A stretch of 55,127 nt of DNA, from the NCBI GenBank assembly GCA_903884455.1, contig CAISEW010000034.1:1-55127 (forward strand), read 5' to 3'. Below are positions 1 through 55,127 of this stretch, piece after piece. How positions within the stretch are numbered: the first letter of the stretch is position 1; every line of letters starts with the position of its first letter. Origin of the DNA: an uncultured Chloroflexota bacterium (GTDB lineage: Bacteria > Chloroflexota > Dehalococcoidia > GIF9 > AB-539-J10). The notes under the pieces were generated by a model. The model saw only the letters and a program-made list of their open reading frames with translations. It was not told where the DNA came from and did no database searches. Both the position numbers and the translations under genes were made by a program.

Positions 1-503
1 CATATATCGGGGCAAACTCCATCATTGGCAATAATGCCCTGGTGCGAGACCATAGCCACATTGGTTCCAACTCCGTTATTGGCTATTCCACTGAGGTAAA
101 GCACTCCTACATCGGCGATAATTGTTGGTTCCACTCCAATTATGTTGGTGATTCCATAGTGGACGACAATTGCTCTTTGGGCGCCGGCACTGTGCTGGCT
201 AACTTCCGACTCGACGAAGGGAATATCCAGCTAGAAGTCGGTGATAGTCTGGTGGATACCGGCTATGATAAACTAGGGGCAATTGTGGGTCGAGGTTGTC
301 GCATCGGAGTAAATGCCAGCCTCATGCCCGGGGTTCGAGTAGGCCCTGATTCTTTCGTGGGACCTCAGGTATGCTTGCGCCAAGACCTGGGGGCGAATAA
401 GATGGTCCTGCTTGAGTCCCAGTACCAGGTAGAGGATAACAAAACAAGACTCGACAAAGGCAAAAGAAGAGAGCTGCTAAGAAAGTTAGAAAACCAGACA
501 TGA
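1..503 (+). CDS. Sugar-1-phosphate nucleotidylyltransferase/acetyltransferase, C-terminal part (5' end outside window)
   Basis: The frame is open from base 3 to the stop at 501-503, so about 166 C-terminal residues of a longer protein are present. They consist almost entirely of left-handed beta-helix hexapeptide repeats (YIGANS, IIGNNA, HIGSNS, VIGYST, YIGDNC), followed by a short charged tail. This is the acyltransferase half of GlmU-like bifunctional enzymes, which make UDP-GlcNAc or dTDP-sugars in the cytoplasm. The nucleotidyltransferase half is expected upstream of the window. A GTG at 42 could be taken as a start, but the repeat pattern continues upstream of it. GlmS follows 55 bp downstream, which fits a hexosamine pathway; the exact sugar cannot be read from this part. 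Confidence 0.8.
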   Translation, partial: YIGANSIIGNNALVRDHSHIGSNSVIGYSTEVKHSYIGDNCWFHSNYVGDSIVDDNCSLGAGTVLANFRLDEGNIQLEVGDSLVDTGYDKLGAIVGRGCRIGVNASLMPGVRVGPDSFVGPQVCLRQDLGANKMVLLESQYQVEDNKTRLDKGKRRELLRKLENQT

Positions 504-506
504 AGG

Positions 507-534
507 TTGAATATAACCCAAATCGCGATATAAT
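507..534 (+). promoter_or_regulatory. Sigma70-type promoter for glmS
   Basis: TTGAAT (507-512), a 16-bp spacer and TATAAT (529-534) lie just after the stop of the upstream gene. They predict a transcript start near 541, 18 bases before the glmS ATG. This would let glmS be expressed independently of the gene before it. It is inferred from the match to the consensus only. Confidence 0.5.
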
Positions 535-558
535 TAATGTGGTTAGAGAAAGTTAAAA

Positions 559-2334
559 ATGTGCGGTATCATTGGCTATTGTGGTCAGAAGCCAGCAGTT
601 CCCATTGTCCTCGAGGCCTTAAAGCGGCTGGAATATCGGGGCTATGATTCAGCGGGCGTAGCTTCTCTGTGCGATGGCAGGCTGCTGATAAGGAAGGATG
701 TCGGCAAAGTTGACGAAGTCATCCAGAAACAGAACCTGGCAAGTCTTCCCGGCAATATAGCCATCGGGCATACCCGCTGGGCAACCCATGGTGCTGTCAC
801 TCAACTCAATGCTCACCCTCATTCCGATTGCGGTGGCAAAGTGGCTGTAGTTCACAATGGCATCATTGAGAACAATCAACAACTCCGCCAGAAACTCATC
901 AAAATGGGACACCAGTTTACTTCAGAAACCGATACCGAAGTCATCCCTCACCTCCTCGAAGATGAGCTCAAAAACGGATGTTCCCTGGAACAGGCTGTGT
1001 TAAATATAGCTCCAAGGCTTGAGGGCTCCTATGCCTTTCTGGTTGCATCCTTTGATGCCCCGGGCAAGGTCGTAGGCACAAGGAGGAATAATCCCCTGAT
1101 TGTGGGCATTGACGCCCCTGATTACTATGTTAGCAGCGACGCCTTGGCTTTCTCGCAATATACCAATCAGGTGATGAGTTTGGAGGATAACGAGGTGGTG
1201 ATGCTGACACAAGAAGGAATCGAATTCTTCGATGCCCAGGGAAACAAGCTGGTTAAGCAAGCCAGGAAACTCGACCATAGTTGGGCTGAGAGCAATAAAG
1301 GAGGCTACCAGTATTTCATGCTCAAGGAGATAATGGAGCAGGCTCAGGTGCTTAGCCAAATAGTCCATCAGGACGAGAAGAGATTCACCAACATTGCTCT
1401 GGACATTCTGAGGGCAAGGCAGGTGATTATAACTGCCTGTGGCACCTCCCGCCATGCTGCCCTGGTCGGCAGATACCTCTTTTCCAAAGTGGGCAAGAAA
1501 TTTTGCGACGTAGTGATGGCCTCTGAGTTCGGTTATTTTGCCGACTCCGTGGACAAAGGCACCGTTGTTATTGCTGTTTCTCAAAGTGGTGAGACTGCTG
1601 ATATACTCGAAGGAGTAAAGGCAGCCAGAGACGCTGGAGCTCAAGTTATCTCCATAGTCAACCGGCCTAACTCTATACTGGCTGACCTGAGCCACCACGT
1701 CATTTACCTAAATTGTGGTTCTGAGATAGCCGTAGCCGCTACTAAATCCTTCCTGTCCCAACTAGCCATATTCTACCTGTTGTCCTTCTCCATGGTTAAC
1801 TCCTTTGATGAAGCGGCAGCTAAGCTTACCGACCTGAGCAACAAGATAACCAGGGTTCTGGACTGGAACAAAAGCGAGCTTATCAAGCTCAGCCAGAAGC
1901 TGAAAGATAAGAACGATTTCTACTACATAGCCAGAGGAATTAACTTTGCTATCGCCTCTGAAGGCGCCTTGAAGCTTAAGGAGATTTCCTATATCCATGC
2001 TGAAGGTATGCCTGCCGGGGAACTCAAGCATGGCACCTTAGCCCTCATCGAGCCTGGCACACCAGTAGTGGTGATTTGCCCCGCCGACTATACCTTTTCC
2101 GAAACCCTGAGCAATGCCATGGAGACTAAATCACGCGGCGCATATATTATCGGTGTCTCCGACAAGGAAAGCGACATTTATGATTCCTGGGTCAAGATTC
2201 CCAAAGTTGATGAGTTACTCTATCCCATGGTCGCCGTAGTTCCCCTTCAACTCCTGGCCTATTATCTCGCTATCAATCGAGGATGCGACCCTGACAAACC
2301 CCGCAATCTGGCAAAATCGGTAACTGTCAAGTAA
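559..2334 (+). CDS. glmS: Glutamine--fructose-6-phosphate aminotransferase (isomerizing)
   Basis: Makes glucosamine-6-phosphate from fructose-6-phosphate and glutamine, the first committed step to UDP-GlcNAc, in the cytoplasm. The 591-residue protein begins MCGIIGY, with Cys2 as the glutaminase nucleophile, and shows the class II glutamine amidotransferase motifs GHTRWATHG and HNGIIEN. Two SIS sugar-isomerase domains follow (ACGTSRHAA, VSQSGETAD), and the C-terminus DKPRNLAKSVTVK is the family signature. Length matches the family (about 600). It follows the nucleotidylyltransferase/acetyltransferase gene and has its own promoter-like sequence, so the pair probably supplies UDP-GlcNAc for the cell wall and for the glycan locus downstream. 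Confidence 0.98.
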   Translation: MCGIIGYCGQKPAVPIVLEALKRLEYRGYDSAGVASLCDGRLLIRKDVGKVDEVIQKQNLASLPGNIAIGHTRWATHGAVTQLNAHPHSDCGGKVAVVHNGIIENNQQLRQKLIKMGHQFTSETDTEVIPHLLEDELKNGCSLEQAVLNIAPRLEGSYAFLVASFDAPGKVVGTRRNNPLIVGIDAPDYYVSSDALAFSQYTNQVMSLEDNEVVMLTQEGIEFFDAQGNKLVKQARKLDHSWAESNKGGYQYFMLKEIMEQAQVLSQIVHQDEKRFTNIALDILRARQVIITACGTSRHAALVGRYLFSKVGKKFCDVVMASEFGYFADSVDKGTVVIAVSQSGETADILEGVKAARDAGAQVISIVNRPNSILADLSHHVIYLNCGSEIAVAATKSFLSQLAIFYLLSFSMVNSFDEAAAKLTDLSNKITRVLDWNKSELIKLSQKLKDKNDFYYIARGINFAIASEGALKLKEISYIHAEGMPAGELKHGTLALIEPGTPVVVICPADYTFSETLSNAMETKSRGAYIIGVSDKESDIYDSWVKIPKVDELLYPMVAVVPLQLLAYYLAINRGCDPDKPRNLAKSVTVK

Positions 2335-2371
2335 ATAAAGGGCATCACCTGGGGGTTATTTTCTTCCATAC

Positions 2372-3295
2372 TTATTTCCCAAATAGGCTTCGATAATAAT
2401 GGACCGTCTCTGTTAACCCCTCTCTGAGCCGGAATCGAGGCTGCCAGCCGATTTCCTTTTGGGCTTTCGAATAAGCAAGGCAACTCCTGTAGATCTCCCC
2501 CTTCCGCACCGGTGCATAGTGAGGGCTACCCTGATACCCCGTTAACTCAGCCAAAAGATTGAATATCTCTTGATCCGCCGTCTCCACCCCAGTGCCAATA
2601 TTATAGATACTATTTTCGCCTTTTACCATCGCCAGAAGATTGGCCGCCACTACATCAGATACATAGACGTAGTCGCGAGTTTTATCCCCTTTGCCGAATA
2701 TAGTGGGACGCTCTCCCTGCAACATTTGACGAGTGAAGATAGCTACTACTCCAGCTTCGCCCCTAGGACTTTGTCTCGGACCATAAACATTGGAGTACCT
2801 GAGCACTGCATAGCTCAGCGAGTTCTCTAAATGGGAAAGATGAAGGTAATGCTCTACAGTGTGCTTGGAGATTCCATAATAGGAAATCGGAGTTACTGGA
2901 TGATTTTCATCCACAGGGCGATATTTGGGTTCGCCATATATCCCTGCAGAGGATGCATACACAATCTTCTTGACCCCGAACCGCAGACATTGCAGAACAA
3001 GGTTTAAGCTGCCCAAGATATTCTGTTTGGCATCAAAGACAGGATCCTCCATCGACTTCCGAATTACTGTTTGAGCCGCTTGATGATTAACTAGCTCTGG
3101 CCTTTCCTTCTCAAATATTCTTTCCAGGTCGGGGCTGGAGATATCCACCTGATAAAATGTTGCTGCTGGGTTAATGTTTTCAGGGCGACCCGTGGACAGG
3201 TTATCTACCACAACTACCTGATAACCTTGTCGTATCAGGGCGTCAACCAGATGCGAGCCAATGAAGCCAGCTCCGCCAGTTACTAAAACTTTCAT
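2372..3295 (-). CDS. NAD-dependent sugar-nucleotide epimerase/dehydratase (GalE-like)
   Basis: Extended SDR enzyme of 307 residues, acting on a nucleotide-activated sugar in the cytoplasm, most likely as a UDP-hexose 4-epimerase. The N-terminal Rossmann motif is GGAGFIGSHLVDAL and the catalytic Tyr-Lys pair lies in YYGISKHT (about residue 140). Other family blocks are SSAGIYGEP, RYSNVYGPRQ and RDYVYVSDVV. Start ATG at 3295. It is convergent with glmS, leaving only 37 bp between the stops, and divergent from the DPM1-like gene. GalE, GalE-like 4-epimerases and UDP-glucuronate epimerases share these motifs, so the substrate is not settled. Confidence 0.88.
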   Translation of the reverse strand: MKVLVTGGAGFIGSHLVDALIRQGYQVVVVDNLSTGRPENINPAATFYQVDISSPDLERIFEKERPELVNHQAAQTVIRKSMEDPVFDAKQNILGSLNLVLQCLRFGVKKIVYASSAGIYGEPKYRPVDENHPVTPISYYGISKHTVEHYLHLSHLENSLSYAVLRYSNVYGPRQSPRGEAGVVAIFTRQMLQGERPTIFGKGDKTRDYVYVSDVVAANLLAMVKGENSIYNIGTGVETADQEIFNLLAELTGYQGSPHYAPVRKGEIYRSCLAYSKAQKEIGWQPRFRLREGLTETVHYYRSLFGK

Positions 3296-3345
3296 AACCT
3301 TACCATCGAAAAACTTAATGTAGTATAGCTTAACAAACTCAAGGC

Positions 3346-3374
3346 TTGCAATGAATTACGCTATGGCTTATTAT
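3346..3374 (+). promoter_or_regulatory. Promoter for the DPM1-like glycosyltransferase
   Basis: TTGCAA (3346-3351), a 17-bp spacer and TATTAT (3369-3374) predict transcription starting near 3381. That start lies after the GTG at 3380, which supports the ATG at 3398, preceded by AGAGG, as the real translation start. Confidence 0.45.
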
Positions 3375-3397
3375 TCTAAGTGTTAAGTAGAGGCAGA

Positions 3398-4300
3398 ATG
3401 AAAGACTTCGGACCTGAGGCTCTGGACACGAGAAAGAAGATTAGAGTCCTGGCTGGCATACCAGCATACAATGAAGCCACGTATATTGGAAGCGTAGTTC
3501 TTCAGACGAGGCAATACGTTAACGAAGTCCTTGTCGTTGATGATGGAAGCACGGATAACACCGCCAGAGTTGCTGAGCTCGCCGGCGCCACCGTAATCCG
3601 CCACGCCGAAAATAGAGGCAAAGGCGCAGCCATCCAGAGCATAGTGGCCGAGGCAAAGAAGAGAAATCCAGATGTCCTCGTTCTCTTAGATGCTGATTCC
3701 CAGCACAACCCTAACGAGATTCCCATTCTCATCAAACCCATTTCGGAGGGTTTTGACCTCGTCATCGGCTCCAGAGAGGCCCAGAATGATAAGACTCCTC
3801 GTTACCGCCGCATCGGGAAAAAAGTCATTTCACACTCCACCCGGCTCGCTTCAAAAGCTAATATCTTCGATTCCGAATCCGGCTTCCGAGCCCTTTCACC
3901 AAAGGCAATAAACGAACTTGAGTTGAAAGAGAAGGGGTTCGCCATAGAATCAGAGATGATAACACGTGCCGCTGATAAAAACCTCAAGATAACCGAGGTG
4001 CCAATCTCAAACATATATACCATAGACGGCTCGACCCTCAACCCCATAAGACATGGCATAGACGTGCTCAGTCGGATAATAGTCATGATTTCGGAGAGGA
4101 GGCCCCTATTCTTTTTCGGACTGGCAGGTGGTATCTTACTGGCGGCTGGTCTTATCATCGGCTTCAAGGTGCTTCATATAGCTACCACAACAGGCCAGTT
4201 GGCCATAGGCAGCACTGTATTGACCACTTTGTTCATTATCGCTGGTATGTTGAGCATCTTCACCGGCATAATCCTGAACGCCTTAAACAGTCGAAAATAA
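3398..4300 (+). CDS. GT2 polyprenyl-phosphate glycosyltransferase with C-terminal membrane pair (DPM1-like)
   Basis: A family 2 glycosyltransferase of 300 residues that probably loads a sugar onto a polyprenyl phosphate at the inner membrane face. Visible are the nucleotide-binding start AGIPAYNEATYI, VVDDGSTDNT, HAENRGKGAA, the metal-binding LLDADSQH (DxD) and the acceptor-side SESGFRALS. Two hydrophobic segments near residues 240-262 and 273-292 anchor it, as in archaeal and bacterial DPM1/GtrB-type enzymes. The frame is open from a GTG at 3380, but the ATG at 3398 has a good AGAGG site. It stands at the edge of the glycan locus and could provide lipid-linked donor sugar for membrane-side glycosylation with STT3 (inference). 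Confidence 0.85.
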   Translation: MKDFGPEALDTRKKIRVLAGIPAYNEATYIGSVVLQTRQYVNEVLVVDDGSTDNTARVAELAGATVIRHAENRGKGAAIQSIVAEAKKRNPDVLVLLDADSQHNPNEIPILIKPISEGFDLVIGSREAQNDKTPRYRRIGKKVISHSTRLASKANIFDSESGFRALSPKAINELELKEKGFAIESEMITRAADKNLKITEVPISNIYTIDGSTLNPIRHGIDVLSRIIVMISERRPLFFFGLAGGILLAAGLIIGFKVLHIATTTGQLAIGSTVLTTLFIIAGMLSIFTGIILNALNSRK

Positions 4301-4341
4301 CCAGAGCATAAATCAACTCATCAAGAACAAATAACATCTCC

Positions 4342-4380
4342 CTTGACTAATCTAACTCCCGACTCTAGACTATTGACCAG
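4342..4380. repeat. Left copy of a 39-bp inverted repeat bracketing the glycan locus
   Basis: This segment matches the reverse complement of 23973-24011 at 37 of 39 positions. Both copies are intergenic. They enclose about 19.6 kb of glycosyltransferase, methyltransferase and flippase genes. Confidence 0.75.
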
Positions 4381-4405
4381 TTCTCAAGAGCACCTGACGT
4401 TGGAG

Positions 4406-4450
4406 ATGAAGGTTTGTAAAATTGGACATGTTTATGCCCCCGCAGCGTAA
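4406..4450 (+). pseudogene. N-terminal stub of a GT4 glycosyltransferase
   Basis: Fourteen codons from an ATG read MKVCKIGHVYAPAA and then stop. The pattern 'MK.C.I.HVY.PA' is the usual first beta-strand and loop of GT4 (glycogen-synthase-fold) glycosyltransferases, where a GG(I/V)E motif would follow. Nothing further of the gene remains. The intact GT4 gene starts 21 bp downstream, so the stub looks like the left edge of a replaced gene. Short length keeps this tentative. Confidence 0.45.
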
Positions 4451-4471
4451 GGTAGAGGACAGTGACGATCA

Positions 4472-5626
4472 ATGATGCAGCCAAAAGGAAATTCCAAGAT
4501 CGCAATCATAGGTTCGAGGGGAATCCCTGCGAAATATGGAGGATTCGAAACAGCTGTAGAAGCTGTGGCTCCTAGGCTTGTGGAGAAGGGGTGGAACATA
4601 TTCGCAAGCTGTGAAGGTCTCAGGGATCAAAGTAAACCAGCCGTGTATAAGGGGGTAAATCTATTCTACTTTCCTGTTCGCCCCTTTTTCCGGATAGTCT
4701 ATGAAGTTCTCTATGATGTGTATTCCTTAGTGAAGTCAAGCTTGGTGTGTGATTGCATTTACATGTTGGGTTATGGCGCAGGATTGTTCTTCTTCATCCC
4801 CAAAATCGTCCGCAAGAAATTAGTTGTAAATGTTGACGGTCTTGAGTGGAAAAGGGAGAAATTCAACAAATTGGAGAAATCTATTCTGCTAACTAGTGAA
4901 AGAGCAGCAGTGGCATTCGCTGATGTGATAGTAGCCGATTCCAAGGAAATCAAGAAGTATATAGAAGGGAGATACAAAAAGAAGGCAGTTTACATCACAA
5001 ATGGTGTAGATGCTCCACAGCTTGAGAAGTGGGATGAACGGAAATTTAGCGGCCAAGGTTTTCTCAAAGAAAATACGGCGTTACTACCAAAGGACTACTG
5101 GCTGGCAGTTGCCAGACTTGAACCTGAAAACAATATCCATGTCATTGTCCAGGCTTTCCTGAAGTCAAATTCCAACAAGAAACTGGTTATTATCGGCAAT
5201 TTTTCCAGCAAAAAGTATCAGAGGCATGTTTTAAAGATACTAGAGGACAACGATGCTGGAGAAAGGGTTATTTTGACAGGAGCTATATATGATATGAATT
5301 TACTGAATATGCTCCGCCAAAATTGCTTTGCTTATATACACGGGCATTCAGTGGGCGGGACAAACCCAACACTCTTGGAAGCTATGAGCATGAAGAATCT
5401 GGTCATCGCCCACGATAACGAATTCAACAGGGAGGTAGGAGGGCAAACCACATTATACTTTAAAGATGCCAGTGATTTGGCAGCGAAAATAGAGGAAATC
5501 GAAAATAAGCCAGACTCGTTCGCTCACTTGAAAGAAGCTGCATATTCCCGCGTCTTGTCCAATTATTCCTGGCAGGATATAGTTGAAGAATATGACAAAT
5601 TATTCGCAGGGCTTTGCAAAGGTTAG
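4472..5626 (+). CDS. GT4 glycosyltransferase with DUF1972-type N-terminus
   Basis: A 384-residue cytoplasmic or membrane-associated glycosyltransferase. It begins with the DUF1972 signature IIGSRGIPAKYGGFET (about residues 13-28), typical of rhamnosyl- and related transferases in polysaccharide clusters. The C-terminal GT4 domain contains LAVARLEPENN and the donor-binding GGTNPTLLEAM (about residue 290). It probably adds a sugar to a lipid-linked glycan; donor and acceptor are unknown. The first ATG of an ATGATG pair is used. It is the first intact gene inside the left inverted repeat and lies directly after a GT4 stub. Confidence 0.88.
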   Translation: MMQPKGNSKIAIIGSRGIPAKYGGFETAVEAVAPRLVEKGWNIFASCEGLRDQSKPAVYKGVNLFYFPVRPFFRIVYEVLYDVYSLVKSSLVCDCIYMLGYGAGLFFFIPKIVRKKLVVNVDGLEWKREKFNKLEKSILLTSERAAVAFADVIVADSKEIKKYIEGRYKKKAVYITNGVDAPQLEKWDERKFSGQGFLKENTALLPKDYWLAVARLEPENNIHVIVQAFLKSNSNKKLVIIGNFSSKKYQRHVLKILEDNDAGERVILTGAIYDMNLLNMLRQNCFAYIHGHSVGGTNPTLLEAMSMKNLVIAHDNEFNREVGGQTTLYFKDASDLAAKIEEIENKPDSFAHLKEAAYSRVLSNYSWQDIVEEYDKLFAGLCKG

Positions 5627-5715
5627 AATATACACGATTTTTTAATTGGCATGATAATCTTGATTCCGTCTTTCAAAATGGTTAGTAACCTGCAAGCATT
5701 TCCGGACTAGATAAG

Positions 5716-6897
5716 ATGCGCATTGCTTGGATTCCTTCGTATGTGCCTACAGGGGACAAACTCCCCTCCTTGCCTTGTTTTCGCTTGGGCAAAAGACTGG
5801 GCCAAAAAGGGGTGAAAGTAGTTCTTATTGCTCCAAAGGCCTATGACGAGGTAAGTTATGAGGTTGTCGATGGCATTGAGATTTTTCGCTCCAGCGATTT
5901 CATCTTGCCAATCAAGCTATTCCCTTATCCCATTCCGATACGTCTATTCAGCAAGATAAGCCGAGTAGTTGATGACCTGAACATCGATATCATAAACTGG
6001 CACGGATATCACTATTTAAACGCTGCATGGCTTCCTTTAGTAAAGAAAAGGTTGAAGTTGCCTACTGTGATTACTGTAATCGGTTTCCCAGGCATAAATT
6101 GGCATTATCCAATGGCGATAATAGATTACATCTCGAGAATTTATACTTATTCTTTAGGCAAGGTAATTCTTAGCTCAGCAGATAAAGTAGTCATTGATTC
6201 CAGAGCTAATATCATTGGGGCCGAAAAGCTGCGCTTGCCCCGAGAGAAGCTAGAATATATTCCCTGGGGTATAGATGCTGAAATATTCAAACCGATGCCC
6301 CAGATGAGAGCCGAAGCAAGGTCTTCTCTGGGATTGAACGAAAGCGATTTTGTCATTGGCTACTGTGGCAGGTTAACCCCGGTAAAAGGAATAGACACAC
6401 TTCTTGAAGCAATGAAGCTACTATCAGAGTACAATGATAAAGTGCGCCTGTTAGTGATCGGAGGTAGCGGTGAGGGCTTAGGTGGCGATACTTACGAAAA
6501 GAAGGCTCGTGCTTTGCTTGGCGATAGGGTGGTAATAACCGGTTGGGTAAGGCAAGATGAGATTCCACTTTACTGGCAAGCCGCTGATGCGGCTGTCTTT
6601 CCCTCTTTTGCTGACGCTGGACCTCTAGCACCTATGGAATCGGCTGCCTGTGGACTACCAGTGGTTGCCTCACGGACTGGGGGACTTCAAGATACGGTAA
6701 AAGACGGTGTCACCGGGTTTTTGATCAAACCTGGGGACGCGGAGGAATTAAGTCAAAAGATAAAGGTACTTCTGGAAAATCCAGGCTTGGCGAAGGAAAT
6801 GGGGACGGCGGGCAGAAACTATATAATGGAGAACTTTGGCTGGGATGAAATCACTGAAAGGTATATAGAGCTCTATGCTAGCCTGATGAAACGATGA
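5716..6897 (+). CDS. GT4 family glycosyltransferase
   Basis: A 393-residue GT4 (GT-B fold) retaining glycosyltransferase. The N-terminal acceptor domain starts MRIAWIPSYVPTGD and contains a VITVIGFPG loop. The C-terminal donor domain has GYCGRLTPVKGIDTLLEA (about residue 216), LLVIGGSGEG, the block from residue 300 with PSFADAGPLAPMESAACG, and VTGFLIKPGD. These match the Glycos_transf_1 family. It lies 89 bp after the previous GT4 on the same strand and probably acts in the same glycan pathway. Its sugar specificity cannot be told from sequence. The ribosome-binding site in front of the ATG is weak. Confidence 0.9.
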   Translation: MRIAWIPSYVPTGDKLPSLPCFRLGKRLGQKGVKVVLIAPKAYDEVSYEVVDGIEIFRSSDFILPIKLFPYPIPIRLFSKISRVVDDLNIDIINWHGYHYLNAAWLPLVKKRLKLPTVITVIGFPGINWHYPMAIIDYISRIYTYSLGKVILSSADKVVIDSRANIIGAEKLRLPREKLEYIPWGIDAEIFKPMPQMRAEARSSLGLNESDFVIGYCGRLTPVKGIDTLLEAMKLLSEYNDKVRLLVIGGSGEGLGGDTYEKKARALLGDRVVITGWVRQDEIPLYWQAADAAVFPSFADAGPLAPMESAACGLPVVASRTGGLQDTVKDGVTGFLIKPGDAEELSQKIKVLLENPGLAKEMGTAGRNYIMENFGWDEITERYIELYASLMKR

Positions 6898-7091
6898 TGC
6901 AGGGCAGTTCGCAGCTTATCAGCAAGACAATTGGCTTGTTACTATTCCCATTGAGAAACCCTAATAATGTACTGTCTGAAGCTGTGATAAGATAAGAGAT
7001 ATCTGAATGGCAACCTGGCCTACAGAGACAGATATGTGCAGCATTGCTCGCCTTAACTAATAGGATAAGAAATCACTTACCGAAGGAAAAC

Positions 7092-7191
7092 ATGAGGCTG
7101 CTGATTTGTGCATCAGAAGTATTATCCCTATGGGTCGGGCATTGCTAATGTGGCATACAATGTAGCACAGCAGCTTGGGGCTTACGGGTGA
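7092..7191 (+). pseudogene. Frameshifted N-terminal stub of a GT4 glycosyltransferase
   Basis: An ATG with a good AAGGA site starts MRLLICASE. After an extra G at 7119 the reading continues in the next frame as YYPYGSGIANVAYNVAQQLG and stops at 7189-7191. Joined, this is the familiar GT4 opening (MR.LI.SE.YPP...GIA...Y.L...L). The rest of the gene is gone, and the next intact GT4 starts 4 bp later at 7196. It is a relic of a replaced transferase. Confidence 0.7.
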
Positions 7192-7195
7192 CAGG

Positions 7196-8305
7196 ATGTC
7201 CAATCGTTTAAGGATTTTGTTTTTCAGTGATGGGTCTAGTCAAGATGTCAGCACTCTTCATAGATGCTATATGATCTCAAAAGAACTAGGTAAGTACGGT
7301 CTCCATTCGAAAGTCTATGCTGGCCGACTTACGTACAAGTTGCCTGGCCAAATACCCGTGCCAAACGTAAAGAGTTACCTCGCGGTCATTTTCGGCATAG
7401 GCGGTTGCGACATTCTGTACCTGCACAGGCACGGGAATATATTTGCTTACCTAATCTTGTGCGTTTACAAGTTATTTGGCAGGAAGGTTATTTTCGACTA
7501 TGATGATGCCGTATACCTTTTTTATCACGAGGGTAGATATAAAGTGCTAGCTAGGCTGTGGTATTTGTTCTTGCCTAAAATAATCAAAAGGAGCAATATG
7601 GCTATAGCGGGGAGCCACTTTTTAGCCCAATATGCGCGCAATCTCAACACCAATGTGTACCTAATTCCGACCCCTGTTGATACGGCAATATTCTGGCCTC
7701 GGAGTGAGGTCCCCCGTGGCAAGCAAGAAATCACTATTGGATGGATGGGGCAAGCCAACGTCCACGTGGAAAACCTAAGGCTGCTAGCTGAGCCATTGGC
7801 GGAATTAAGCAAAAAATATAAATTAAGGCTAAAACTGGTAAGCGCTTTGGGAGTGAAAGAGGTTAGACAAATCTTCGAAAGGATTGAAACTCTAAATGTT
7901 GACTATGGCTTGGATCATCTAGTTGATATATCTGAGGTTCCCAGCCTAATGTCCGATTTCGATATTAGCGTAATGCCCCTTAGAGAGGGGGGCGCCTCCG
8001 AGGGAAAATGTGCTATGAAAGCCTTAGAATCTATGGCTATAGGTATACCGGTGGTTGCCTCCGCCGTCGGCGAAAACAACTATGTGATAACAGATGGTGC
8101 AAATGGATTTCTAGCAGCTACCTCTCAGGAGTGGATTAAAAAACTTGAGATGTTAATCCAGGATGAAACTCTAAGGAAAAGAATTGGACAGAATGGTTTG
8201 GAGACGATTCAGCAAAAAGGCTACACCCTGGAAGAATGTGGTAGAAAGCTCAGCCAATTATGCTTGGGATTGGTATCTCGGGGAGACTCACCGAGCCCCG
8301 TGTAG
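7196..8305 (+). CDS. GT4 family glycosyltransferase
   Basis: A 369-residue GT4 glycosyltransferase. The N-terminus RILFFSDGSSQDVSTLHR is followed by an acceptor domain with VIFDYDDAVYLF, seen in several polysaccharide GT4 enzymes. The donor domain contains IGWMGQANVHVENL, MPLREGGASEGKCAMKALE (about residue 265) and GIPVVASAVGENNYVI. The frame is open from a TTG at 7175, but those codons belong to the upstream stub; the ATG at 7196 is chosen. It is the last plus-strand gene of this GT trio and ends facing the minus-strand GT2. The product probably extends the lipid-linked glycan; its donor is unknown. Confidence 0.88.
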   Translation: MSNRLRILFFSDGSSQDVSTLHRCYMISKELGKYGLHSKVYAGRLTYKLPGQIPVPNVKSYLAVIFGIGGCDILYLHRHGNIFAYLILCVYKLFGRKVIFDYDDAVYLFYHEGRYKVLARLWYLFLPKIIKRSNMAIAGSHFLAQYARNLNTNVYLIPTPVDTAIFWPRSEVPRGKQEITIGWMGQANVHVENLRLLAEPLAELSKKYKLRLKLVSALGVKEVRQIFERIETLNVDYGLDHLVDISEVPSLMSDFDISVMPLREGGASEGKCAMKALESMAIGIPVVASAVGENNYVITDGANGFLAATSQEWIKKLEMLIQDETLRKRIGQNGLETIQQKGYTLEECGRKLSQLCLGLVSRGDSPSPV

Positions 8306-8399
8306 ACCAATATATAGGGCAAGTTGTTTCAAACGCACGCTGATGGAATTACTAATATGATTTCTGTTATTTGTGAGGTAACTTTGTAAAGCGCTCTGG

Positions 8400-8532
8400 A
8401 ATGCTTACCCCTGACATTGTCATGCTTGTTGGTGTTTCCCTGGGAGGCATTGTCCACCACGATAACTTCGTAGTTGGGAGAGGTTATCTTGTTGAGCGAC
8501 TTCAAACATTCACTGCTATCCTCAACTCTATT
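8400..8532 (-). pseudogene. Internal fragment of a GT2 glycosyltransferase
   Basis: Read on the minus strand from 8532, this stretch gives NRVEDSSECLKSLNKI and then YEVIVVDNASQGNTNKH. This corresponds to residues about 12-45 of rhamnosyltransferase-like GT2 enzymes, including the VVDNAS nucleotide-binding loop. A stop lies directly before it (8533-8535) and similarity ends near 8400, with a tail open only to a stop near 8333. It sits 28 bp beyond the stop of the intact GT2 gene and is a decayed copy rather than part of it. Confidence 0.65.
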
Positions 8533-8560
8533 TCACCTGATGTCTATGTTCCCTCTGACT

Positions 8561-9505
8561 TTAGTTTGGAGTCACGGTTTTTCCCAGCCTGCCCTTAAAG
8601 CCATCCTTGAGTCCCAAAATTATGTACCTTATTCTCTTTACCTTATCCTTCTCATTAAATAGCAACATCCCCATAATCATCCTCAGCACACCCAACTTGC
8701 AGAAAAACAAAGCTTTATAGTTTCGGAATTCATGCCAGAAGGTATATACCTGGTTGCGCACTATGTAATATTGCCTCCATGGTGCCTCGACTACCAGAGG
8801 AGACTTGGTGGCCAAGCGCGCTATGGCCCTGATAATTCGAGACCTAACCACCGGTGATTTCCCCATTTCATGGTAAATGGTACTAGCGGGGACAAATATG
8901 ATTTCGTATCCGTTTCTTCGCACTCGGAGATTATATTCATGGTCAACAAAGTCCATAAAGAAATCGACACGCGGTAGCCCTACATCCTTTATCACTTTGC
9001 GATTCACAAGACAGCCTGAAGAAATCAGTGAATCAACTGGGAACGGTTCCTGGCACCGGGCAAGTTCCCCTGGAAGACGCACAAACCGACCTCGCCAAAG
9101 AAAGCCATCGTACCGTTCATTTGTTAAGGGACTCACGGGGCATGAAGCTAAAACTCCTATCTTGAGATGTGTAGGCTTTAAGCTAGTGAAGGCTTTCGCC
9201 AGTTGTTCTAAAGCTGAAATTTGAGGTAGACTATCCCCATCCAATAGCCATACCCATTCATATCCCTTCTGGTATGCATATCCCATCCCTTGGGCATAGC
9301 CTCCTCCCACTCCGGTGTTGGATGCATTTTCCAGCAAAATCACTTGAGGAAACCTTCCCTTAACTATTTTCGCAGTATCATCTGAAGAAGCATTGTCAAC
9401 AACAATAATTTCTTCTATCGGTTTTGACTGAGTAAGGAGGGCCTCAATGAGATTGCCAATATTGCTGCCGTTGTTGTAGGTCACTACCACGCAGGCAACT
9501 TTCAT
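8561..9505 (-). CDS. GT2 glycosyltransferase (rhamnosyl/galactofuranosyl-transferase-like)
   Basis: A 314-residue GT2 enzyme. It starts MKVACVVVTYNNGSNI and carries VVDNASSDDT, the DxD-type metal site in WVWLLDGDSLP (about residue 95), and the downstream MDFVDHEYNLRVRRNGYEI block typical of rhamnosyl- and galactofuranosyl-transferases. The frame is open to 9532, but ATG at 9505 is preceded by GAGGATGAAATT and begins exactly at the family's first strand. With dTDP-rhamnose genes in the same window, rhamnosyl transfer is plausible but not proven. It follows a GT2 stub and precedes another GT2 fragment. Confidence 0.87.
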   Translation of the reverse strand: MKVACVVVTYNNGSNIGNLIEALLTQSKPIEEIIVVDNASSDDTAKIVKGRFPQVILLENASNTGVGGGYAQGMGYAYQKGYEWVWLLDGDSLPQISALEQLAKAFTSLKPTHLKIGVLASCPVSPLTNERYDGFLWRGRFVRLPGELARCQEPFPVDSLISSGCLVNRKVIKDVGLPRVDFFMDFVDHEYNLRVRRNGYEIIFVPASTIYHEMGKSPVVRSRIIRAIARLATKSPLVVEAPWRQYYIVRNQVYTFWHEFRNYKALFFCKLGVLRMIMGMLLFNEKDKVKRIRYIILGLKDGFKGRLGKTVTPN

Positions 9506-9555
9506 AATTTCATCCTCAAGGTTATTAGTCATTAGTCTTGTTCAAACTCCTACTC

Positions 9556-9648
9556 TCAACCCCACGATGGATTGGTTTCACGATTCTCACCAGCATCCTC
9601 AAGCCCGTCCCAGTTGAGGACTGTGAGGAAAACTCTGGGGTGATTCAT
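9556..9648 (-). pseudogene. N-terminal stub A of a GT2 glycosyltransferase (repeat family)
   Basis: An ATG at 9648 opens a 30-codon reading frame beginning MNHPRVFLTVLNWDGLEDA, then unrelated residues and a stop. 'VLNWNGLED' is the typical first strand of polysaccharide GT2 enzymes. Its DNA is near-identical over 31 nt to stub B (10640-10717), with one mismatch. It lies 50 bp upstream of the intact GT2 start. Confidence 0.65.
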
Positions 9649-9748
9649 TTTTGCCCGCCTTCCTATAGTTTTCCCGCAGGAAGTTTCAATCCACTTTATG
9701 CTAGAAGCCAATTCTTTGCAAAATCAGGGGAGATGGAGTATTCAAGTC

Positions 9749-10567
9749 TTACGTACTTGAGTTTCTGGCATTTTCATTCACCTTCTTGCCAACAGCTATT
9801 ATATGGAAAGGTGGTACTTCTTCTAAGCAAACTATTTCCAGGTTCAGATAGTTGAGGATACTAATCCAGCTCTCGGTTATAAATACGTGATGGTGTAAAC
9901 AACGGTTAGCGAAATTTTTCTTAGACCTGGCTAAGAACTTCTCGTATGAGCCAGCTTCAGGGTCAAGGGATAGGTCGTGAAGCTCCAGAATCTCAGGTAG
10001 GTGAGTAAGGTCATATTCATCTACGCCTTTATTGTAATCGTCAATAATGTGAGATAGTGGCGTGACTGGGCGTCTATGATCAAAAGTCCTCTCCTTGTGA
10101 GGACAGACCAAAAGTATGACACCGCCCACATGTAACACTCTTTTCCATTCTAAAATAGCTTTCAGTGGATTCGCTATGTGCTCAATCACATGGGAGGCTA
10201 TGACAAAGTCATACCTTTCGTTGTCGATCCTGTCTAAATTGCTAGCCTCGCAGATAAATTGATAACCTGCTGGCTTTTTGGGATGATACTTGAACTCCAG
10301 ACCTTCTCGAATATTCCTTTGCCAAACCGTTTCACTTGAGAAATTGCAATTATCACAGGAGCCAACTATGTTATAAATCGGAAGGACGGACTTGTCCATA
10401 AAGATTGCACTTGGTCCGCCGATCTCCAGGCCTTGTTTGCCCTCAAAATAAGTTCTTAATTCGTTAAACTCTTTAAGAGGCTTGCTCCCTAATATCTTTG
10501 TGATCGCTGCCGTAAAAAGCGCAGGTATTCCTCCCTTTCTAACGACGTGAATTATCTTGTTCAGCAT
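9749..10567 (-). CDS. Class I SAM-dependent methyltransferase
   Basis: A 272-residue methyltransferase (Methyltransf_11/23 type), probably modifying a sugar in the glycan. The SAM-binding core is reduced to GLEIGGPSAIF, followed by YDFVIASHVIEHIANP (motif for the acidic/post-I region, about residue 140) and GGVILLVCPHKERTFDHRR, an arrangement seen in methyltransferases of surface-glycan clusters. The frame is open to an ATG at 10615, but MLNKIIHVVRKGG at 10567 has a better AGGAA site and looks like a natural N-terminus. It is flanked on both sides by GT2 stubs. Confidence 0.8.
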   Translation of the reverse strand: MLNKIIHVVRKGGIPALFTAAITKILGSKPLKEFNELRTYFEGKQGLEIGGPSAIFMDKSVLPIYNIVGSCDNCNFSSETVWQRNIREGLEFKYHPKKPAGYQFICEASNLDRIDNERYDFVIASHVIEHIANPLKAILEWKRVLHVGGVILLVCPHKERTFDHRRPVTPLSHIIDDYNKGVDEYDLTHLPEILELHDLSLDPEAGSYEKFLARSKKNFANRCLHHHVFITESWISILNYLNLEIVCLEEVPPFHIIAVGKKVNENARNSST

Positions 10568-10639
10568 CGGGTTTCCTGACGCGTAGGCATATTCCCAAAC
10601 TATACATTTAGCCATACCTTGATCCCATTTTGCAATAAT

Positions 10640-10717
10640 TCAGAGAATCGAGCAATCTCCAGCATCCTCAAGCCCGTTCCAGTTGAGGATTATGATAGAG
10701 ACCTTGGGAGAGCTCAC
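10640..10717 (-). pseudogene. N-terminal stub B of a GT2 glycosyltransferase (repeat family)
   Basis: From a GTG at 10717 the minus strand reads VSSPKVSIIILNWNGLEDA, then six more residues and a stop. This is a textbook GT2 first strand. It shares 31 nt (one mismatch) with stub A and an identical 20-nt run with stub C. The GTG overlaps the stop of the VapC relic by the sequence GTGA. The intact methyltransferase starts 72 bp further on. Confidence 0.7.
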
Positions 10718-10838
10718 CTTTCCAGTATAGAGATAAGGCTTCTAACATTCAACTCGGTATCCTCAACCACGAAATCAAAATGTCTGTCCGCGTAAAGAAG
10801 AGTGTGTTCGCCAACAATAGCTGCGAAGGCAGCTGCAA
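10714..10838 (-). pseudogene. C-terminal relic of a PIN-domain (VapC-like) toxin
   Basis: The minus strand reads AAFAAIVGEHTLLYADRHFD, then FVVEDTELN and on to a stop at 10714-10716. The 'A.I..EHTLL..DRHF' pattern is the last acidic region of PIN-domain RNases such as VapC. A likely preceding part (VLDEALK) is in another frame, so at least one frameshift separates them. No antitoxin gene is next to it. The identification rests on about 40 residues. Confidence 0.4.
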
Positions 10839-11105
10839 GCCTTCAGCGCCTCGTCTAAAACCCTTCGTTGTCACCACAGCAGTCCTTGTCATAGGAATTC
10901 CCCCCTTCCATCCATGATTAGCACGTTATGGCTGTACGCTCCCCCAGTGGTCACTGATACAGGTCTATCTGAAGAAGCATAGCGAGGACTCGTGCTAAAA
11001 CCAAAAGGCTTGAAACTTGTCCCTCACGGTCAGATCTTCAACTCTCACAGACCCCACTCTTTAGACTGTCATAGTACTTCATGTTCGGCCGCTTCGCAGA
11101 ATGTT
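10839..11105. other. Gene-free stretch with an unassigned coding relic
   Basis: No intact gene. On the minus strand, 10984-10892 is open and reads RYASSDRPVSV and then TTGGAYSHNVLIMDGRGEF. This faintly recalls the 'G..SHNTL.VDG' block of heparinase II/III-type lyases. The match is too short to assign. The rest shows no recognisable signal. Confidence 0.3.
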
Positions 11106-12020
11106 CTATTTTTCCAATAACAGATTCACTGCCTTAAGAGGGCTCCCTTTGCGCCGAGCCCCCACAGTGCGACAAAACTCCTCGGCGTCTTTTATCGGCT
11201 CTAGAACTTGGTTTCTACCGTTGAGAAGCTTTATTTCAAACCCATAATTTTGGAGTTTGTACAATAGCTCCACCGGGTCAGTCCCCACATTTCTAAGTAG
11301 GTCTGGTATAAATTCCATGAGGATCTTCAGGCTATTGTTTCTCAGCACTCTTTCAGCCCCACTTAACACGAGTCCCTCCGCTCCTTCCACATCTATCTTC
11401 ACCAAGCCTATTCTGTCATCTCCGACTGTCCTCTCAAAAAAATCGTCCAGAGTTATTGTTTCCACTTCTAGACAATCGACGTTTTTCGAATACGTCAGGA
11501 CGTTGCCTCTCGCAAGGGAAGACGCATCGCCGACGGCCTTGACTACATAGAGTTTGGCCTTTCCGCTTGTGTTGGAAACCGCCTTATTAATCGCAACTAC
11601 ATTGTGGTAGCCATTCATCGCAATATTCTTACAAAGAAGTTCATAGTTGCGTGGTTCAGGTTCAAACGCATACACAACGCCTTCGCTACCAACTAGTTTC
11701 GCCGCAATTAGAGTGTAATAGCCAATATTCGCCCCGATGTCTACCACGACCATGCCGCTTCGTACTAGGTTCTTGAACAGTTCGGTTTCATATTTTTCAT
11801 ACTCGCCGTACATTAACAGCGTAGCACCAACAAACGTATCGGCCCCGTACATCTTATTTCCTTCGATGTTCAAGAAGGCAACCCCTTTAGGCCTAACAAA
11901 TTTCCTATAAAAATAGCGATATAATCCGGTAGTGCCACGAACTCTCCCCACCCCCATCCTGGAAGCAAAACGCCCCAACCTCGCATAGAGTTTAAGACGA
12001 AAAACGACGAATCTTTTCAT
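11106..12020 (-). CDS. FkbM family SAM-dependent methyltransferase
   Basis: A 304-residue FkbM-type O-methyltransferase, a family that commonly methylates hydroxyl groups of glycans. The SAM-binding motif is VVDIGANIGYYTLIAAKLVG (about residues 93-112), followed by YAFEPEPRNYELLCKNI. The FkbM-specific LVKIDVEGAEGLVLSGAERV lies near residue 207. Its ATG overlaps the stop of the upstream Wzx relic (ATGA), a trace of former translational coupling to an intact flippase gene. Now that Wzx is broken, expression may depend on read-through from the GT2 gene at 12387-13427. The target sugar is unknown. Confidence 0.88.
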   Translation of the reverse strand: MKRFVVFRLKLYARLGRFASRMGVGRVRGTTGLYRYFYRKFVRPKGVAFLNIEGNKMYGADTFVGATLLMYGEYEKYETELFKNLVRSGMVVVDIGANIGYYTLIAAKLVGSEGVVYAFEPEPRNYELLCKNIAMNGYHNVVAINKAVSNTSGKAKLYVVKAVGDASSLARGNVLTYSKNVDCLEVETITLDDFFERTVGDDRIGLVKIDVEGAEGLVLSGAERVLRNNSLKILMEFIPDLLRNVGTDPVELLYKLQNYGFEIKLLNGRNQVLEPIKDAEEFCRTVGARRKGSPLKAVNLLLEK

Positions 12021-12351
12021 CTCTGCCTTCCAACAGCCCGTCTAAGTGAATCTACATCCTCCCTATTTATCTCTCCGTCTATATATAATACTACAAAGTA
12101 CAAGAATGCCGCCAAGGACACGGATGCTAACAAGGTCAAATTGTGGAAACGCACAATAAAGGTGGCCATTAATGCGCTTGAAGTCAGCACTTCGGGAATA
12201 ATGCTAGCAGAATTTCTGCTGAGAAGGCTACAGCCAATTTTCAAACGCCAGATGAGGCTGGGGCCTACGGATAGGAATTCGATGAATGCGGCGACGATGC
12301 TGGCGCCGACTCAGCTATATCGGGGAATCAGGATTAAACTTAATTTGGTAT
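12017..12351 (-). pseudogene. C-terminal relic of a Wzx-type polysaccharide flippase
   Basis: The minus-strand frame reads LSLILIPRYS, an in-frame TGA at 12313-12311, then VGASIVAAFIEFLSV and on to LYFVVLYIDGEINREDVDSL before the stop at 12017. This is the end of a Wzx/MATE-like exporter ('LILIPRYSYVGAS...', last membrane helix, then the acidic tail). About 110 of roughly 480 residues remain. The break at the upstream side coincides with the 12-nt junction sequence also found in the GT2 stubs. An intact but different Wzx lies at 21806-23254. Confidence 0.75.
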
Positions 12352-12386
12352 CCTCAAGCCCTAATAAAGACCTCAAACCTACGCAT

Positions 12387-13427
12387 TCATAGCAACAAAT
12401 CCCTTGCTGCGCTCTTCCAGCCAGCAGAACAACGATGATATCGCAAGGTCAAAAACTCCCTGGAAACGGCAAATAAACGTGCATAGTGTGGATGCTTATG
12501 AATGGATTGCCGAACTCGAAGATGTTGGATTTTAGCATCGAAAAGTTGTCGGGCATTCTTCTCCAACTGACCTACAAGAGTTAGCCGGTCTAAAGCCTTA
12601 CTACATGTGACCTCCTCCCGATGCAGTCGAGATTCAACAGATTGACCTTTGGTAAGTGAAGCCCGCTTGACCTGTTCAACGAAACTGAACCTCAGACCAC
12701 CTATTAATTGCTGAGGGTGTTGGCGGTATTGGATTAGAGGCTCCTCAATCAATACTCCATACATCCCTAGGGAACTCGCCAGTAAGGCAATCCATTCGTC
12801 GTGGATGCTCTCATCTGGGATTGGCAAGACAATGCTTTTCAGCCCAGCCCGAAAGGCTATAGCTGCACCAGTAACCACGTTACGCTTCAATAACAGGGCT
12901 AGTTGTTTGCCTTGCTCGAACTGCCGGCGTTGCCCTGGTGTGAATTTAATTGATTGCCACATTGTATACCCGGTGGGACGAAGCATTTCGTCAACAATTA
13001 AGGAGTCTGAAAAAACGTAGCCAGCATCAGGATTATTCATGAAGGACTGCAATACTTTGTTCACCTTCTCTGGCATCCACACATCATCTTGGTCACTCAG
13101 GAAAATAAGGCCTCCAGTGCAAAGCGATATAGCCTTCTGAAAATTCTTTGTTGGGCCAAGCCTTTGTTCGTTCCGGTACACTCTGACAGGAAACGATGCC
13201 TCCTTGCTGAACTTATCCAAGATCTGAAGCGTATTGTCGGTGGAACCATCATCGCATACAACAAGCTCGTCGGGCTGCTGTGTTTGTTTCACAATGCTAG
13301 CAAGTTGGTCGCCAAGATATGCCTCCCCGTTGTAAGTGCACATCGCAATCGATATTAGAGGCCTAGCATTCTCTCTAGTTTCATTTCCAGAATCTGGTTT
13401 CCCCGCTCTCATAGCCGCGGCACTCAT
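12387..13427 (-). CDS. GT2 glycosyltransferase (rhamnosyltransferase-like)
   Basis: A 346-residue GT2 enzyme related to dTDP-rhamnosyltransferases and alpha-1,3-type polysaccharide transferases. Visible are ISIAMCTYNGEAYLGDQL (about residue 25), VVCDDGSTDNTLQIL, RLGPTKNFQKAI, the metal site ISLCTGGLIFLSDQDDVW with SDQDD (about residue 113), and IHDEWIALLAS. The first 24 residues are a weakly conserved lead; the ATG at 13427 is the only clear start, with a weak ribosome site. It follows GT2 stub C by 24 bp and precedes the broken Wzx. Rhamnose made by rfbACBD is a reasonable donor but unproven. Confidence 0.87.
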   Translation of the reverse strand: MSAAAMRAGKPDSGNETRENARPLISIAMCTYNGEAYLGDQLASIVKQTQQPDELVVCDDGSTDNTLQILDKFSKEASFPVRVYRNEQRLGPTKNFQKAISLCTGGLIFLSDQDDVWMPEKVNKVLQSFMNNPDAGYVFSDSLIVDEMLRPTGYTMWQSIKFTPGQRRQFEQGKQLALLLKRNVVTGAAIAFRAGLKSIVLPIPDESIHDEWIALLASSLGMYGVLIEEPLIQYRQHPQQLIGGLRFSFVEQVKRASLTKGQSVESRLHREEVTCSKALDRLTLVGQLEKNARQLFDAKIQHLRVRQSIHKHPHYARLFAVSREFLTLRYHRCSAGWKSAARDLLL

Positions 13428-13451
13428 ATCTGTATCACGCTTTACTTCAGG

Positions 13452-13517
13452 TTATCCCCTGCAAATGTTCTCGAGCCCATTCCAGTTGAGGATTATGATG
13501 GAGATTTTGGGAGGCAT
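13452..13517 (-). pseudogene. N-terminal stub C of a GT2 glycosyltransferase (repeat family)
   Basis: An ATG at 13517, only 8 bp after the stop of the aminotransferase gene, opens 21 codons reading MPPKISIIILNWNGLENI, three more residues and a stop. It is the first strand of a GT2 enzyme with nothing after it. Twenty nucleotides are identical to stub B. The next intact GT2 begins 24 bp further on. Confidence 0.7.
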
Positions 13518-13525
13518 AACTCCGC

Positions 13526-14620
13526 TCACTTTGCTTTAATTATGCTGGCGATACTGTCCACTGCTGCTATCTCCAAGTCTGAGTATAAAGGAAGACACAA
13601 TACTCTATTTGCGATATCGGCAGCTTTCTGGAGCCTATATTTTTCAATCAAATCCATGCCTCTCTTTTTGAAGTAGCTAAAATTTACCGTCAACGGGAAG
13701 AAGTATTTTCTAGGCTTAATTCCATTTTTAATAAGCTCTGAATATATTCCATCCCTTGTTTCAATGTTCTCAAAACATACTGGCATGTAAATATAGTTAT
13801 GTTTGGATGCTATTATTTTCTGAAACTTCACACCTTTAGTGCCACGTAATCGCTCTCGGTAACGCTCATAAAGGCTTTTCCTCAGCCGGATTTTTTCATC
13901 AATATTTTCGAGGTTACAAAGTCCCATGACAGCCTGAAACTCATTCATCTTCGCATTTGTCCCGGGAAGAACAACATCTTCTTCGGACTTAATGCCATGA
14001 TTCCTTAACAACTTCAACTTCCCAAACAGTTCCTCGTCTTTAACAACGATAGCTCCGCCTTCAATAGTATTAAAAACCTTCGTAGCATGGAAACTTAATG
14101 TTGAAATGTCTCCATAATTCAAAACGGATTCATTTTTGTACTCAACACCAAAAGCATGGGCAGCATCGTAAATTAACTTCAACTTGTATTCAGTCGCAAT
14201 TTTCTGAAGTTCTTCAACATCGCAAGGATTGCCGTATACATGTGTGGCAAGAATTGCGCTGGTTTTCCGAGTTATCTTTTTCTCTACTTCTTTAGGATCA
14301 ATATTAAATGTATCAGGGTCAATATCTGCAAAGACAGGAGTTAGCCCTTCCCATAATATAACATTTGTGGTAGCTGAGAAGGTAAAAGGAGTTGTAATAA
14401 CATCGCCTCTGAGCTGAAGCACTTTTAAGGCAAGTTGAAGAGCCACGGTGCCATTAGAGACAAGGACTAAATTCTCAACGCTTAAATACTCTTCTAATTT
14501 CCCCTTCAGCAGTTGAACAAATTCACCATCATTCGTCAGCTGTCTGCTTGACCATATTTTTTTCAAATACTCAACGTATTTTTCAAGGTCGGGAAGATCT
14601 GACTTGGTAACATTTATCAT
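13526..14620 (-). CDS. DegT/DnrJ/EryC1 family PLP-dependent sugar aminotransferase
   Basis: A 364-residue aminotransferase that transfers an amino group to a 3- or 4-keto nucleotide sugar in the cytoplasm. The PLP-binding lysine is Lys181 in LSFHATKVFNTIEGGA, the pattern of FdtB/QdtB/DesV-like 3-aminotransferases. VSNGTVALQLAL (about residue 54) and LIYDAAHAFGVE (about residue 149, the PLP-ring Asp) are also present. Its start overlaps the stop of the upstream methyltransferase (ATGA), so the two are translationally coupled. It makes an amino sugar likely; the keto-sugar precursor could come from RfbB. A role with the DAHP-synthase module nearby is possible but speculative. Confidence 0.9.
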   Translation of the reverse strand: MINVTKSDLPDLEKYVEYLKKIWSSRQLTNDGEFVQLLKGKLEEYLSVENLVLVSNGTVALQLALKVLQLRGDVITTPFTFSATTNVILWEGLTPVFADIDPDTFNIDPKEVEKKITRKTSAILATHVYGNPCDVEELQKIATEYKLKLIYDAAHAFGVEYKNESVLNYGDISTLSFHATKVFNTIEGGAIVVKDEELFGKLKLLRNHGIKSEEDVVLPGTNAKMNEFQAVMGLCNLENIDEKIRLRKSLYERYRERLRGTKGVKFQKIIASKHNYIYMPVCFENIETRDGIYSELIKNGIKPRKYFFPLTVNFSYFKKRGMDLIEKYRLQKAADIANRVLCLPLYSDLEIAAVDSIASIIKAK

Positions 14621-15579
14621 TTTTTTACATTCTCCACAGCCTTATTAATATATTTTAACTTTGAAATTACTCGCCAAACAAAGCCTGGTAAGAGAATCGT
14701 CGGCCTGTATTCTTTTCGATAAGTGTATGATAAACTTCCTTCCGGCCAATCTTCCTCGAGATTGTTTGAGGCAGGAGAAGTATGTAGCTTCAACTGTTGA
14801 CCCTTGATAGCTACAAATGTACAGCGGTCTTCGTGTTCGAGACCAGGTCTTCCTAAATTCAGATGAGGCGCGTTAAAACACTCGTAGATCGAAGAGAATC
14901 CCGTGTGGGACAGAAGGTTGATTAACGACGGTCGTGTAAACCAAAAACTTGTATCGTTGCCAAAAGACGACCAAAGACGTTTTAATTTGGCTTCCTCGTT
15001 GTCGCTGTACGAGTGCTCTCGAACGGTGTGTCCGTGGTACTCTTTTCCTTTGTGTATCACTGACACCCTTGGATTTAAGCTAACGTGAGTATCAATGATT
15101 ACTAATTTTTCTACCATTTCATACATATTCTCAATAAATACAAAAACATCTGGGGTATTTAGATGATAGAGAATTCCACTACAAAGAAGCACATCATACC
15201 TTCCATATTTCTGAACAGATAGGTTTCTAACGTCATCTTGAATAAATTCTACGTTCTTAAGTCCAAGGGTTTCTTTGGCAAACAACGCTTTTTTAATGTT
15301 TGCTTCTCTGGCATCGACGCCGGTTACCTTAGCCCCGTGTAATGCAAATTCAATCGAAAATATCCCATCAAGACATCCTAAATCGAGAATCCGACATGAG
15401 TAAATTGGCTTTACTGACACATCCTGTATGATTTGTAGTACGCTTTTTAATCTCGTGTGAGGAATTCCCCGATTCCCTCCCGTCCACACGCCTTCGGGAA
15501 GAGGTATATCAAAGGTCCACTCTCCGTATTCTTTGACAAGTTGAGCAATACGGTTTTCGATTTCCTGCTTTGTCATCAT
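14617..15579 (-). CDS. Class I SAM-dependent methyltransferase (DUF1698/CmoB-like core)
   Basis: A 320-residue methyltransferase. The N-terminal half has RLKSVLQII and the SAM motif ILDLGCLDGIFSIEFALHGA (about residue 65), then VTGVDAREANIKKA and DVLLCSGILYHLNTP, like the tRNA-U34 CmoB core and several natural-product and glycan methyltransferases. The C-terminal part (from residue 160) is specific and unassigned. The frame is open from TTG at 15594, but ATG at 15579 follows a perfect GGAGGAG site. It overlaps the aminotransferase by 4 bp, which argues for a role on the same amino sugar rather than on tRNA (inference). Confidence 0.82.
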   Translation of the reverse strand: MMTKQEIENRIAQLVKEYGEWTFDIPLPEGVWTGGNRGIPHTRLKSVLQIIQDVSVKPIYSCRILDLGCLDGIFSIEFALHGAKVTGVDAREANIKKALFAKETLGLKNVEFIQDDVRNLSVQKYGRYDVLLCSGILYHLNTPDVFVFIENMYEMVEKLVIIDTHVSLNPRVSVIHKGKEYHGHTVREHSYSDNEEAKLKRLWSSFGNDTSFWFTRPSLINLLSHTGFSSIYECFNAPHLNLGRPGLEHEDRCTFVAIKGQQLKLHTSPASNNLEEDWPEGSLSYTYRKEYRPTILLPGFVWRVISKLKYINKAVENVKK

Positions 15580-15617
15580 TGTGCTCCTCCACAATTAATT
15601 TCATTGGTTAACATTTA

Positions 15618-16313
15618 TCATCCTTTTTCAGCCTCAATAATAAGAATTGATTCTTTTCTAGTTTCCAAACCGGAAAGCTCAACATGATCGCTTTTATTCC
15701 ATTCACACCTCGTCACATTCGTGAATCCAGCTTTCCTAAATAGATTTCTTAAGTCTTCTTCATTGTACAAATACTTATGCCCCCACCAATAAAAGGCCAT
15801 GTTGATCGCCATTCCTTTAGTTTTCACGAATTCGTATCCTGGCCCCGGAAACCAATCTTCATTCTTAAAATCCTTATCGTATTGTTGTATTGTCCAGTCA
15901 AGATCCGGCATTGCAATACGCAGAACACCTTCCTTCTTAAGACATCTATGAAACTCGCTGAGACCCTTTTTGCCTTCTTCAAGAGTAAGGTGTTCCAAGA
16001 GATGCTCGTTATAGATAAAGTCAACGCTATTATCATCGAAGGGAAGCCCCTTTCTTACGTCTAGTACAAGATCGGCACCTGGCTCTATGTCAATATTCAC
16101 CCAGCCGGGATATTTTACTTGACCACAACCTACATTCAGTTTCAGCGGAACATATTTCGTAAACTTTGCCACCTTGAACGGCTTTAAGGGGGATATAAGT
16201 GCTATTCTTTTATATATCCACCAATAAGCCTGGAAAGCTACTCGCAGGGGAGGTTTAAGCTTATTAGGAATTTTTGGTGCTAAGGATTCTAAGATGCTCA
16301 TTGTGTTCAACAT
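15618..16313 (-). CDS. Class I SAM-dependent methyltransferase, small glycan type
   Basis: A 231-residue methyltransferase. A basic, hydrophobic N-terminal segment (about residues 15-50) precedes the SAM-binding KLNVGCGQVKYPGWVNID (about residue 57). FIYNEHLLEHLTLEEG and GVLRIAMPDLDWTIQQYD follow. This 'LNVGCG..YPGW.NID' class is common in O-antigen and S-layer glycan loci. Its ATG overlaps the stop of the small upstream reading frame (TAATG). It runs with the next methyltransferase and the aminotransferase as a probable operon. Confidence 0.85.
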   Translation of the reverse strand: MLNTMSILESLAPKIPNKLKPPLRVAFQAYWWIYKRIALISPLKPFKVAKFTKYVPLKLNVGCGQVKYPGWVNIDIEPGADLVLDVRKGLPFDDNSVDFIYNEHLLEHLTLEEGKKGLSEFHRCLKKEGVLRIAMPDLDWTIQQYDKDFKNEDWFPGPGYEFVKTKGMAINMAFYWWGHKYLYNEEDLRNLFRKAGFTNVTRCEWNKSDHVELSGLETRKESILIIEAEKG

Positions 16314-16486
16314 TAATCAAGATTCTTTTTGTAAAACGGCATAGCCAAATCCTGATTCGCCAAATCCATTACCATTGTAAAGCATGTACTCTTCACTTTT
16401 ATGTTCATGTAATCGTCCTCAGATATTCTAATTGATTGGTCTCCAGCCGATCCTTTGCCCACATTATATCTGATTTGCACTGCCAT
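16313..16486 (-). CDS. Small hypothetical ORF or decayed gene tail, coupled to the methyltransferase
   Basis: A 57-codon frame starts MAVQIRYNVGKGSAG and ends FYKKNLD. Its stop overlaps the next ATG as TAATG, the arrangement of a translationally coupled gene. A second frame over the same bases reads EEYMLYNGNGFGESGFGYAV and also looks protein-like. This may therefore be the frameshifted tail of a lost gene rather than a working small protein. No family is recognised and the start has no good ribosome site. Confidence 0.35.
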   Translation of the reverse strand: MAVQIRYNVGKGSAGDQSIRISEDDYMNIKVKSTCFTMVMDLANQDLAMPFYKKNLD

Positions 16487-16637
16487 TAGCTACCGTTCTA
16501 CTGCGGGAGTTGAGATACATACGTAGCACTTGTGATACGGCCAGTGGTTATGACTTGTCACGAGGAATCACCAAGATGAGGAGGCCAGCCGGCTGCTACT
16601 TCCTAAGGGCAGGCTCTGTTTCCTCTCTCATATAATA
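16487..16637. other. Intergenic stretch, nothing recognised
   Basis: No gene, relic or hairpin was recognised on either strand. It separates the methyltransferase group from the transposase relic. Confidence 0.4.
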
Positions 16638-16922
16638 CCATCGTCATCTACTGGAATGGTCTGAGAAGATATATCCTGACCGCAGTAGACTACGTTACAT
16701 AGTCAAGCTGTGCCCGGCTGTATAAATCCAGTATCTCGACGGTCGGTTTGGGCAGGTAGCCTCCAAACTTGTGAGCACCATGGGCGCCTTATGCTCACCG
16801 ACGGAAGCGGGCGATGGGCCAAACTGGCTAGACCTCTGCACTGGAAGCACCTTGCTTGGCCACTAGTGTTGGCGACTGTCTACCCTGAACGGCAGATATT
16901 CCCCGTTTTCCGAGTTCTGTGA
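16638..16922 (+). pseudogene. Relic of an IS481/rve-type DDE transposase
   Basis: The plus strand reads TIVIYWNGLRRYILTAVDYV up to a TAG, then resumes with ARLYKSSISRRS and, further on, LMLTDGSGRWAKLARPL. These correspond to the 'D....G..RYILTAVDY.TR.A.ARLYKS.SS' core and the 'TDNGSE(F/W)AK' second-Asp block of integrase-core transposases, with at least one stop and one or more frameshifts. No inverted repeat ends were found. It lies just before the DAHP-synthase module, so it may mark how that module arrived. Confidence 0.5.
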
Positions 16923-17120
16923 GTCCACTATCCGTAAGTCTTTTGGGATCGTTGTTTGTCATGCCCCGTAATGACACGTGCGGGTGAGGGCGTGCACACT
17001 ATTATGATACAATTAGTGAATTGGGAATTGTGCATTCGTATCCAGAATGTCTTGTCGGTGTCTAGGTACTAGGTGACGAGAAAAGCATCTAAGCCGACAA
17101 AAACAAGAGGACATGCAGTA
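16923..17120. other. Leader region of the DAHP-synthase module
   Basis: No gene. A TATGATACAAT sequence near 17003-17013 could be a -10 region, but no good -35 was found. AGAGG at 17106-17110 precedes the ATG at 17121. Confidence 0.3.
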
Positions 17121-18455
17121 ATGGAAGATAAATGGACACCAAGCAGCTGGAGGAGTTTTCCAGTGAAGCAACAGCCAGATTGGCCCGATGGAAAGCATTT
17201 AGAAGAGGTTGTTGCCAGGTTGCGTCAAATGCCGTCGTTAGTCTTCTCGGGCGAAACGAGAAAATTGAGACAGGCACTCACAGGCGTTAATGAGGGCAAC
17301 AATTTCATTTTGCAGGTTGGTAATTGTGCAGAAAGCTTCAGCGACTGTCATGGTCCGAAAATTCACAATTTCCTAAGGATCGTCCTGCAAATGGCCTTAG
17401 TCGTAAAGTACAAGACAGGCAGGCAGGTAATAAAAATCGGAAGAATTGGCGGCCAATATGCCAAACCACGTTCAGATGATTACGAAAGCATTGATGGGAA
17501 AGAGATTCCAAGCTATCGTGGCGACATGGTAAACGATTGGGCGCCGACGTACGAAGCCCGTATACCAAATCCGGATAGATTGTTGGAGGGCTACTTTCGC
17601 TCAGCCGCTACTCTGAATCTTATTAGGGCTTTCACTCAGGGGGGATACAACGAGATCAGGAACTTAAGAGATTGGAGGGAACATTTCTTCTCGCGGGATA
17701 TATCGAGGCTACCGTATTACATGAAGTTGGAAGAGGATCTGACATCTGCATTGGAAAACAAGGAGATAGCGTTCAATGCGACATCAGAGAGAGACGAGAT
17801 ATTCATATCACATGAGGGACTACTATTGGACTACGAAGAAGCGTTCACACGCATTGATACAACATTTGGGGGTTACTACGACACAAGCGCCCACCTAGTC
17901 TGGATTGGCAATAGGACAAGACAATCCAACGGTGCACATGTTGAATTTGCAAGAGGTATTGGCAATCCCATCGGAGTAAAGGTCGGTCCGGATTGCGATC
18001 CCGATGACCTCCTAACCTTGATTAAGAAAATAAACCCCAGAAACGAAGCTAATAAACTGGTATTAATCAGCAGGATGGGGCAAGATAGAATACGAAAAGA
18101 TCTTAAGTCCCTAATTCAGGTCATTAAGAGCAACAAGTTAAATGTTGTCTGGGTTTGTGACCCCATGCACGGTAATACCTTCGCCCATAATGGTTATAAG
18201 GTCAGGGCGTTTGACGATATCGCAGCCGAGATTAGGTCATTTGTAAAGGTGTGCAGGAATGAAAATGTGATTCCAGGCGGGGTTCATTTAGAAATAACTG
18301 CCGAAAACGTAACTGAATGCATTGGCGGAATCAACGGATTGACTTTATCGGGTATAAGCGACAACTATGCCACGAAGGTTGATCCGAGGTTGAATGCAGC
18401 TCAAGCTCTGGAGACGGCCTTCATCGTTAGTGAATCATTAAGCAGGCGGGATTAA
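17121..18455 (+). CDS. Class II 3-deoxy-7-phosphoheptulonate (DAHP) synthase
   Basis: Condenses phosphoenolpyruvate with erythrose-4-phosphate (or an amino analogue) to a C7 acid sugar. The 444-residue protein has all class II landmarks: LQVGNCAESF with the metal Cys, IGRIGGQYAKPRS, VKVGPDCD, ISRMGQDRIRKDL, VWVCDPMHGNT with the metal His, HLEITAENVTEC with the metal Glu, and VDPRLNAAQALE with the metal Asp. The frame opens at a GTG (17073), but ATG at 17121 fits the family start. It is followed 14 bp later by an oxidoreductase and then an ATP-grasp gene, not by shikimate genes. This resembles dedicated DAHP or aminoDAHP synthases of secondary pathways rather than housekeeping AroA. Confidence 0.92.
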   Translation: MEDKWTPSSWRSFPVKQQPDWPDGKHLEEVVARLRQMPSLVFSGETRKLRQALTGVNEGNNFILQVGNCAESFSDCHGPKIHNFLRIVLQMALVVKYKTGRQVIKIGRIGGQYAKPRSDDYESIDGKEIPSYRGDMVNDWAPTYEARIPNPDRLLEGYFRSAATLNLIRAFTQGGYNEIRNLRDWREHFFSRDISRLPYYMKLEEDLTSALENKEIAFNATSERDEIFISHEGLLLDYEEAFTRIDTTFGGYYDTSAHLVWIGNRTRQSNGAHVEFARGIGNPIGVKVGPDCDPDDLLTLIKKINPRNEANKLVLISRMGQDRIRKDLKSLIQVIKSNKLNVVWVCDPMHGNTFAHNGYKVRAFDDIAAEIRSFVKVCRNENVIPGGVHLEITAENVTECIGGINGLTLSGISDNYATKVDPRLNAAQALETAFIVSESLSRRD

Positions 18456-18469
18456 TCGGAAATTGGAGA

Positions 18470-19609
18470 ATGAAAGAAGACAAGACTAACAAACTAAGAG
18501 TGGCTTTCGTTGGCGGGGGCATGAATTCTGCTGTTGGATTGGCGCATTACTCAGCAATCTCCTTGGACAATGTCTTTGAGCTGGTTGCCGGGTGTTTCAG
18601 CAGACGTAGGGAGATTAACTATGCTAGTGCAGAAAGATACAAGGTACCCAAGAATAGAACATATGACAGCATTGATGAGTTAGTAACGAGCGAAAAAAAC
18701 AAGGTCGACGCGGTTGTTGTTCTGACACCCACAAATCAACACGCCTCTCAAGTCATTAGTCTCGTTAACAAGGATGTACCTGTTATCTGCGAGAAAACTC
18801 TGGGTTGTTCAACGGATGAAGTGGAGCAAATCAGGGCCGCCCTGCAGAAAAAGAATGGTTTCCTGGCAGCGATATACAATTACTTAGGATATCCGATTAT
18901 TCGAGAACTGAGACACATGGTACAAAAAGGTACTCTGGGCAAAATAAATCACATACAGATAGAAATGCCGCAAGAAGGATTCATTCTGATTAATCGGGAG
19001 GGAAAACCCATTATTCCGCAGGACTGGAGGCTGAAAGATGGGGTCATACCTACAATCTCGCTTGACCTGGGTGTTCACCTACATATGTTTATCAAATACC
19101 TTACAGATGAGAGTCCCATCAACGTTGTTGCCAGAAGCGAGTCAATTGGCAGCTTTTCAGAAATCGTTGATAACGTAAACTGCATTATTGAGTACTCCAA
19201 CAACCTTACGTGTAATATGTGGTACAGCAAGATCGCAATCGGTAACAGAAACGGGTTAAAGATCAGAATCTACGGCAGCAAAGCATCTGCTGAATGGCTG
19301 CAGGAGGTACCGGAAATTCTGCATCTTGCTGATGTGAGAGGCAATCGGTGGAAGGTAGACCGTGGCAATCAGGAGGTAGAAATATCTAACCAGCAACGAT
19401 ATACCCGTTTTAAAGTCGGTCATCCGGCCGGCTTCATAGAAGCATATGCGAATTACTATCAGGATATTGCCAATGCTTTACAGGACTACAAGAGGAGCAA
19501 CATTGTCAGTTTTAAGGACTGCTTCGGTATTGAGGAAGCATATGAGGGCGTTCGATTGTTGGAAGCTATTCAAAAATCCAGCAAGTCACGGGCATGGGAA
19601 AGAGTGTAG
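18470..19609 (+). CDS. Gfo/Idh/MocA family NAD(P)-dependent oxidoreductase
   Basis: A 379-residue dehydrogenase of sugars or cyclitols. The Rossmann domain begins RVAFVGGGMNSAVGLAHY, followed by AVVVLTPTNQHASQVI and the family's catalytic-lysine motif as VICEKTLGCS (usual form EKP). The C-terminal half has ISLDLGVHLHMFIKYLTDE, with the His typical of the active site, and GHPAGFIEAYANYYQDIANAL. It starts 14 bp after the DAHP synthase and is surely co-transcribed with it. In kanosamine and AHBA pathways a member of this family (NtdC, RifL) oxidises a sugar for amination beside an aminoDAHP synthase, but the parallel here is only contextual. Confidence 0.9.
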   Translation: MKEDKTNKLRVAFVGGGMNSAVGLAHYSAISLDNVFELVAGCFSRRREINYASAERYKVPKNRTYDSIDELVTSEKNKVDAVVVLTPTNQHASQVISLVNKDVPVICEKTLGCSTDEVEQIRAALQKKNGFLAAIYNYLGYPIIRELRHMVQKGTLGKINHIQIEMPQEGFILINREGKPIIPQDWRLKDGVIPTISLDLGVHLHMFIKYLTDESPINVVARSESIGSFSEIVDNVNCIIEYSNNLTCNMWYSKIAIGNRNGLKIRIYGSKASAEWLQEVPEILHLADVRGNRWKVDRGNQEVEISNQQRYTRFKVGHPAGFIEAYANYYQDIANALQDYKRSNIVSFKDCFGIEEAYEGVRLLEAIQKSSKSRAWERV

Positions 19610-19684
19610 CACGCTGTTGTAACTGGTTCGGTAAGAGCCAGTTTTCGCTGTCTGAGAGCGGCCGCCTTCCCATGAGAAATCAGT

Positions 19685-20839
19685 ATGAGAAAACGGATAT
19701 TACTAGTAGACACGAATTTCTCAGCCAAACCTATCTATGATTATCTGGTTAAGACAGGGGCTGAAGTCTACGTGGTTGGTGGAAGACCACAGGATGCGTT
19801 GGCAAAATCGGTAGAAAATTACATTAATCTGGACTACTCAAATACCAGTGAAGTAAAATCGCTAATTAAAAGGCTGAAGATCGATTTTCTTGTGCCGGGT
19901 GGCAATGATGTTTCTTACAAAGTCTGTTCTGAAGTAAATTCGGACATTCCTTTCTACAATATTGATCCGGTTGAAGTTAATGAGACCATCAACAGCAAAG
20001 AAAAATTCAGGGAATTTTCCACGGCTCTTGGGCTACATGTCCCGCACATTGTCGAGCCTGACAAAGTTGATGATTTTTTGCCGGTGATAATCAAACCCGT
20101 GGATGCTTACAGCGGGCACGGTATGACTGTAATTCGTAGGAAGGATAGAAATAAAGTCGAAACCGGCATTAAAGTGGCCAAGGGACTTTCGAAGTCTAAG
20201 CGCTGCTTGATAGAGGAGTTTGTACCGGGTCAATTATACAGTCATTCAGCATTTGTTATCGATGGCGAAATTATGATTGATTTCATCGTTGAGGAACATT
20301 GTGTTGTCAACCCCTATGTAGTTGATACCAGCCGCGTGGTTTTCGATTTTGACAAGAGAATCTTGAAACAAATTCGTGCAGATATTACTTCATTGGCAAA
20401 AGAATTAGATTTAGCAGATGGTCTGGTTCACACTCAATTTACTTGCAACGGCAGCTCTTTTTGGATTATTGAAGTCACCAGGCGATGCCCCGGTGATTTG
20501 TACAGCATGCTGATAGAATGCAGCACCGGATTCCCTTATGCGGAGTATTATGCAAAGCCTTTCCTCAATCAAAAACCAGATTTCTCTGACATGAAGCTCA
20601 ATAAGAGGTTTGTCATCAGACATACCATCACGCAATCGGATGAAGGCTGTTTCTACTCGCTAGACTTCAATTTGCCGGCATGCATTGAAAAACTGGTCCC
20701 ACTAGCGCTTACTGGCGATAGGGTTAAAGGCAGTCCTTTTGGTCGCATTGGGCTGATATTTCTCAGTGCGAAGACAGAAAAAGAAATGGGTGATCTATTC
20801 CAAAAATTTCTTAGTAGAGAATTGTATTTAATTCAATAA
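19685..20839 (+). CDS. ATP-grasp family ligase, specificity unknown
   Basis: A 384-residue enzyme that should activate a carboxylate as acyl phosphate and join it to an amine or thiol. The N-terminal preATP-grasp domain starts RILLVDTNFSAKPIYDYL. The ATP-grasp fold shows VIIKPVDAYSGHGMTVIRR (phosphate loop, about residue 135), CLIEEFVPGQLYSHSAF (about residue 176) and WIIEVTRRCPGD, the metal-binding end (about residue 260). A further C-terminal domain is present. It is third in the DAHP-synthase module, 75 bp after the oxidoreductase. A carboxylated C7 product would be a logical substrate. No close function can be named. Confidence 0.85.
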   Translation: MRKRILLVDTNFSAKPIYDYLVKTGAEVYVVGGRPQDALAKSVENYINLDYSNTSEVKSLIKRLKIDFLVPGGNDVSYKVCSEVNSDIPFYNIDPVEVNETINSKEKFREFSTALGLHVPHIVEPDKVDDFLPVIIKPVDAYSGHGMTVIRRKDRNKVETGIKVAKGLSKSKRCLIEEFVPGQLYSHSAFVIDGEIMIDFIVEEHCVVNPYVVDTSRVVFDFDKRILKQIRADITSLAKELDLADGLVHTQFTCNGSSFWIIEVTRRCPGDLYSMLIECSTGFPYAEYYAKPFLNQKPDFSDMKLNKRFVIRHTITQSDEGCFYSLDFNLPACIEKLVPLALTGDRVKGSPFGRIGLIFLSAKTEKEMGDLFQKFLSRELYLIQ

Positions 20840-20963
20840 TAATATGAACAGAGTTAATTAAGGCAAAATAGCCAATATGAGGAAAGAAGTAAGGCTGCAT
20901 TATTCCGATTTTCGTTTCTGATACGTCGGTGTGAACATCATCCCCTTATTAGCTGGACTGTTT

Positions 20964-21809
20964 TTACTTGCCCAATCGCTGCTTTTCTAAGTAATGTTTA
21001 CCCACTACTTTGTCAAGAAACCCTATCCTCACACCAGCTTCTTTCATCCTTCTCCACAAATTCCAATCGCCAGGTTCTTCATATTTCCAATTGTCGGTGT
21101 GACCTTCAAAGAGCTTTAGTTTGGAATGATATAATACTGAAAGGCGACAAATTCTTCCGCATTTGAGAGGGTAAGACCCCACATTTACCCATTTCCCAGG
21201 TTCTATTTCCATCTCAGTTATACCATAGACCATTTCATAGTCATGTTCCAAGGCATAATCTAGTAAGACTTCTAAATGATCTTCTGAAAATTCATCGTCG
21301 TCGTCCAGTGGGGCTATCCAGTCACCGGAGGATAACTCGAGGCTTTTTTTCGCTGGGGCCGCCCCGGCAACCATCCATCTGTGGTAGGGGTTAGCAGGAT
21401 ACTCACCTCTCCCGGGTAGATTATAAAACCTTATTCTTTTATCATTGAATTTCCTGAGCAGCTCTTCCGTATTATCTGTGCAATGGTCGCCTACTATTAC
21501 TATCTCGAAGTTTTGATAGGTTTGTCTTAGGACAGAGGGTATGGTGCGCTCTGTTAAAATCCTGCCTCGATTCCATGTGGGAATCGGAACGGAAATTAGG
21601 GGATTCTTACTACTTAAATCGTCTTTCGCGCTTTTCCTAACTTGGCTTAAGACCTTCTTGTTTCTTCTGCATTCGCCCCAGTTTTTTGCATAGTAGTTAT
21701 ACCGCATCCTCTTTCCAACCAGACGAAGTTTTGAATACACATCTGAGTACACATACCTAGTTACACGGCGAATACCTGCCCTTCTGGCTTTGGCTATTAT
21801 GTCCCTCAT
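20964..21809 (-). CDS. GT2 glycosyltransferase
   Basis: A 281-residue GT2 enzyme with a basic N-terminal extension of about 70 residues. The catalytic domain begins PLISVPIPTWNRGRIL (about residue 70), with VIVGDHCTDNTEEL, the metal-site region SSGDWIAPLDDDDEF (about residue 160) and GDWNLWRRMKEAG near the acceptor side. The ATG overlaps the stop of the wzx gene upstream (ATGA), so it is translated together with the flippase. It probably adds one sugar of the exported unit. Its stop faces the plus-strand ATP-grasp gene across a 124-bp gap. Confidence 0.85.
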   Translation of the reverse strand: MRDIIAKARRAGIRRVTRYVYSDVYSKLRLVGKRMRYNYYAKNWGECRRNKKVLSQVRKSAKDDLSSKNPLISVPIPTWNRGRILTERTIPSVLRQTYQNFEIVIVGDHCTDNTEELLRKFNDKRIRFYNLPGRGEYPANPYHRWMVAGAAPAKKSLELSSGDWIAPLDDDDEFSEDHLEVLLDYALEHDYEMVYGITEMEIEPGKWVNVGSYPLKCGRICRLSVLYHSKLKLFEGHTDNWKYEEPGDWNLWRRMKEAGVRIGFLDKVVGKHYLEKQRLGK

Positions 21810-23254
21810 TTTGTACCAACTACCTGCTTAAATAGATTCAAGTCCTCTTTAGAGAACGCCCTTAAGAGGATCAAGATTCCAAAATATATGATAGCAGCCA
21901 GGGGGACCAATAGCCACAGACTCAATCCACGGAAGAAAAAGAGGAACAAAGCCATTAGCCCGCTGGCTATCACCGGCCGGAAGATGAGTTTGGGAATCGA
22001 GATTCTGCAGACTAGTCTGGAGGTAAAAACGAAAAGAAGGACAAAGGCTATTAATGACCCAACTACATTGACCATGGCCGCCCCTACGTAGCTGTATCTG
22101 GGAATCAGTATCAAATTCATCACCACATTCACTATGGTGTAAGCGAGAACGATTTTCGCGGCCAAATTCTGCCTATTCATTGATGCCAGTATTGTCCCAA
22201 ACATGGCGTTGAGGAAACTGAATGGGATTGTCCAAATAAGCACCCGGAGGGCAATTACTGAAGGGGCAAACCCCTCCTGAAAAATACCCAAGATAATTCT
22301 GTCGCCAAGCATTGTTATGCCCACTGCAATGGGTAAACCTAAAAGAGATAGATATTTGAAAGATTTTTCGTATGCAAACCTTAGGGATTCCTGCGACGAA
22401 ACATAGAATCTGGAAAGAACAGGATAAAGTGCGGCTAAAAAAACGCTGGGAATGAACAGAAAGACCTGCATTATCTGGAATGACGCACTGTACCAGCCGA
22501 CAGCCTCGTCTCCTTTCATCGCAGAAAGCATAACCATAGCAATTCTAAGGGAAATTAAGTCGAGGGCAACAATGAGGAAGAAAGGCAAAGCCTTTTTTAT
22601 CATTGGTTTCCAGAAGCTCCAGTCAAATTCCATAGCTTTAACTGCCGGGGCTGATGCAGGGTTAGAAAACTTTAGCTTCATTACAGCAAAGCTATATCCT
22701 AAGGCAATAACGCTGGCTATGACGTATAGAGAGGCGAAACCAACGACGCTGAAGCCATGATTTATGGCGAAGATGACCCCGCCGAGAAGCAGAGCGGCGT
22801 TTAACATCTGCCCTATTGCCTGGAATTCCATGCGCTCGAATGCCTGGAATATGGAGTAGAACATCTGAGCGAACGCTGCAAGGACGACATATAGGCCAAA
22901 GAGGTAAACAACCGTAATCGTTTCCTGAGGGTAGCCCATCAGATTTATGGTCAGGGCGATCAAGCCGAAGGCAACGGCCACCAAGATTATCTTCAGCAGG
23001 CTGACATTGGCGAGGTATTTTAAGGCTAGAGACTTGTCTCTAGCCACCTCCCTTATCGTTAGAGAGTATAACCCTAAGTCGGCAAGGACACCAAAAATTC
23101 CGGTAAAGGCGAGGGCAAAAGAGAGGATGCCGAAGCCGGCAGCACCCAAGTAGCGGGCGGCATACATCATATAGAAGAAGGCCAGGAGATAACTGGCAAC
23201 TTGAGCTACGAGTAATACTGCGGTGTTTTTGGCAATCCTCTGAATGGTGCTCAT
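21806..23254 (-). CDS. Wzx-type lipid-linked oligosaccharide flippase (MOP superfamily)
   Basis: A 482-residue polytopic membrane protein with about 12-14 predicted helices that would flip a polyprenyl-linked glycan across the cytoplasmic membrane. The N-terminus has NTAVLLVAQVASYLLAFFYM, then the typical RYLGAAGFGILSFALAF and ADLGLYSLTIREVARD. The C-terminal ILIPRYSYVGAAMVNVVGSL is the standard Wzx block. It is the only intact flippase in the window and precedes a GT2 gene with a 4-bp overlap. A second flippase of the locus is only a relic (12017-12351), so export now depends on this one (inference). Confidence 0.92.
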   Translation of the reverse strand: MSTIQRIAKNTAVLLVAQVASYLLAFFYMMYAARYLGAAGFGILSFALAFTGIFGVLADLGLYSLTIREVARDKSLALKYLANVSLLKIILVAVAFGLIALTINLMGYPQETITVVYLFGLYVVLAAFAQMFYSIFQAFERMEFQAIGQMLNAALLLGGVIFAINHGFSVVGFASLYVIASVIALGYSFAVMKLKFSNPASAPAVKAMEFDWSFWKPMIKKALPFFLIVALDLISLRIAMVMLSAMKGDEAVGWYSASFQIMQVFLFIPSVFLAALYPVLSRFYVSSQESLRFAYEKSFKYLSLLGLPIAVGITMLGDRIILGIFQEGFAPSVIALRVLIWTIPFSFLNAMFGTILASMNRQNLAAKIVLAYTIVNVVMNLILIPRYSYVGAAMVNVVGSLIAFVLLFVFTSRLVCRISIPKLIFRPVIASGLMALFLFFFRGLSLWLLVPLAAIIYFGILILLRAFSKEDLNLFKQVVGTK

Positions 23255-23257
23255 TTT

Positions 23258-23674
23258 CTAACAGTTGCTTGAGTTTGTTGAGTTTGTTGGGTTCCTTGGG
23301 TGCTTGTCTTTGCTCAGGAGATATTTGATAAAGCCGGAGATCAGGCGAGCTACTTCATCAGATTTGGAGTATACTTCGTTAAATTTTTCCTGAGTGATAT
23401 AGCCCTGGTCTAAGGCAGCGTAGAGTTGGCTTTGAACTTCGGCTGCTGAGCCTTTAGCAATGAATAGAAACTGGGTGAATTCCCTCATTGATCTCCTTGA
23501 AAATCCCTCAGCTATATTAGACATTATTGAAACTACTGCACTTTGAATCTGCTCCCCAAACTTATAATCACTGCCGAACTTTTTGTTAGATTTCACAGCA
23601 TTGTAGACCATCTTCACCAGAACCCTTGCTTCCTGCCAAGCTTTTATATCTTCAAATCTCTCGATCTTCGTCAC
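23258..23674 (-). CDS. Four-helix bundle protein (23S rRNA intervening-sequence family)
   Basis: A 138-residue all-helical protein of the IVP/S23 family, with TKIERFEDIKAWQEARVLVK at the start and the central IMSNIAEGFSRRSMREFTQF that is diagnostic. Its biochemical function is unknown; members occur inside rRNA intervening sequences and, as here, as free genes. The longer frame to 23758 is an overlap with the HicB-like gene. The GTG at 23674 shares GTGA with that gene's stop and begins exactly where the family does. The C-terminal tail NPTNSTNSSNC comes from a short direct repeat in the DNA. It lies 3 bp upstream of the wzx start. Confidence 0.85.
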   Translation of the reverse strand: MTKIERFEDIKAWQEARVLVKMVYNAVKSNKKFGSDYKFGEQIQSAVVSIMSNIAEGFSRRSMREFTQFLFIAKGSAAEVQSQLYAALDQGYITQEKFNEVYSKSDEVARLISGFIKYLLSKDKHPRNPTNSTNSSNC

Positions 23675-23928
23675 TCTAACTCTACAAACTCCATAAACGC
23701 TATAAACCCTGTAAACTCCACAAAAAACTCGGCTTCTTTGTGCGATGGCTTGGCCCAATCATAGGGTATATCGTTGTCAAAGTGGTCAATGTGGAATTCA
23801 ATAGCTTCTTTTATTCTTTCCGTCGTTTCCTCTACACTTGCCCCCGTAGCTATACAGCCAGGCAAATCTGGACAGTAAGCAGAATAATTACCATCAGCCT
23901 TTTCAATTACAATTGTATATTTAAACAT
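23671..23928 (-). CDS. HicB-like antitoxin-family protein
   Basis: An 85-residue protein with the HicB N-terminal fold: MFKYTIVIEKADGNYSAYCP, then DLPGCIATGASVEETTERIK and AIEFHID. HicB proteins usually neutralise a HicA mRNA interferase, but no HicA gene is adjacent and no DNA-binding C-terminal domain is present. The last 20 residues are of unusual sequence, produced by the same small repeats that precede the next gene. Its stop overlaps the GTG start of the four-helix bundle gene. Confidence 0.8.
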   Translation of the reverse strand: MFKYTIVIEKADGNYSAYCPDLPGCIATGASVEETTERIKEAIEFHIDHFDNDIPYDWAKPSHKEAEFFVEFTGFIAFMEFVELE

Positions 23929-23972
23929 TTCCTCCTACACCTTGCGACATTCAAATTGGTCACTAGTCAAAA

Positions 23973-24011
23973 CTAGTCAATAGTCTAGAGTCGGGAGTCA
24001 GATTAGTCAAG
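23973..24011. repeat. Right copy of the 39-bp inverted repeat bracketing the glycan locus
   Basis: Reverse complement of 4342-4380 with two mismatches in 39. It lies between the HicB-like gene and the rfb operon. Confidence 0.75.
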
Positions 24012-24069
24012 CAGAGTTTACTCCATCGACCTCGCCCAGGACAGGCTTGAGCAGAGGGGAGATTCTTCG

Positions 24070-24214
24070 CCCCGACAAGTCGGGGCTCAGAATGACACAT
24101 TCCCCTGTCATTGCGAGGCTGGCGAAGCCAGCCGAAGCAATCTCGGTGGGGGCAATGAGATTGCCACGCTCCCGCCTGCCATAGCTGTGCGGCGGGCAGG
24201 TCGCTCGCAATGAC
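24070..24214. repeat. REP/MITE-like palindromic element downstream of rfbD
   Basis: An 8-bp stem CCCCGACAAGTCGGGG (24070-24085) is followed by a 108-bp element (24107-24214) with perfect 11-bp inverted ends GTCATTGCGAG and CTCGCAATGAC and internal palindromes (GGCTGGCGAAGCCAGCC and a CCCGCC/GGCGGG stem). This type of short repeat is scattered through many environmental bacterial genomes. The 69-codon frame over it is not a gene. The element may also help end transcription from the rfb operon. Confidence 0.75.
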
Positions 24215-24237
24215 ATGAGGAAAAGGGCTGGTTGCTT

Positions 24238-25107
24238 TCAGGCAATATGACCTCTGGCTACCAGGTAATCCTTTAACGCTTCCGGCCAGGGTCTCATGTC
24301 ATCCATGCCCAGGAGCCGCAGGTGGGAATTATCCAGCACCGAGTAGCGGGGCCTCCTGGCTTTCTGGGGATACTGGTCTGAAGTTATGGGGACGACCGGA
24401 GTCGTTATGCCAGCCAGCTTAAGTATCTCCGTGGTGAACTGGTACCAGGAGCAGGCGCCTCTGTTGGTGATATGGAATATGCCGTAATAGTCGGTGATCA
24501 TCAGCTGGACTATTTTCCGGGCTAAGTCCACGGTGTAGGTGGGGGAAAAGACCTGGTCATTGACCACCTTGAGCTCATCACGCTCCTTAGCCAGCCTGAG
24601 CATGGTCTCAATGAAGTTACCACCTTTGCCCATGGAGCCGGCAACGCCGAAAAGACCCGAAGTCCTGACGATGAAGTGCCTGAGACAAAAATGGCGAACA
24701 AGGTTTTCCCCAGCAAGCTTGGATTTCCCATAAATGCTAAGGGGGACAGGTGTATCGAATTCGGTGTAGGGAGTAGTTCGGGGCTCAGCCTCGCCGCCGA
24801 AGACGTAGTCTGTGCTGAGGTGGACCAGCCGGGCTCCGAGTTCTTGAGCAACCACAGCGACATTGCGGGCTCCCAGGGCATTCACCGAGAAGGCTTTATC
24901 TTTTTCATCTTCGCAGTCATCAACCCGGACATAGGCGGCGGTATTTATGATTATGCCAGGCTTATATTTGCTGAACGCCTGCTTCACCGAACTCATGTCG
25001 CTGATTTCGATGTCTTTATCGGTGAGCGGGATGAGTTCAAAATCTCGAAGGACTTTACAAAGGTCGGTGCCTAGTTGTCCATTGGCGCCCGTGACTAAGA
25101 CTTTCAT
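24238..25107 (-). CDS. rfbD: dTDP-4-dehydrorhamnose reductase
   Basis: Last step of dTDP-L-rhamnose synthesis: NADPH-dependent reduction of dTDP-4-keto-L-rhamnose. The 289-residue SDR protein starts MKVLVTGANGQLGTDLCKVL. It has HLSTDYVFGG (about residue 96), the catalytic YGKSKLAGENLV (about residue 128) and RTSGLFG. It is the last gene of the rfbA-rfbC-rfbB-rfbD run; its ATG overlaps the rfbB stop (ATGA). Length is normal. The product supplies rhamnose to the glycosyltransferases of this locus. Confidence 0.95.
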   Translation of the reverse strand: MKVLVTGANGQLGTDLCKVLRDFELIPLTDKDIEISDMSSVKQAFSKYKPGIIINTAAYVRVDDCEDEKDKAFSVNALGARNVAVVAQELGARLVHLSTDYVFGGEAEPRTTPYTEFDTPVPLSIYGKSKLAGENLVRHFCLRHFIVRTSGLFGVAGSMGKGGNFIETMLRLAKERDELKVVNDQVFSPTYTVDLARKIVQLMITDYYGIFHITNRGACSWYQFTTEILKLAGITTPVVPITSDQYPQKARRPRYSVLDNSHLRLLGMDDMRPWPEALKDYLVARGHIA

Positions 25108-26108
25108 CTATGAGAATACATTCTCTCGTAATATTTGGCATACTCGCCGCTTTTGATTGACCGCCACCAGGACTCATTCTTTAGATACCAGTCGACGGTA
25201 GCGTTCAAGGCTTTTTCAAAGGAGTAAGCTGGCTTCCAGCCCAGTTCTGTGGTTATCCTGGTGCAATCCACAGCATAGCGGCGGTCGTGGGCCGGACGGT
25301 CGGTAACGAATTGTATCAGGCTCTGTGGTTTGTTCAGCAGCTCCAGCAGCTTGCGGATAAGCTCCAGGTTGGTCTTCTCATTGCCGCCGCCGATATTATA
25401 TATCCCTCCGAGCTGGCCTTTCTGAATGACGGCATCCAGAGCCCGGCAATGGTCACCTACAAAGATCCAGTCCCTGATGTTGAGGCCGTCACCATAGACG
25501 GGGACTGGTTTATTCTCCAGGGCGTTGGTGATAACCAGGGGAATCAACTTCTCGGGAAACTGGTATGGCCCTAAGTTGTTGGTGCAGCGGGTGACGATTG
25601 CGGGTAGATGATGAGTTTTGAAGTAGGCGCGACATAAAAGGTCGGCAGCAGTTTTGCTGGCTGAGTACGGGCTGTTAGGAGACAAAAGTGATTCCTCAGT
25701 AAAGTGGCCGCTATTAATGGAGCCGTAGACTTCATCAGTGGACACCTGGAGAAATCTTTGAATTCCGTGCTTCTTTGCCCCTTCAAGGAGCACCTGGGTC
25801 CCTTTAACATTAGTTTCGATGAATGGCGAGGCGTCCAGGATGCTGCGGTCAACGTGGCTCTCAGCAGCAAAGTTCACAATGACATCGAGTCCCTGGCTCA
25901 GTAGCTTGTCTACCAGCTTCCTATCAGCTATATCTCCCTTGACAAAATGGTAGCCGGGCTGGTCTTGTATATCCTTTAAGTTTTCCAGGTTGCCGGCATA
26001 GGTGAGCTTGTCCAGATTGGTTATCTCCCAATCCGGGTGTTCTTGCCGGATATGGCGAATGAAATTGCTGCCGATGAAGCCCGCGCCGCCGGTGACAAGT
26101 AGCTTCAT
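25104..26108 (-). CDS. rfbB: dTDP-glucose 4,6-dehydratase
   Basis: Converts dTDP-glucose to dTDP-4-keto-6-deoxyglucose with bound NAD+. The 334-residue extended SDR protein has GGAGFIGSNFIRHI, FAAESHVDRSI, the active-site VSTDEVYGSI (Asp and Glu, about residue 122), YSASKTAADLL (Tyr and Lys, about residue 148) and RCTNNLGPYQFPEKLIPLVI. It overlaps rfbC upstream and rfbD downstream by 4 bp each. Besides rhamnose, its keto product could feed the DegT aminotransferase at 13526-14620. Confidence 0.96.
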   Translation of the reverse strand: MKLLVTGGAGFIGSNFIRHIRQEHPDWEITNLDKLTYAGNLENLKDIQDQPGYHFVKGDIADRKLVDKLLSQGLDVIVNFAAESHVDRSILDASPFIETNVKGTQVLLEGAKKHGIQRFLQVSTDEVYGSINSGHFTEESLLSPNSPYSASKTAADLLCRAYFKTHHLPAIVTRCTNNLGPYQFPEKLIPLVITNALENKPVPVYGDGLNIRDWIFVGDHCRALDAVIQKGQLGGIYNIGGGNEKTNLELIRKLLELLNKPQSLIQFVTDRPAHDRRYAVDCTRITTELGWKPAYSFEKALNATVDWYLKNESWWRSIKSGEYAKYYERMYSHR

Positions 26109-26674
26109 TTTGCTTCCTTTGCGTAGTAAAACCTGATATCCGCATTCTTCAGAGAAGGTAATTTTCCGTCTTTTTCGGATAGAATCGGCTCCTTAACAGG
26201 CCACTCGATATTCAGGTCGTCATCATTCCAGATAATACCAGCTTCAGATTCAGCGGAGTAGACATTGGTGGTTTTATATATGACTTCGGCAATTTCTGAA
26301 AGGACACAGAAACCATGGGCAAGGCCTGCTGGAACATAGAGAATATTTTTATTTTCTTCCGATAAGATTACCCCTACCCATTTACCCCAGGTAGGCGAGC
26401 CCTTTCTTATGTCAACGGAGACATCAAATATCTCACCCTTTATCGCCCTCACCAATTTTCCCTGTGCAAAGGGTGGGTTTTGATAATGCAATCCCCTCAG
26501 AACCCCTTTACTGGAATGAGAGTGATTCTCCTGGACGAAATTTCCCTTTATGCCAGCAGTAACAAAATCCGGCATCTTGTATGTTTCCATAAAGAAGCCT
26601 CTCTCATCCTCAAAAACCTTTGGTTCTATCAAGACTACCGCCGGAATCCCTAACCTCTTGAAAACAAATGGCAT
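26105..26674 (-). CDS. rfbC: dTDP-4-dehydrorhamnose 3,5-epimerase
   Basis: Epimerises C3 and C5 of dTDP-4-keto-6-deoxyglucose. The 189-residue cupin has the family blocks FFMETYKMPDF, FVQENHSHSSKGVLRGLHYQ (catalytic His, about residues 47-66), FDVSVDIRKGSPTWGKWVGV and LAHGFCVLSEIAEVIYKTT. Spacing to rfbA upstream is 15 bp and it overlaps rfbB by 4 bp, so the four genes form one operon. Confidence 0.95.
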   Translation of the reverse strand: MPFVFKRLGIPAVVLIEPKVFEDERGFFMETYKMPDFVTAGIKGNFVQENHSHSSKGVLRGLHYQNPPFAQGKLVRAIKGEIFDVSVDIRKGSPTWGKWVGVILSEENKNILYVPAGLAHGFCVLSEIAEVIYKTTNVYSAESEAGIIWNDDDLNIEWPVKEPILSEKDGKLPSLKNADIRFYYAKEAK

Positions 26675-26689
26675 GTTGTTCCTTTGTTC

Positions 26690-27757
26690 CTAGAGTTCTA
26701 CTCTGGCATCATCGCCAACAAAGAGCGTGGTTGCCTTGAAACCATCTCCCCGCCTGGTCACCACTGCACACCGACCGATGACACAGTCACTCAACCGCTC
26801 GATATTGCGAATAGAGCAGTTTTCCAGGACAACCGAGTGTTCCACGCCAGACCGTTCAATAGTCGTTCCCGCAGCAATGCTGGTGAAAGGACCAATATAG
26901 GAGTCCCTGATATGGCAGTTATCACCAATAGATACCGGTCCCCTGACGGTGCTTTTTTCTATGCTTGTTCCTTTTCCGACTTCGACTCTGCCTGCCACCT
27001 GGCTGGCAGCATCAATCTCACCTCTTAAATCCCGTTTCATAAATTCATCAAGGACAATACGGTTAGCTTCCAAGAGGTCATCTTTTTTTCCGGTATCCAG
27101 CCACCAGCCGGTGAGGATGTGACTGCGCACCTTTTTGCCAGAATCAATGAGCTGTTGAATGGTATCGGTTATTTCCAGTTCTCCTCGCCATGAGGGTTTT
27201 ATCCTATCTATCGCCTGGTGTACGTCTCTGGTGAAGAGGTAAACGCCGGGCACTGCCAGATTTGTTTTCGGTTCGCGTGGTTTTTCCACAATCCTGGTTA
27301 TCTCTCCTTTTTCGTTTAGTTCGGCAACGCCGAACAGGCGTGGGTCAGGGACTTCCTTAAGCAGAACAAGTGCATCAACTTTATTCGTAGTAAATTCTTT
27401 AACAAAGCTCCTGACGCCGCCCTGAATAAGATTATCGCCAAGAAACATCAGGAAGGAAGAATCGCCCAGGAAGTCTCGGGCTGTCTTAACAGCATGGGCA
27501 AGACCCAGAGGTTCGGATTGCAAAATGTAGGTAATTTGAGCATTCCACCTTGAACCATCTCCCACCGCTTCCTTAATCCCCTGCCCGGTTTCCGGTGAAA
27601 TAATAATACCAATATCCCTTATTTCAGCCTCAACGACTTGCTCCAAAACGTAGTAAAGTATTGGTTTATTAGCTACCGGAATAAGTTGCTTAGACAGGGT
27701 GTTGGTCAGTGGCTTAAGTCTAGTTCCCTTACCGCCAGCCAATATTAATGCTTTCAT
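26690..27757 (-). CDS. rfbA: Glucose-1-phosphate thymidylyltransferase, long form
   Basis: Activates glucose-1-phosphate with dTTP, the first step to dTDP-rhamnose. The 355-residue protein starts [18 protein letters not shown], the nucleotidyltransferase signature, and has FLGDNLI (metal Asp), [19 protein letters not shown] and [15 protein letters not shown]. From about residue 240 a left-handed beta-helix domain follows ([17 protein letters not shown]). This is the long RmlA form found in archaea, actinobacteria and Chloroflexi rather than the 290-residue enterobacterial form. It is the first gene of the rfb operon; 126 bp separate it from the STT3 stop. Confidence 0.93.
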
Positions 27758-27789
27758 TCCAAATGCCGTTCCCTATGGGGTAGTAAATA

Positions 27790-27875
27790 TTATATCACCT
27801 TGTACCGACGTTTCAGCAGGTCCGCAACTAGATGAGAGCCCATATAAATCCCGCCCCACCGGCAATGATAGCTGT
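27790..27875 (-). pseudogene. N-terminal relic of an NAD-dependent epimerase/dehydratase
   Basis: The minus strand reads TAIIAGGAGFI and, after two extra bases, continues as SHLVADLLKRRYKVI. Joined, it is the GxxGxxG Rossmann start of an extended SDR ('GGAGFIGSHLVADLLKRG'). Only about 28 residues remain, with a frameshift. It occupies the gap between STT3 and rfbA and shows that a sugar-nucleotide enzyme gene was once here. Confidence 0.65.
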
Positions 27876-27883
27876 ATTCTTAC

Positions 27884-30253
27884 TCAGGACTCATTTGAGC
27901 CAACATACTCAAAAATCTTCACACTGGGCACTGTCTGTCCATACATTGCTACTGTAGCGTTGGATTGATATACGAGCTCATAGCTGCTCAATTCCTCGAG
28001 AGGCACGATGCTGTTAAAAGGATTATCACCCACTATTCTATAATTTCCCGATGTCTGGTTTGCGACATAAGCTTGAGCATCTTCATAGGTGGGGAAATAT
28101 TGCCCACTGGTGACTTGCTTATACTTCTGTCCTTGATATTCTGTCTCTTCATAAGATATGACTATCGGTTGCGTGGGAGTCACGGCTTTGCCGTCAAAGT
28201 TGTATAGCCTGGCCACAGTAGAGTTGTAGTAAGCGGGGTAGTATAACATTGCCCATTGCCCGCTACTTCCGCTACTCGATGGAGGCAAGTAATAATATTC
28301 GTAAAACTCATCCACGCTCCCACCAGCCCACGCCGCCATGGCATAGAACTTGGAAGTTGCCATTTGATAGTCAATCACCACATATTTCGTACCTTCTTTG
28401 TCCGCGACTTCGTTAGCTGAACTTTCGTTCAGGGCGGTAAAGAACTGGCCGGCTTCCTTAGCCCCAATCTGGCCAGGATTGGCATTGGGTATGCGATGGG
28501 CAATTTGCATTATAAAGTAGCCATAGTCCCACCAGGACATCACGCCATAGGCAGATTCAGGGTACTGGAACGGAGTCTTGTATAGCTTATAATAAAAATC
28601 GGGGTCACCAAAAGGCTCGGGGCTGTTATCCCTCAACCACAGAAGCGAGGTATACCACCCCTCGTCTATAACATAATTTGGTGACCCGGCAAGTGCTTTG
28701 GCCATGGGAATATTGGGGAAAAAGGCCACGAAAAAGATGACTATTCCGACAACGATGACCCTCACCCAGGCACCTCTGGGTTGCATGAATGTTTTTGGCT
28801 TCGCTTTCTCCTTGGCTTTCTTCTCCTTCCTCCTGAATTTTTTAACTGCTCCCACCACTTCTTTAGACTTAGCCAGTAATTTGCGTAGGCCAGCAAGGTC
28901 CAGCATTTTCCAGGAGAAATACCCTGTGAGCAAGGCAGCGTTTACGGCATAGTAATAACCGAAGCGGCGCTGGCTCAGGACTGCTATCAACATTATTATG
29001 CTCCATACCAGAAACAAGGCTTTGTCAGCACTTTTGTCCTTAATAGCAACATAAATAAGCATGCCAATGGAAACAAATGCGATGAAGAAGGAGGCGGTGA
29101 AGTTAGTCCAGGCCATTTGAAAAGTGAAACTGCCATTGGGGAAAAGAAGAGGTTGCACCTCCATGATAGTCAGCGCAGCACCACCCGGGGCGAAGATGAT
29201 GAATTTGCCGAGCATGGACTGAAGCAGAGAGGGATTGATGGCATGAAAAGCAGCAAGACCAATTCCAGCCAGTCCCACTAAGGTCAAGGGATAGTAAACA
29301 GGCTTCCAAGCCTTGCGTGCCATGAGCCGCGAGATAATACTCAAGACTATAGGTACCACTATGGCAATTATCAGAGATACACGATCAATGGTACCTATGT
29401 TGCCAAATATGGGAAGAAGCATGAGGAAGGCAATAAGGAAAACAGGAGTGCCCACAATACACAGATAGTCACTCGATTTATGCCTTAAGTGGTCCACGAT
29501 GAACTGAATCACCAGGTAAGCAAATATGATGAAGATGAAGAGCAGTCCACCTATCCAGAAAAGCAGATAAATACCCAGGAAGACGCCAGCGAGCAGGGTA
29601 TAGACGAGAGGCTTGGTGATAGTCGACCAGTCTCTACTTAGAATGTGGCTGAAGGAAATGTCTCTTTCTCGAGCCCGCTTAATGGCCATTATTAGGAAGA
29701 GCATGAACACGGTGCTGAACAGAGTCTCAGCTACATGGTGGTCGGTAAAGCCAAGCAGGGAACGATGCAGAAATTCGCCGGGCAAGATGGCAACCAGGGC
29801 GGCTGCAATTACGCCCGCCCAGCGGTTAAACAGTTCCTTGCCGATAAAGTACACCGGGATGAGCGTCAGAGTACCCAGAATAGGGGGCACGTAAGCGGCC
29901 ACCACTTCCATGCTATGCAGAGTTGCTGCCCCTCCCTTAACAAGCAGAATAATGACAGCGATAAGCCAGCCGAAGAATGGGCGAGTAAGTCCTCCCCCAC
30001 CACCAGGGTAGAATACGTAGGGGTCAAAGGTATTGTAGTGGGGAAAGTTATGAACCAGAGTTTCTATGTTGCGCATGTAATAGTAGGCATCAGTTTCTCG
30101 GAACCACACCCAGGTATTGTTATTGACAAAAATTTGGTCATGAGGCAGGACAGCACGTAAGTACCATGATATGCCACAGAGAGCCGCTAAAATTATGCCT
30201 ACTATAACTATTGGGAGAAACTTTCGTTTCTGCTCTGGACTTTGCTCGCTCAC
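27884..30253 (-). CDS. STT3/AglB-type oligosaccharyltransferase
   Basis: Would transfer a lipid-linked glycan to Asn in N-x-S/T sequons on the outer face of the membrane. The 789-residue protein has about 13 hydrophobic segments over residues 15-525, including one after a Lys-rich cytoplasmic loop (near 485-505), then a soluble domain. Catalytic motifs are present: RETDAYYYMR (first acidic motif, about residue 52), GFTDHHVAE (second, about residue 168), WWDYG (574-578) and the D..M...KF.AM motif (628-638), the archaeal AglB form. The soluble domain carries four sequons (NES, NST, NQT, NAT). Bacterial STT3 of this type is rare outside Campylobacter PglB. It lies upstream of rfbACBD in the same direction. 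Confidence 0.92.
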   Translation of the reverse strand: MSEQSPEQKRKFLPIVIVGIILAALCGISWYLRAVLPHDQIFVNNNTWVWFRETDAYYYMRNIETLVHNFPHYNTFDPYVFYPGGGGGLTRPFFGWLIAVIILLVKGGAATLHSMEVVAAYVPPILGTLTLIPVYFIGKELFNRWAGVIAAALVAILPGEFLHRSLLGFTDHHVAETLFSTVFMLFLIMAIKRARERDISFSHILSRDWSTITKPLVYTLLAGVFLGIYLLFWIGGLLFIFIIFAYLVIQFIVDHLRHKSSDYLCIVGTPVFLIAFLMLLPIFGNIGTIDRVSLIIAIVVPIVLSIISRLMARKAWKPVYYPLTLVGLAGIGLAAFHAINPSLLQSMLGKFIIFAPGGAALTIMEVQPLLFPNGSFTFQMAWTNFTASFFIAFVSIGMLIYVAIKDKSADKALFLVWSIIMLIAVLSQRRFGYYYAVNAALLTGYFSWKMLDLAGLRKLLAKSKEVVGAVKKFRRKEKKAKEKAKPKTFMQPRGAWVRVIVVGIVIFFVAFFPNIPMAKALAGSPNYVIDEGWYTSLLWLRDNSPEPFGDPDFYYKLYKTPFQYPESAYGVMSWWDYGYFIMQIAHRIPNANPGQIGAKEAGQFFTALNESSANEVADKEGTKYVVIDYQMATSKFYAMAAWAGGSVDEFYEYYYLPPSSSGSSGQWAMLYYPAYYNSTVARLYNFDGKAVTPTQPIVISYEETEYQGQKYKQVTSGQYFPTYEDAQAYVANQTSGNYRIVGDNPFNSIVPLEELSSYELVYQSNATVAMYGQTVPSVKIFEYVGSNES

Positions 30254-30368
30254 TTAAAATTCCCTCAAGAAAAATATCTTGCCCGCCTAAATATCGCCCC
30301 TATTATAAACTTACCACGCCGGATATTACAAGACATCCCATAACCCACTAACTCCTTGAGACAGCCTG

Positions 30369-30398
30369 TTGAACCAGAAGCCAGATTTAACCTATAAT
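30369..30398 (+). promoter_or_regulatory. Promoter placed for leaderless transcription of the rhomboid gene
   Basis: TTGAAC (30369-30374), an 18-bp spacer and TATAAT (30393-30398) are followed six bases later by ATG at 30405. Transcription would start at or beside the A of the start codon, so the mRNA would lack a leader. No ribosome-binding site is seen before the ATG, in agreement. The TTG that extends the frame upstream is the -35 box itself. Confidence 0.6.
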
Positions 30399-30404
30399 TG
30401 CACA

Positions 30405-30977
30405 ATGCGAACTTATCGCGCCGTCAATTTAAATGTCCTGTGGTTTTTAATAGCTCTAAATGTCTTAATCTTCATAATCACTCTGCTAAGACCAGAAGAA
30501 ACAATCTATTTTCTGGGCTTGACACCCGCGTTGCTATCACAACAACCCTGGACCATCATAACCAGCATGTTTGTCCACGGCAGTATTTGGCACATACTAT
30601 TCAATATGATAAGCCTGTATTTTCTGGGAAGCTTCTTCCTCCGGGCAGCGGGGGAGAGAAGCTTCCTGGCAGTATTTTTCCTGGGAGGGCTGGCGGGAAA
30701 TATTCTCTTCGTCCTTCTCGCTAATCCACTTTCAACAGGGATAGGAGCCTCTGGGGCCATTTTTGCCCTCGGTGGAGCCCTGGCAGCAATGGTCCCCAGA
30801 GTGCCAGTCTTTATATTTTTCATCCCTGTCCCCGTGCCCCTCTGGGTAGCAATCCTGATCTTCTTCTTCCTTTCTTTCCTTCCCGGGATAGCCTGGCAAG
30901 CTCACCTTGGGGGTTTGTTGCTGGGGCTTGTAGCGGGTTTCATTTTTAAGAGAAGAAGGCAAATCTATTATCTTTGA
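30405..30977 (+). CDS. Rhomboid-family intramembrane serine protease
   Basis: A 190-residue membrane protein with six predicted helices. The catalytic dyad is Ser116 in TGIGASGAIF and His167 in AWQAHLGGLLLG. The oxyanion-side residues are in FVHGSIWHILFNM (His58, His63, Asn67). These are the core motifs of active rhomboids, which cut single-pass membrane proteins within the bilayer. ATG at 30405 is chosen over an in-frame TTG at 30369, because the latter lies in the promoter. An alpha/beta hydrolase gene follows after 11 bp and is probably co-transcribed. Confidence 0.92.
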   Translation: MRTYRAVNLNVLWFLIALNVLIFIITLLRPEETIYFLGLTPALLSQQPWTIITSMFVHGSIWHILFNMISLYFLGSFFLRAAGERSFLAVFFLGGLAGNILFVLLANPLSTGIGASGAIFALGGALAAMVPRVPVFIFFIPVPVPLWVAILIFFFLSFLPGIAWQAHLGGLLLGLVAGFIFKRRRQIYYL

Positions 30978-30988
30978 CCCTTTGAAAG

Positions 30989-31744
30989 ATGGAGGTAAAA
31001 GAAATTCGCTTGAAAGCCGATGGCCTTGAGCTTGCCGGCGAGCTTCATATTCCGTCAAGAGATAAGGTTCACCCTGCCTTGTGCATCTGCCATGGCATTC
31101 CGGCTGTTCCCCACAACCCCAATGACAGAGGATACACACTGCTGGCGCAGCGCTTCTGCCATGCTGGCTTCGTCACCTTAATTTTTAACTTCTGGGGGAC
31201 GGGAAAGAGCGAAGGTAACTTAGACATCCTGGGCTGGAGTCGAGATTTACAAGCCGCTCTTGATTTCCTGTATGACCTGAAGGAGACGGATAAGACCCGT
31301 TTTTGCTTATTGGGATTTAGCGGAGGGGCAGCAGTTTCCGTTTATACCGCAGCCCATGACCCTAGAATATCTTCAGTGGTAACATGTGCCTGCCCTGCGG
31401 ACTTTCGCTCTCTCCCTCAAAGAGAAACGCCTCTGGACACCATCCAACGGTTTCGCCAAATCGGGGCCATCAGGGATAAAGATTTTCCACCCTCAATAGA
31501 AGAATGGCAAAGAGGATTTGAGACCGTCTCTCCCATCAACTGGATCGATAAAATTTCCCCCCGTCCTCTGCTTTTGGTTCATGGAGATGCCGACGAATTA
31601 ATCCCCCTGGAGCACGCATATAAGCTCTACCAGAAAGCTAAAGAGCCCAAAGAGTTAAAAATAATCCCCGGTGCCAAGCACAAAATGCGCCTGGAAAAGG
31701 CAGCAATGGCTTTTGTTCTGGACTGGCTAAAGGCGCGGTGCTAA
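30989..31744 (+). CDS. Alpha/beta hydrolase (acyl-esterase/peptidase type)
   Basis: A 251-residue cytoplasmic serine hydrolase. The nucleophile is Ser111 in LLGFSGGAAV, the acid is in LLLVHGDADELIPLEHA (about residue 202) and the His in PGAKHKM (about residue 229). The oxyanion region is CICHGIPAVPHN. Similar proteins are annotated as dipeptidyl-peptidase- or acetyl-xylan-esterase-like hydrolases; the substrate is unknown. It follows the rhomboid gene closely with the start ATG in a GAAAGATGG context. Confidence 0.87.
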   Translation: MEVKEIRLKADGLELAGELHIPSRDKVHPALCICHGIPAVPHNPNDRGYTLLAQRFCHAGFVTLIFNFWGTGKSEGNLDILGWSRDLQAALDFLYDLKETDKTRFCLLGFSGGAAVSVYTAAHDPRISSVVTCACPADFRSLPQRETPLDTIQRFRQIGAIRDKDFPPSIEEWQRGFETVSPINWIDKISPRPLLLVHGDADELIPLEHAYKLYQKAKEPKELKIIPGAKHKMRLEKAAMAFVLDWLKARC

Positions 31745-31857
31745 ACCATTCAAAAATTGTAGTTGCCCAATTTATTAGGCGATTGTGCTCAATGAATCAA
31801 ACAACTACAAAAATCATAACGGCCGAGTGTATCTGAAGTTCCGAGCAGATAGTAAGA

Positions 31858-32520
31858 TCACCTACTTTTCACCCCCGTAATTTCAAATCCCATAAACGTT
31901 TTGGCAACTACAGACTCTTTCAAGTTTGACTGATCGAGTATAGAGCGAATCTCGTCAGTAGTATAAGATGCATTTATAGATGATACAAAGCCTGGTTTAA
32001 TCTCTTTAGGTTTAACCATCAATTTCATAAACCTCTTCACAAACAGATTCATATCCCGGCGCATGTCACTTATAAAGTACTTCGCCCCCGGCTTCAACAC
32101 ACGGTAAACTTCGTCGAAAACCCTTATAGGTTGTGACCATTCATGAAGAGAACCATTAGTGAACACGCCATCAAAAGTGTTATCATCAAACGGTATCTGG
32201 TGGGCATCGCCCTTCACATATTTGACTCTACCTTCAAGTTCATATTCCCTGGCATTTCTCTCAGCAATTTTTGTCATTTCAGGACTGATTTCTACAGCTA
32301 GGAGCATTGTACTTTCCGTCTTCTTCAGCCATTCCAGACCAAGATAACCGGGGCCAGGACCAATCTCCAGTGCTAACCCATGCGTTATCCCTGATGTGAT
32401 AATGTGGCCTGTTTCCATCCAACCCTTATCCCTTAAGCTTCGCATCATACTATTATATGCTCGTACATCAAATTCACCCTGTATCCCTTCATCCGTTTCA
32501 ATGATTCTGGGCTTTACCAT
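31858..32520 (-). CDS. Class I SAM-dependent methyltransferase
   Basis: A 220-residue Methyltransf_11/25 protein, probably a small-molecule or quinone-type methyltransferase. Motif I is ALEIGPGPGYLGLEWLKK (about residue 50), followed by LAVEISPEMTKIAE, GDAHQIPFDDNTFDGVFTNG (about residue 104) and EVYRVLKPGAKYFISDMRRD. It is a single gene with 113 and 187 bp of gene-free DNA on either side, so context says nothing about the substrate. Confidence 0.82.
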   Translation of the reverse strand: MVKPRIIETDEGIQGEFDVRAYNSMMRSLRDKGWMETGHIITSGITHGLALEIGPGPGYLGLEWLKKTESTMLLAVEISPEMTKIAERNAREYELEGRVKYVKGDAHQIPFDDNTFDGVFTNGSLHEWSQPIRVFDEVYRVLKPGAKYFISDMRRDMNLFVKRFMKLMVKPKEIKPGFVSSINASYTTDEIRSILDQSNLKESVVAKTFMGFEITGVKSR

Positions 32521-32707
32521 ACTATTGCCTCCATATTATTCTTTGCGCCATTTGTAATGTCGGCTAACCTGTTCATGTCCGAACTTCATTCTATATACCT
32601 TCGTTCGGCAGGCTACTGAAATCCACAGCTTTCCCTACTTCACTCACATAAGCCCTCGGGTAATCAAATCTAGCGGACTCTAGATTCTGTCTGTGTTGCA
32701 ACGAAAG

Positions 32708-34303
32708 TCAGCTTTTTGCTTTGCCAGCCTGCTTTGTCAGCCAATATTCAATGCTGTCGGCTAAAGCCAACCAGCTAGCTTCGATGATGTTAGTGGAGCT
32801 ACCTACCGTTCGCCAATTTTCCCTGCCGTCGCTGGACTCGATTAGCACCCGGACCTGCGAAGCAGTGCCTGCGGTTTCTTCGAGGATGCGTACCTTATAA
32901 TCAATAAGTTTTACAACAGTCAGGTCAGGATAGAACTGGAGTAAAGCTTTGCGCAGAGCCTGGTCGAGGGCGTCGACCGGGCCATCGCCTTCAGCAGCTG
33001 TATGCACTACTCTGTTATCTACCTTGACCTTGATAGTGGCTTCTGACAATGGCTCCTCTTGATTTCCTCTGGTGGGTGGGCGGCGTCGTTTCTCCACCAC
33101 CACCATGAAGTCAACTAACTCGAAAGGTGGCCGATAGTCAGGCTGAACCCGGCGGAGCAGAAGGTCGAAGGACGCCTCGGCAACATCATATTGAAAACCC
33201 TGCTTCTCCAGTAACTTAATTTGCTCCAGCACCTTCTCAACTTCTTTGCCTTTAGGGATAGGTAGTCCACGCTCTTTAGCTTTAAAGATAATACTTCCCT
33301 TCCCGGCTAGCTCAGAGACAACAACATGCGGACGGTTGCCTACTAGACTCGGCTTTATATGCTGGTAGCTATCTTCCCATTTTATTAAGCCTGAGACGTG
33401 AATCCCGCCCTTATGAGTGAAGGCATCATCGCCTACATAGGGAAGCCGGTCATAATGAGGCATGTTAGCCAGTTCTGATATATAGCGCGAGACATCGCTG
33501 AGCTTGTTTAGCTGCTTGCCAGTAATGCAATCAATGCCCATCTTAAGTTTCAAAGTCGGTATGATAGAACAGAGATTGGCGTTGCCACAGCGCTCACCAT
33601 AGCCATTAATGGTCCCTTGAACCTGAATAACCCCTGCTTCCACGGCAACCAGAGTATTAGCTACGGCAAGCTCGGCATCATTATGGGTGTGAATGCCCAA
33701 AGCGACAGGGCTTGCCTTTTTAACAGCTTTAATAGCCTCCACTATCTGTTGTGGCAAGGTGCCGCCATTGGTATCGCAAAGAACCACACATTCCACACCA
33801 GCTTTAGCCGCAGCCACCACCACTTGCAAGGCATATTCAGGATTACCTTTATAGCCATCGAAGAAGTGCTCGGCATCGAAGAAAACCCGGAGCCCTTTTG
33901 CCCTGAGGTAACTTATGGAATCTGTAATCATGCTGAGGTTTTCTTCCAGTGTTGTCTCCAAAACCCGGGTTACCTGCTTATCCCAGGTTTTTCCCACGAT
34001 AGTGACCACCTTGGTTTTGGCTTGAAGCAAGGCCTGGAGATTAAGGTCTTCTTTCGCCCGAGAATTCACATGCCTGGTGCTGCTAAAAGCCACCAGCGTA
34101 GAATGTGTCAAACGCAAATTCCGTGCTTGGGCAAAGAACTCGGAATCCTTAGGGTTAGAGCCTGGCCAGCCACCCTCGATGAAGTCAATACCTAGCTCGT
34201 CTAGCTTCTGGCAAATCTTGAGCTTGTCCTCAACAGAAAAGGAAATGCCTTCCTCTTGGGCACCATCCCTTAGAGTGGTATCATAAAGCTGCATTGCCAT
34301 CAT
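32708..34303 (-). CDS. cimA: (R)-citramalate synthase
   Basis: Condenses pyruvate and acetyl-CoA to citramalate, opening the threonine-independent route to isoleucine. The 531-residue protein belongs to the CimA branch of the LeuA-like DRE-TIM family: MQLYDTTLRDGAQEEGISFS at the start (metal-binding Asp and catalytic Arg), LCDTNGGTLPQQI (about residue 175), GIHTHNDAELAVANTL with metal His residues (about residue 198), and GYGERCGNANL. A C-terminal LeuA dimer regulatory domain follows from about residue 390. It starts 11 bp after leuB. Two nearby in-frame ATGs could also serve as the start. Confidence 0.93.
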   Translation of the reverse strand: MMAMQLYDTTLRDGAQEEGISFSVEDKLKICQKLDELGIDFIEGGWPGSNPKDSEFFAQARNLRLTHSTLVAFSSTRHVNSRAKEDLNLQALLQAKTKVVTIVGKTWDKQVTRVLETTLEENLSMITDSISYLRAKGLRVFFDAEHFFDGYKGNPEYALQVVVAAAKAGVECVVLCDTNGGTLPQQIVEAIKAVKKASPVALGIHTHNDAELAVANTLVAVEAGVIQVQGTINGYGERCGNANLCSIIPTLKLKMGIDCITGKQLNKLSDVSRYISELANMPHYDRLPYVGDDAFTHKGGIHVSGLIKWEDSYQHIKPSLVGNRPHVVVSELAGKGSIIFKAKERGLPIPKGKEVEKVLEQIKLLEKQGFQYDVAEASFDLLLRRVQPDYRPPFELVDFMVVVEKRRRPPTRGNQEEPLSEATIKVKVDNRVVHTAAEGDGPVDALDQALRKALLQFYPDLTVVKLIDYKVRILEETAGTASQVRVLIESSDGRENWRTVGSSTNIIEASWLALADSIEYWLTKQAGKAKS

Positions 34304-34314
34304 GAAAATTTCCC

Positions 34315-35403
34315 TTAACCTTTCACTTTTCGAGCAATCAAATCTCCCATTTCCTTCGTGCCTACCTTGGTTTTCCCTTCCGATATTATATCGTAAGTTC
34401 TATAACCTTGCTCCAGAGTAGCGAGGACAGCATTCTCTACAGTCTGTGCTTCAGTTTCCAGCGCAAGGGAATAGCGCAGCATCATAGCTACGCTCAAGAT
34501 AGTGGCAATAGGGTTAGCCAGATTCTGCCCCGCTCGACCAGGGGCGCTGCCATGAATTGGCTCATACATGCCGAAGGTTCTCCCCTTGGGAATTCCTGCC
34601 AAGCTAGCTGAAGGGAGCATGCCCATGGAGCCAGCCAGCATGGAAGCCTCATCGGTGAGTATATCTCCAAACATATTTTCCATAACCAGAACATCAAATT
34701 CACTAGGGCGCTGAATAAATCTCATAGCGCAAGCATCAACCAGCATATGCTGAAGTTCAATATCGGGGTAATCGGCGGAAACTTCTATGGCAATCTGCCG
34801 CCATAGCCGTGATGACTGGAGAACATTGGCTTTGTCCACCGAAGTTAGCTTCTTCCGGCGGCTGTGAGCCAACTCAAAACCTACCCTTAATATGCGCTCA
34901 ATTTCTGCCTCAGAATAAGCCAGGGTATCAACGGCCTGCCTTCCTTCCGGAGTTCGCCACTGTTTCTTGGGCTGACCAAAGTAAAGCCCGCCAGTGAGTT
35001 CTCTGACCACCACCAAGTCCACTCCCTTAACCACCTCCGGCTTGAGGCTAGTAGAATTCACCAGCATAGGGAAAACTTTTACGGGACGCAAATTAGCAAA
35101 CAGTCCCAGCCCTTTGCGCAAAGCCAGAAGCCCATCCTCAGGGTGGACTTTAGCTTGAGGGTCATCCCACTTGGAACCGCCAACTGCACCAAGCAGCACC
35201 GCATCACATTGTTTACACATCTTTAAGGTCTCATCGCTGAGGGCTATATCCAGAGTATCTATAGCAACGCCACCTATGAGACCATCGTGGAGGTGAAAGC
35301 TATGCCCGAATTTCTCACCCACAGTTTGCAAAACCTTTAACGCCTGGGTTATTACCTCAGGGCCAATGCCATCGCCGGGCAAAACTGCTACATCAAATTT
35401 CAT
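34315..35403 (-). CDS. leuB: 3-isopropylmalate (and probably methylmalate) dehydrogenase
   Basis: Oxidative decarboxylation of 3-isopropylmalate in leucine synthesis; with CimA next door it probably also handles 3-methylmalate for isoleucine. The 362-residue protein starts [20 protein letters not shown]. It has [38 protein letters not shown], the metal-binding [20 protein letters not shown] (about residue 240) and the NAD-binding [18 protein letters not shown] (about residue 268). It is the first gene of the pair leuB-cimA. LeuC and LeuD are not in the window. Confidence 0.96.
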
Positions 35404-35642
35404 ACTATTTACCTCTGCAATTTAGCCTTAGTATATTCCTCCTCTAAAATTTCTTAATTATATATTCGCCTTGCCTTCTTTGGCTAGGAGAGGACATTTA
35501 TGTGCTTCTTAAGTGATTATGTCAACTTCACTTCCCTTGGACAAGCCTATTTGCTTTTCCACTGGAGAGAGAAAAGGGGGTTGTGACTTGGAAGTTTTGT
35601 TTCTTAGCTCCGAATCAAAATACGCTGGCAAATACGCATAAA
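35404..35642. other. Intergenic stretch, nothing recognised
   Basis: A 239-bp gap between leuB and the VOC/zinc-ribbon gene. Nothing coding, repetitive or strongly hairpin-forming was recognised. It must hold the leuB-cimA promoter, but no clear -35/-10 pair was identified. Confidence 0.35.
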
Positions 35643-36263
35643 CTAAGCCTTACCGCTCCACGCAGGCATCTTTGCCATACGCTCTTTTGCTGCGCTCTCG
35701 GCAGTTTTTCTATCCATCTTCTGAGACATCATCATGAAGTTGACCATGCCCTCAAACACCTCTTTATAGTTTTTGAGGCTGCCATCCGGGTTCGAGCAGT
35801 ATACACAGTATAAGTTCTCAGGGTTTCCTCCGCCAAAATCCTCAGGCTTAGTCATAGGCATGCCGCAGCTCATGCAAGCCTTAACGGCCTTGGAGACCTG
35901 GTTAAACGTCAGCTTATATCCATTAATATCCTCAACCGTAAAGTCTCTGATGCCATACGGCTCGTCTTTTATGTCAACTACAACATTAACGCCTTTGTTT
36001 TTCAATTCCCTGTAATATTCATTGATGTCCCCGTCGATTTGCATATACAAATTCACACCAGTGCCCAGTTTTTGTTTACTGCCAATACCCACATTTTTGG
36101 CCGGTATTAACATGAGAACCATCCCATCCTTGGATAGGTCGGCATATTCTGGGTTGTCAGCGTCAGGGAAAGCCATTCCTATCTTAAATCCCAGGGAATC
36201 TCTATAGAATTGAATCGTTTGCTTCATATTTCTTACAGCTAACGTCGGAGAAATAACACCCAT
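35643..36263 (-). CDS. VOC (glyoxalase/dioxygenase-fold) protein fused to a zinc ribbon
   Basis: A 206-residue two-domain protein. Residues 1-125 are a vicinal-oxygen-chelate fold (PTLAVRNMKQTIQFYRDSLG and DINGYKLTFNQ near its end). From about residue 130 comes a zinc ribbon with CMSCGMPM and CVYCSNPDG, ending in a helical AARKER-like tail typical of 'putative zinc ribbon' domains. VOC proteins bind metal and act on many small substrates or bind drugs; this one's role is unknown. An excellent AAAGGAGG site precedes the ATG. Confidence 0.82.
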   Translation of the reverse strand: MGVISPTLAVRNMKQTIQFYRDSLGFKIGMAFPDADNPEYADLSKDGMVLMLIPAKNVGIGSKQKLGTGVNLYMQIDGDINEYYRELKNKGVNVVVDIKDEPYGIRDFTVEDINGYKLTFNQVSKAVKACMSCGMPMTKPEDFGGGNPENLYCVYCSNPDGSLKNYKEVFEGMVNFMMMSQKMDRKTAESAAKERMAKMPAWSGKA

Positions 36264-36313
36264 TTTTAATCACCTCCTTTTATCGGCTGTTGTGCAATGG
36301 GTTGCCTCTCTTT

Positions 36314-36889
36314 TCATTTTATTGACTTCTTAGTTCTCACCTTCAACCGCGGAATAAACATAGGTACCATTTTCTTGTATTCAACATAATCTCTGCCAAG
36401 GCGTTTTTCTAATTCCCGTTCTTCAACTGCTTTTAATTCCCACACGTTAAACAGAATAAATAACGGGGTGAATATAGAAACAAGGGAGATTGATCTAAGT
36501 AGAACACCGAGTCCGAACAACAGGACAAACACACCGGTGAGCATGGGGTTTCTGACATGAGCATAAGGACCGGTGGTAACCAATTTAGGCGGCGGGTTGA
36601 AAGGCACAGGCGTTCCCTTTACTCTGACAAAGTTCAAAACTGACCATATCATTAAGAACAGCCCGATAACAATGAGAGGCACAGATACAATAATATTCAA
36701 AGATGTAGGAAGGAGTTTAGGAAAGCCCAAGAATTTGTCTACTTGAAGAGCAACAAAAATGAATAGGGCTATAAGGCCAAAAAAGAAGACTGCCCCAGCA
36801 GGGGTAAGAAGATTTCGCGTCTTACGGCTGCCTGTTGCTGTTCTATAGAACATTCCAATTAATTTCTCACGTAGACTCACAATATCCAC
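36314..36889 (-). CDS. Isoprenylcysteine carboxyl methyltransferase-like membrane protein
   Basis: A 191-residue protein with four or five membrane helices. The C-terminal half has TTGPYAHVRNPMLTGVFVLL (about residue 105) and the acidic EERELEKRLGRDYVEYKKMV, the SAM-binding signature of the ICMT/PEMT/NnrU-like family. Members methylate lipids or isoprenoid-linked groups, or have no known substrate. It stands between the VOC gene and the SMC-type gene in the same direction, but the gaps (50 and 109 bp) give no firm link. Confidence 0.82.
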   Translation of the reverse strand: MDIVSLREKLIGMFYRTATGSRKTRNLLTPAGAVFFFGLIALFIFVALQVDKFLGFPKLLPTSLNIIVSVPLIVIGLFLMIWSVLNFVRVKGTPVPFNPPPKLVTTGPYAHVRNPMLTGVFVLLFGLGVLLRSISLVSIFTPLFILFNVWELKAVEERELEKRLGRDYVEYKKMVPMFIPRLKVRTKKSIK

Positions 36890-36998
36890 CTCTATTTAAG
36901 GCAGCCTTTCGCCTGCCACTATGAGCTGCCAGAATCTTTTCAGCTTCGAAAGTCCCTAATTTCTCCTATATTCGCTGTTGCGCAAGATTGCCAGTTTT

Positions 36999-39326
36999 TC
37001 AAGAAAGTATTCCTTGAACTTCAACATAGTTAATAGTACCCCTTCCGATATCTTCTTCTAAGGCATCCTTAATTTCTCCTTTTGCAGAGAAGTACATAAC
37101 TTGCCACCCTAATTCAGAGATTTTCTTTAGCGCCCCAATCTGTCTTTGCAATCTATCTGGATCAGCTTTGATGAACGGGTCATCCATAATGAAAAACCCT
37201 TTCTTGCCTTGCAAGAGCTTTTCTCCAAGAGCAAGCCGAATAGAGAGATATAGTTGGTCATAGGCACCTCCAGATAATTTCTCCGCTGCCAGTATCTTCC
37301 CATCCCTGCGTTTGACTTGTATTCTGCTTGTTTCTTGATCGAAAAGTACCTCTTCATAAAGCCCGCTTGTTATTTCTTTGAAATACTTTGAAATGGGGCT
37401 CTCATTACCGAAAAGCTCAGAGACTTTTTCTTTTTCTTCCCTTTCTATTTCTTCAAAGATTTCTATAGCTTTCAATGCATTATCTTTGTTATTTTCATTT
37501 TCTTTTATGAAACTCTGAAGTTTATCTCTAATTACTTTCAAATCTACTGATGTCTCACAATATAATGGCTCTTTTCTCAGAATATCATTCGCCTTACGTT
37601 CTATTTCCCTCATTTCATTTCGAAGGGATTCAATCTTTTCGTTCACCTCTCCCAGCTTCTCTTCACGCTCTCTCTTTTCCTCATTCAACTTTGATCCAGC
37701 AGTTTCACTATACTTCATACCTTTGGCTTTATCCTTATACTCCTCAAGATTCTCAACCTCTTTGCTCCAGTGAGAAATATTTTCTTCTAAGCTCTTACCC
37801 ACTTCCCTAAAATGACTCCTCAAAATGCTTTTTTGTTCCCCAATCAACGTTTCAAGTCCCTCTTTTAATTCGAGCTTCTCAGCATATCTTTCTAAAGACT
37901 CTTCTTTTGACTTTTCTTTTATCTCTTGTATCTTCTTTTTAGCATCCTCGATCTTATTGTCTATATTTGGAATTTCTGTATCCTGCAGTTCCTTGATCTT
38001 GTCTTTTAATTTCTCCTCGGCCATTCTCAGACGTCGTAGCTCTTCAGATTTCCCCTGATATTCCTCTTCAAATTTCTCAATATTTGAATACAATTTCTCT
38101 GGATTTTCTGCGCCAAGTTCAAATTTAGAGGCGGTTAACCTTATCCTTTCGAATACCGCGGCAAGGTGCGCTTTCTTTTGCGTGAACGAAAATCTCAGTA
38201 TTGCAAAGATGATGGTTGAGACTAGAAAAAATGCAAGTAGCCCATAAAATATGGGTGAAGGATTTAACATGACCGCCAATATTGACATTACTAATAATAC
38301 TGCCGAGGTTATTGCCGCTACTGCATAAAACCTACTCTTTGCTTCCTCATTCTTAACTTTTCCAAGTTCCATCTCGTAGTTCTTCAAGGCTGGCTTAACT
38401 TCGTCGTCCAATTTTTTCTTTCTCCCATCGAAAATACCAAATCCTCTCTCTACCTCTATTAATTTTTCACTTGTCTTCTGGAGTGCTCCCTCTGTTTCCT
38501 GAATTCTCGCACCGAAACCGTTCTTCTGTTCACCGTAACTTTTGATGTCGTTCTCACAGCCCCTCCATAATTTATCATCGCCCTCGTTGTAAATCTCTAA
38601 GCCTTTGATTTCTCTTAAAGCACCGATGAGCTTATCCAATGCTTCTTTCCCTTTTTCGTACTCTTCTCTTTTCCTTGCATCTTCGAGGTTTCTTATATCT
38701 TGTTCAGTCGTCTCTAGCTTTTCCTTCTGCCTTACAGATTCCTCTTCCAACTCATCAAGCCCTTCTTCTTCAATCTCTTTAGCTAAACTCTCAATTTCGT
38801 CAAGCAGTTCCTTTGCTTTCTCTACTCTCTCCTTTAACCTTTCACCCTTAATATCCCTGAGCACGCCACTTGGTGTTATTTTGCCTGTCTCCCTCAGTTG
38901 TTCCTTTACTTGTGAAATCTCTTCGGTTCTTAAGCCGGTAAGTCGATTTGTTACATTGGTATAAAACTCACCTTCACTGGCAATGGAGATGTCACTATTC
39001 CTTATTACAAAAATATTACGACATTCTGACGGGGTTAGAGACGGGGTTAAATCTGCGACTTTTGTTAAGTCTCCTTTTTCGGGCAGTTTGATTTCTTTAC
39101 CTTTGTCGTCTTCTATAACCACATAGCCTTCTGGCTTTTCCTCTACTCGATCTATACCCTTAAAATCCCTAATGTTTCGCCCAAACAGCAACTTTACAAG
39201 TGCATCTATTGTAAGGGTTTTCCCGTCCTCATTTTTGCCCCAAAATAGATTGAAATTATGTAGTGGGATTCTCCCTGTATTTGCTAAAGGGCCATAACGC
39301 ATTATTGAGAATTCCTTTAGTTTCAT
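36999..39326 (-). CDS. YhaN-like SMC/Rad50 family ATPase with a membrane hairpin in the coiled coil
   Basis: A 775-residue ABC-type DNA-repair ATPase partner of the Mre11-like nuclease. The Walker A motif is GKNEDGKT (residues 30-37), preceded by the SMC-type lead MKLKEFSIMRYGPL. Long coiled coils run through about 160-330 and 390-640. Two membrane helices at about 333-354 and 359-377 split them, as in Bacillus YhaN. The C-terminal end has the ABC signature LSGGAYDQLYLSIRLALGE and Walker B FFIMDDPFIKAD. The Rad50 zinc hook is absent. Its ATG overlaps the stop of the nuclease gene (ATGA). Confidence 0.88.
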   Translation of the reverse strand: MKLKEFSIMRYGPLANTGRIPLHNFNLFWGKNEDGKTLTIDALVKLLFGRNIRDFKGIDRVEEKPEGYVVIEDDKGKEIKLPEKGDLTKVADLTPSLTPSECRNIFVIRNSDISIASEGEFYTNVTNRLTGLRTEEISQVKEQLRETGKITPSGVLRDIKGERLKERVEKAKELLDEIESLAKEIEEEGLDELEEESVRQKEKLETTEQDIRNLEDARKREEYEKGKEALDKLIGALREIKGLEIYNEGDDKLWRGCENDIKSYGEQKNGFGARIQETEGALQKTSEKLIEVERGFGIFDGRKKKLDDEVKPALKNYEMELGKVKNEEAKSRFYAVAAITSAVLLVMSILAVMLNPSPIFYGLLAFFLVSTIIFAILRFSFTQKKAHLAAVFERIRLTASKFELGAENPEKLYSNIEKFEEEYQGKSEELRRLRMAEEKLKDKIKELQDTEIPNIDNKIEDAKKKIQEIKEKSKEESLERYAEKLELKEGLETLIGEQKSILRSHFREVGKSLEENISHWSKEVENLEEYKDKAKGMKYSETAGSKLNEEKREREEKLGEVNEKIESLRNEMREIERKANDILRKEPLYCETSVDLKVIRDKLQSFIKENENNKDNALKAIEIFEEIEREEKEKVSELFGNESPISKYFKEITSGLYEEVLFDQETSRIQVKRRDGKILAAEKLSGGAYDQLYLSIRLALGEKLLQGKKGFFIMDDPFIKADPDRLQRQIGALKKISELGWQVMYFSAKGEIKDALEEDIGRGTINYVEVQGILS

Positions 39327-40387
39327 GCTCTTGCCTTCATCGTTGCTCTTATTGCCAAATCGCGCAACTGTCTCTTCCTTTCTTCATCATAATTACGTTG
39401 CTCGAGTTTGCCCATGAAGTTTTTGAACAAGTCATCTTCCAGTATTATATGGATATCGCTGAATTCAGGACGCAGTGATTTTATAGCCTTCCCCTTAGTA
39501 ATTTCCTCTATTTGTTTTACAAGTTCAGCTTCGCTTGTTCCAATCTTCTCTCCGTCGATATACCCCTTGATTGTCAAGATAATGCTTGCTTCAGGACGAA
39601 TTCTTTCGAGACGTTCCTTAATTACCTCTACAGGATTTTTCTCCACAAAAGGATCAAACTCTATGCTGATTTCCTCAAAATGAGGCGTATCAAGGAGATA
39701 CTCCTCTGGCGGGTTTCCAACCTCAAAGATATTTATCTTTCTTTGTCCAGTCTCTCTTTCGGTTATCGAGATAGGCGACCCAGGATAAACAAAGTATCCT
39801 CCGTTTTCTAGCTTCCTTACATCAAATCTTGAATGGAAATGTCCTGCGAGTACGTAATCAATATTTAAATCTTTGAAATAAGAAAGCTTAACTGGCATGT
39901 ATCTCCCTTCACCTTCGTCGCCGAAATCTCTCCTAGAAAAGAATGTATCAAGTAACTCCCCATGATAAAGCAGGATATTTCTCTTATCCGTAGCTAAATT
40001 ACTTGCTAACAAGCGGAGCTTACTGAGAATCTTATCTCCTTCTATGGGTTCAAAAGGTAATCCCCATATCCTCAGGTCTTTATATTCAAAAGGCTCATTG
40101 AAATTCGTTAAGATGAATACGTCTTCGCCAAAATACATACCACTCTTATACGACTCACTATCGTGGTTTCCCGGAACTAAGATGATTTTAAAGCCGGTAC
40201 CTGAGAAAATCTCCCTTATCTTAGGCCTTAAGTTTTCAGCATCAATATCCTTATCAAAGAGATCTCCGCTTATCACAAAAATCTCAACTTTTTCTTGCTT
40301 CCCAATTTCAATTAGTTTTTGGAGTGTTTTCCATCTATCATCGCCATATTCTCTTAGATGGATATCTGCTGTATGGAGTATCTTCAT
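39323..40387 (-). CDS. Mre11/SbcD/YhaO-like metallophosphoesterase nuclease
   Basis: A 354-residue calcineurin-fold nuclease. Metal-binding motifs in order are MKILHTADIHL (Asp and His), VISGDLFDKDID, LVPGNHDSESY, LLYHGELLD and LAGHFHSRFDVR. A C-terminal capping domain follows from about residue 230. It is coupled to the YhaN-like ATPase by a 4-bp overlap; the pair should process DNA ends near the membrane. The ATG at 40387 follows GAGAGG. Directly upstream is a 24-codon frame that copies the start of another Mre11 paralogue. Confidence 0.9.
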   Translation of the reverse strand: MKILHTADIHLREYGDDRWKTLQKLIEIGKQEKVEIFVISGDLFDKDIDAENLRPKIREIFSGTGFKIILVPGNHDSESYKSGMYFGEDVFILTNFNEPFEYKDLRIWGLPFEPIEGDKILSKLRLLASNLATDKRNILLYHGELLDTFFSRRDFGDEGEGRYMPVKLSYFKDLNIDYVLAGHFHSRFDVRKLENGGYFVYPGSPISITERETGQRKINIFEVGNPPEEYLLDTPHFEEISIEFDPFVEKNPVEVIKERLERIRPEASIILTIKGYIDGEKIGTSEAELVKQIEEITKGKAIKSLRPEFSDIHIILEDDLFKNFMGKLEQRNYDEERKRQLRDLAIRATMKARA

Positions 40388-40389
40388 TT

Positions 40390-40464
40390 TTACCTCTCTA
40401 TTTTTCCCAGACCCGAGAACTTCGTCCCGAGGTGAATATCAGCGGTGTGCAAAATTTTGAGCAT
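40390..40464 (-). pseudogene. N-terminal stub of a second Mre11-like nuclease
   Basis: From ATG at 40464 the minus strand reads MLKILHTADIHLGTKFSGLG, four more residues and TAA at 40392-40390. 'LHTADIHLG..FSGL' is the opening of SbcD/YhaO nucleases and differs clearly from the intact gene, whose ATG comes 2 bp later. It has its own AAGGGA site. It is either the remnant of a deleted tandem paralogue or a leader reading frame that hands ribosomes to the intact gene. Confidence 0.7.
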
Positions 40465-40547
40465 GACCAATGTCCCTTTGCCAGGAGAGCTATTAAAATT
40501 CTTAAACTAAGGTCCCCCTTGAAATTGCTTCGCTCGTAATGACCTTC

Positions 40548-40964
40548 TTAGCCACGAACCTTAGGAAGAAACAAAACACCTACGGTGACCGCAGCTGCTA
40601 TAACGGAGATCAAATACATTCCTGTCCCCGCAGCTAGACCTACAGCGGCAGTTATCCAGATGGTAGCTGCAGTGGTTAGCCCAGCCACCTCTTTTTCACG
40701 CTGGCCACGGAGAATAACGCCAGCGCCGATAAAACCAATTCCAACCACCACCCCAGCAGCAACTCGAGAGATGTCCACTGCGGCACCACTAAACCCATAT
40801 ATAGATACCAGGGTGAAGAGCGCTGCTCCAGAGCTAACTAAAATATGCGTGCGCAGCCCCGCTGCCTTGCCTGCCCGCTCTCGCTGATAACCAATGCCTG
40901 CCCCCAAGCCAGCAGCCAATAAAAATCTCAATATCATTTCTAGCCAAGGACTCAAATTCATCAC
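40548..40964 (-). CDS. MgtC/SapB family membrane protein
   Basis: A 138-residue protein with four predicted membrane helices. It has the family blocks FLLAAGLGAGIGYQRERAG (about residue 13), GLRTHILVSSGAALFTLVS, AAGVVVGIGFIGAGVILRG (about residue 73) and GLTTAATIWITAAVGLAAG. The C-terminal cytoplasmic ACT-like domain of true MgtC is missing; the protein ends soon after the last helix, so this is the short form. MgtC-type proteins are tied to Mg2+ limitation and membrane ATPase control; the role of the short form is unclear. Confidence 0.93.
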   Translation of the reverse strand: MMNLSPWLEMILRFLLAAGLGAGIGYQRERAGKAAGLRTHILVSSGAALFTLVSIYGFSGAAVDISRVAAGVVVGIGFIGAGVILRGQREKEVAGLTTAATIWITAAVGLAAGTGMYLISVIAAAVTVGVLFLPKVRG

Positions 40965-41030
40965 CTCCGCATTCAGAAGATCTCAAAGAGCTTAACTTCT
41001 AAATTCAAAAACATTTGCCTCCGACACTGC

Positions 41031-42545
41031 TTATCCCTTTTTTGCCGACAACAAACGATTTAGGGCATTCATATATGCCTTGGCGCTGGCAACAATGATA
41101 TCAGTGGCAGCGCCACGCCCGGTATAGGTTACACCCTCGCTCTCTATTCGTATCAAAACCTCCCCGATGGCATCAATCCCCTCAGTAACCGATTTAACAG
41201 TGAACTCCGTGAGTCTATTAGGTATCCCAACTATGCGGTTGATAGCTTTATATACGGCATCTACAGGACCTGTGCCCAAAGCAGCATCAGCCAAACTTTG
41301 TCCGTCTGGACCAATAAGCCTAACTGTTGCCGTCGGGATATTATGGTCACCGCAGGAAACTTCAACATGGTCAAGATGGTACACTTCGATAATAGTGCGC
41401 AGTTCTTCAGCTATCAGAGATTCAATATCCCTGTCCGTTATATCTTTTTTCTTATCCGCTAACCCCTTGAAGCCCTGAAAAGCGCGGTTTAAGTCTTCTT
41501 CGCTTAAAGTGTAGCCAAGCTCAGATAGTCTCTCCTTAAAGGCATGCCGACCACTCACCTTACTCAGCACCAGGGTACTTGAGGGGACGCCCACCGATTT
41601 AGGATCCATAATCTCATAAGTGATAGACTTTTTGAGCACGCCATCTTGATGGATACCTGACTGATGGCGGAAGGCATTTGCCCCAATGATAGCTTTGTTA
41701 GGCTGGACGGGAAAACCAGTCAGCTCGCTAACCAGACGACTTGTCCGGTAAATTTGAGTCGTATCAATATTGGTGGTGAGGTTGAAGAAATCCTGGCGAG
41801 TTTTTAGAGCCATAACAATCTCCTCTAGAGAAGCGTTGCCAGCTCTCTCACCAATGCCATTAATAGTACATTCGGCTTGCCGTGCCCCTACCCTTATTGC
41901 CTCGAGACTATTAGCCACTGCCAACCCCAGGTCATCATGACAATGCACGCTGACCACAGCCTTGCCGATATTAGGCACGTTGTCCAGTATGCCCTGGATT
42001 AAACCGCCAAATTCCTGGGGGGTAGCATAGCCCACAGTATCGGGGATGTTAACCGTGGTTGCTCCAGCGCTGATCACTGCCTCCAGAATCTGGTAGATGT
42101 AAGCAGCGTCAGCACGACTGGCATCCATCGGTGAGAATTCAACGTCGTCTAAATAACTCTTAGCTCGAGCCACTGTTTCCCGAGACATCTTTAGAACCTC
42201 ATCTCGACTTTTCTTAAGCTGGTGAGCAAGGTGAATGTCTGAAGCTGAAAGGAAAACGTGAATCCGGGGATGCTCGGCTTCTTTAACCGCCTCCCAGGCC
42301 CTGTCTACGGCTTCAATATTGGCAAGGCTCAAAGCGCAAATTGTGGGACGCTTAAGCTCCCGGGCAATAAGGCGGACAGCTTCAAAATCACCAACCGAGC
42401 TGGCAGGAAAACCCACTTCAATGATATCAACGCCCAGTTTATCCAACTGCCTGGCTATCTCCAGCTTCTCTTGAAGGTTCAAGCTCGTTCCCGCAGCTTG
42501 TTCACCATCTCGTAAGGTAGTATCGAAAATGATAACCTTTTCCAT
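41031..42545 (-). CDS. leuA: 2-isopropylmalate synthase
   Basis: Condenses 2-oxoisovalerate with acetyl-CoA, the first committed step of leucine synthesis. The 504-residue protein starts [20 protein letters not shown], with [14 protein letters not shown] (about residue 165), [19 protein letters not shown] with the metal His residues (about residue 198), [18 protein letters not shown] and the linker [17 protein letters not shown]. The C-terminal regulatory domain from about residue 385 includes [12 protein letters not shown] and suggests leucine feedback. It is monocistronic here, separate from leuB-cimA by 6 kb. Length matches bacterial LeuA. Confidence 0.96.
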
Positions 42546-42671
42546 TATTATCTCCCTTTTGAAACTCTGACCAATTATCCACTTTCAATATTTGCGTGAA
42601 AAGCCCATCTCTTGGCCAAGAATTGTTTCTAAGTGAGAACTCTGTGAATAGAATAGACGCCAAAGGCAAAT

Positions 42672-42701
42672 TTGTCAACGACGGTGAAATCGAGGCATAA
42701 T
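42672..42701 (+). promoter_or_regulatory. Promoter for trpG/pabA
   Basis: TTGTCA (42672-42677), an 18-bp spacer and CATAAT (42696-42701) lie 25 bp before the ATG at 42727, with GGGAGG as ribosome-binding site between them. Confidence 0.4.
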
Positions 42702-42726
42702 TTAGTGCTGGGAGGTAAGCTTAAAA

Positions 42727-43305
42727 ATGGTACTGATAATAGACAATTACGATTCCTTTGTTTACAACCTCGCCCAATACCTGGGGGAATTGGGCTGGCA
42801 ACCGGTGGTCCACCGCAACGACCAGATTACTTTAGCTCAAATCGAAGAACTGGCCCCCAGCCACATCATTATCTCGCCAGGGCCCTGCACACCCTTAGAA
42901 GCAGGCATCTCTAACGAGGCAGTGCAGAACTTTGGCGGGAAAATCCCTATACTGGGGGTGTGTTTGGGACATCAATGCATCGGCTACGTCTATGGGGGCA
43001 AAATTGGCAGGACACCGCCAGTCCACGGCAAGACCTCCATTATCCATCACGACGGCAAAACTATCTATCAGGGCTTACCCAATCCCTTCCCAGCAACACG
43101 TTACCATTCCTTAATTATCGAAACCGAAGGCCTTCCATCCTGTCTAGAAGTCACTGCTAAAACTCCCGAAGGGATAATAATGGGGGTGAGACACCGGGAC
43201 TATGTAGTGGAGGGGGTTCAGTTTCACCCCGAATCCATCCTCACCGAAGTAGGACACGATGTTTTGACCAACTTCCTTCGTTTTACCCAGCCAGTTTGGA
43301 GCTAA
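42727..43305 (+). CDS. Anthranilate/4-amino-4-deoxychorismate synthase, glutamine amidotransferase subunit
   Basis: Supplies ammonia from glutamine to chorismate for tryptophan or folate synthesis. The 192-residue class I amidotransferase has MVLIIDNYDSFVYNLAQYLG, IISPGPCTP, the nucleophile Cys in LGVCLGHQCIGYVYG (about residue 79) and the His-Glu pair in GVQFHPESILTE (about residue 167). TrpG and PabA cannot be told apart by sequence alone. Its downstream neighbour, a class IV aminotransferase that could be ADC lyase (PabC), makes the PabA reading attractive. The large chorismate-binding subunit is not in the window. Confidence 0.93.
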   Translation: MVLIIDNYDSFVYNLAQYLGELGWQPVVHRNDQITLAQIEELAPSHIIISPGPCTPLEAGISNEAVQNFGGKIPILGVCLGHQCIGYVYGGKIGRTPPVHGKTSIIHHDGKTIYQGLPNPFPATRYHSLIIETEGLPSCLEVTAKTPEGIIMGVRHRDYVVEGVQFHPESILTEVGHDVLTNFLRFTQPVWS

Positions 43306-43352
43306 AATCAAATACCAAATCCGAAAAGCTAAAGGAGCAAGACGCAAGATTT

Positions 43353-43483
43353 GATAAATCCTAAGCACGAAATCCTAAATCCTAAACAAATACAAAGCAC
43401 TAATGACAGAAACTCAAAACTGTTTGGGCCCTTTGGATTTTGGCCATTTGATATTGTTCAGAATTTAGTGCTTAGAATTTAGG
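43353..43483. repeat. MITE-like element between trpG and the aminotransferase
   Basis: The ends are inverted copies of about 24 bp: ATCCTAAGCACGAAATCC near 43358-43375 and its near-complement TTAGTGCTTAGAATTTAGG near 43465-43483. The middle is AT-rich and non-coding, with tandem CCTAAA units. Such short 'AATTTAGTGCTTAGAATTTAGG' elements occur in many uncultured bacterial genomes. It adds most of the 189-bp gap between two genes that would otherwise be adjacent. Confidence 0.6.
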
Positions 43484-43494
43484 GTTTTTCTAGC

Positions 43495-44373
43495 ATGGCA
43501 GAAATTATTTATCTTAACGGCCAACTTGTCCCTCGCTCCAAGGCTAAGCTATCTCCCTTCGACCATGGCTTCCTTTACGGATACGGGCTATTCGAGACCA
43601 TGCGGGCTTACAACGGCTATATCTTTCGACTCGACTCTCACCTCACCCGCCTTCACTGCTCTGCTGAGAGCATCGGCCTGACACATAGCCTCCTGACCAC
43701 AGACGAGGGTAAGCAATCCTTGAAAGCTGCTTGTGTAGCAACTATGGAGGCTAACGAGCTCAGGAATGCCCGCATAAGGCTCACTGTTTCGGCCGGTGAA
43801 GGCGACATGACGCCCGACCCCGGCACCTGCTCCAGCCCTACCATCCTGATCACTGCTCAAAACCTTGCTCCCTTAACACCCGAAAAATATGAGACGGGTT
43901 TTAAAGCAGCTGTATCTTTCCTGCGACGCAATAGCCAATCGCCTTTATCCCGATTGAAGTCCACCTGCTACATGGAAAACATCCTCGCCCGCACGGCAGC
44001 CAGAGCTGCCGGATGCGATGAAGCCATCTTCCTCAACGAACAGGGTTATCTTGCCGAAGGCAGCAGCACCAATATCTTCCTGATGAGCAATGGAGAACTC
44101 ATCACACCCTGTTTTGAAAGTGGCGTCCTGCCCGGAATCACCAGGGACGCAGTCTTAAAAATAGCCCGGACTTCAAATATCAAGGCCACGGAAAGATGGG
44201 TGCAGTTAAACGAGCTAATTGAAGCTCAAGAAGCTTTTGTTACCAATTCCATACTGGAGCTTATGCCCCTGGTTTCCGTTGAGGGCAGACCCATCGGTAC
44301 AGGCAAGCCCGGCAAGCTAACCGGAGATTTGTTGTTTTCTTATAGAAAACTCGTAGACGAGACGCTACGCTGA
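43495..44373 (+). CDS. Class IV aminotransferase (branched-chain aminotransferase or ADC lyase)
   Basis: A 292-residue fold-type IV PLP enzyme. It has IIYLNGQLVPRSKAKLS, FDHGFLYGYGLFETMRAYNG (about residue 22), the PLP lysine in SRLKSTCYMENILAR (about residue 161), DEAIFLNEQGYLAEGSSTN (about residue 178) and PGITRDAVLKIA. These are shared by IlvE, D-amino acid aminotransferase and PabC. LeuA, LeuB and CimA nearby favour IlvE; the gene directly upstream (TrpG/PabA) favours PabC. Length is between the two groups. Confidence 0.88.
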   Translation: MAEIIYLNGQLVPRSKAKLSPFDHGFLYGYGLFETMRAYNGYIFRLDSHLTRLHCSAESIGLTHSLLTTDEGKQSLKAACVATMEANELRNARIRLTVSAGEGDMTPDPGTCSSPTILITAQNLAPLTPEKYETGFKAAVSFLRRNSQSPLSRLKSTCYMENILARTAARAAGCDEAIFLNEQGYLAEGSSTNIFLMSNGELITPCFESGVLPGITRDAVLKIARTSNIKATERWVQLNELIEAQEAFVTNSILELMPLVSVEGRPIGTGKPGKLTGDLLFSYRKLVDETLR

Positions 44374-44395
44374 GTCGCTTCGGGTCGACGGTTGT

Positions 44396-44602
44396 TTATT
44401 CCAAAGGAGCTTGTCCAAAAGGGACTTCTATATTCTGCTGTCGATAGGCCAGTATCATTTCGCGTAAAGCGTCGTTGAGCATTTCGCGGCACTCTTCTAG
44501 AGTTCTTCCCTCGGTTATCACCTCCGGCCATTCCACAAGTTGTCCCATATAACCGGAGCTAATCTTCGTATATTTGGCCGTGTAATTACCCAACATATTC
44601 AT
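44396..44602 (-). CDS. HicB-like protein, orphan
   Basis: A 68-residue protein with the HicB-like fold: YTAKYTKISSGYMGQLVEWP then VITEGRTLEECREML and an alpha-helical end. The usual HicA toxin gene is not adjacent and there is no DNA-binding domain. Unlike the other HicB-like gene of the window, it keeps a normal C-terminus. It is convergent with the aminotransferase gene. Confidence 0.78.
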   Translation of the reverse strand: MNMLGNYTAKYTKISSGYMGQLVEWPEVITEGRTLEECREMLNDALREMILAYRQQNIEVPFGQAPLE

Positions 44603-44701
44603 TACCTCCTCACATGGTTTATTTTACGCATGTTCCCTGAACTTTGCGAAGCCCTCTGAAGTTTGCAGTCGGGTCAGTTATAATAAGTTGTAAGGGAAGC
44701 C

Positions 44702-45550
44702 ATGAATTTAAATGAAATAGACGAGCTCCTTTTCGGAACAGGCGGTGTACCTGTCAGTGCTAAACTCCATTCCACTGAGGCGGGTATTGAGCGTATTGCC
44801 GAGCTCGGCCTGGGCTGCATGGAGGTGGAATTTGTCCAGGGGGTAAAGATGAGCCCTCAGGTTGCTGTCTCGGTGGGAGAATTAGCAGCCAGGAAGAACA
44901 TTGTGCTCACCGCCCACGGACCTTACTTCGTAAACCTGAATGCCGTCGAGCCGCAAAAAGTGCACATGAGCAAAGAAAGGATACTGCAAACTGCTCGCAT
45001 TGCTGCTCTTTTCGGCGCCAGAAGCATCACCTTCCATGCCGCCTTTTATCTCAAAAACACCCCCGCAGAGACCTACGCCGTGGTCAAGAAGCATCTGCAG
45101 GAGGTGGTGAACATTTTACAGAAAGAGGGAAACAAGGTGACGATTTCCCCTGAAGTTACCGGCAAGCCCTCCCAATTCGGCACCCTGGAGGAACTACTCC
45201 GGCTCAGCAGCGAGATAGAAGGAGTTGCCCCCTGCATTGATTTTTCTCACTGGCATGCCCGGACGGGAAAGGCTAACTCCTATCAAGAGTTTCTCGCTAT
45301 GTTAGACCAGGTTGAAAAGAAACTGGGCAGGCGTGGCTTGGATAACATGCATATCCACCTCTCCGGGATTGCCTACGGCAACAAGGGCGAGATCAAGCAC
45401 TTGATGCTCCCGGACTCAGACCTTCAGTATGCCCACCTACTCAAAGCCCTGAAGGAACGGAAGGCAAAGGGAGTAGTCGTTTGCGAGAGCGACCCATACT
45501 TGGAGCAAGACGCCCTGCTCCTCCAGCAAACCTACCGGGCTCTCCCCTAA
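44702..45550 (+). CDS. AP-endonuclease-IV-like TIM-barrel protein
   Basis: A 282-residue xylose-isomerase-like (AP2Ec) TIM barrel. Metal-binding positions of endonuclease IV are recognisable: LTAHGPYFVNLNA (about residue 60), ITFHAAFYL (about residue 101), ISPEVTGK (Glu, about residue 148), PCIDFSHWHAR (Asp and His, about residue 178), MHIHLSG (His, about residue 218) and VVCESDPYLEQD (Glu). The motif order matches the Nfo group seen in archaea and deep-branching bacteria. Repair of abasic sites is likely, but a sugar-isomerase role is not excluded. A GGGAAG site precedes the ATG. Confidence 0.83.
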   Translation: MNLNEIDELLFGTGGVPVSAKLHSTEAGIERIAELGLGCMEVEFVQGVKMSPQVAVSVGELAARKNIVLTAHGPYFVNLNAVEPQKVHMSKERILQTARIAALFGARSITFHAAFYLKNTPAETYAVVKKHLQEVVNILQKEGNKVTISPEVTGKPSQFGTLEELLRLSSEIEGVAPCIDFSHWHARTGKANSYQEFLAMLDQVEKKLGRRGLDNMHIHLSGIAYGNKGEIKHLMLPDSDLQYAHLLKALKERKAKGVVVCESDPYLEQDALLLQQTYRALP

Positions 45551-45627
45551 CTAGCACCCCACAAAAATTTCGCTTCGCTCTTCTATATAGCCACAAAAGA
45601 GATTGTTGCAATTAACTTTAACTATAA

Positions 45628-46185
45628 TCAGGGAGCTTTGACCTGGTACTTGGCTTTGCCTTCTTCGTAGAGGTTGCCGCCGTAAATGTCGTTTATGACC
45701 GTGACGGGGAAGTCTGCTACCTCCAGACGACGAAGAGCTTCAGCACCAAGTTCTTCGTAGGCTACCACCTCTGCCTTCTTGATACTCTTGGAAATTACGG
45801 CGCCGGCACCCCCTATTGCCCCCAGATAAACTGCCTTGTGCTTGACCATGGCATCTTTCACTGCTTGAGACCGCAAGCCTTTGCCTATCATCCCTTTCAG
45901 CCCTTGGGCAATCAAGCGGGGGGCATAAGCATCCATCCTCCCACTGGTGGTGGGACCAGCCGAGCCGATTACCCTCCCTGACCGGGCCGGGCTGGGCCCC
46001 ATGTAGTATACGGTTGCCCCCTTGATATCGAAAGGCAGAGTCTTCCCCTGGTCGAGAGCCTCGACCATCCTCTTGTGAGCGGCATCGCGGGCAACGTAGA
46101 TGACACCGGTGAGCAGTAGATTGTCCCCGGCTTTGAGGTCTTTCAAGACTTCGTCGTTTAACGGAAGCGTAACTTTTTTAGACAT
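45628..46185 (-). CDS. Fumarate hydratase class I, beta subunit
   Basis: Hydrates fumarate to malate (or the reverse) together with the alpha subunit. The 185-residue protein has the beta-domain blocks LLLTGVIYVARDAAHKRMVE (about residue 24) and VYYMGPSPARSGRVIGSAG (about residue 61), then SGRMDAYAPRLIAQGLKGMI and AVYLGAIGGAGAVISKSIKK. ATG at 46185 is used rather than TTG at 46194. It is the last gene of the eight-gene run, while its partner alpha subunit is at 50052-50897. The other way to read this domain is L(+)-tartrate dehydratase beta, which context makes less likely. Confidence 0.92.
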   Translation of the reverse strand: MSKKVTLPLNDEVLKDLKAGDNLLLTGVIYVARDAAHKRMVEALDQGKTLPFDIKGATVYYMGPSPARSGRVIGSAGPTTSGRMDAYAPRLIAQGLKGMIGKGLRSQAVKDAMVKHKAVYLGAIGGAGAVISKSIKKAEVVAYEELGAEALRRLEVADFPVTVINDIYGGNLYEEGKAKYQVKAP

Positions 46186-46232
46186 AGCTCTCAACTTATA
46201 TTTACCACTATTCTTTACTTCAAGCCCGATTT

Positions 46233-47906
46233 TTACCTCATAGTCCCCAGGTAGCTTACAGTGAGCTGCTTTTCCTTTACTTCGGGCGTGGTATAGTCGG
46301 GAAGGAGCATCGGGGCTACTCTATCGGTTACAATCCCGGCCTCTTTGAGCTCCTTATGATAGCTCTTTACGTGCTTCAGGGTCAGCTCTCCTCCTTTTGC
46401 TTTCTCCCTGGCGAATATGGCAGCATTTCTACCGGCAATTCTGCCAAACACTACAATATCCATAAGCGAGTTGCCCATCAGTCTGTTTTCTCCATGCAGC
46501 CCCCCGGTCACTTCCCCGGCAACATAAAGCCCGGGCAAGACAGTCTCGCATTCGGCATTATCCTTAAGCCCGCCATTCTGATAATGGAGCGTGGGATAGA
46601 CCAGCATAGGTGCTTTCGAGATATCAATTCCTAAGCGGTCGTAGACCTTCCACTTCCCCACAAAAGCAGTTCGCACCCTCCCCTCACCGTGGAGGATATC
46701 AAGCATGGGGGAATCGAGCCAGACCCCTACCTTTCCAGTAGGAGTGGGAACACCATTACCATCCAGGCATTCCTTGATAAACCGGGCTGATTCAACATCT
46801 CTGGGCTCACGCTCATTGACAAATTTCTCACCGTTGACATTCAAGACGTCCGATCCCTCCGACCGGAACCTCTCGGTAATGAGCCACCCCTCTATTTGCT
46901 CCGGGAAAACAACGCCCGTGGGGTGATATTGAACGGTGTGCAGGAAAGATAGAGGCACGCCTGCCCTGTAGCCCAAAACAATACCGTCGGCAGTGGCGCC
47001 GTAATGATTGGTGGTTATGAAACCCTGAATGTGGAGCCGGCCGGCACCACCTGTGGCCAGAATTACCGCCTTCGCTCTGGCAACAAGATACTCCTCGGTC
47101 TCCATGTTATAGAGCACTGCCCCAGCACACTGCCCGTGCTCATTGAGGATAAGCTCCACTGCAGGAGAGAATTCCAGGACTTTGATATTCTTTCTGTTGC
47201 GGGCTTCATCACGCACGGTACGCATGATTTCCATGCCGCTGAGGTCGGCACAGTAGTGCATCCTCTTCCGGCAGGTCCCCCCACCATGCATCGCCTCCAG
47301 CCTGCCATCGGGAAACTTGGAGAACATGACCCCCAGGCTTTCCAGCCACTGGAGAGCATCGGGAGCCTGCTTCACAAAGGCGGCCACAATATCCGGGTCG
47401 TTCTTGAAATGCCCTCCCCCCATTACGTCCAGATAGTGATAGTACGGAGAGTCCTTCTCTCTTTTTACGGCAGCCTGAATCCCACCTTCAGCCATCATAG
47501 TATTAGCATCGCCATGCCGAAGCTTGGTCGCTATAAGGACCTGGGCACCATTTTCCTCGGCAATAAGGGCAGCTATGGTGGCAGCCCCACCGCCGCCGAT
47601 AACCAGGACATCGGTCTCGTAATCAACATTCGATAGATCTACTTTGTCAGGGTCAACCCGGCTTTTGGCTTCCAACAGGTCAACAAACTCGTGAGCTATT
47701 CTGTAGCCCTTGCTCGGGCCAACCTTTATCTCTCTCCTGCCCTCTTCCTTGTAGTCAGGGTGATACTTCAACATGTCCTGTCTTTCCTGCAAGGACATGA
47801 AGGGAAACTCTTCCTCTTTTTTCCTTTTCTCTACGCGGGCAGGTCTGGTCTGTTCTACCTTCTTGATATAGGGCTCGAAGAAGTCGGGATATCCTAAGTA
47901 ACTCAT
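46233..47906 (-). CDS. Fumarate reductase/succinate dehydrogenase flavoprotein subunit
   Basis: Interconverts fumarate and succinate. The 557-residue protein has an N-terminal extension of about 85 residues, then the FAD site VLVIGGGGAATIAAL, TMMAEGGIQAAV, LATGGAGRLHIQG, the active-site HTVQYHPTGV and REPRDVESARF, and GGLHGENRLMGNSLMDIVVF. In classical FrdA/SdhA a His before the 'T..AEGG' block holds FAD covalently; here that position is Asn (DANTMMAEGG), so FAD is probably non-covalent. ATG at 47906 follows TAGGAGG and lies 9 bp after frdB. The longer frame to 47945 overlaps frdB. Confidence 0.9.
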   Translation of the reverse strand: MSYLGYPDFFEPYIKKVEQTRPARVEKRKKEEEFPFMSLQERQDMLKYHPDYKEEGRREIKVGPSKGYRIAHEFVDLLEAKSRVDPDKVDLSNVDYETDVLVIGGGGAATIAALIAEENGAQVLIATKLRHGDANTMMAEGGIQAAVKREKDSPYYHYLDVMGGGHFKNDPDIVAAFVKQAPDALQWLESLGVMFSKFPDGRLEAMHGGGTCRKRMHYCADLSGMEIMRTVRDEARNRKNIKVLEFSPAVELILNEHGQCAGAVLYNMETEEYLVARAKAVILATGGAGRLHIQGFITTNHYGATADGIVLGYRAGVPLSFLHTVQYHPTGVVFPEQIEGWLITERFRSEGSDVLNVNGEKFVNEREPRDVESARFIKECLDGNGVPTPTGKVGVWLDSPMLDILHGEGRVRTAFVGKWKVYDRLGIDISKAPMLVYPTLHYQNGGLKDNAECETVLPGLYVAGEVTGGLHGENRLMGNSLMDIVVFGRIAGRNAAIFAREKAKGGELTLKHVKSYHKELKEAGIVTDRVAPMLLPDYTTPEVKEKQLTVSYLGTMR

Positions 47907-47914
47907 CTTGCCTC

Positions 47915-48697
47915 CTACAGGTATCTTGTATCCTTCGGTTTCCAATCCTCCCCGGCCGTCATCGGCTCCACCTCCCGTTCCTGGTACAGCTTCTTCAGCT
48001 CATCCTCCTTGGCCCGCTTCAACTCGTCCAGAAACCGGTCATACTTTCCTTCGTTGACTGCTTTCACCATCTCGGCTAAATGTTCGGCCCGGGGGACAAT
48101 TCTGGCTCCATAGATTCTGCGCGCCAGCTGGAACATATGATACTGGGCTAACTCTCCAAAGCAGCGACTGGTGCACAAGCCGCATTGAATGCAATCGAAG
48201 CTGAGTTGAGCAGCCCCGGCAATATTTCCCTGCTTCAAAGCCGAGATAGCGTCCATGACCTCTATTCCCTGCGGGCAAGCCTTCGTGCAAGAATTGCAGG
48301 CCACGCAGCGAAACATCTCGGGATATAACTTAAAGACCTCTTCAGGGGCAGCGGTCAGTCCGGCAAAGTCATACAGGGCTCGATTGGCAGGGAAAAAGGG
48401 AATCTGGGCTATGTACATATCCGGCTCGACTGTCTTCTGGCAGGCGAGCGCCACCTGTAATTTATAGTCGCCGGGCTTGCGATAGACCGTACCGCAAGCG
48501 CCGCAGGTGCCCCCCCGACATCCACAACCCCGAATGAGTATGTAGCCGGCATATTCCATGGCTTTCATAATGGTAAGCCCTTCGGGGACTTCATAGCGCT
48601 TGCCCATGATATATATCGGGGTCAGCTTGGCCGCTATTTGTCTTTTCTCCTTGACCGCTGTTTTCGCTGGATTTTTACTTTTCTTTTTGGTGCTCAT
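47915..48697 (-). CDS. Fumarate reductase/succinate dehydrogenase iron-sulfur subunit
   Basis: Carries electrons between the flavoprotein and an HdrB-like partner. The 260-residue protein has an N-terminal basic lead, a 2Fe-2S domain with RGCGCRGGTCGACG (about residues 57-70) and a later Cys in ALACQKT, and two cluster-binding motifs, FRCVACNSCTKACPQG (about residue 128) and FDCIQCGLCTSRCFGE (about residue 168). The C-terminal part has no membrane helix. It lies 2 bp after the HdrB-like gene and 8 bp before frdA, so all are co-translated. Confidence 0.9.
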   Translation of the reverse strand: MSTKKKSKNPAKTAVKEKRQIAAKLTPIYIMGKRYEVPEGLTIMKAMEYAGYILIRGCGCRGGTCGACGTVYRKPGDYKLQVALACQKTVEPDMYIAQIPFFPANRALYDFAGLTAAPEEVFKLYPEMFRCVACNSCTKACPQGIEVMDAISALKQGNIAGAAQLSFDCIQCGLCTSRCFGELAQYHMFQLARRIYGARIVPRAEHLAEMVKAVNEGKYDRFLDELKRAKEDELKKLYQEREVEPMTAGEDWKPKDTRYL

Positions 48698-48699
48698 TG

Positions 48700-49608
48700 T
48701 TAACCCCCAATCGGTTGAACGCTTCTACTTTGAGAAAGCAGGTTCTTCTCCTTCAGAAGCGATTCCGGGCTGCCGTGATTCAGCTCGAAGTGACATACCT
48801 GAGGACCGAGCCCCAGGGCAAGAGCCAGAAGCTGTGTGAAATACAATAGCGGCATTTCCCTGAATCCGCTCTGTTTCTTAGCCAACTCTTTCTGCCCCTG
48901 GCCCAGATTATAATCACATAAAGGGCAGGTGAGGACCATGGCTTCTGCCCCATGACTCAATGCCGAGTTTAAGATAGGCCGCGCATATTCAGCAATATCA
49001 TCTGGACTGCTTATTACTTGATAAGACCCACAGCATCTCGTGGATTCAGGAAAATCAACGGGACTGGCCCCCAGAGCTTTAAGGAACTCCCGCAAGATGG
49101 TAGGGTCCTCTACATCGTCTATAGCTACCTCCCGGGGGCGAAGCAGGGTGCACCCATAATATGGAGCTGCTTTCAATTCCCGGAGAGGGAGCTTTACCTT
49201 TTGCGAAAGAGCCTCCCATCCTATGTCGTCTCTCAATACCTCTAAAAGATGAACCACCTTTACTTCCCCGCTATAATCTATCCCTTCATCTATGAAGTCA
49301 TTAAGGGTATCCCTCTTTTCCACATCTTCCTTCATCAAAAGATTGGCTCTCTTTAAAGTATTGAGACAAAACGCGCATAAAGTAACTAACTCAGTCTTTC
49401 CCTGTTTTTTAACGCGGATTAGGTTGCGGACAGGTGCTACCCGATGGATTAAGTCGTCGTCAGCCAGAGAATAAACTGCGCCGCAGCAGTTCCACCTGGG
49501 GACCTCATCCAGCTTGAACCCCAGAGCTTCCATGGAAGCCACAGCCGGCTTCTCCAGATTCCTGGCCCTGGTTTTCAATGTACATCCGGGATAATAAGCT
49601 AAGCTCAT
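48700..49608 (-). CDS. HdrB/SdhE-like CCG-domain protein
   Basis: A 302-residue protein with two CCG (cysteine-rich) domains, as in heterodisulfide reductase subunit B, SdhE and the C-terminal part of TfrB. The first is AYYPGCTLKTRARN, RWNCCGAVY and LCAFCLNTL; the second is YYGCTLLRPREVAID, STRCCGSYQ and LTCPLCDYNLGQGQ. Such domains bind non-cubane or paired 4Fe-4S clusters and act on disulfides or pass electrons to quinones. No membrane helix is seen. It sits between the HdrC-like gene and frdB and probably replaces the usual membrane anchor. Confidence 0.88.
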   Translation of the reverse strand: MSLAYYPGCTLKTRARNLEKPAVASMEALGFKLDEVPRWNCCGAVYSLADDDLIHRVAPVRNLIRVKKQGKTELVTLCAFCLNTLKRANLLMKEDVEKRDTLNDFIDEGIDYSGEVKVVHLLEVLRDDIGWEALSQKVKLPLRELKAAPYYGCTLLRPREVAIDDVEDPTILREFLKALGASPVDFPESTRCCGSYQVISSPDDIAEYARPILNSALSHGAEAMVLTCPLCDYNLGQGQKELAKKQSGFREMPLLYFTQLLALALGLGPQVCHFELNHGSPESLLKEKNLLSQSRSVQPIGG

Positions 49609-49619
49609 CTTCTATCTCT

Positions 49620-50027
49620 CTAGCCGGTAAACTTCCTCAAGCCACTGACCATAGCTATTTGAGGAAGCTCGCAGCGTTGTTTCGGTGAAATATCCTCGGG
49701 GCGTATGTGGTCAATATTCTTCCTTAAGGTGAGCAGCCTGATCGCCTCCATCACCTTGGAGAGGTCAAATCCTCTGGGACAATTGACAGCGCAGGCAAGA
49801 CAGGAGGCACAAGTCCAGACAGTCTTGGAACCGGCAATTTCCTCGTCCAGCCCTAATCGTGCCAGCTCGATAATCCGGCGAGGGGAAATGTCCATATTGG
49901 AAGCCGCGGGACAGTTTCCCGAACACATGCCACACTGGTAACATAACTGAAGGTTCTGTCCACTGAGCTCCTTGACTTTCCTTACAAACTCGCGGCGTGA
50001 CCTTTTGGGTGAAATGGTTACATACAT
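49620..50027 (-). CDS. HdrC-like ferredoxin-type iron-sulfur protein
   Basis: A 135-residue protein with two 4Fe-4S motifs, LCYQCGMCSGNCPAA (about residue 33) and TCASCLACAVNCPRGFDL (about residue 73), in the arrangement of heterodisulfide reductase subunit C. It should feed or drain electrons through the HdrB-like protein encoded 11 bp downstream. No membrane segment is seen. With FrdAB it makes a soluble four-subunit complex plausible. Confidence 0.88.
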   Translation of the reverse strand: MYVTISPKRSRREFVRKVKELSGQNLQLCYQCGMCSGNCPAASNMDISPRRIIELARLGLDEEIAGSKTVWTCASCLACAVNCPRGFDLSKVMEAIRLLTLRKNIDHIRPEDISPKQRCELPQIAMVSGLRKFTG

Positions 50028-50051
50028 TCTCTTATCACTCTTTCAATTGCC

Positions 50052-50897
50052 TCACAAAATTGCTTCTTCATGGCGAGAACACCAGCACTGCATGTTGACG
50101 GCAACAGGCATGCTGGCGATATGGCAAGGGAATGTTTCCACATGAACTGCCAAGGCGGTAACTGTGCCGCCATACCCCATAGCACCGATGCCTAGATTAT
50201 TAACTTTCTCCAGAATTTCCTTCTCCAAATTGGCAACTTCGGGGTCAGGACTGGGTTCGCCGACTTTGCGTAACAGCGCCTTCTTGGCTATAAACATGGT
50301 CTTGTCCGTCGTCCCGCCTATGCCGACGCCGATAATAACCGGCGGACAGGGATTGCTGCCGACCTCGCTAACGAGGTTGACGACAAAATCTATCACGCCC
50401 TGACGTCCCTGAGACGGAGATAGAGCAGTCAGACGAGAACAATTTTCTGAGCCACCTCCCTTGGGCAGGACACTGATTTTCAGCCTGTCTCCAGGGACTA
50501 TATCGGTATGAATCATAGCCGGTGTGTTATCTTTGGTGTTTACCCTGGCAAAACAGGGCCCGTTTACTATGGACTTACGTAAATAACCCTTATCGTACCC
50601 CTGGCGCACTCCTTCGTTGACTGCGGTGTAAAGGTCACCTCCGGTTATGTGTACCTCCTGGCCCAGCTCCAGCATGACTACGGCGGCACCGGTGTCCTGA
50701 CAAAGAGGAATTTGTTCCTTGCCGGCGATGTTTGCATTCTCCAGGATTCTATCCAGTACATCACGACAAACAGGAGATTTCTCTTTTTCTTTTGCTTGCT
50801 TCAATGCAATTACTACATCCGGTGGCAAATAATGGCAGGAATGCTCAAATAAACGGGCTACGGTGTTTGTTATATCACTGGCTTTGATTTCCCTCAT
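50052..50897 (-). CDS. Fumarate hydratase class I, alpha subunit
   Basis: Iron-sulfur half of the two-part fumarase. The 281-residue protein has IPLCQDTGAAVVMLELG (cluster Cys, about residue 65), GSENCSRL (second Cys) and VSEVGSNPCPPVIIGVGIGG (third Cys), and GAMGYGGTVTALAVHVE. The three cluster cysteines are intact. It opens the Frd part of the operon, 268 bp after the 5S-like carboxyltransferase; the beta subunit closes the operon 3.9 kb away. Confidence 0.93.
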   Translation of the reverse strand: MREIKASDITNTVARLFEHSCHYLPPDVVIALKQAKEKEKSPVCRDVLDRILENANIAGKEQIPLCQDTGAAVVMLELGQEVHITGGDLYTAVNEGVRQGYDKGYLRKSIVNGPCFARVNTKDNTPAMIHTDIVPGDRLKISVLPKGGGSENCSRLTALSPSQGRQGVIDFVVNLVSEVGSNPCPPVIIGVGIGGTTDKTMFIAKKALLRKVGEPSPDPEVANLEKEILEKVNNLGIGAMGYGGTVTALAVHVETFPCHIASMPVAVNMQCWCSRHEEAIL

Positions 50898-51164
50898 CTT
50901 TCTGTGCCGGCTTATCCTGGCTTCTTGATACTAGCTGCGTTGGACGCTAACGTCTTTATCCCATTACCTTGGGCATAGTGAAGCTAGCATCCTTCAGGAA
51001 CAGGACTTTTGCCTTTTCTCCCTTCTTTTCAATTGGCTTTTTCAGGGTCTCGTGAATCTCGCGAAAAGGAGAGGACTATCGGGAATCTTTACATTAACTT
51101 TATCATCTCCGGCGAAAAAATTGAAGGTTCTAACTCTTGCTCTTTTACGGAGATTGTTTTTTCT
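50898..51164. other. Intergenic stretch with an unassigned coding relic
   Basis: No intact gene. On the minus strand, 51068-50961 reads EIHETLKKPIEKKGEKAKVL, then FLKDASFTMPKVMG and a stop. Upstream in another frame FFAGDDKVNVKIPDSPLLFA can be read. Together they look like the frameshifted tail of a small protein gene, but the family is not recognised. There is no biotin motif. Confidence 0.4.
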
Positions 51165-52709
51165 CTAATTTCCCTTCAGCTTGCCAGCTTTAACCTGAGC
51201 GATGAGTTCATCCTCTTTTTTCACTTCCTCAAGAGTCTTAGGAGCATAAGGTGGCTTCCAATCGTCCGGGATGGTCTTATCTATACCATACTTATGTTTC
51301 AGGAAGCGTGCACCAGTGGTAGGGTAAAGGGCATAAATAAGGACATCTTGAATATTCTTAGCAAATTCTTTCGATTCTTCCTTAGCTTTTTCTAATTCCG
51401 GAGCGAGCAGGTCTGCCGGACGACAGGTGATAGGCTCCTTGTCTTTGAGAATAGCCTTCTGGATGTCGGGATCGATTTGAGCTGGTGGCTTGCCATAACC
51501 CCCGGATATATACTCCCTTGCCTCCTTGGAGACAAGCTTATAGCGCCCGATCAGGACATTCTGTACTGCCTGGGCGCCAACGATCTGGCTCGTAGGTGTA
51601 ACTAAAGGTGGATAACCAAGTTCCGCCCTGACTCTAGCGGTTTCCTGCCGCACCTCAGCCAGCCTGTCCAGAGCATTCATTTGTTTTAGCTGCGCTACCA
51701 GGTTCGTGGTCATGCCACCAGGAATTTGATGTACCAGGGCTCCGGTGTCTATGACCGACATTGCCAATGTATCCAGAAAATCTCTGTATTTAGGCGCGAT
51801 CTGCTCTAGCATCTGCCCACACTTGAATAGCTGCTCAACGTCGAGTCCGGTATCTCTGTTTGTGCCATACAGAGCAACCACCAGGGGCTCGATAGCTGGA
51901 TGTGAGGAGCGCAAAGCAAAGGGGGACAGAGCGGTATCAATGATGTCAACCCCGGCCTCGATGGCTTTCAGCAGAGACATGGACCCCTGCCCGCTGGTGT
52001 AATGCGTATGGAGATCGACGGGTACTTCCAAGTTTTCCTTAAGGGCTTTGATTAGCTCATAGGCATCATTAGGGGAGATAAGTCCGGCCTGGTCTTTGAT
52101 ACATATGGAATCAGCACCCATGTCCTGGAGGATGAGAGCTTTTTTAACAAAGTATTCCAGATTGTAGATTGGCCCGCCCATCCTGGGCTGAGTGAGTGAA
52201 TAACATATCGCTCCCTGATAATGCTTGCCACATTTTTTGATTGCCCTGGCGGCACGCTCATGATTGCGCTCGTCATTCACAGCATCGAAAACACGAAAAA
52301 TATCAATGCCCACTTCAGCAGCTTGCTCCACAAAGGCATCCACCAAATCGTCAGGATAGTTTCGGTAACCGACTAGATTCTGTCCCCGCAGAAGCATCTG
52401 AAGTTGAGTATCGGGCATGAGTTTCTTCAACTTGCGAGGCCTGTCCCAGGGGTCCTCACCCAAAAAGCGATGGGCTACGTCAAATGTTGCCCCGCCCCAG
52501 ACCTCCATGGAGTAGAAGCCACATTTATTCATTTCAGGGGCCATCCACTCCATATCCTCAGTTCGCATCCTTGTCGCCAATGTGGATTGATGCCCATCAC
52601 GAAAGGTGGTGTCACAAATTTTGACCGGGGTTTTAGCTTTCGGCCTCGTTTTTACTTTATCAGCGGTCAAATCTTTGGCTAAGATGGAACTTTTTCTTAG
52701 TGCATTCAC
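51165..52709 (-). CDS. Biotin-dependent carboxyltransferase, pyruvate/oxaloacetate domain (transcarboxylase 5S-like, PycB-like)
   Basis: Moves CO2 between carboxybiotin and pyruvate. The 514-residue protein has ICDTTFRDGHQSTLATRMRT (metal Asp), EVWGGATFDVAHRFL, LRGQNLVGYRNYPDDLVDAF (about residue 110), the carbamylated Lys in CIKDQAGLISPNDAYEL and LHTHYTSGQGSM (metal His). It ends at residue 514 without the biotinyl domain and its AMKM motif. That is the size and make-up of the 5S subunit of propionibacterial transcarboxylase. Start GTG at 52709 with AAGGAG. A 12S-like gene lies directly upstream, so pyruvate:methylmalonyl-CoA transcarboxylation or oxaloacetate decarboxylation are the likely reactions. 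Confidence 0.88.
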   Translation of the reverse strand: MNALRKSSILAKDLTADKVKTRPKAKTPVKICDTTFRDGHQSTLATRMRTEDMEWMAPEMNKCGFYSMEVWGGATFDVAHRFLGEDPWDRPRKLKKLMPDTQLQMLLRGQNLVGYRNYPDDLVDAFVEQAAEVGIDIFRVFDAVNDERNHERAARAIKKCGKHYQGAICYSLTQPRMGGPIYNLEYFVKKALILQDMGADSICIKDQAGLISPNDAYELIKALKENLEVPVDLHTHYTSGQGSMSLLKAIEAGVDIIDTALSPFALRSSHPAIEPLVVALYGTNRDTGLDVEQLFKCGQMLEQIAPKYRDFLDTLAMSVIDTGALVHQIPGGMTTNLVAQLKQMNALDRLAEVRQETARVRAELGYPPLVTPTSQIVGAQAVQNVLIGRYKLVSKEAREYISGGYGKPPAQIDPDIQKAILKDKEPITCRPADLLAPELEKAKEESKEFAKNIQDVLIYALYPTTGARFLKHKYGIDKTIPDDWKPPYAPKTLEEVKKEDELIAQVKAGKLKGN

Positions 52710-52868
52710 GAATTATCTCCTTTCCGCCATTACGAGCTTTTTGGTGCTCGAAATTCCGAGTGTAGCCAGAAATTCAGACATTCCGCTAGCCTCTTCATTT
52801 CATTTAGAGCTTGGGTTCGGGATAGCAGGCAGCAGTAATGGCAGCTATTGCTCCTTTATTAAAGCTCT

Positions 52869-54422
52869 TTACACGGGAATATTCCCATGCTTCTTGGGAG
52901 GTCTCGTTTCTCGTTTAGTAGAAAGAATTTCCAAAGCCTTGATTATCTTGGGACGGCTCTCTCGGGGTGGGATAATTTCGTCAACATATCCCCGCGAGGC
53001 GGCAATATAAGGATTATACAGTAGGTCACGATATTCCCGAATCTTTTCTTGCTCCTTGGCTTCAGGGTCCGGCGCAGCATCTATTTCCTTGCGAAAGATA
53101 ATCGGTGTAGCGCCTTCAGCCCCCATAACTGCAATCTCCGCTGTGGGCCAGGCGAAAACAAAATCAGCGCCCAGATCTCTACTACACATGGCAAGATATG
53201 AACCCCCGTAGTCTTTGCGAGTGACCAGAGTAACTTTAGGAACCGTGGCCTCGGAGTAAGCCCACAAAACCTTCGCTCCGTGTCTTATTATTCCCAGCCA
53301 TTCCTGGTCTTTCCCTGGCAAGTAACCCGGGACATCGGCAATGGTAAGCAAGGGAATATTAAAGGCATCGCAGAACCTGATAAATCGGGTGATTTTATCC
53401 GCGGCATTGACGTCAAGACACCCAGCAAGGTGCATCGGTTGATTAGCGATAACGCCCACTGGTCTACCATTAAGGCGGGCAAAGCAAATAATAGCGTTCT
53501 GAGCATAATGATAATGGGGCTCAAGTATTTCGCCGTTATCCACAATGGATTGGATAACATCCCTCATGTTATAGACCTTGCTGGGCTCGTCTGGGATTAC
53601 GGTGTCAAGGGCAGGGTCAACACGGTCTGGGTCATCGGTAGGCTTAATTAAAGGGGGGCCCTCCTTATTACCTGAGGGAAGGTAACTCAGAAGTTTTTTA
53701 ATGAGTTCGATAGCCTGGGCATCGCTAGCGCAGGCAAAATGGCATACACCACTTTTAGTGGCATGAGGCATGGCGCCGCCCAACTCTTCGGAAGTGATCT
53801 CCTCTCCAGTAATCTGTTTGATAACTGCCGGGCCGGTGATGTGCATGTAGCTTGTCCCTTTGGTCATGAACACCCAATCTGTCATGGCGGGTGAGTAGAC
53901 TGCCCCTCCGGCGGTAGGCCCCATGATTGCTGAGAGCTGGGGAATAACCCCTGAGGCTGCAGAATTCCGGAAAAATATCTGCCCATAGCCTGAAAGGGCA
54001 TCAACACCTTCCTGAATTCGAGCTCCTCCAGAGTCATTAAAACCTACTATGGGAACACCACACTTCATAGCTAAATCCATTACCTTGCATATTTTTTTAG
54101 CATGCATCTCACCTAGTGTCCCTCCCATGGAGGTAAAGTCCTGGGAAAAAGCACATACAGGGCGACCATTTACCGTACCATATCCAGTAACGACTCCCTC
54201 CGCGGGAACAACAACCTTATCCATGCCAAAGAACGTGGCTCGATGCTGAACAAACAAATCAAGCTCGTGAAAGCTGCCCGGGTCAAAAAGCAAGTCGAGC
54301 CTTTCACGAGCAGTTAATTTCCCCGATTTGTGCTGCTTTTCTACCCGCTCCGGGCCTCCCAGGGCTTTTAGCTTTCTCTCTCTGTCCTTCAGGTCCTTCA
54401 ACCGGTCGGCAACTCTGCCCAT
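52869..54422 (-). CDS. Acyl-CoA carboxyltransferase (methylmalonyl-CoA/propionyl-CoA carboxylase beta, transcarboxylase 12S-like)
   Basis: Transfers CO2 between carboxybiotin and propionyl-CoA or methylmalonyl-CoA. The 517-residue protein has KLTARERLDLLFDPGSF, the CoA-binding GFNDSGGARIQEGVDALSGY (about residue 128), GPTAGGAVYSPAMTDWVFM, GVIANQPMHLAGCLDVNAAD (about residue 330) and GAEGATPIIFRKEI. The C-terminal PPKKHGNIPV is the usual end of MmdA and PccB proteins. It is the first gene of the eight-gene run, 159 bp before the 5S-like gene. No biotin carrier or biotin carboxylase is in the window. Confidence 0.92.
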   Translation of the reverse strand: MGRVADRLKDLKDRERKLKALGGPERVEKQHKSGKLTARERLDLLFDPGSFHELDLFVQHRATFFGMDKVVVPAEGVVTGYGTVNGRPVCAFSQDFTSMGGTLGEMHAKKICKVMDLAMKCGVPIVGFNDSGGARIQEGVDALSGYGQIFFRNSAASGVIPQLSAIMGPTAGGAVYSPAMTDWVFMTKGTSYMHITGPAVIKQITGEEITSEELGGAMPHATKSGVCHFACASDAQAIELIKKLLSYLPSGNKEGPPLIKPTDDPDRVDPALDTVIPDEPSKVYNMRDVIQSIVDNGEILEPHYHYAQNAIICFARLNGRPVGVIANQPMHLAGCLDVNAADKITRFIRFCDAFNIPLLTIADVPGYLPGKDQEWLGIIRHGAKVLWAYSEATVPKVTLVTRKDYGGSYLAMCSRDLGADFVFAWPTAEIAVMGAEGATPIIFRKEIDAAPDPEAKEQEKIREYRDLLYNPYIAASRGYVDEIIPPRESRPKIIKALEILSTKRETRPPKKHGNIPV

Positions 54423-54667
54423 ATGAATTCCTCCTCACGAATCAAATTCTTTGCGAAGAAAGTTATTTTAAACGGAATTCGTAACTAAGGCAAATTCTTA
54501 AGCTCACGGAGTTACCACTAAAATTTGCTAATCTATGGCACCTCCATTCAAGGGGTTTTCTAGTATAATCACGTCAAACATGTTTGAGGCACTACTGGCT
54601 CTTTCCATGTTTCCTGGGGTAAAAAGCTTGTGACAACCTGATTCAGAATGATATTATGGAGGGAAAT

Positions 54668-55127
54668 TTGAAACCACAGCTAATTGCTATAGACGGTCCT
54701 GTGGCAGTCGGCAAGAGTAGCGTAGGCTCACTGCTAGCAAAAAGATTGGGCTATATTTTCTTCGATACCGGCATGATTTACCGGGCATTCACCTGGAAGG
54801 TTCTCAAATCAGGTATTTCACCAGAGGATAAACAAAAGCTTTGTAAGCTAGCCAATACCACTAAATTCGATTTCGTCCCCTCGAAAGAAGGGGCTCTCTC
54901 ACTCTTTATTGATGGCGAAGATATCTCATCCAAGTTACTCTACCCTGAAATAGAGGAACTAGTTCCCCTGATAGCAAAAGAGGGGGGGGTACGCCAAGCA
55001 ATGGTATCGGAACAGCGTAAGTTAGCCGAGCGAGGAAAGGTAGTGATGGCAGGCAGAGACATTGGCACGGTAGTCTTACCCTGGGCGGAATTAAAGATTT
55101 TTCTCACCGCCTCCACCGAAGAGAGAG
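54668..55127 (+). CDS. cmk: Cytidylate kinase, N-terminal part (3' end outside window)
   Basis: Phosphorylates CMP and dCMP. The frame runs to the window edge, giving 153 residues. It has LIAIDGPVAVGKSSVGSLLA (P-loop), FFDTGMIYRAFTWKVL, VRQAMVSEQRKLAERGKVVM and AGRDIGTVVLPWAELKIFLT, all family markers. An ATG at 54656 is in frame but has no ribosome site, whereas TTG at 54668 is preceded by GGAGGGAAAT at ideal spacing, so TTG is chosen. A TATAAT at 54564-54569 could be its -10 region. It is divergent from the carboxyltransferase operon. Confidence 0.93.
   Translation, partial: MKPQLIAIDGPVAVGKSSVGSLLAKRLGYIFFDTGMIYRAFTWKVLKSGISPEDKQKLCKLANTTKFDFVPSKEGALSLFIDGEDISSKLLYPEIEELVPLIAKEGGVRQAMVSEQRKLAERGKVVMAGRDIGTVVLPWAELKIFLTASTEER

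Follow-up and report, generated by a model that had tools for sequence, protein, structure and literature searches.

Enzymes that combine DAHP synthase, Gfo/Idh or ATP-grasp chemistry with amino sugars are known from several pathways. RifH/RifL/RifK and NtdABC join a class II DAHP synthase (DAHPS-II) and/or a Gfo/Idh oxidoreductase to DegT aminotransferase chemistry and, to our knowledge, do so without an ATP-grasp enzyme. The tetronate-perosamine genes of Vibrio cholerae O1 place an activated 3-deoxy-aldonic acid as an amide on a 4-amino-4,6-dideoxyhexose; the acid is C4, and we know of no DAHP synthase, Gfo/Idh or ATP-grasp gene among them. In Shewanella oneidensis, flagellin modification depends on sfmABCDE, whose products include the NeuB-domain synthase SfmA, the reductase SfmC, the methyltransferase SfmD and the ATP-grasp protein SfmE. 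The modification consists of a polyhydroxylated group of 236–264 Da (C9H16O7 and up, methylated) carried on a nonulosonic acid, and loss of SfmE results in a smaller flagellin mass shift (PMC3765264). The scleric acid cluster of Streptomyces sclerotialus contains a DAHP synthase, SclD, and an ATP-grasp enzyme, SclG, for which closure of the final bond has been proposed (PMC6335953).

We analysed a 55,127-nucleotide contig of an uncultured Chloroflexota bacterium (the window), in which an earlier note had described three ordered plus-strand genes inside a glycan locus. According to open frames and Pfam matches all three are intact at the positions it gave: DAHPS-II (17121..18455; 444 aa, with ATG at 17121 in a frame open from 17073), a Gfo/Idh/MocA NAD-dependent oxidoreductase (18470..19609; 379 aa; PF01408/PF02894/PF22725) and an ATP-grasp ligase (19685..20839; 384 aa; PF13535, E = 9e-8, 32.3 bits with a cut-off of 27), spaced by 14 and 75 bp on the same strand. 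As the note had also stated, the annotated window ORFs include no other shikimate gene; no Rfam family was found in the window. The glycan setting is likewise real, as the genes are flanked by rmlABCD, a flippase-like protein, several glycosyltransferases and an archaeal-type STT3 oligosaccharyltransferase. The rml genes (rmlD, rmlB, rmlC, rmlA; 24238..27757, minus strand), identified by sequence with rmlA_long above its cut-off, are predicted to supply dTDP-sugar from which the DegT substrate is drawn.

The DegT/DnrJ/EryC1/StrS aminotransferase (13526..14620, minus strand; 364 aa; PF01041; nearest solved structure 2po3), which the note had thought might contribute from 2.5 kb away, lies where it was placed, and we assign it to the cassette because a 46.6% identical DegT adjoins a Gfo+ATP-grasp pair in Rhizobium; the DegT of another locus, L153, is 46% identical. 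It is DesI-like, scoring 192 bits against DesI, a 4-aminotransferase acting on dTDP-4-keto-6-deoxyglucose, 121 against NtdA, 110 against the Kdo8N transaminase (5k8b) and 96 against the AHBA synthase RifK, and the NCBIfam DesI equivalog gave 273.7 bits, below its cut-off of 650 but the highest score among the 18 models listed. Two SAM methyltransferases recognised by Pfam, at 14617..15594 (overlapping the DegT start by 4 bp) and 15618..16313, both on the minus strand, are possible members of its operon, judged purely by position. A further FkbM-family methyltransferase (11106..12020, minus strand; PF05050) is distant from its counterpart in locus L005 (27% over 138 aa); FkbM genes recur beside Gfo in L005, L107, L104, L153 and L155.

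DAHPS-II matches PF01474 over its full length (571 bits, E = 1.3e-171, profile positions 1–438 of 438). Alignment to Mycobacterium tuberculosis AroG recovered the four metal ligands that the note had listed (C69, H350, E391 and D421, corresponding to C87, H369, E411 and D441) and the PEP/E4P residues R108, K115, R117, R265, K287 and R318, the exception among those checked being E283 of the M. tuberculosis enzyme, which is N264 here. The protein is not a housekeeping enzyme, because the same genome has its own class I DAHP synthase (C38) and AroB (C3) and DAHPS-II was not found in the other 399 of 400 Chloroflexota genomes; the Gfo clade was likewise confined to the source genome among the 400. 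Against TIGR01358, the housekeeping class II equivalog, DAHPS-II scored 537 bits, below the curated cut-off of 614.7. The class I gene is adjoined by RibF/TyrS/SerA-like genes, and archaeal DHQS (PF01959) is absent from the genome, which speaks against the archaeal origin that the STT3 had suggested. In a tree with natural-product references other than RifH (L140 for phenazine, L138 for pabB-linked enzymes), the cassette DAHP synthases from the window, two deltaproteobacterial MAGs and one IMG/VR contig formed a single clade (support 99/95) that was separate from the phenazine and pabB enzymes and from housekeeping sequences. DAHPS-II is thus neither the only DAHP synthase of its genome nor part of a housekeeping cluster. 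A CHGPxIH motif is private to the clade and reads CHGPKIH at residues 76–82 of the window protein. Arg100 of the M. tuberculosis enzyme is exchanged for His in the cassette DAHP synthase. In the trees, the label PA1901_5uxm refers to P. aeruginosa 5uxm; we take this protein to be PA2943 rather than PA1901, the phenazine-linked one.

The neighbourhood search proposed in the note found the three genes together in the two deltaproteobacterial MAGs and the IMG/VR contig; the suggested functional module, which is distinct from housekeeping metabolism, thus recurs elsewhere. Loci L005 and L107 share the order ATP-grasp+Gfo+FkbM+DAHPS+DegT, L005 being the sole cassette carrier among the 80 nearest DAHPS loci, and the IMG/VR contig (L100/L136) is 52% identical to the window in DAHPS, 49% in Gfo and 48% in ATP-grasp. 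The Gfo+ATP-grasp pair is wider still: it occurs in Rhizobium, with SRDI969 and WSM1274 as culturable carrier strains, in an island for flagellin glycosylation, in a locus of O-antigen type and in several phage contigs. Homologues of rmlA, C and D stand beside DegT-Gfo-ATP-grasp in L152, a flagellin-like gene adjoins the cassette in L153, where DegT is near Gfo, and a pseB-like gene is next to DegT in L154. Contigs of phage type B carry DegT, RmlB-like, HMW1C-like, PglD-like, AMP-ligase, Gfo and acyl carrier protein (ACP) genes, whereas those of type A have only a short, different DegT-like gene. Contig L104 combines DegT, a hexapeptide transferase, AMP-ligase, Gfo, ACP, radical SAM, FkbM and a class I DAHP synthase, the one case in which class I stands in for class II. 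In such relatives the ATP-grasp enzyme is replaced by an AMP-ligase and ACP, with or without a hexapeptide acyltransferase, and it is therefore not obligatory. A search of deposited phage records gave no match to the ATP-grasp protein. Two ‘Bacteriophage sp.’ records with DAHPS-II (MT835764 and MT836719; flagged UNVERIFIED, 44–46% identity) were not counted as phage cassettes: no phage genes were recognised by eye, no cassette partners were seen, and they are likely bacterial contigs. Overall, the cassette is mobile; the same pairing turns up in unrelated bacteria as well as in contigs with a viral classification.

Gfo is the marker gene of this wider family. Its Pfam matches cover the Rossmann and C-terminal domains, its catalytic K109, D199 and H203 are invariant across 11 aligned sequences, its predicted model (pLDDT 84) is closest in fold to 3dty and 7d5n, and its closest solved relatives are inositol-dehydrogenase homologues. 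On a tree of 19 homologues (∼41–51% identity), DAHPS presence requires at least four changes, and DAHPS was not found near Gfo in ∼13 of 17 lineages, several of them contig fragments; these carriers must then rely on DAHP from the host or on a different acid. The ATP-grasp protein, whose gene adjoins Gfo or lies close to it in most of the other lineages of the ATP-grasp type, gave a predicted model (pLDDT 88) matching 4dim and the L-amino acid ligases 3vot/4wd3, by which it is predicted to be a carboxylate-amine ligase.

Among the described systems, sfmABCDE resembles the cassette in joining synthase, reductase, methyltransferase and ATP-grasp genes, a likeness judged by gene content, but has a NeuB-type synthase, a TPP enzyme and an SDR in place of DAHPS and Gfo (PMC3765264); none of these three was identified beside the window cassette among the ORFs annotated. 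The scleric acid cluster shares the DAHPS and ATP-grasp combination, whereas its DAHP leads through chorismate to benzoate and a small-molecule product, and the excerpted account describes neither Gfo nor DegT (PMC6335953). The note's view that the ATP-grasp partner is new thus holds against RifH and NtdABC but not more widely, since both of these clusters have an ATP-grasp gene. In enterobacterial flagellin glycosylation islands, as in L153, the flagellin gene is accompanied by genes for DegT, FkbM and a GT41-methyltransferase, but the description of these islands does not mention ATP-grasp, Gfo or DAHP in the main text (PMC4875605). The AMP-ligase/ACP type of cassette resembles another of the described systems, the tetronate-perosamine genes of V. 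cholerae O1.

Together, these data make it very probable that the locus is a dedicated glycan-decoration cassette. Its product most likely belongs to the class proposed in the note, a carboxylated C7 sugar or an amide derived from such a sugar, and on the best reading the C7 acid could derive from DAHP or from the shikimate trunk. From the observed gene pairing we infer each reaction, the redox position, the amide and its acceptor as follows. DegT, predicted to make the acceptor amine, would convert the RmlA/RmlB product to a 4-amino-4,6-dideoxyhexose on dTDP; the cassette DAHP synthase would form the C7 keto acid DAHP by condensing PEP with erythrose 4-phosphate; Gfo/Idh would carry out one NAD-dependent redox step on it (C2 reduction or ring-hydroxyl oxidation); and the ATP-grasp enzyme would activate the carboxylate and form the amide with the amino sugar, which may then enter a surface glycan, possibly after O-methylation. 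We advance this scheme tentatively, at somewhat less than an even chance. It is favoured by the separate class I DAHP synthase and AroB, the rarity of DAHPS-II and the Gfo clade in the phylum, the recurrence of the three genes in L005, L107 and L100/L136 with related sets in L104 and phage type B, the well-supported DAHPS clade despite repeated changes on the Gfo tree, the affinities of DegT to DesI and of the ATP-grasp fold to amino-acid ligases, and the rml and flagellin-like neighbours in L152 and L153. Counting against it are the lineages with no DAHPS found near Gfo, the ATP-grasp identity of only 26% between the window and L005, the short, different DegT-like gene of phage type A and the fact that no phosphatase for the 7-phosphate was identified.

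The inositol-dehydrogenase kinship of Gfo would suit a carbocyclic, shikimate-type acid equally well. The extra DAHP synthase might do no more than increase supply to the host shikimate trunk, from which Gfo would draw off an acid of the dehydroquinate, dehydroshikimate, shikimate or quinate type; alternatively, the ligase might take a chorismate-derived acid. Either acid would then be ligated to the amino sugar. Extra DAHP synthases do serve supply in natural-product clusters, as with the phenazine genes of L140, pabB in L138 and the SclD/SclG pair (PMC6335953); the host has AroB, and carriers lacking a DAHPS gene would draw on the host pathway. However, no chorismate-using or other shikimate genes were seen in the cassette loci examined, and the cassette enzymes form a clade of their own, which makes this reading rather unlikely. 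Nor do we favour the idea that the neighbourhood is accidental, a spare DAHP synthase having landed in a glycan island: such islands swap genes often and most Gfo lineages have no DAHPS nearby, but the same DAHPS clade lies beside the same Gfo and ATP-grasp genes in three unrelated settings, with a class I enzyme in a fourth, so that chance was already disfavoured and is highly improbable.

Another route would turn the amination on DAHP itself. Gfo and DegT could act in series, oxidising and then aminating DAHP to an amino-heptulosonic acid like 8-amino-Kdo, whose new amine the ATP-grasp enzyme would acylate with another acid. WlbA/WlbE and NtdC/NtdA are Gfo+DegT pairs that make amino sugars, and DegT adjoins Gfo in Rhizobium and lies near it in L153. 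Set against this, DegT scores far better with DesI than with the Kdo8N transaminase, and its position beside an RmlB-like dehydratase in phage type B and the pseB-like gene in L154 points to a nucleotide-sugar substrate made without Gfo; we consider the series improbable. The aminoDAHP/kanosamine route, which the note had named as the nearest parallel, shares its enzyme superfamilies (DAHPS-II, Gfo/Idh, DegT) with the cassette. The parallel is weak, because DegT is nearest DesI and neither NtdA nor RifK, and Gfo is nearest the inositol-dehydrogenase homologues; such a route is scarcely credible here.

In the open literature, we found no description of DAHP being used to decorate surface sugars and no papers that connect DAHPS with O-antigen or ATP-grasp with viosamine. 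The recurrent pairing suggests that surface sugars carry a chemical decoration not yet described. With slightly more reserve than for the scheme itself, we suggest an undescribed class of glycan substituent shared by phages and bacteria of several phyla, a C7 acid made by Gfo/Idh together with a dedicated DAHP synthase, which is of class I in one contig and otherwise of class II, and amide-linked to amino sugars via ATP-grasp or AMP-ligase/ACP. The exchange of modules means that assays of individual enzymes can test the substrate hypothesis. If it is true, surface-sugar decoration would be built from the entry reaction of aromatic biosynthesis, and the presence of the cassette in phage contigs suggests that this decoration is important for phage-host contact.

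The class II DAHP synthase (17121-18455), Gfo/Idh/MocA oxidoreductase (Gfo; 18470-19609) and ATP-grasp ligase (19685-20839) genes lie on the plus strand of the window, flanked by two minus-strand glycan operons. The operon encoding a DegT aminotransferase (13526-14620, minus strand) and two methyltransferases opposes this trio across an 807-bp gap (16314-17120), in which neither long open frames nor an Rfam family were found. On its 3' side the trio is followed by genes for a glycosyltransferase and a flippase-like protein, by rmlDBCA and, next to these in a bacterial genome, by a gene for an archaeal-type STT3/AglB oligosaccharyltransferase (27884-30253, minus strand; TIGR04154, 652 bits, above cut-off). 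A 166-aa open reading frame within the glycan locus (23258-23758, minus strand) has, by eye, a four-helix-bundle (S23-type) look.

The genome assembly, which comprises 1.56 Mb in 63 contigs and is 99.5% complete, also encodes a class I DAHP synthase with an N-terminal extension on contig C38 (20921-21637) and one DHQ synthase on contig C3. The class I gene is adjoined by ribF-, tyrS-, serC- and serA-like genes (named by eye), a setting that identifies the host as bacterial. Class I DAHP synthase and DHQ synthase are also present in nearly all relatives of the host. Class II DAHP synthase was found in this genome alone among 100 relatives and likewise among 400 genomes of the phylum, as was a Gfo at the cassette-clade threshold among 400 phylum genomes. 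The window enzyme scores 537 bits, below the 614.7 cut-off of the housekeeping equivalog, and is not a housekeeping enzyme. Together, the host's own class I enzyme, the rarity of both genes in the phylum and the low score indicate that the cassette most likely arrived by transfer.

The three genes also occur together elsewhere, as the module proposed earlier would imply: in two deltaproteobacterial loci (L005, L107) and an IMG/VR contig (L100). Of the 80 class II DAHP synthase loci most similar to the window's across 84,980 species genomes (51% identity at best), only L005, from a metagenome-assembled genome, carries the cassette, in the order ATP-grasp, Gfo (48%), FkbM, DAHP synthase (50%) and, after one gene, DegT. 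When 395 genomes of its phylum were searched with a Gfo profile, two further carriers emerged: L107 has all five of these genes, and L108 has just ATP-grasp and Gfo. Two Rhizobium plasmids carry ATP-grasp (34%) and Gfo (49%), opposed by a DegT 46.6% identical to that of the window, with no DAHP synthase there. The Gfo clade was present in 4 of 398 Pseudomonadota: in a Rhizobium relative where rmlA, rmlC and rmlD adjoin the cassette (L152), in a flagellin island whose flagellin-like gene has DegT, ATP-grasp, Gfo, FkbM and GT41-methyltransferase genes beside it (L153), together with an AMP-ligase within an apparent pseudaminic-acid operon (L154; pseB/pseC/pseI-like by eye), and as an ATP-grasp-Gfo-FkbM trio in a surface-glycan locus (L155).

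IMG/VR contributed at least ten further Gfo-cassette lineages. Type A contigs (L099, L100, L101, L115, L116) share the order short DegT-like protein, large protein, Gfo, ATP-grasp, and L100 additionally encodes a class II DAHP synthase 52.5% identical to the window's, nearer than any genome match. The ∼725-aa large protein (L100:5815-7995), a GT2-radical-SAM fusion by profile match, has BLAST homologues (28–60%) in L101, L115 and L116 and, more distant, in L124 and L126; on most phage contigs it lies beside the Gfo of the cassette. The ∼210-aa DegT-like protein (L100:3790-4419; counterparts in L099, L101, L115, L116) covers only the N-terminal part of its family and is possibly inactive or has another function. 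L101, a 219-kb record with a tail-fibre gene, is convincingly phage; L100 is viral by IMG/VR classification, no structural gene being recognised in its 19 kb. Type B contigs (L105, L106, L124, L126, L127/L128) have the order DegT, RmlB-like, HMW1C-like (GT41), PglD-like (transferase), AMP-ligase, Gfo, acyl carrier protein, with some variation between contigs, a few of which end early; L106 has a tail gene. This seemingly represents a complete set for sugar acylation and glycosyltransfer. L104, a phage contig on which head and neck genes are present, encodes DegT, hexapeptide transferase, AMP-ligase, Gfo, acyl carrier protein, radical SAM and FkbM proteins. A 305-aa class I DAHP synthase, whose gene (13406-14323) overlaps that for FkbM, completes the set and seems to be without the N-terminal extension of the chromosomal class I enzyme in the window's genome.

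The neighbourhood of DAHP synthase and Gfo might be due to chance. However, the four cassette DAHP synthases form one clade (support 99/95; all 200 bootstrap trees inspected), in which long branches meet but which survives omission of the L100 row (L136), of the window sequence or of the actinobacterial sequences. All four share CHGPxIH shortly past the metal-binding Cys, and have His at the position of Arg100 (M. tuberculosis AroG numbering), where 82 of 87 other sequences have Arg. Mapping DAHP synthase presence on the Gfo tree requires at least four changes. One private class II clade accompanying scattered Gfo lineages, with a class I enzyme in another, means that DAHP synthase was gained or lost repeatedly together with Gfo, and makes chance unlikely.

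Of the systems described so far, Shewanella sfmABCDE comes nearest: its NeuB-type synthase, reductase, methyltransferase and ATP-grasp enzyme take part in a modification of flagellin that bears a methylated C9H16O7-type group (PMC3765264). Both systems have an ATP-grasp enzyme, but the sfm synthase is NeuB-type, and we found no report in the open-access literature of a DAHP synthase in an sfm-like glycan-modification system.

Because the best solved relative of the window DegT is DesI (2po3), with NtdA, Kdo8N transaminase and AHBA synthase far behind, the enzyme most likely makes a 4-amino-4,6-dideoxyhexose, which agrees with the rml genes in the window and L152. The ATP-grasp fold is predicted to be nearest to 4dim and L-amino acid ligases, and that of Gfo, whose catalytic residues are conserved, to inositol dehydrogenase homologues. 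In relatives, AMP-ligase, acyl carrier protein and hexapeptide transferase, a common route for activating an acid and passing it to an amino sugar, stand in for ATP-grasp. These features suggest a model of acid activation and transfer: Gfo and DAHP synthase would supply an acid, either directly DAHP-derived or from later in the shikimate trunk, ATP-grasp or AMP-ligase would activate it, and the DegT product would be its acceptor.
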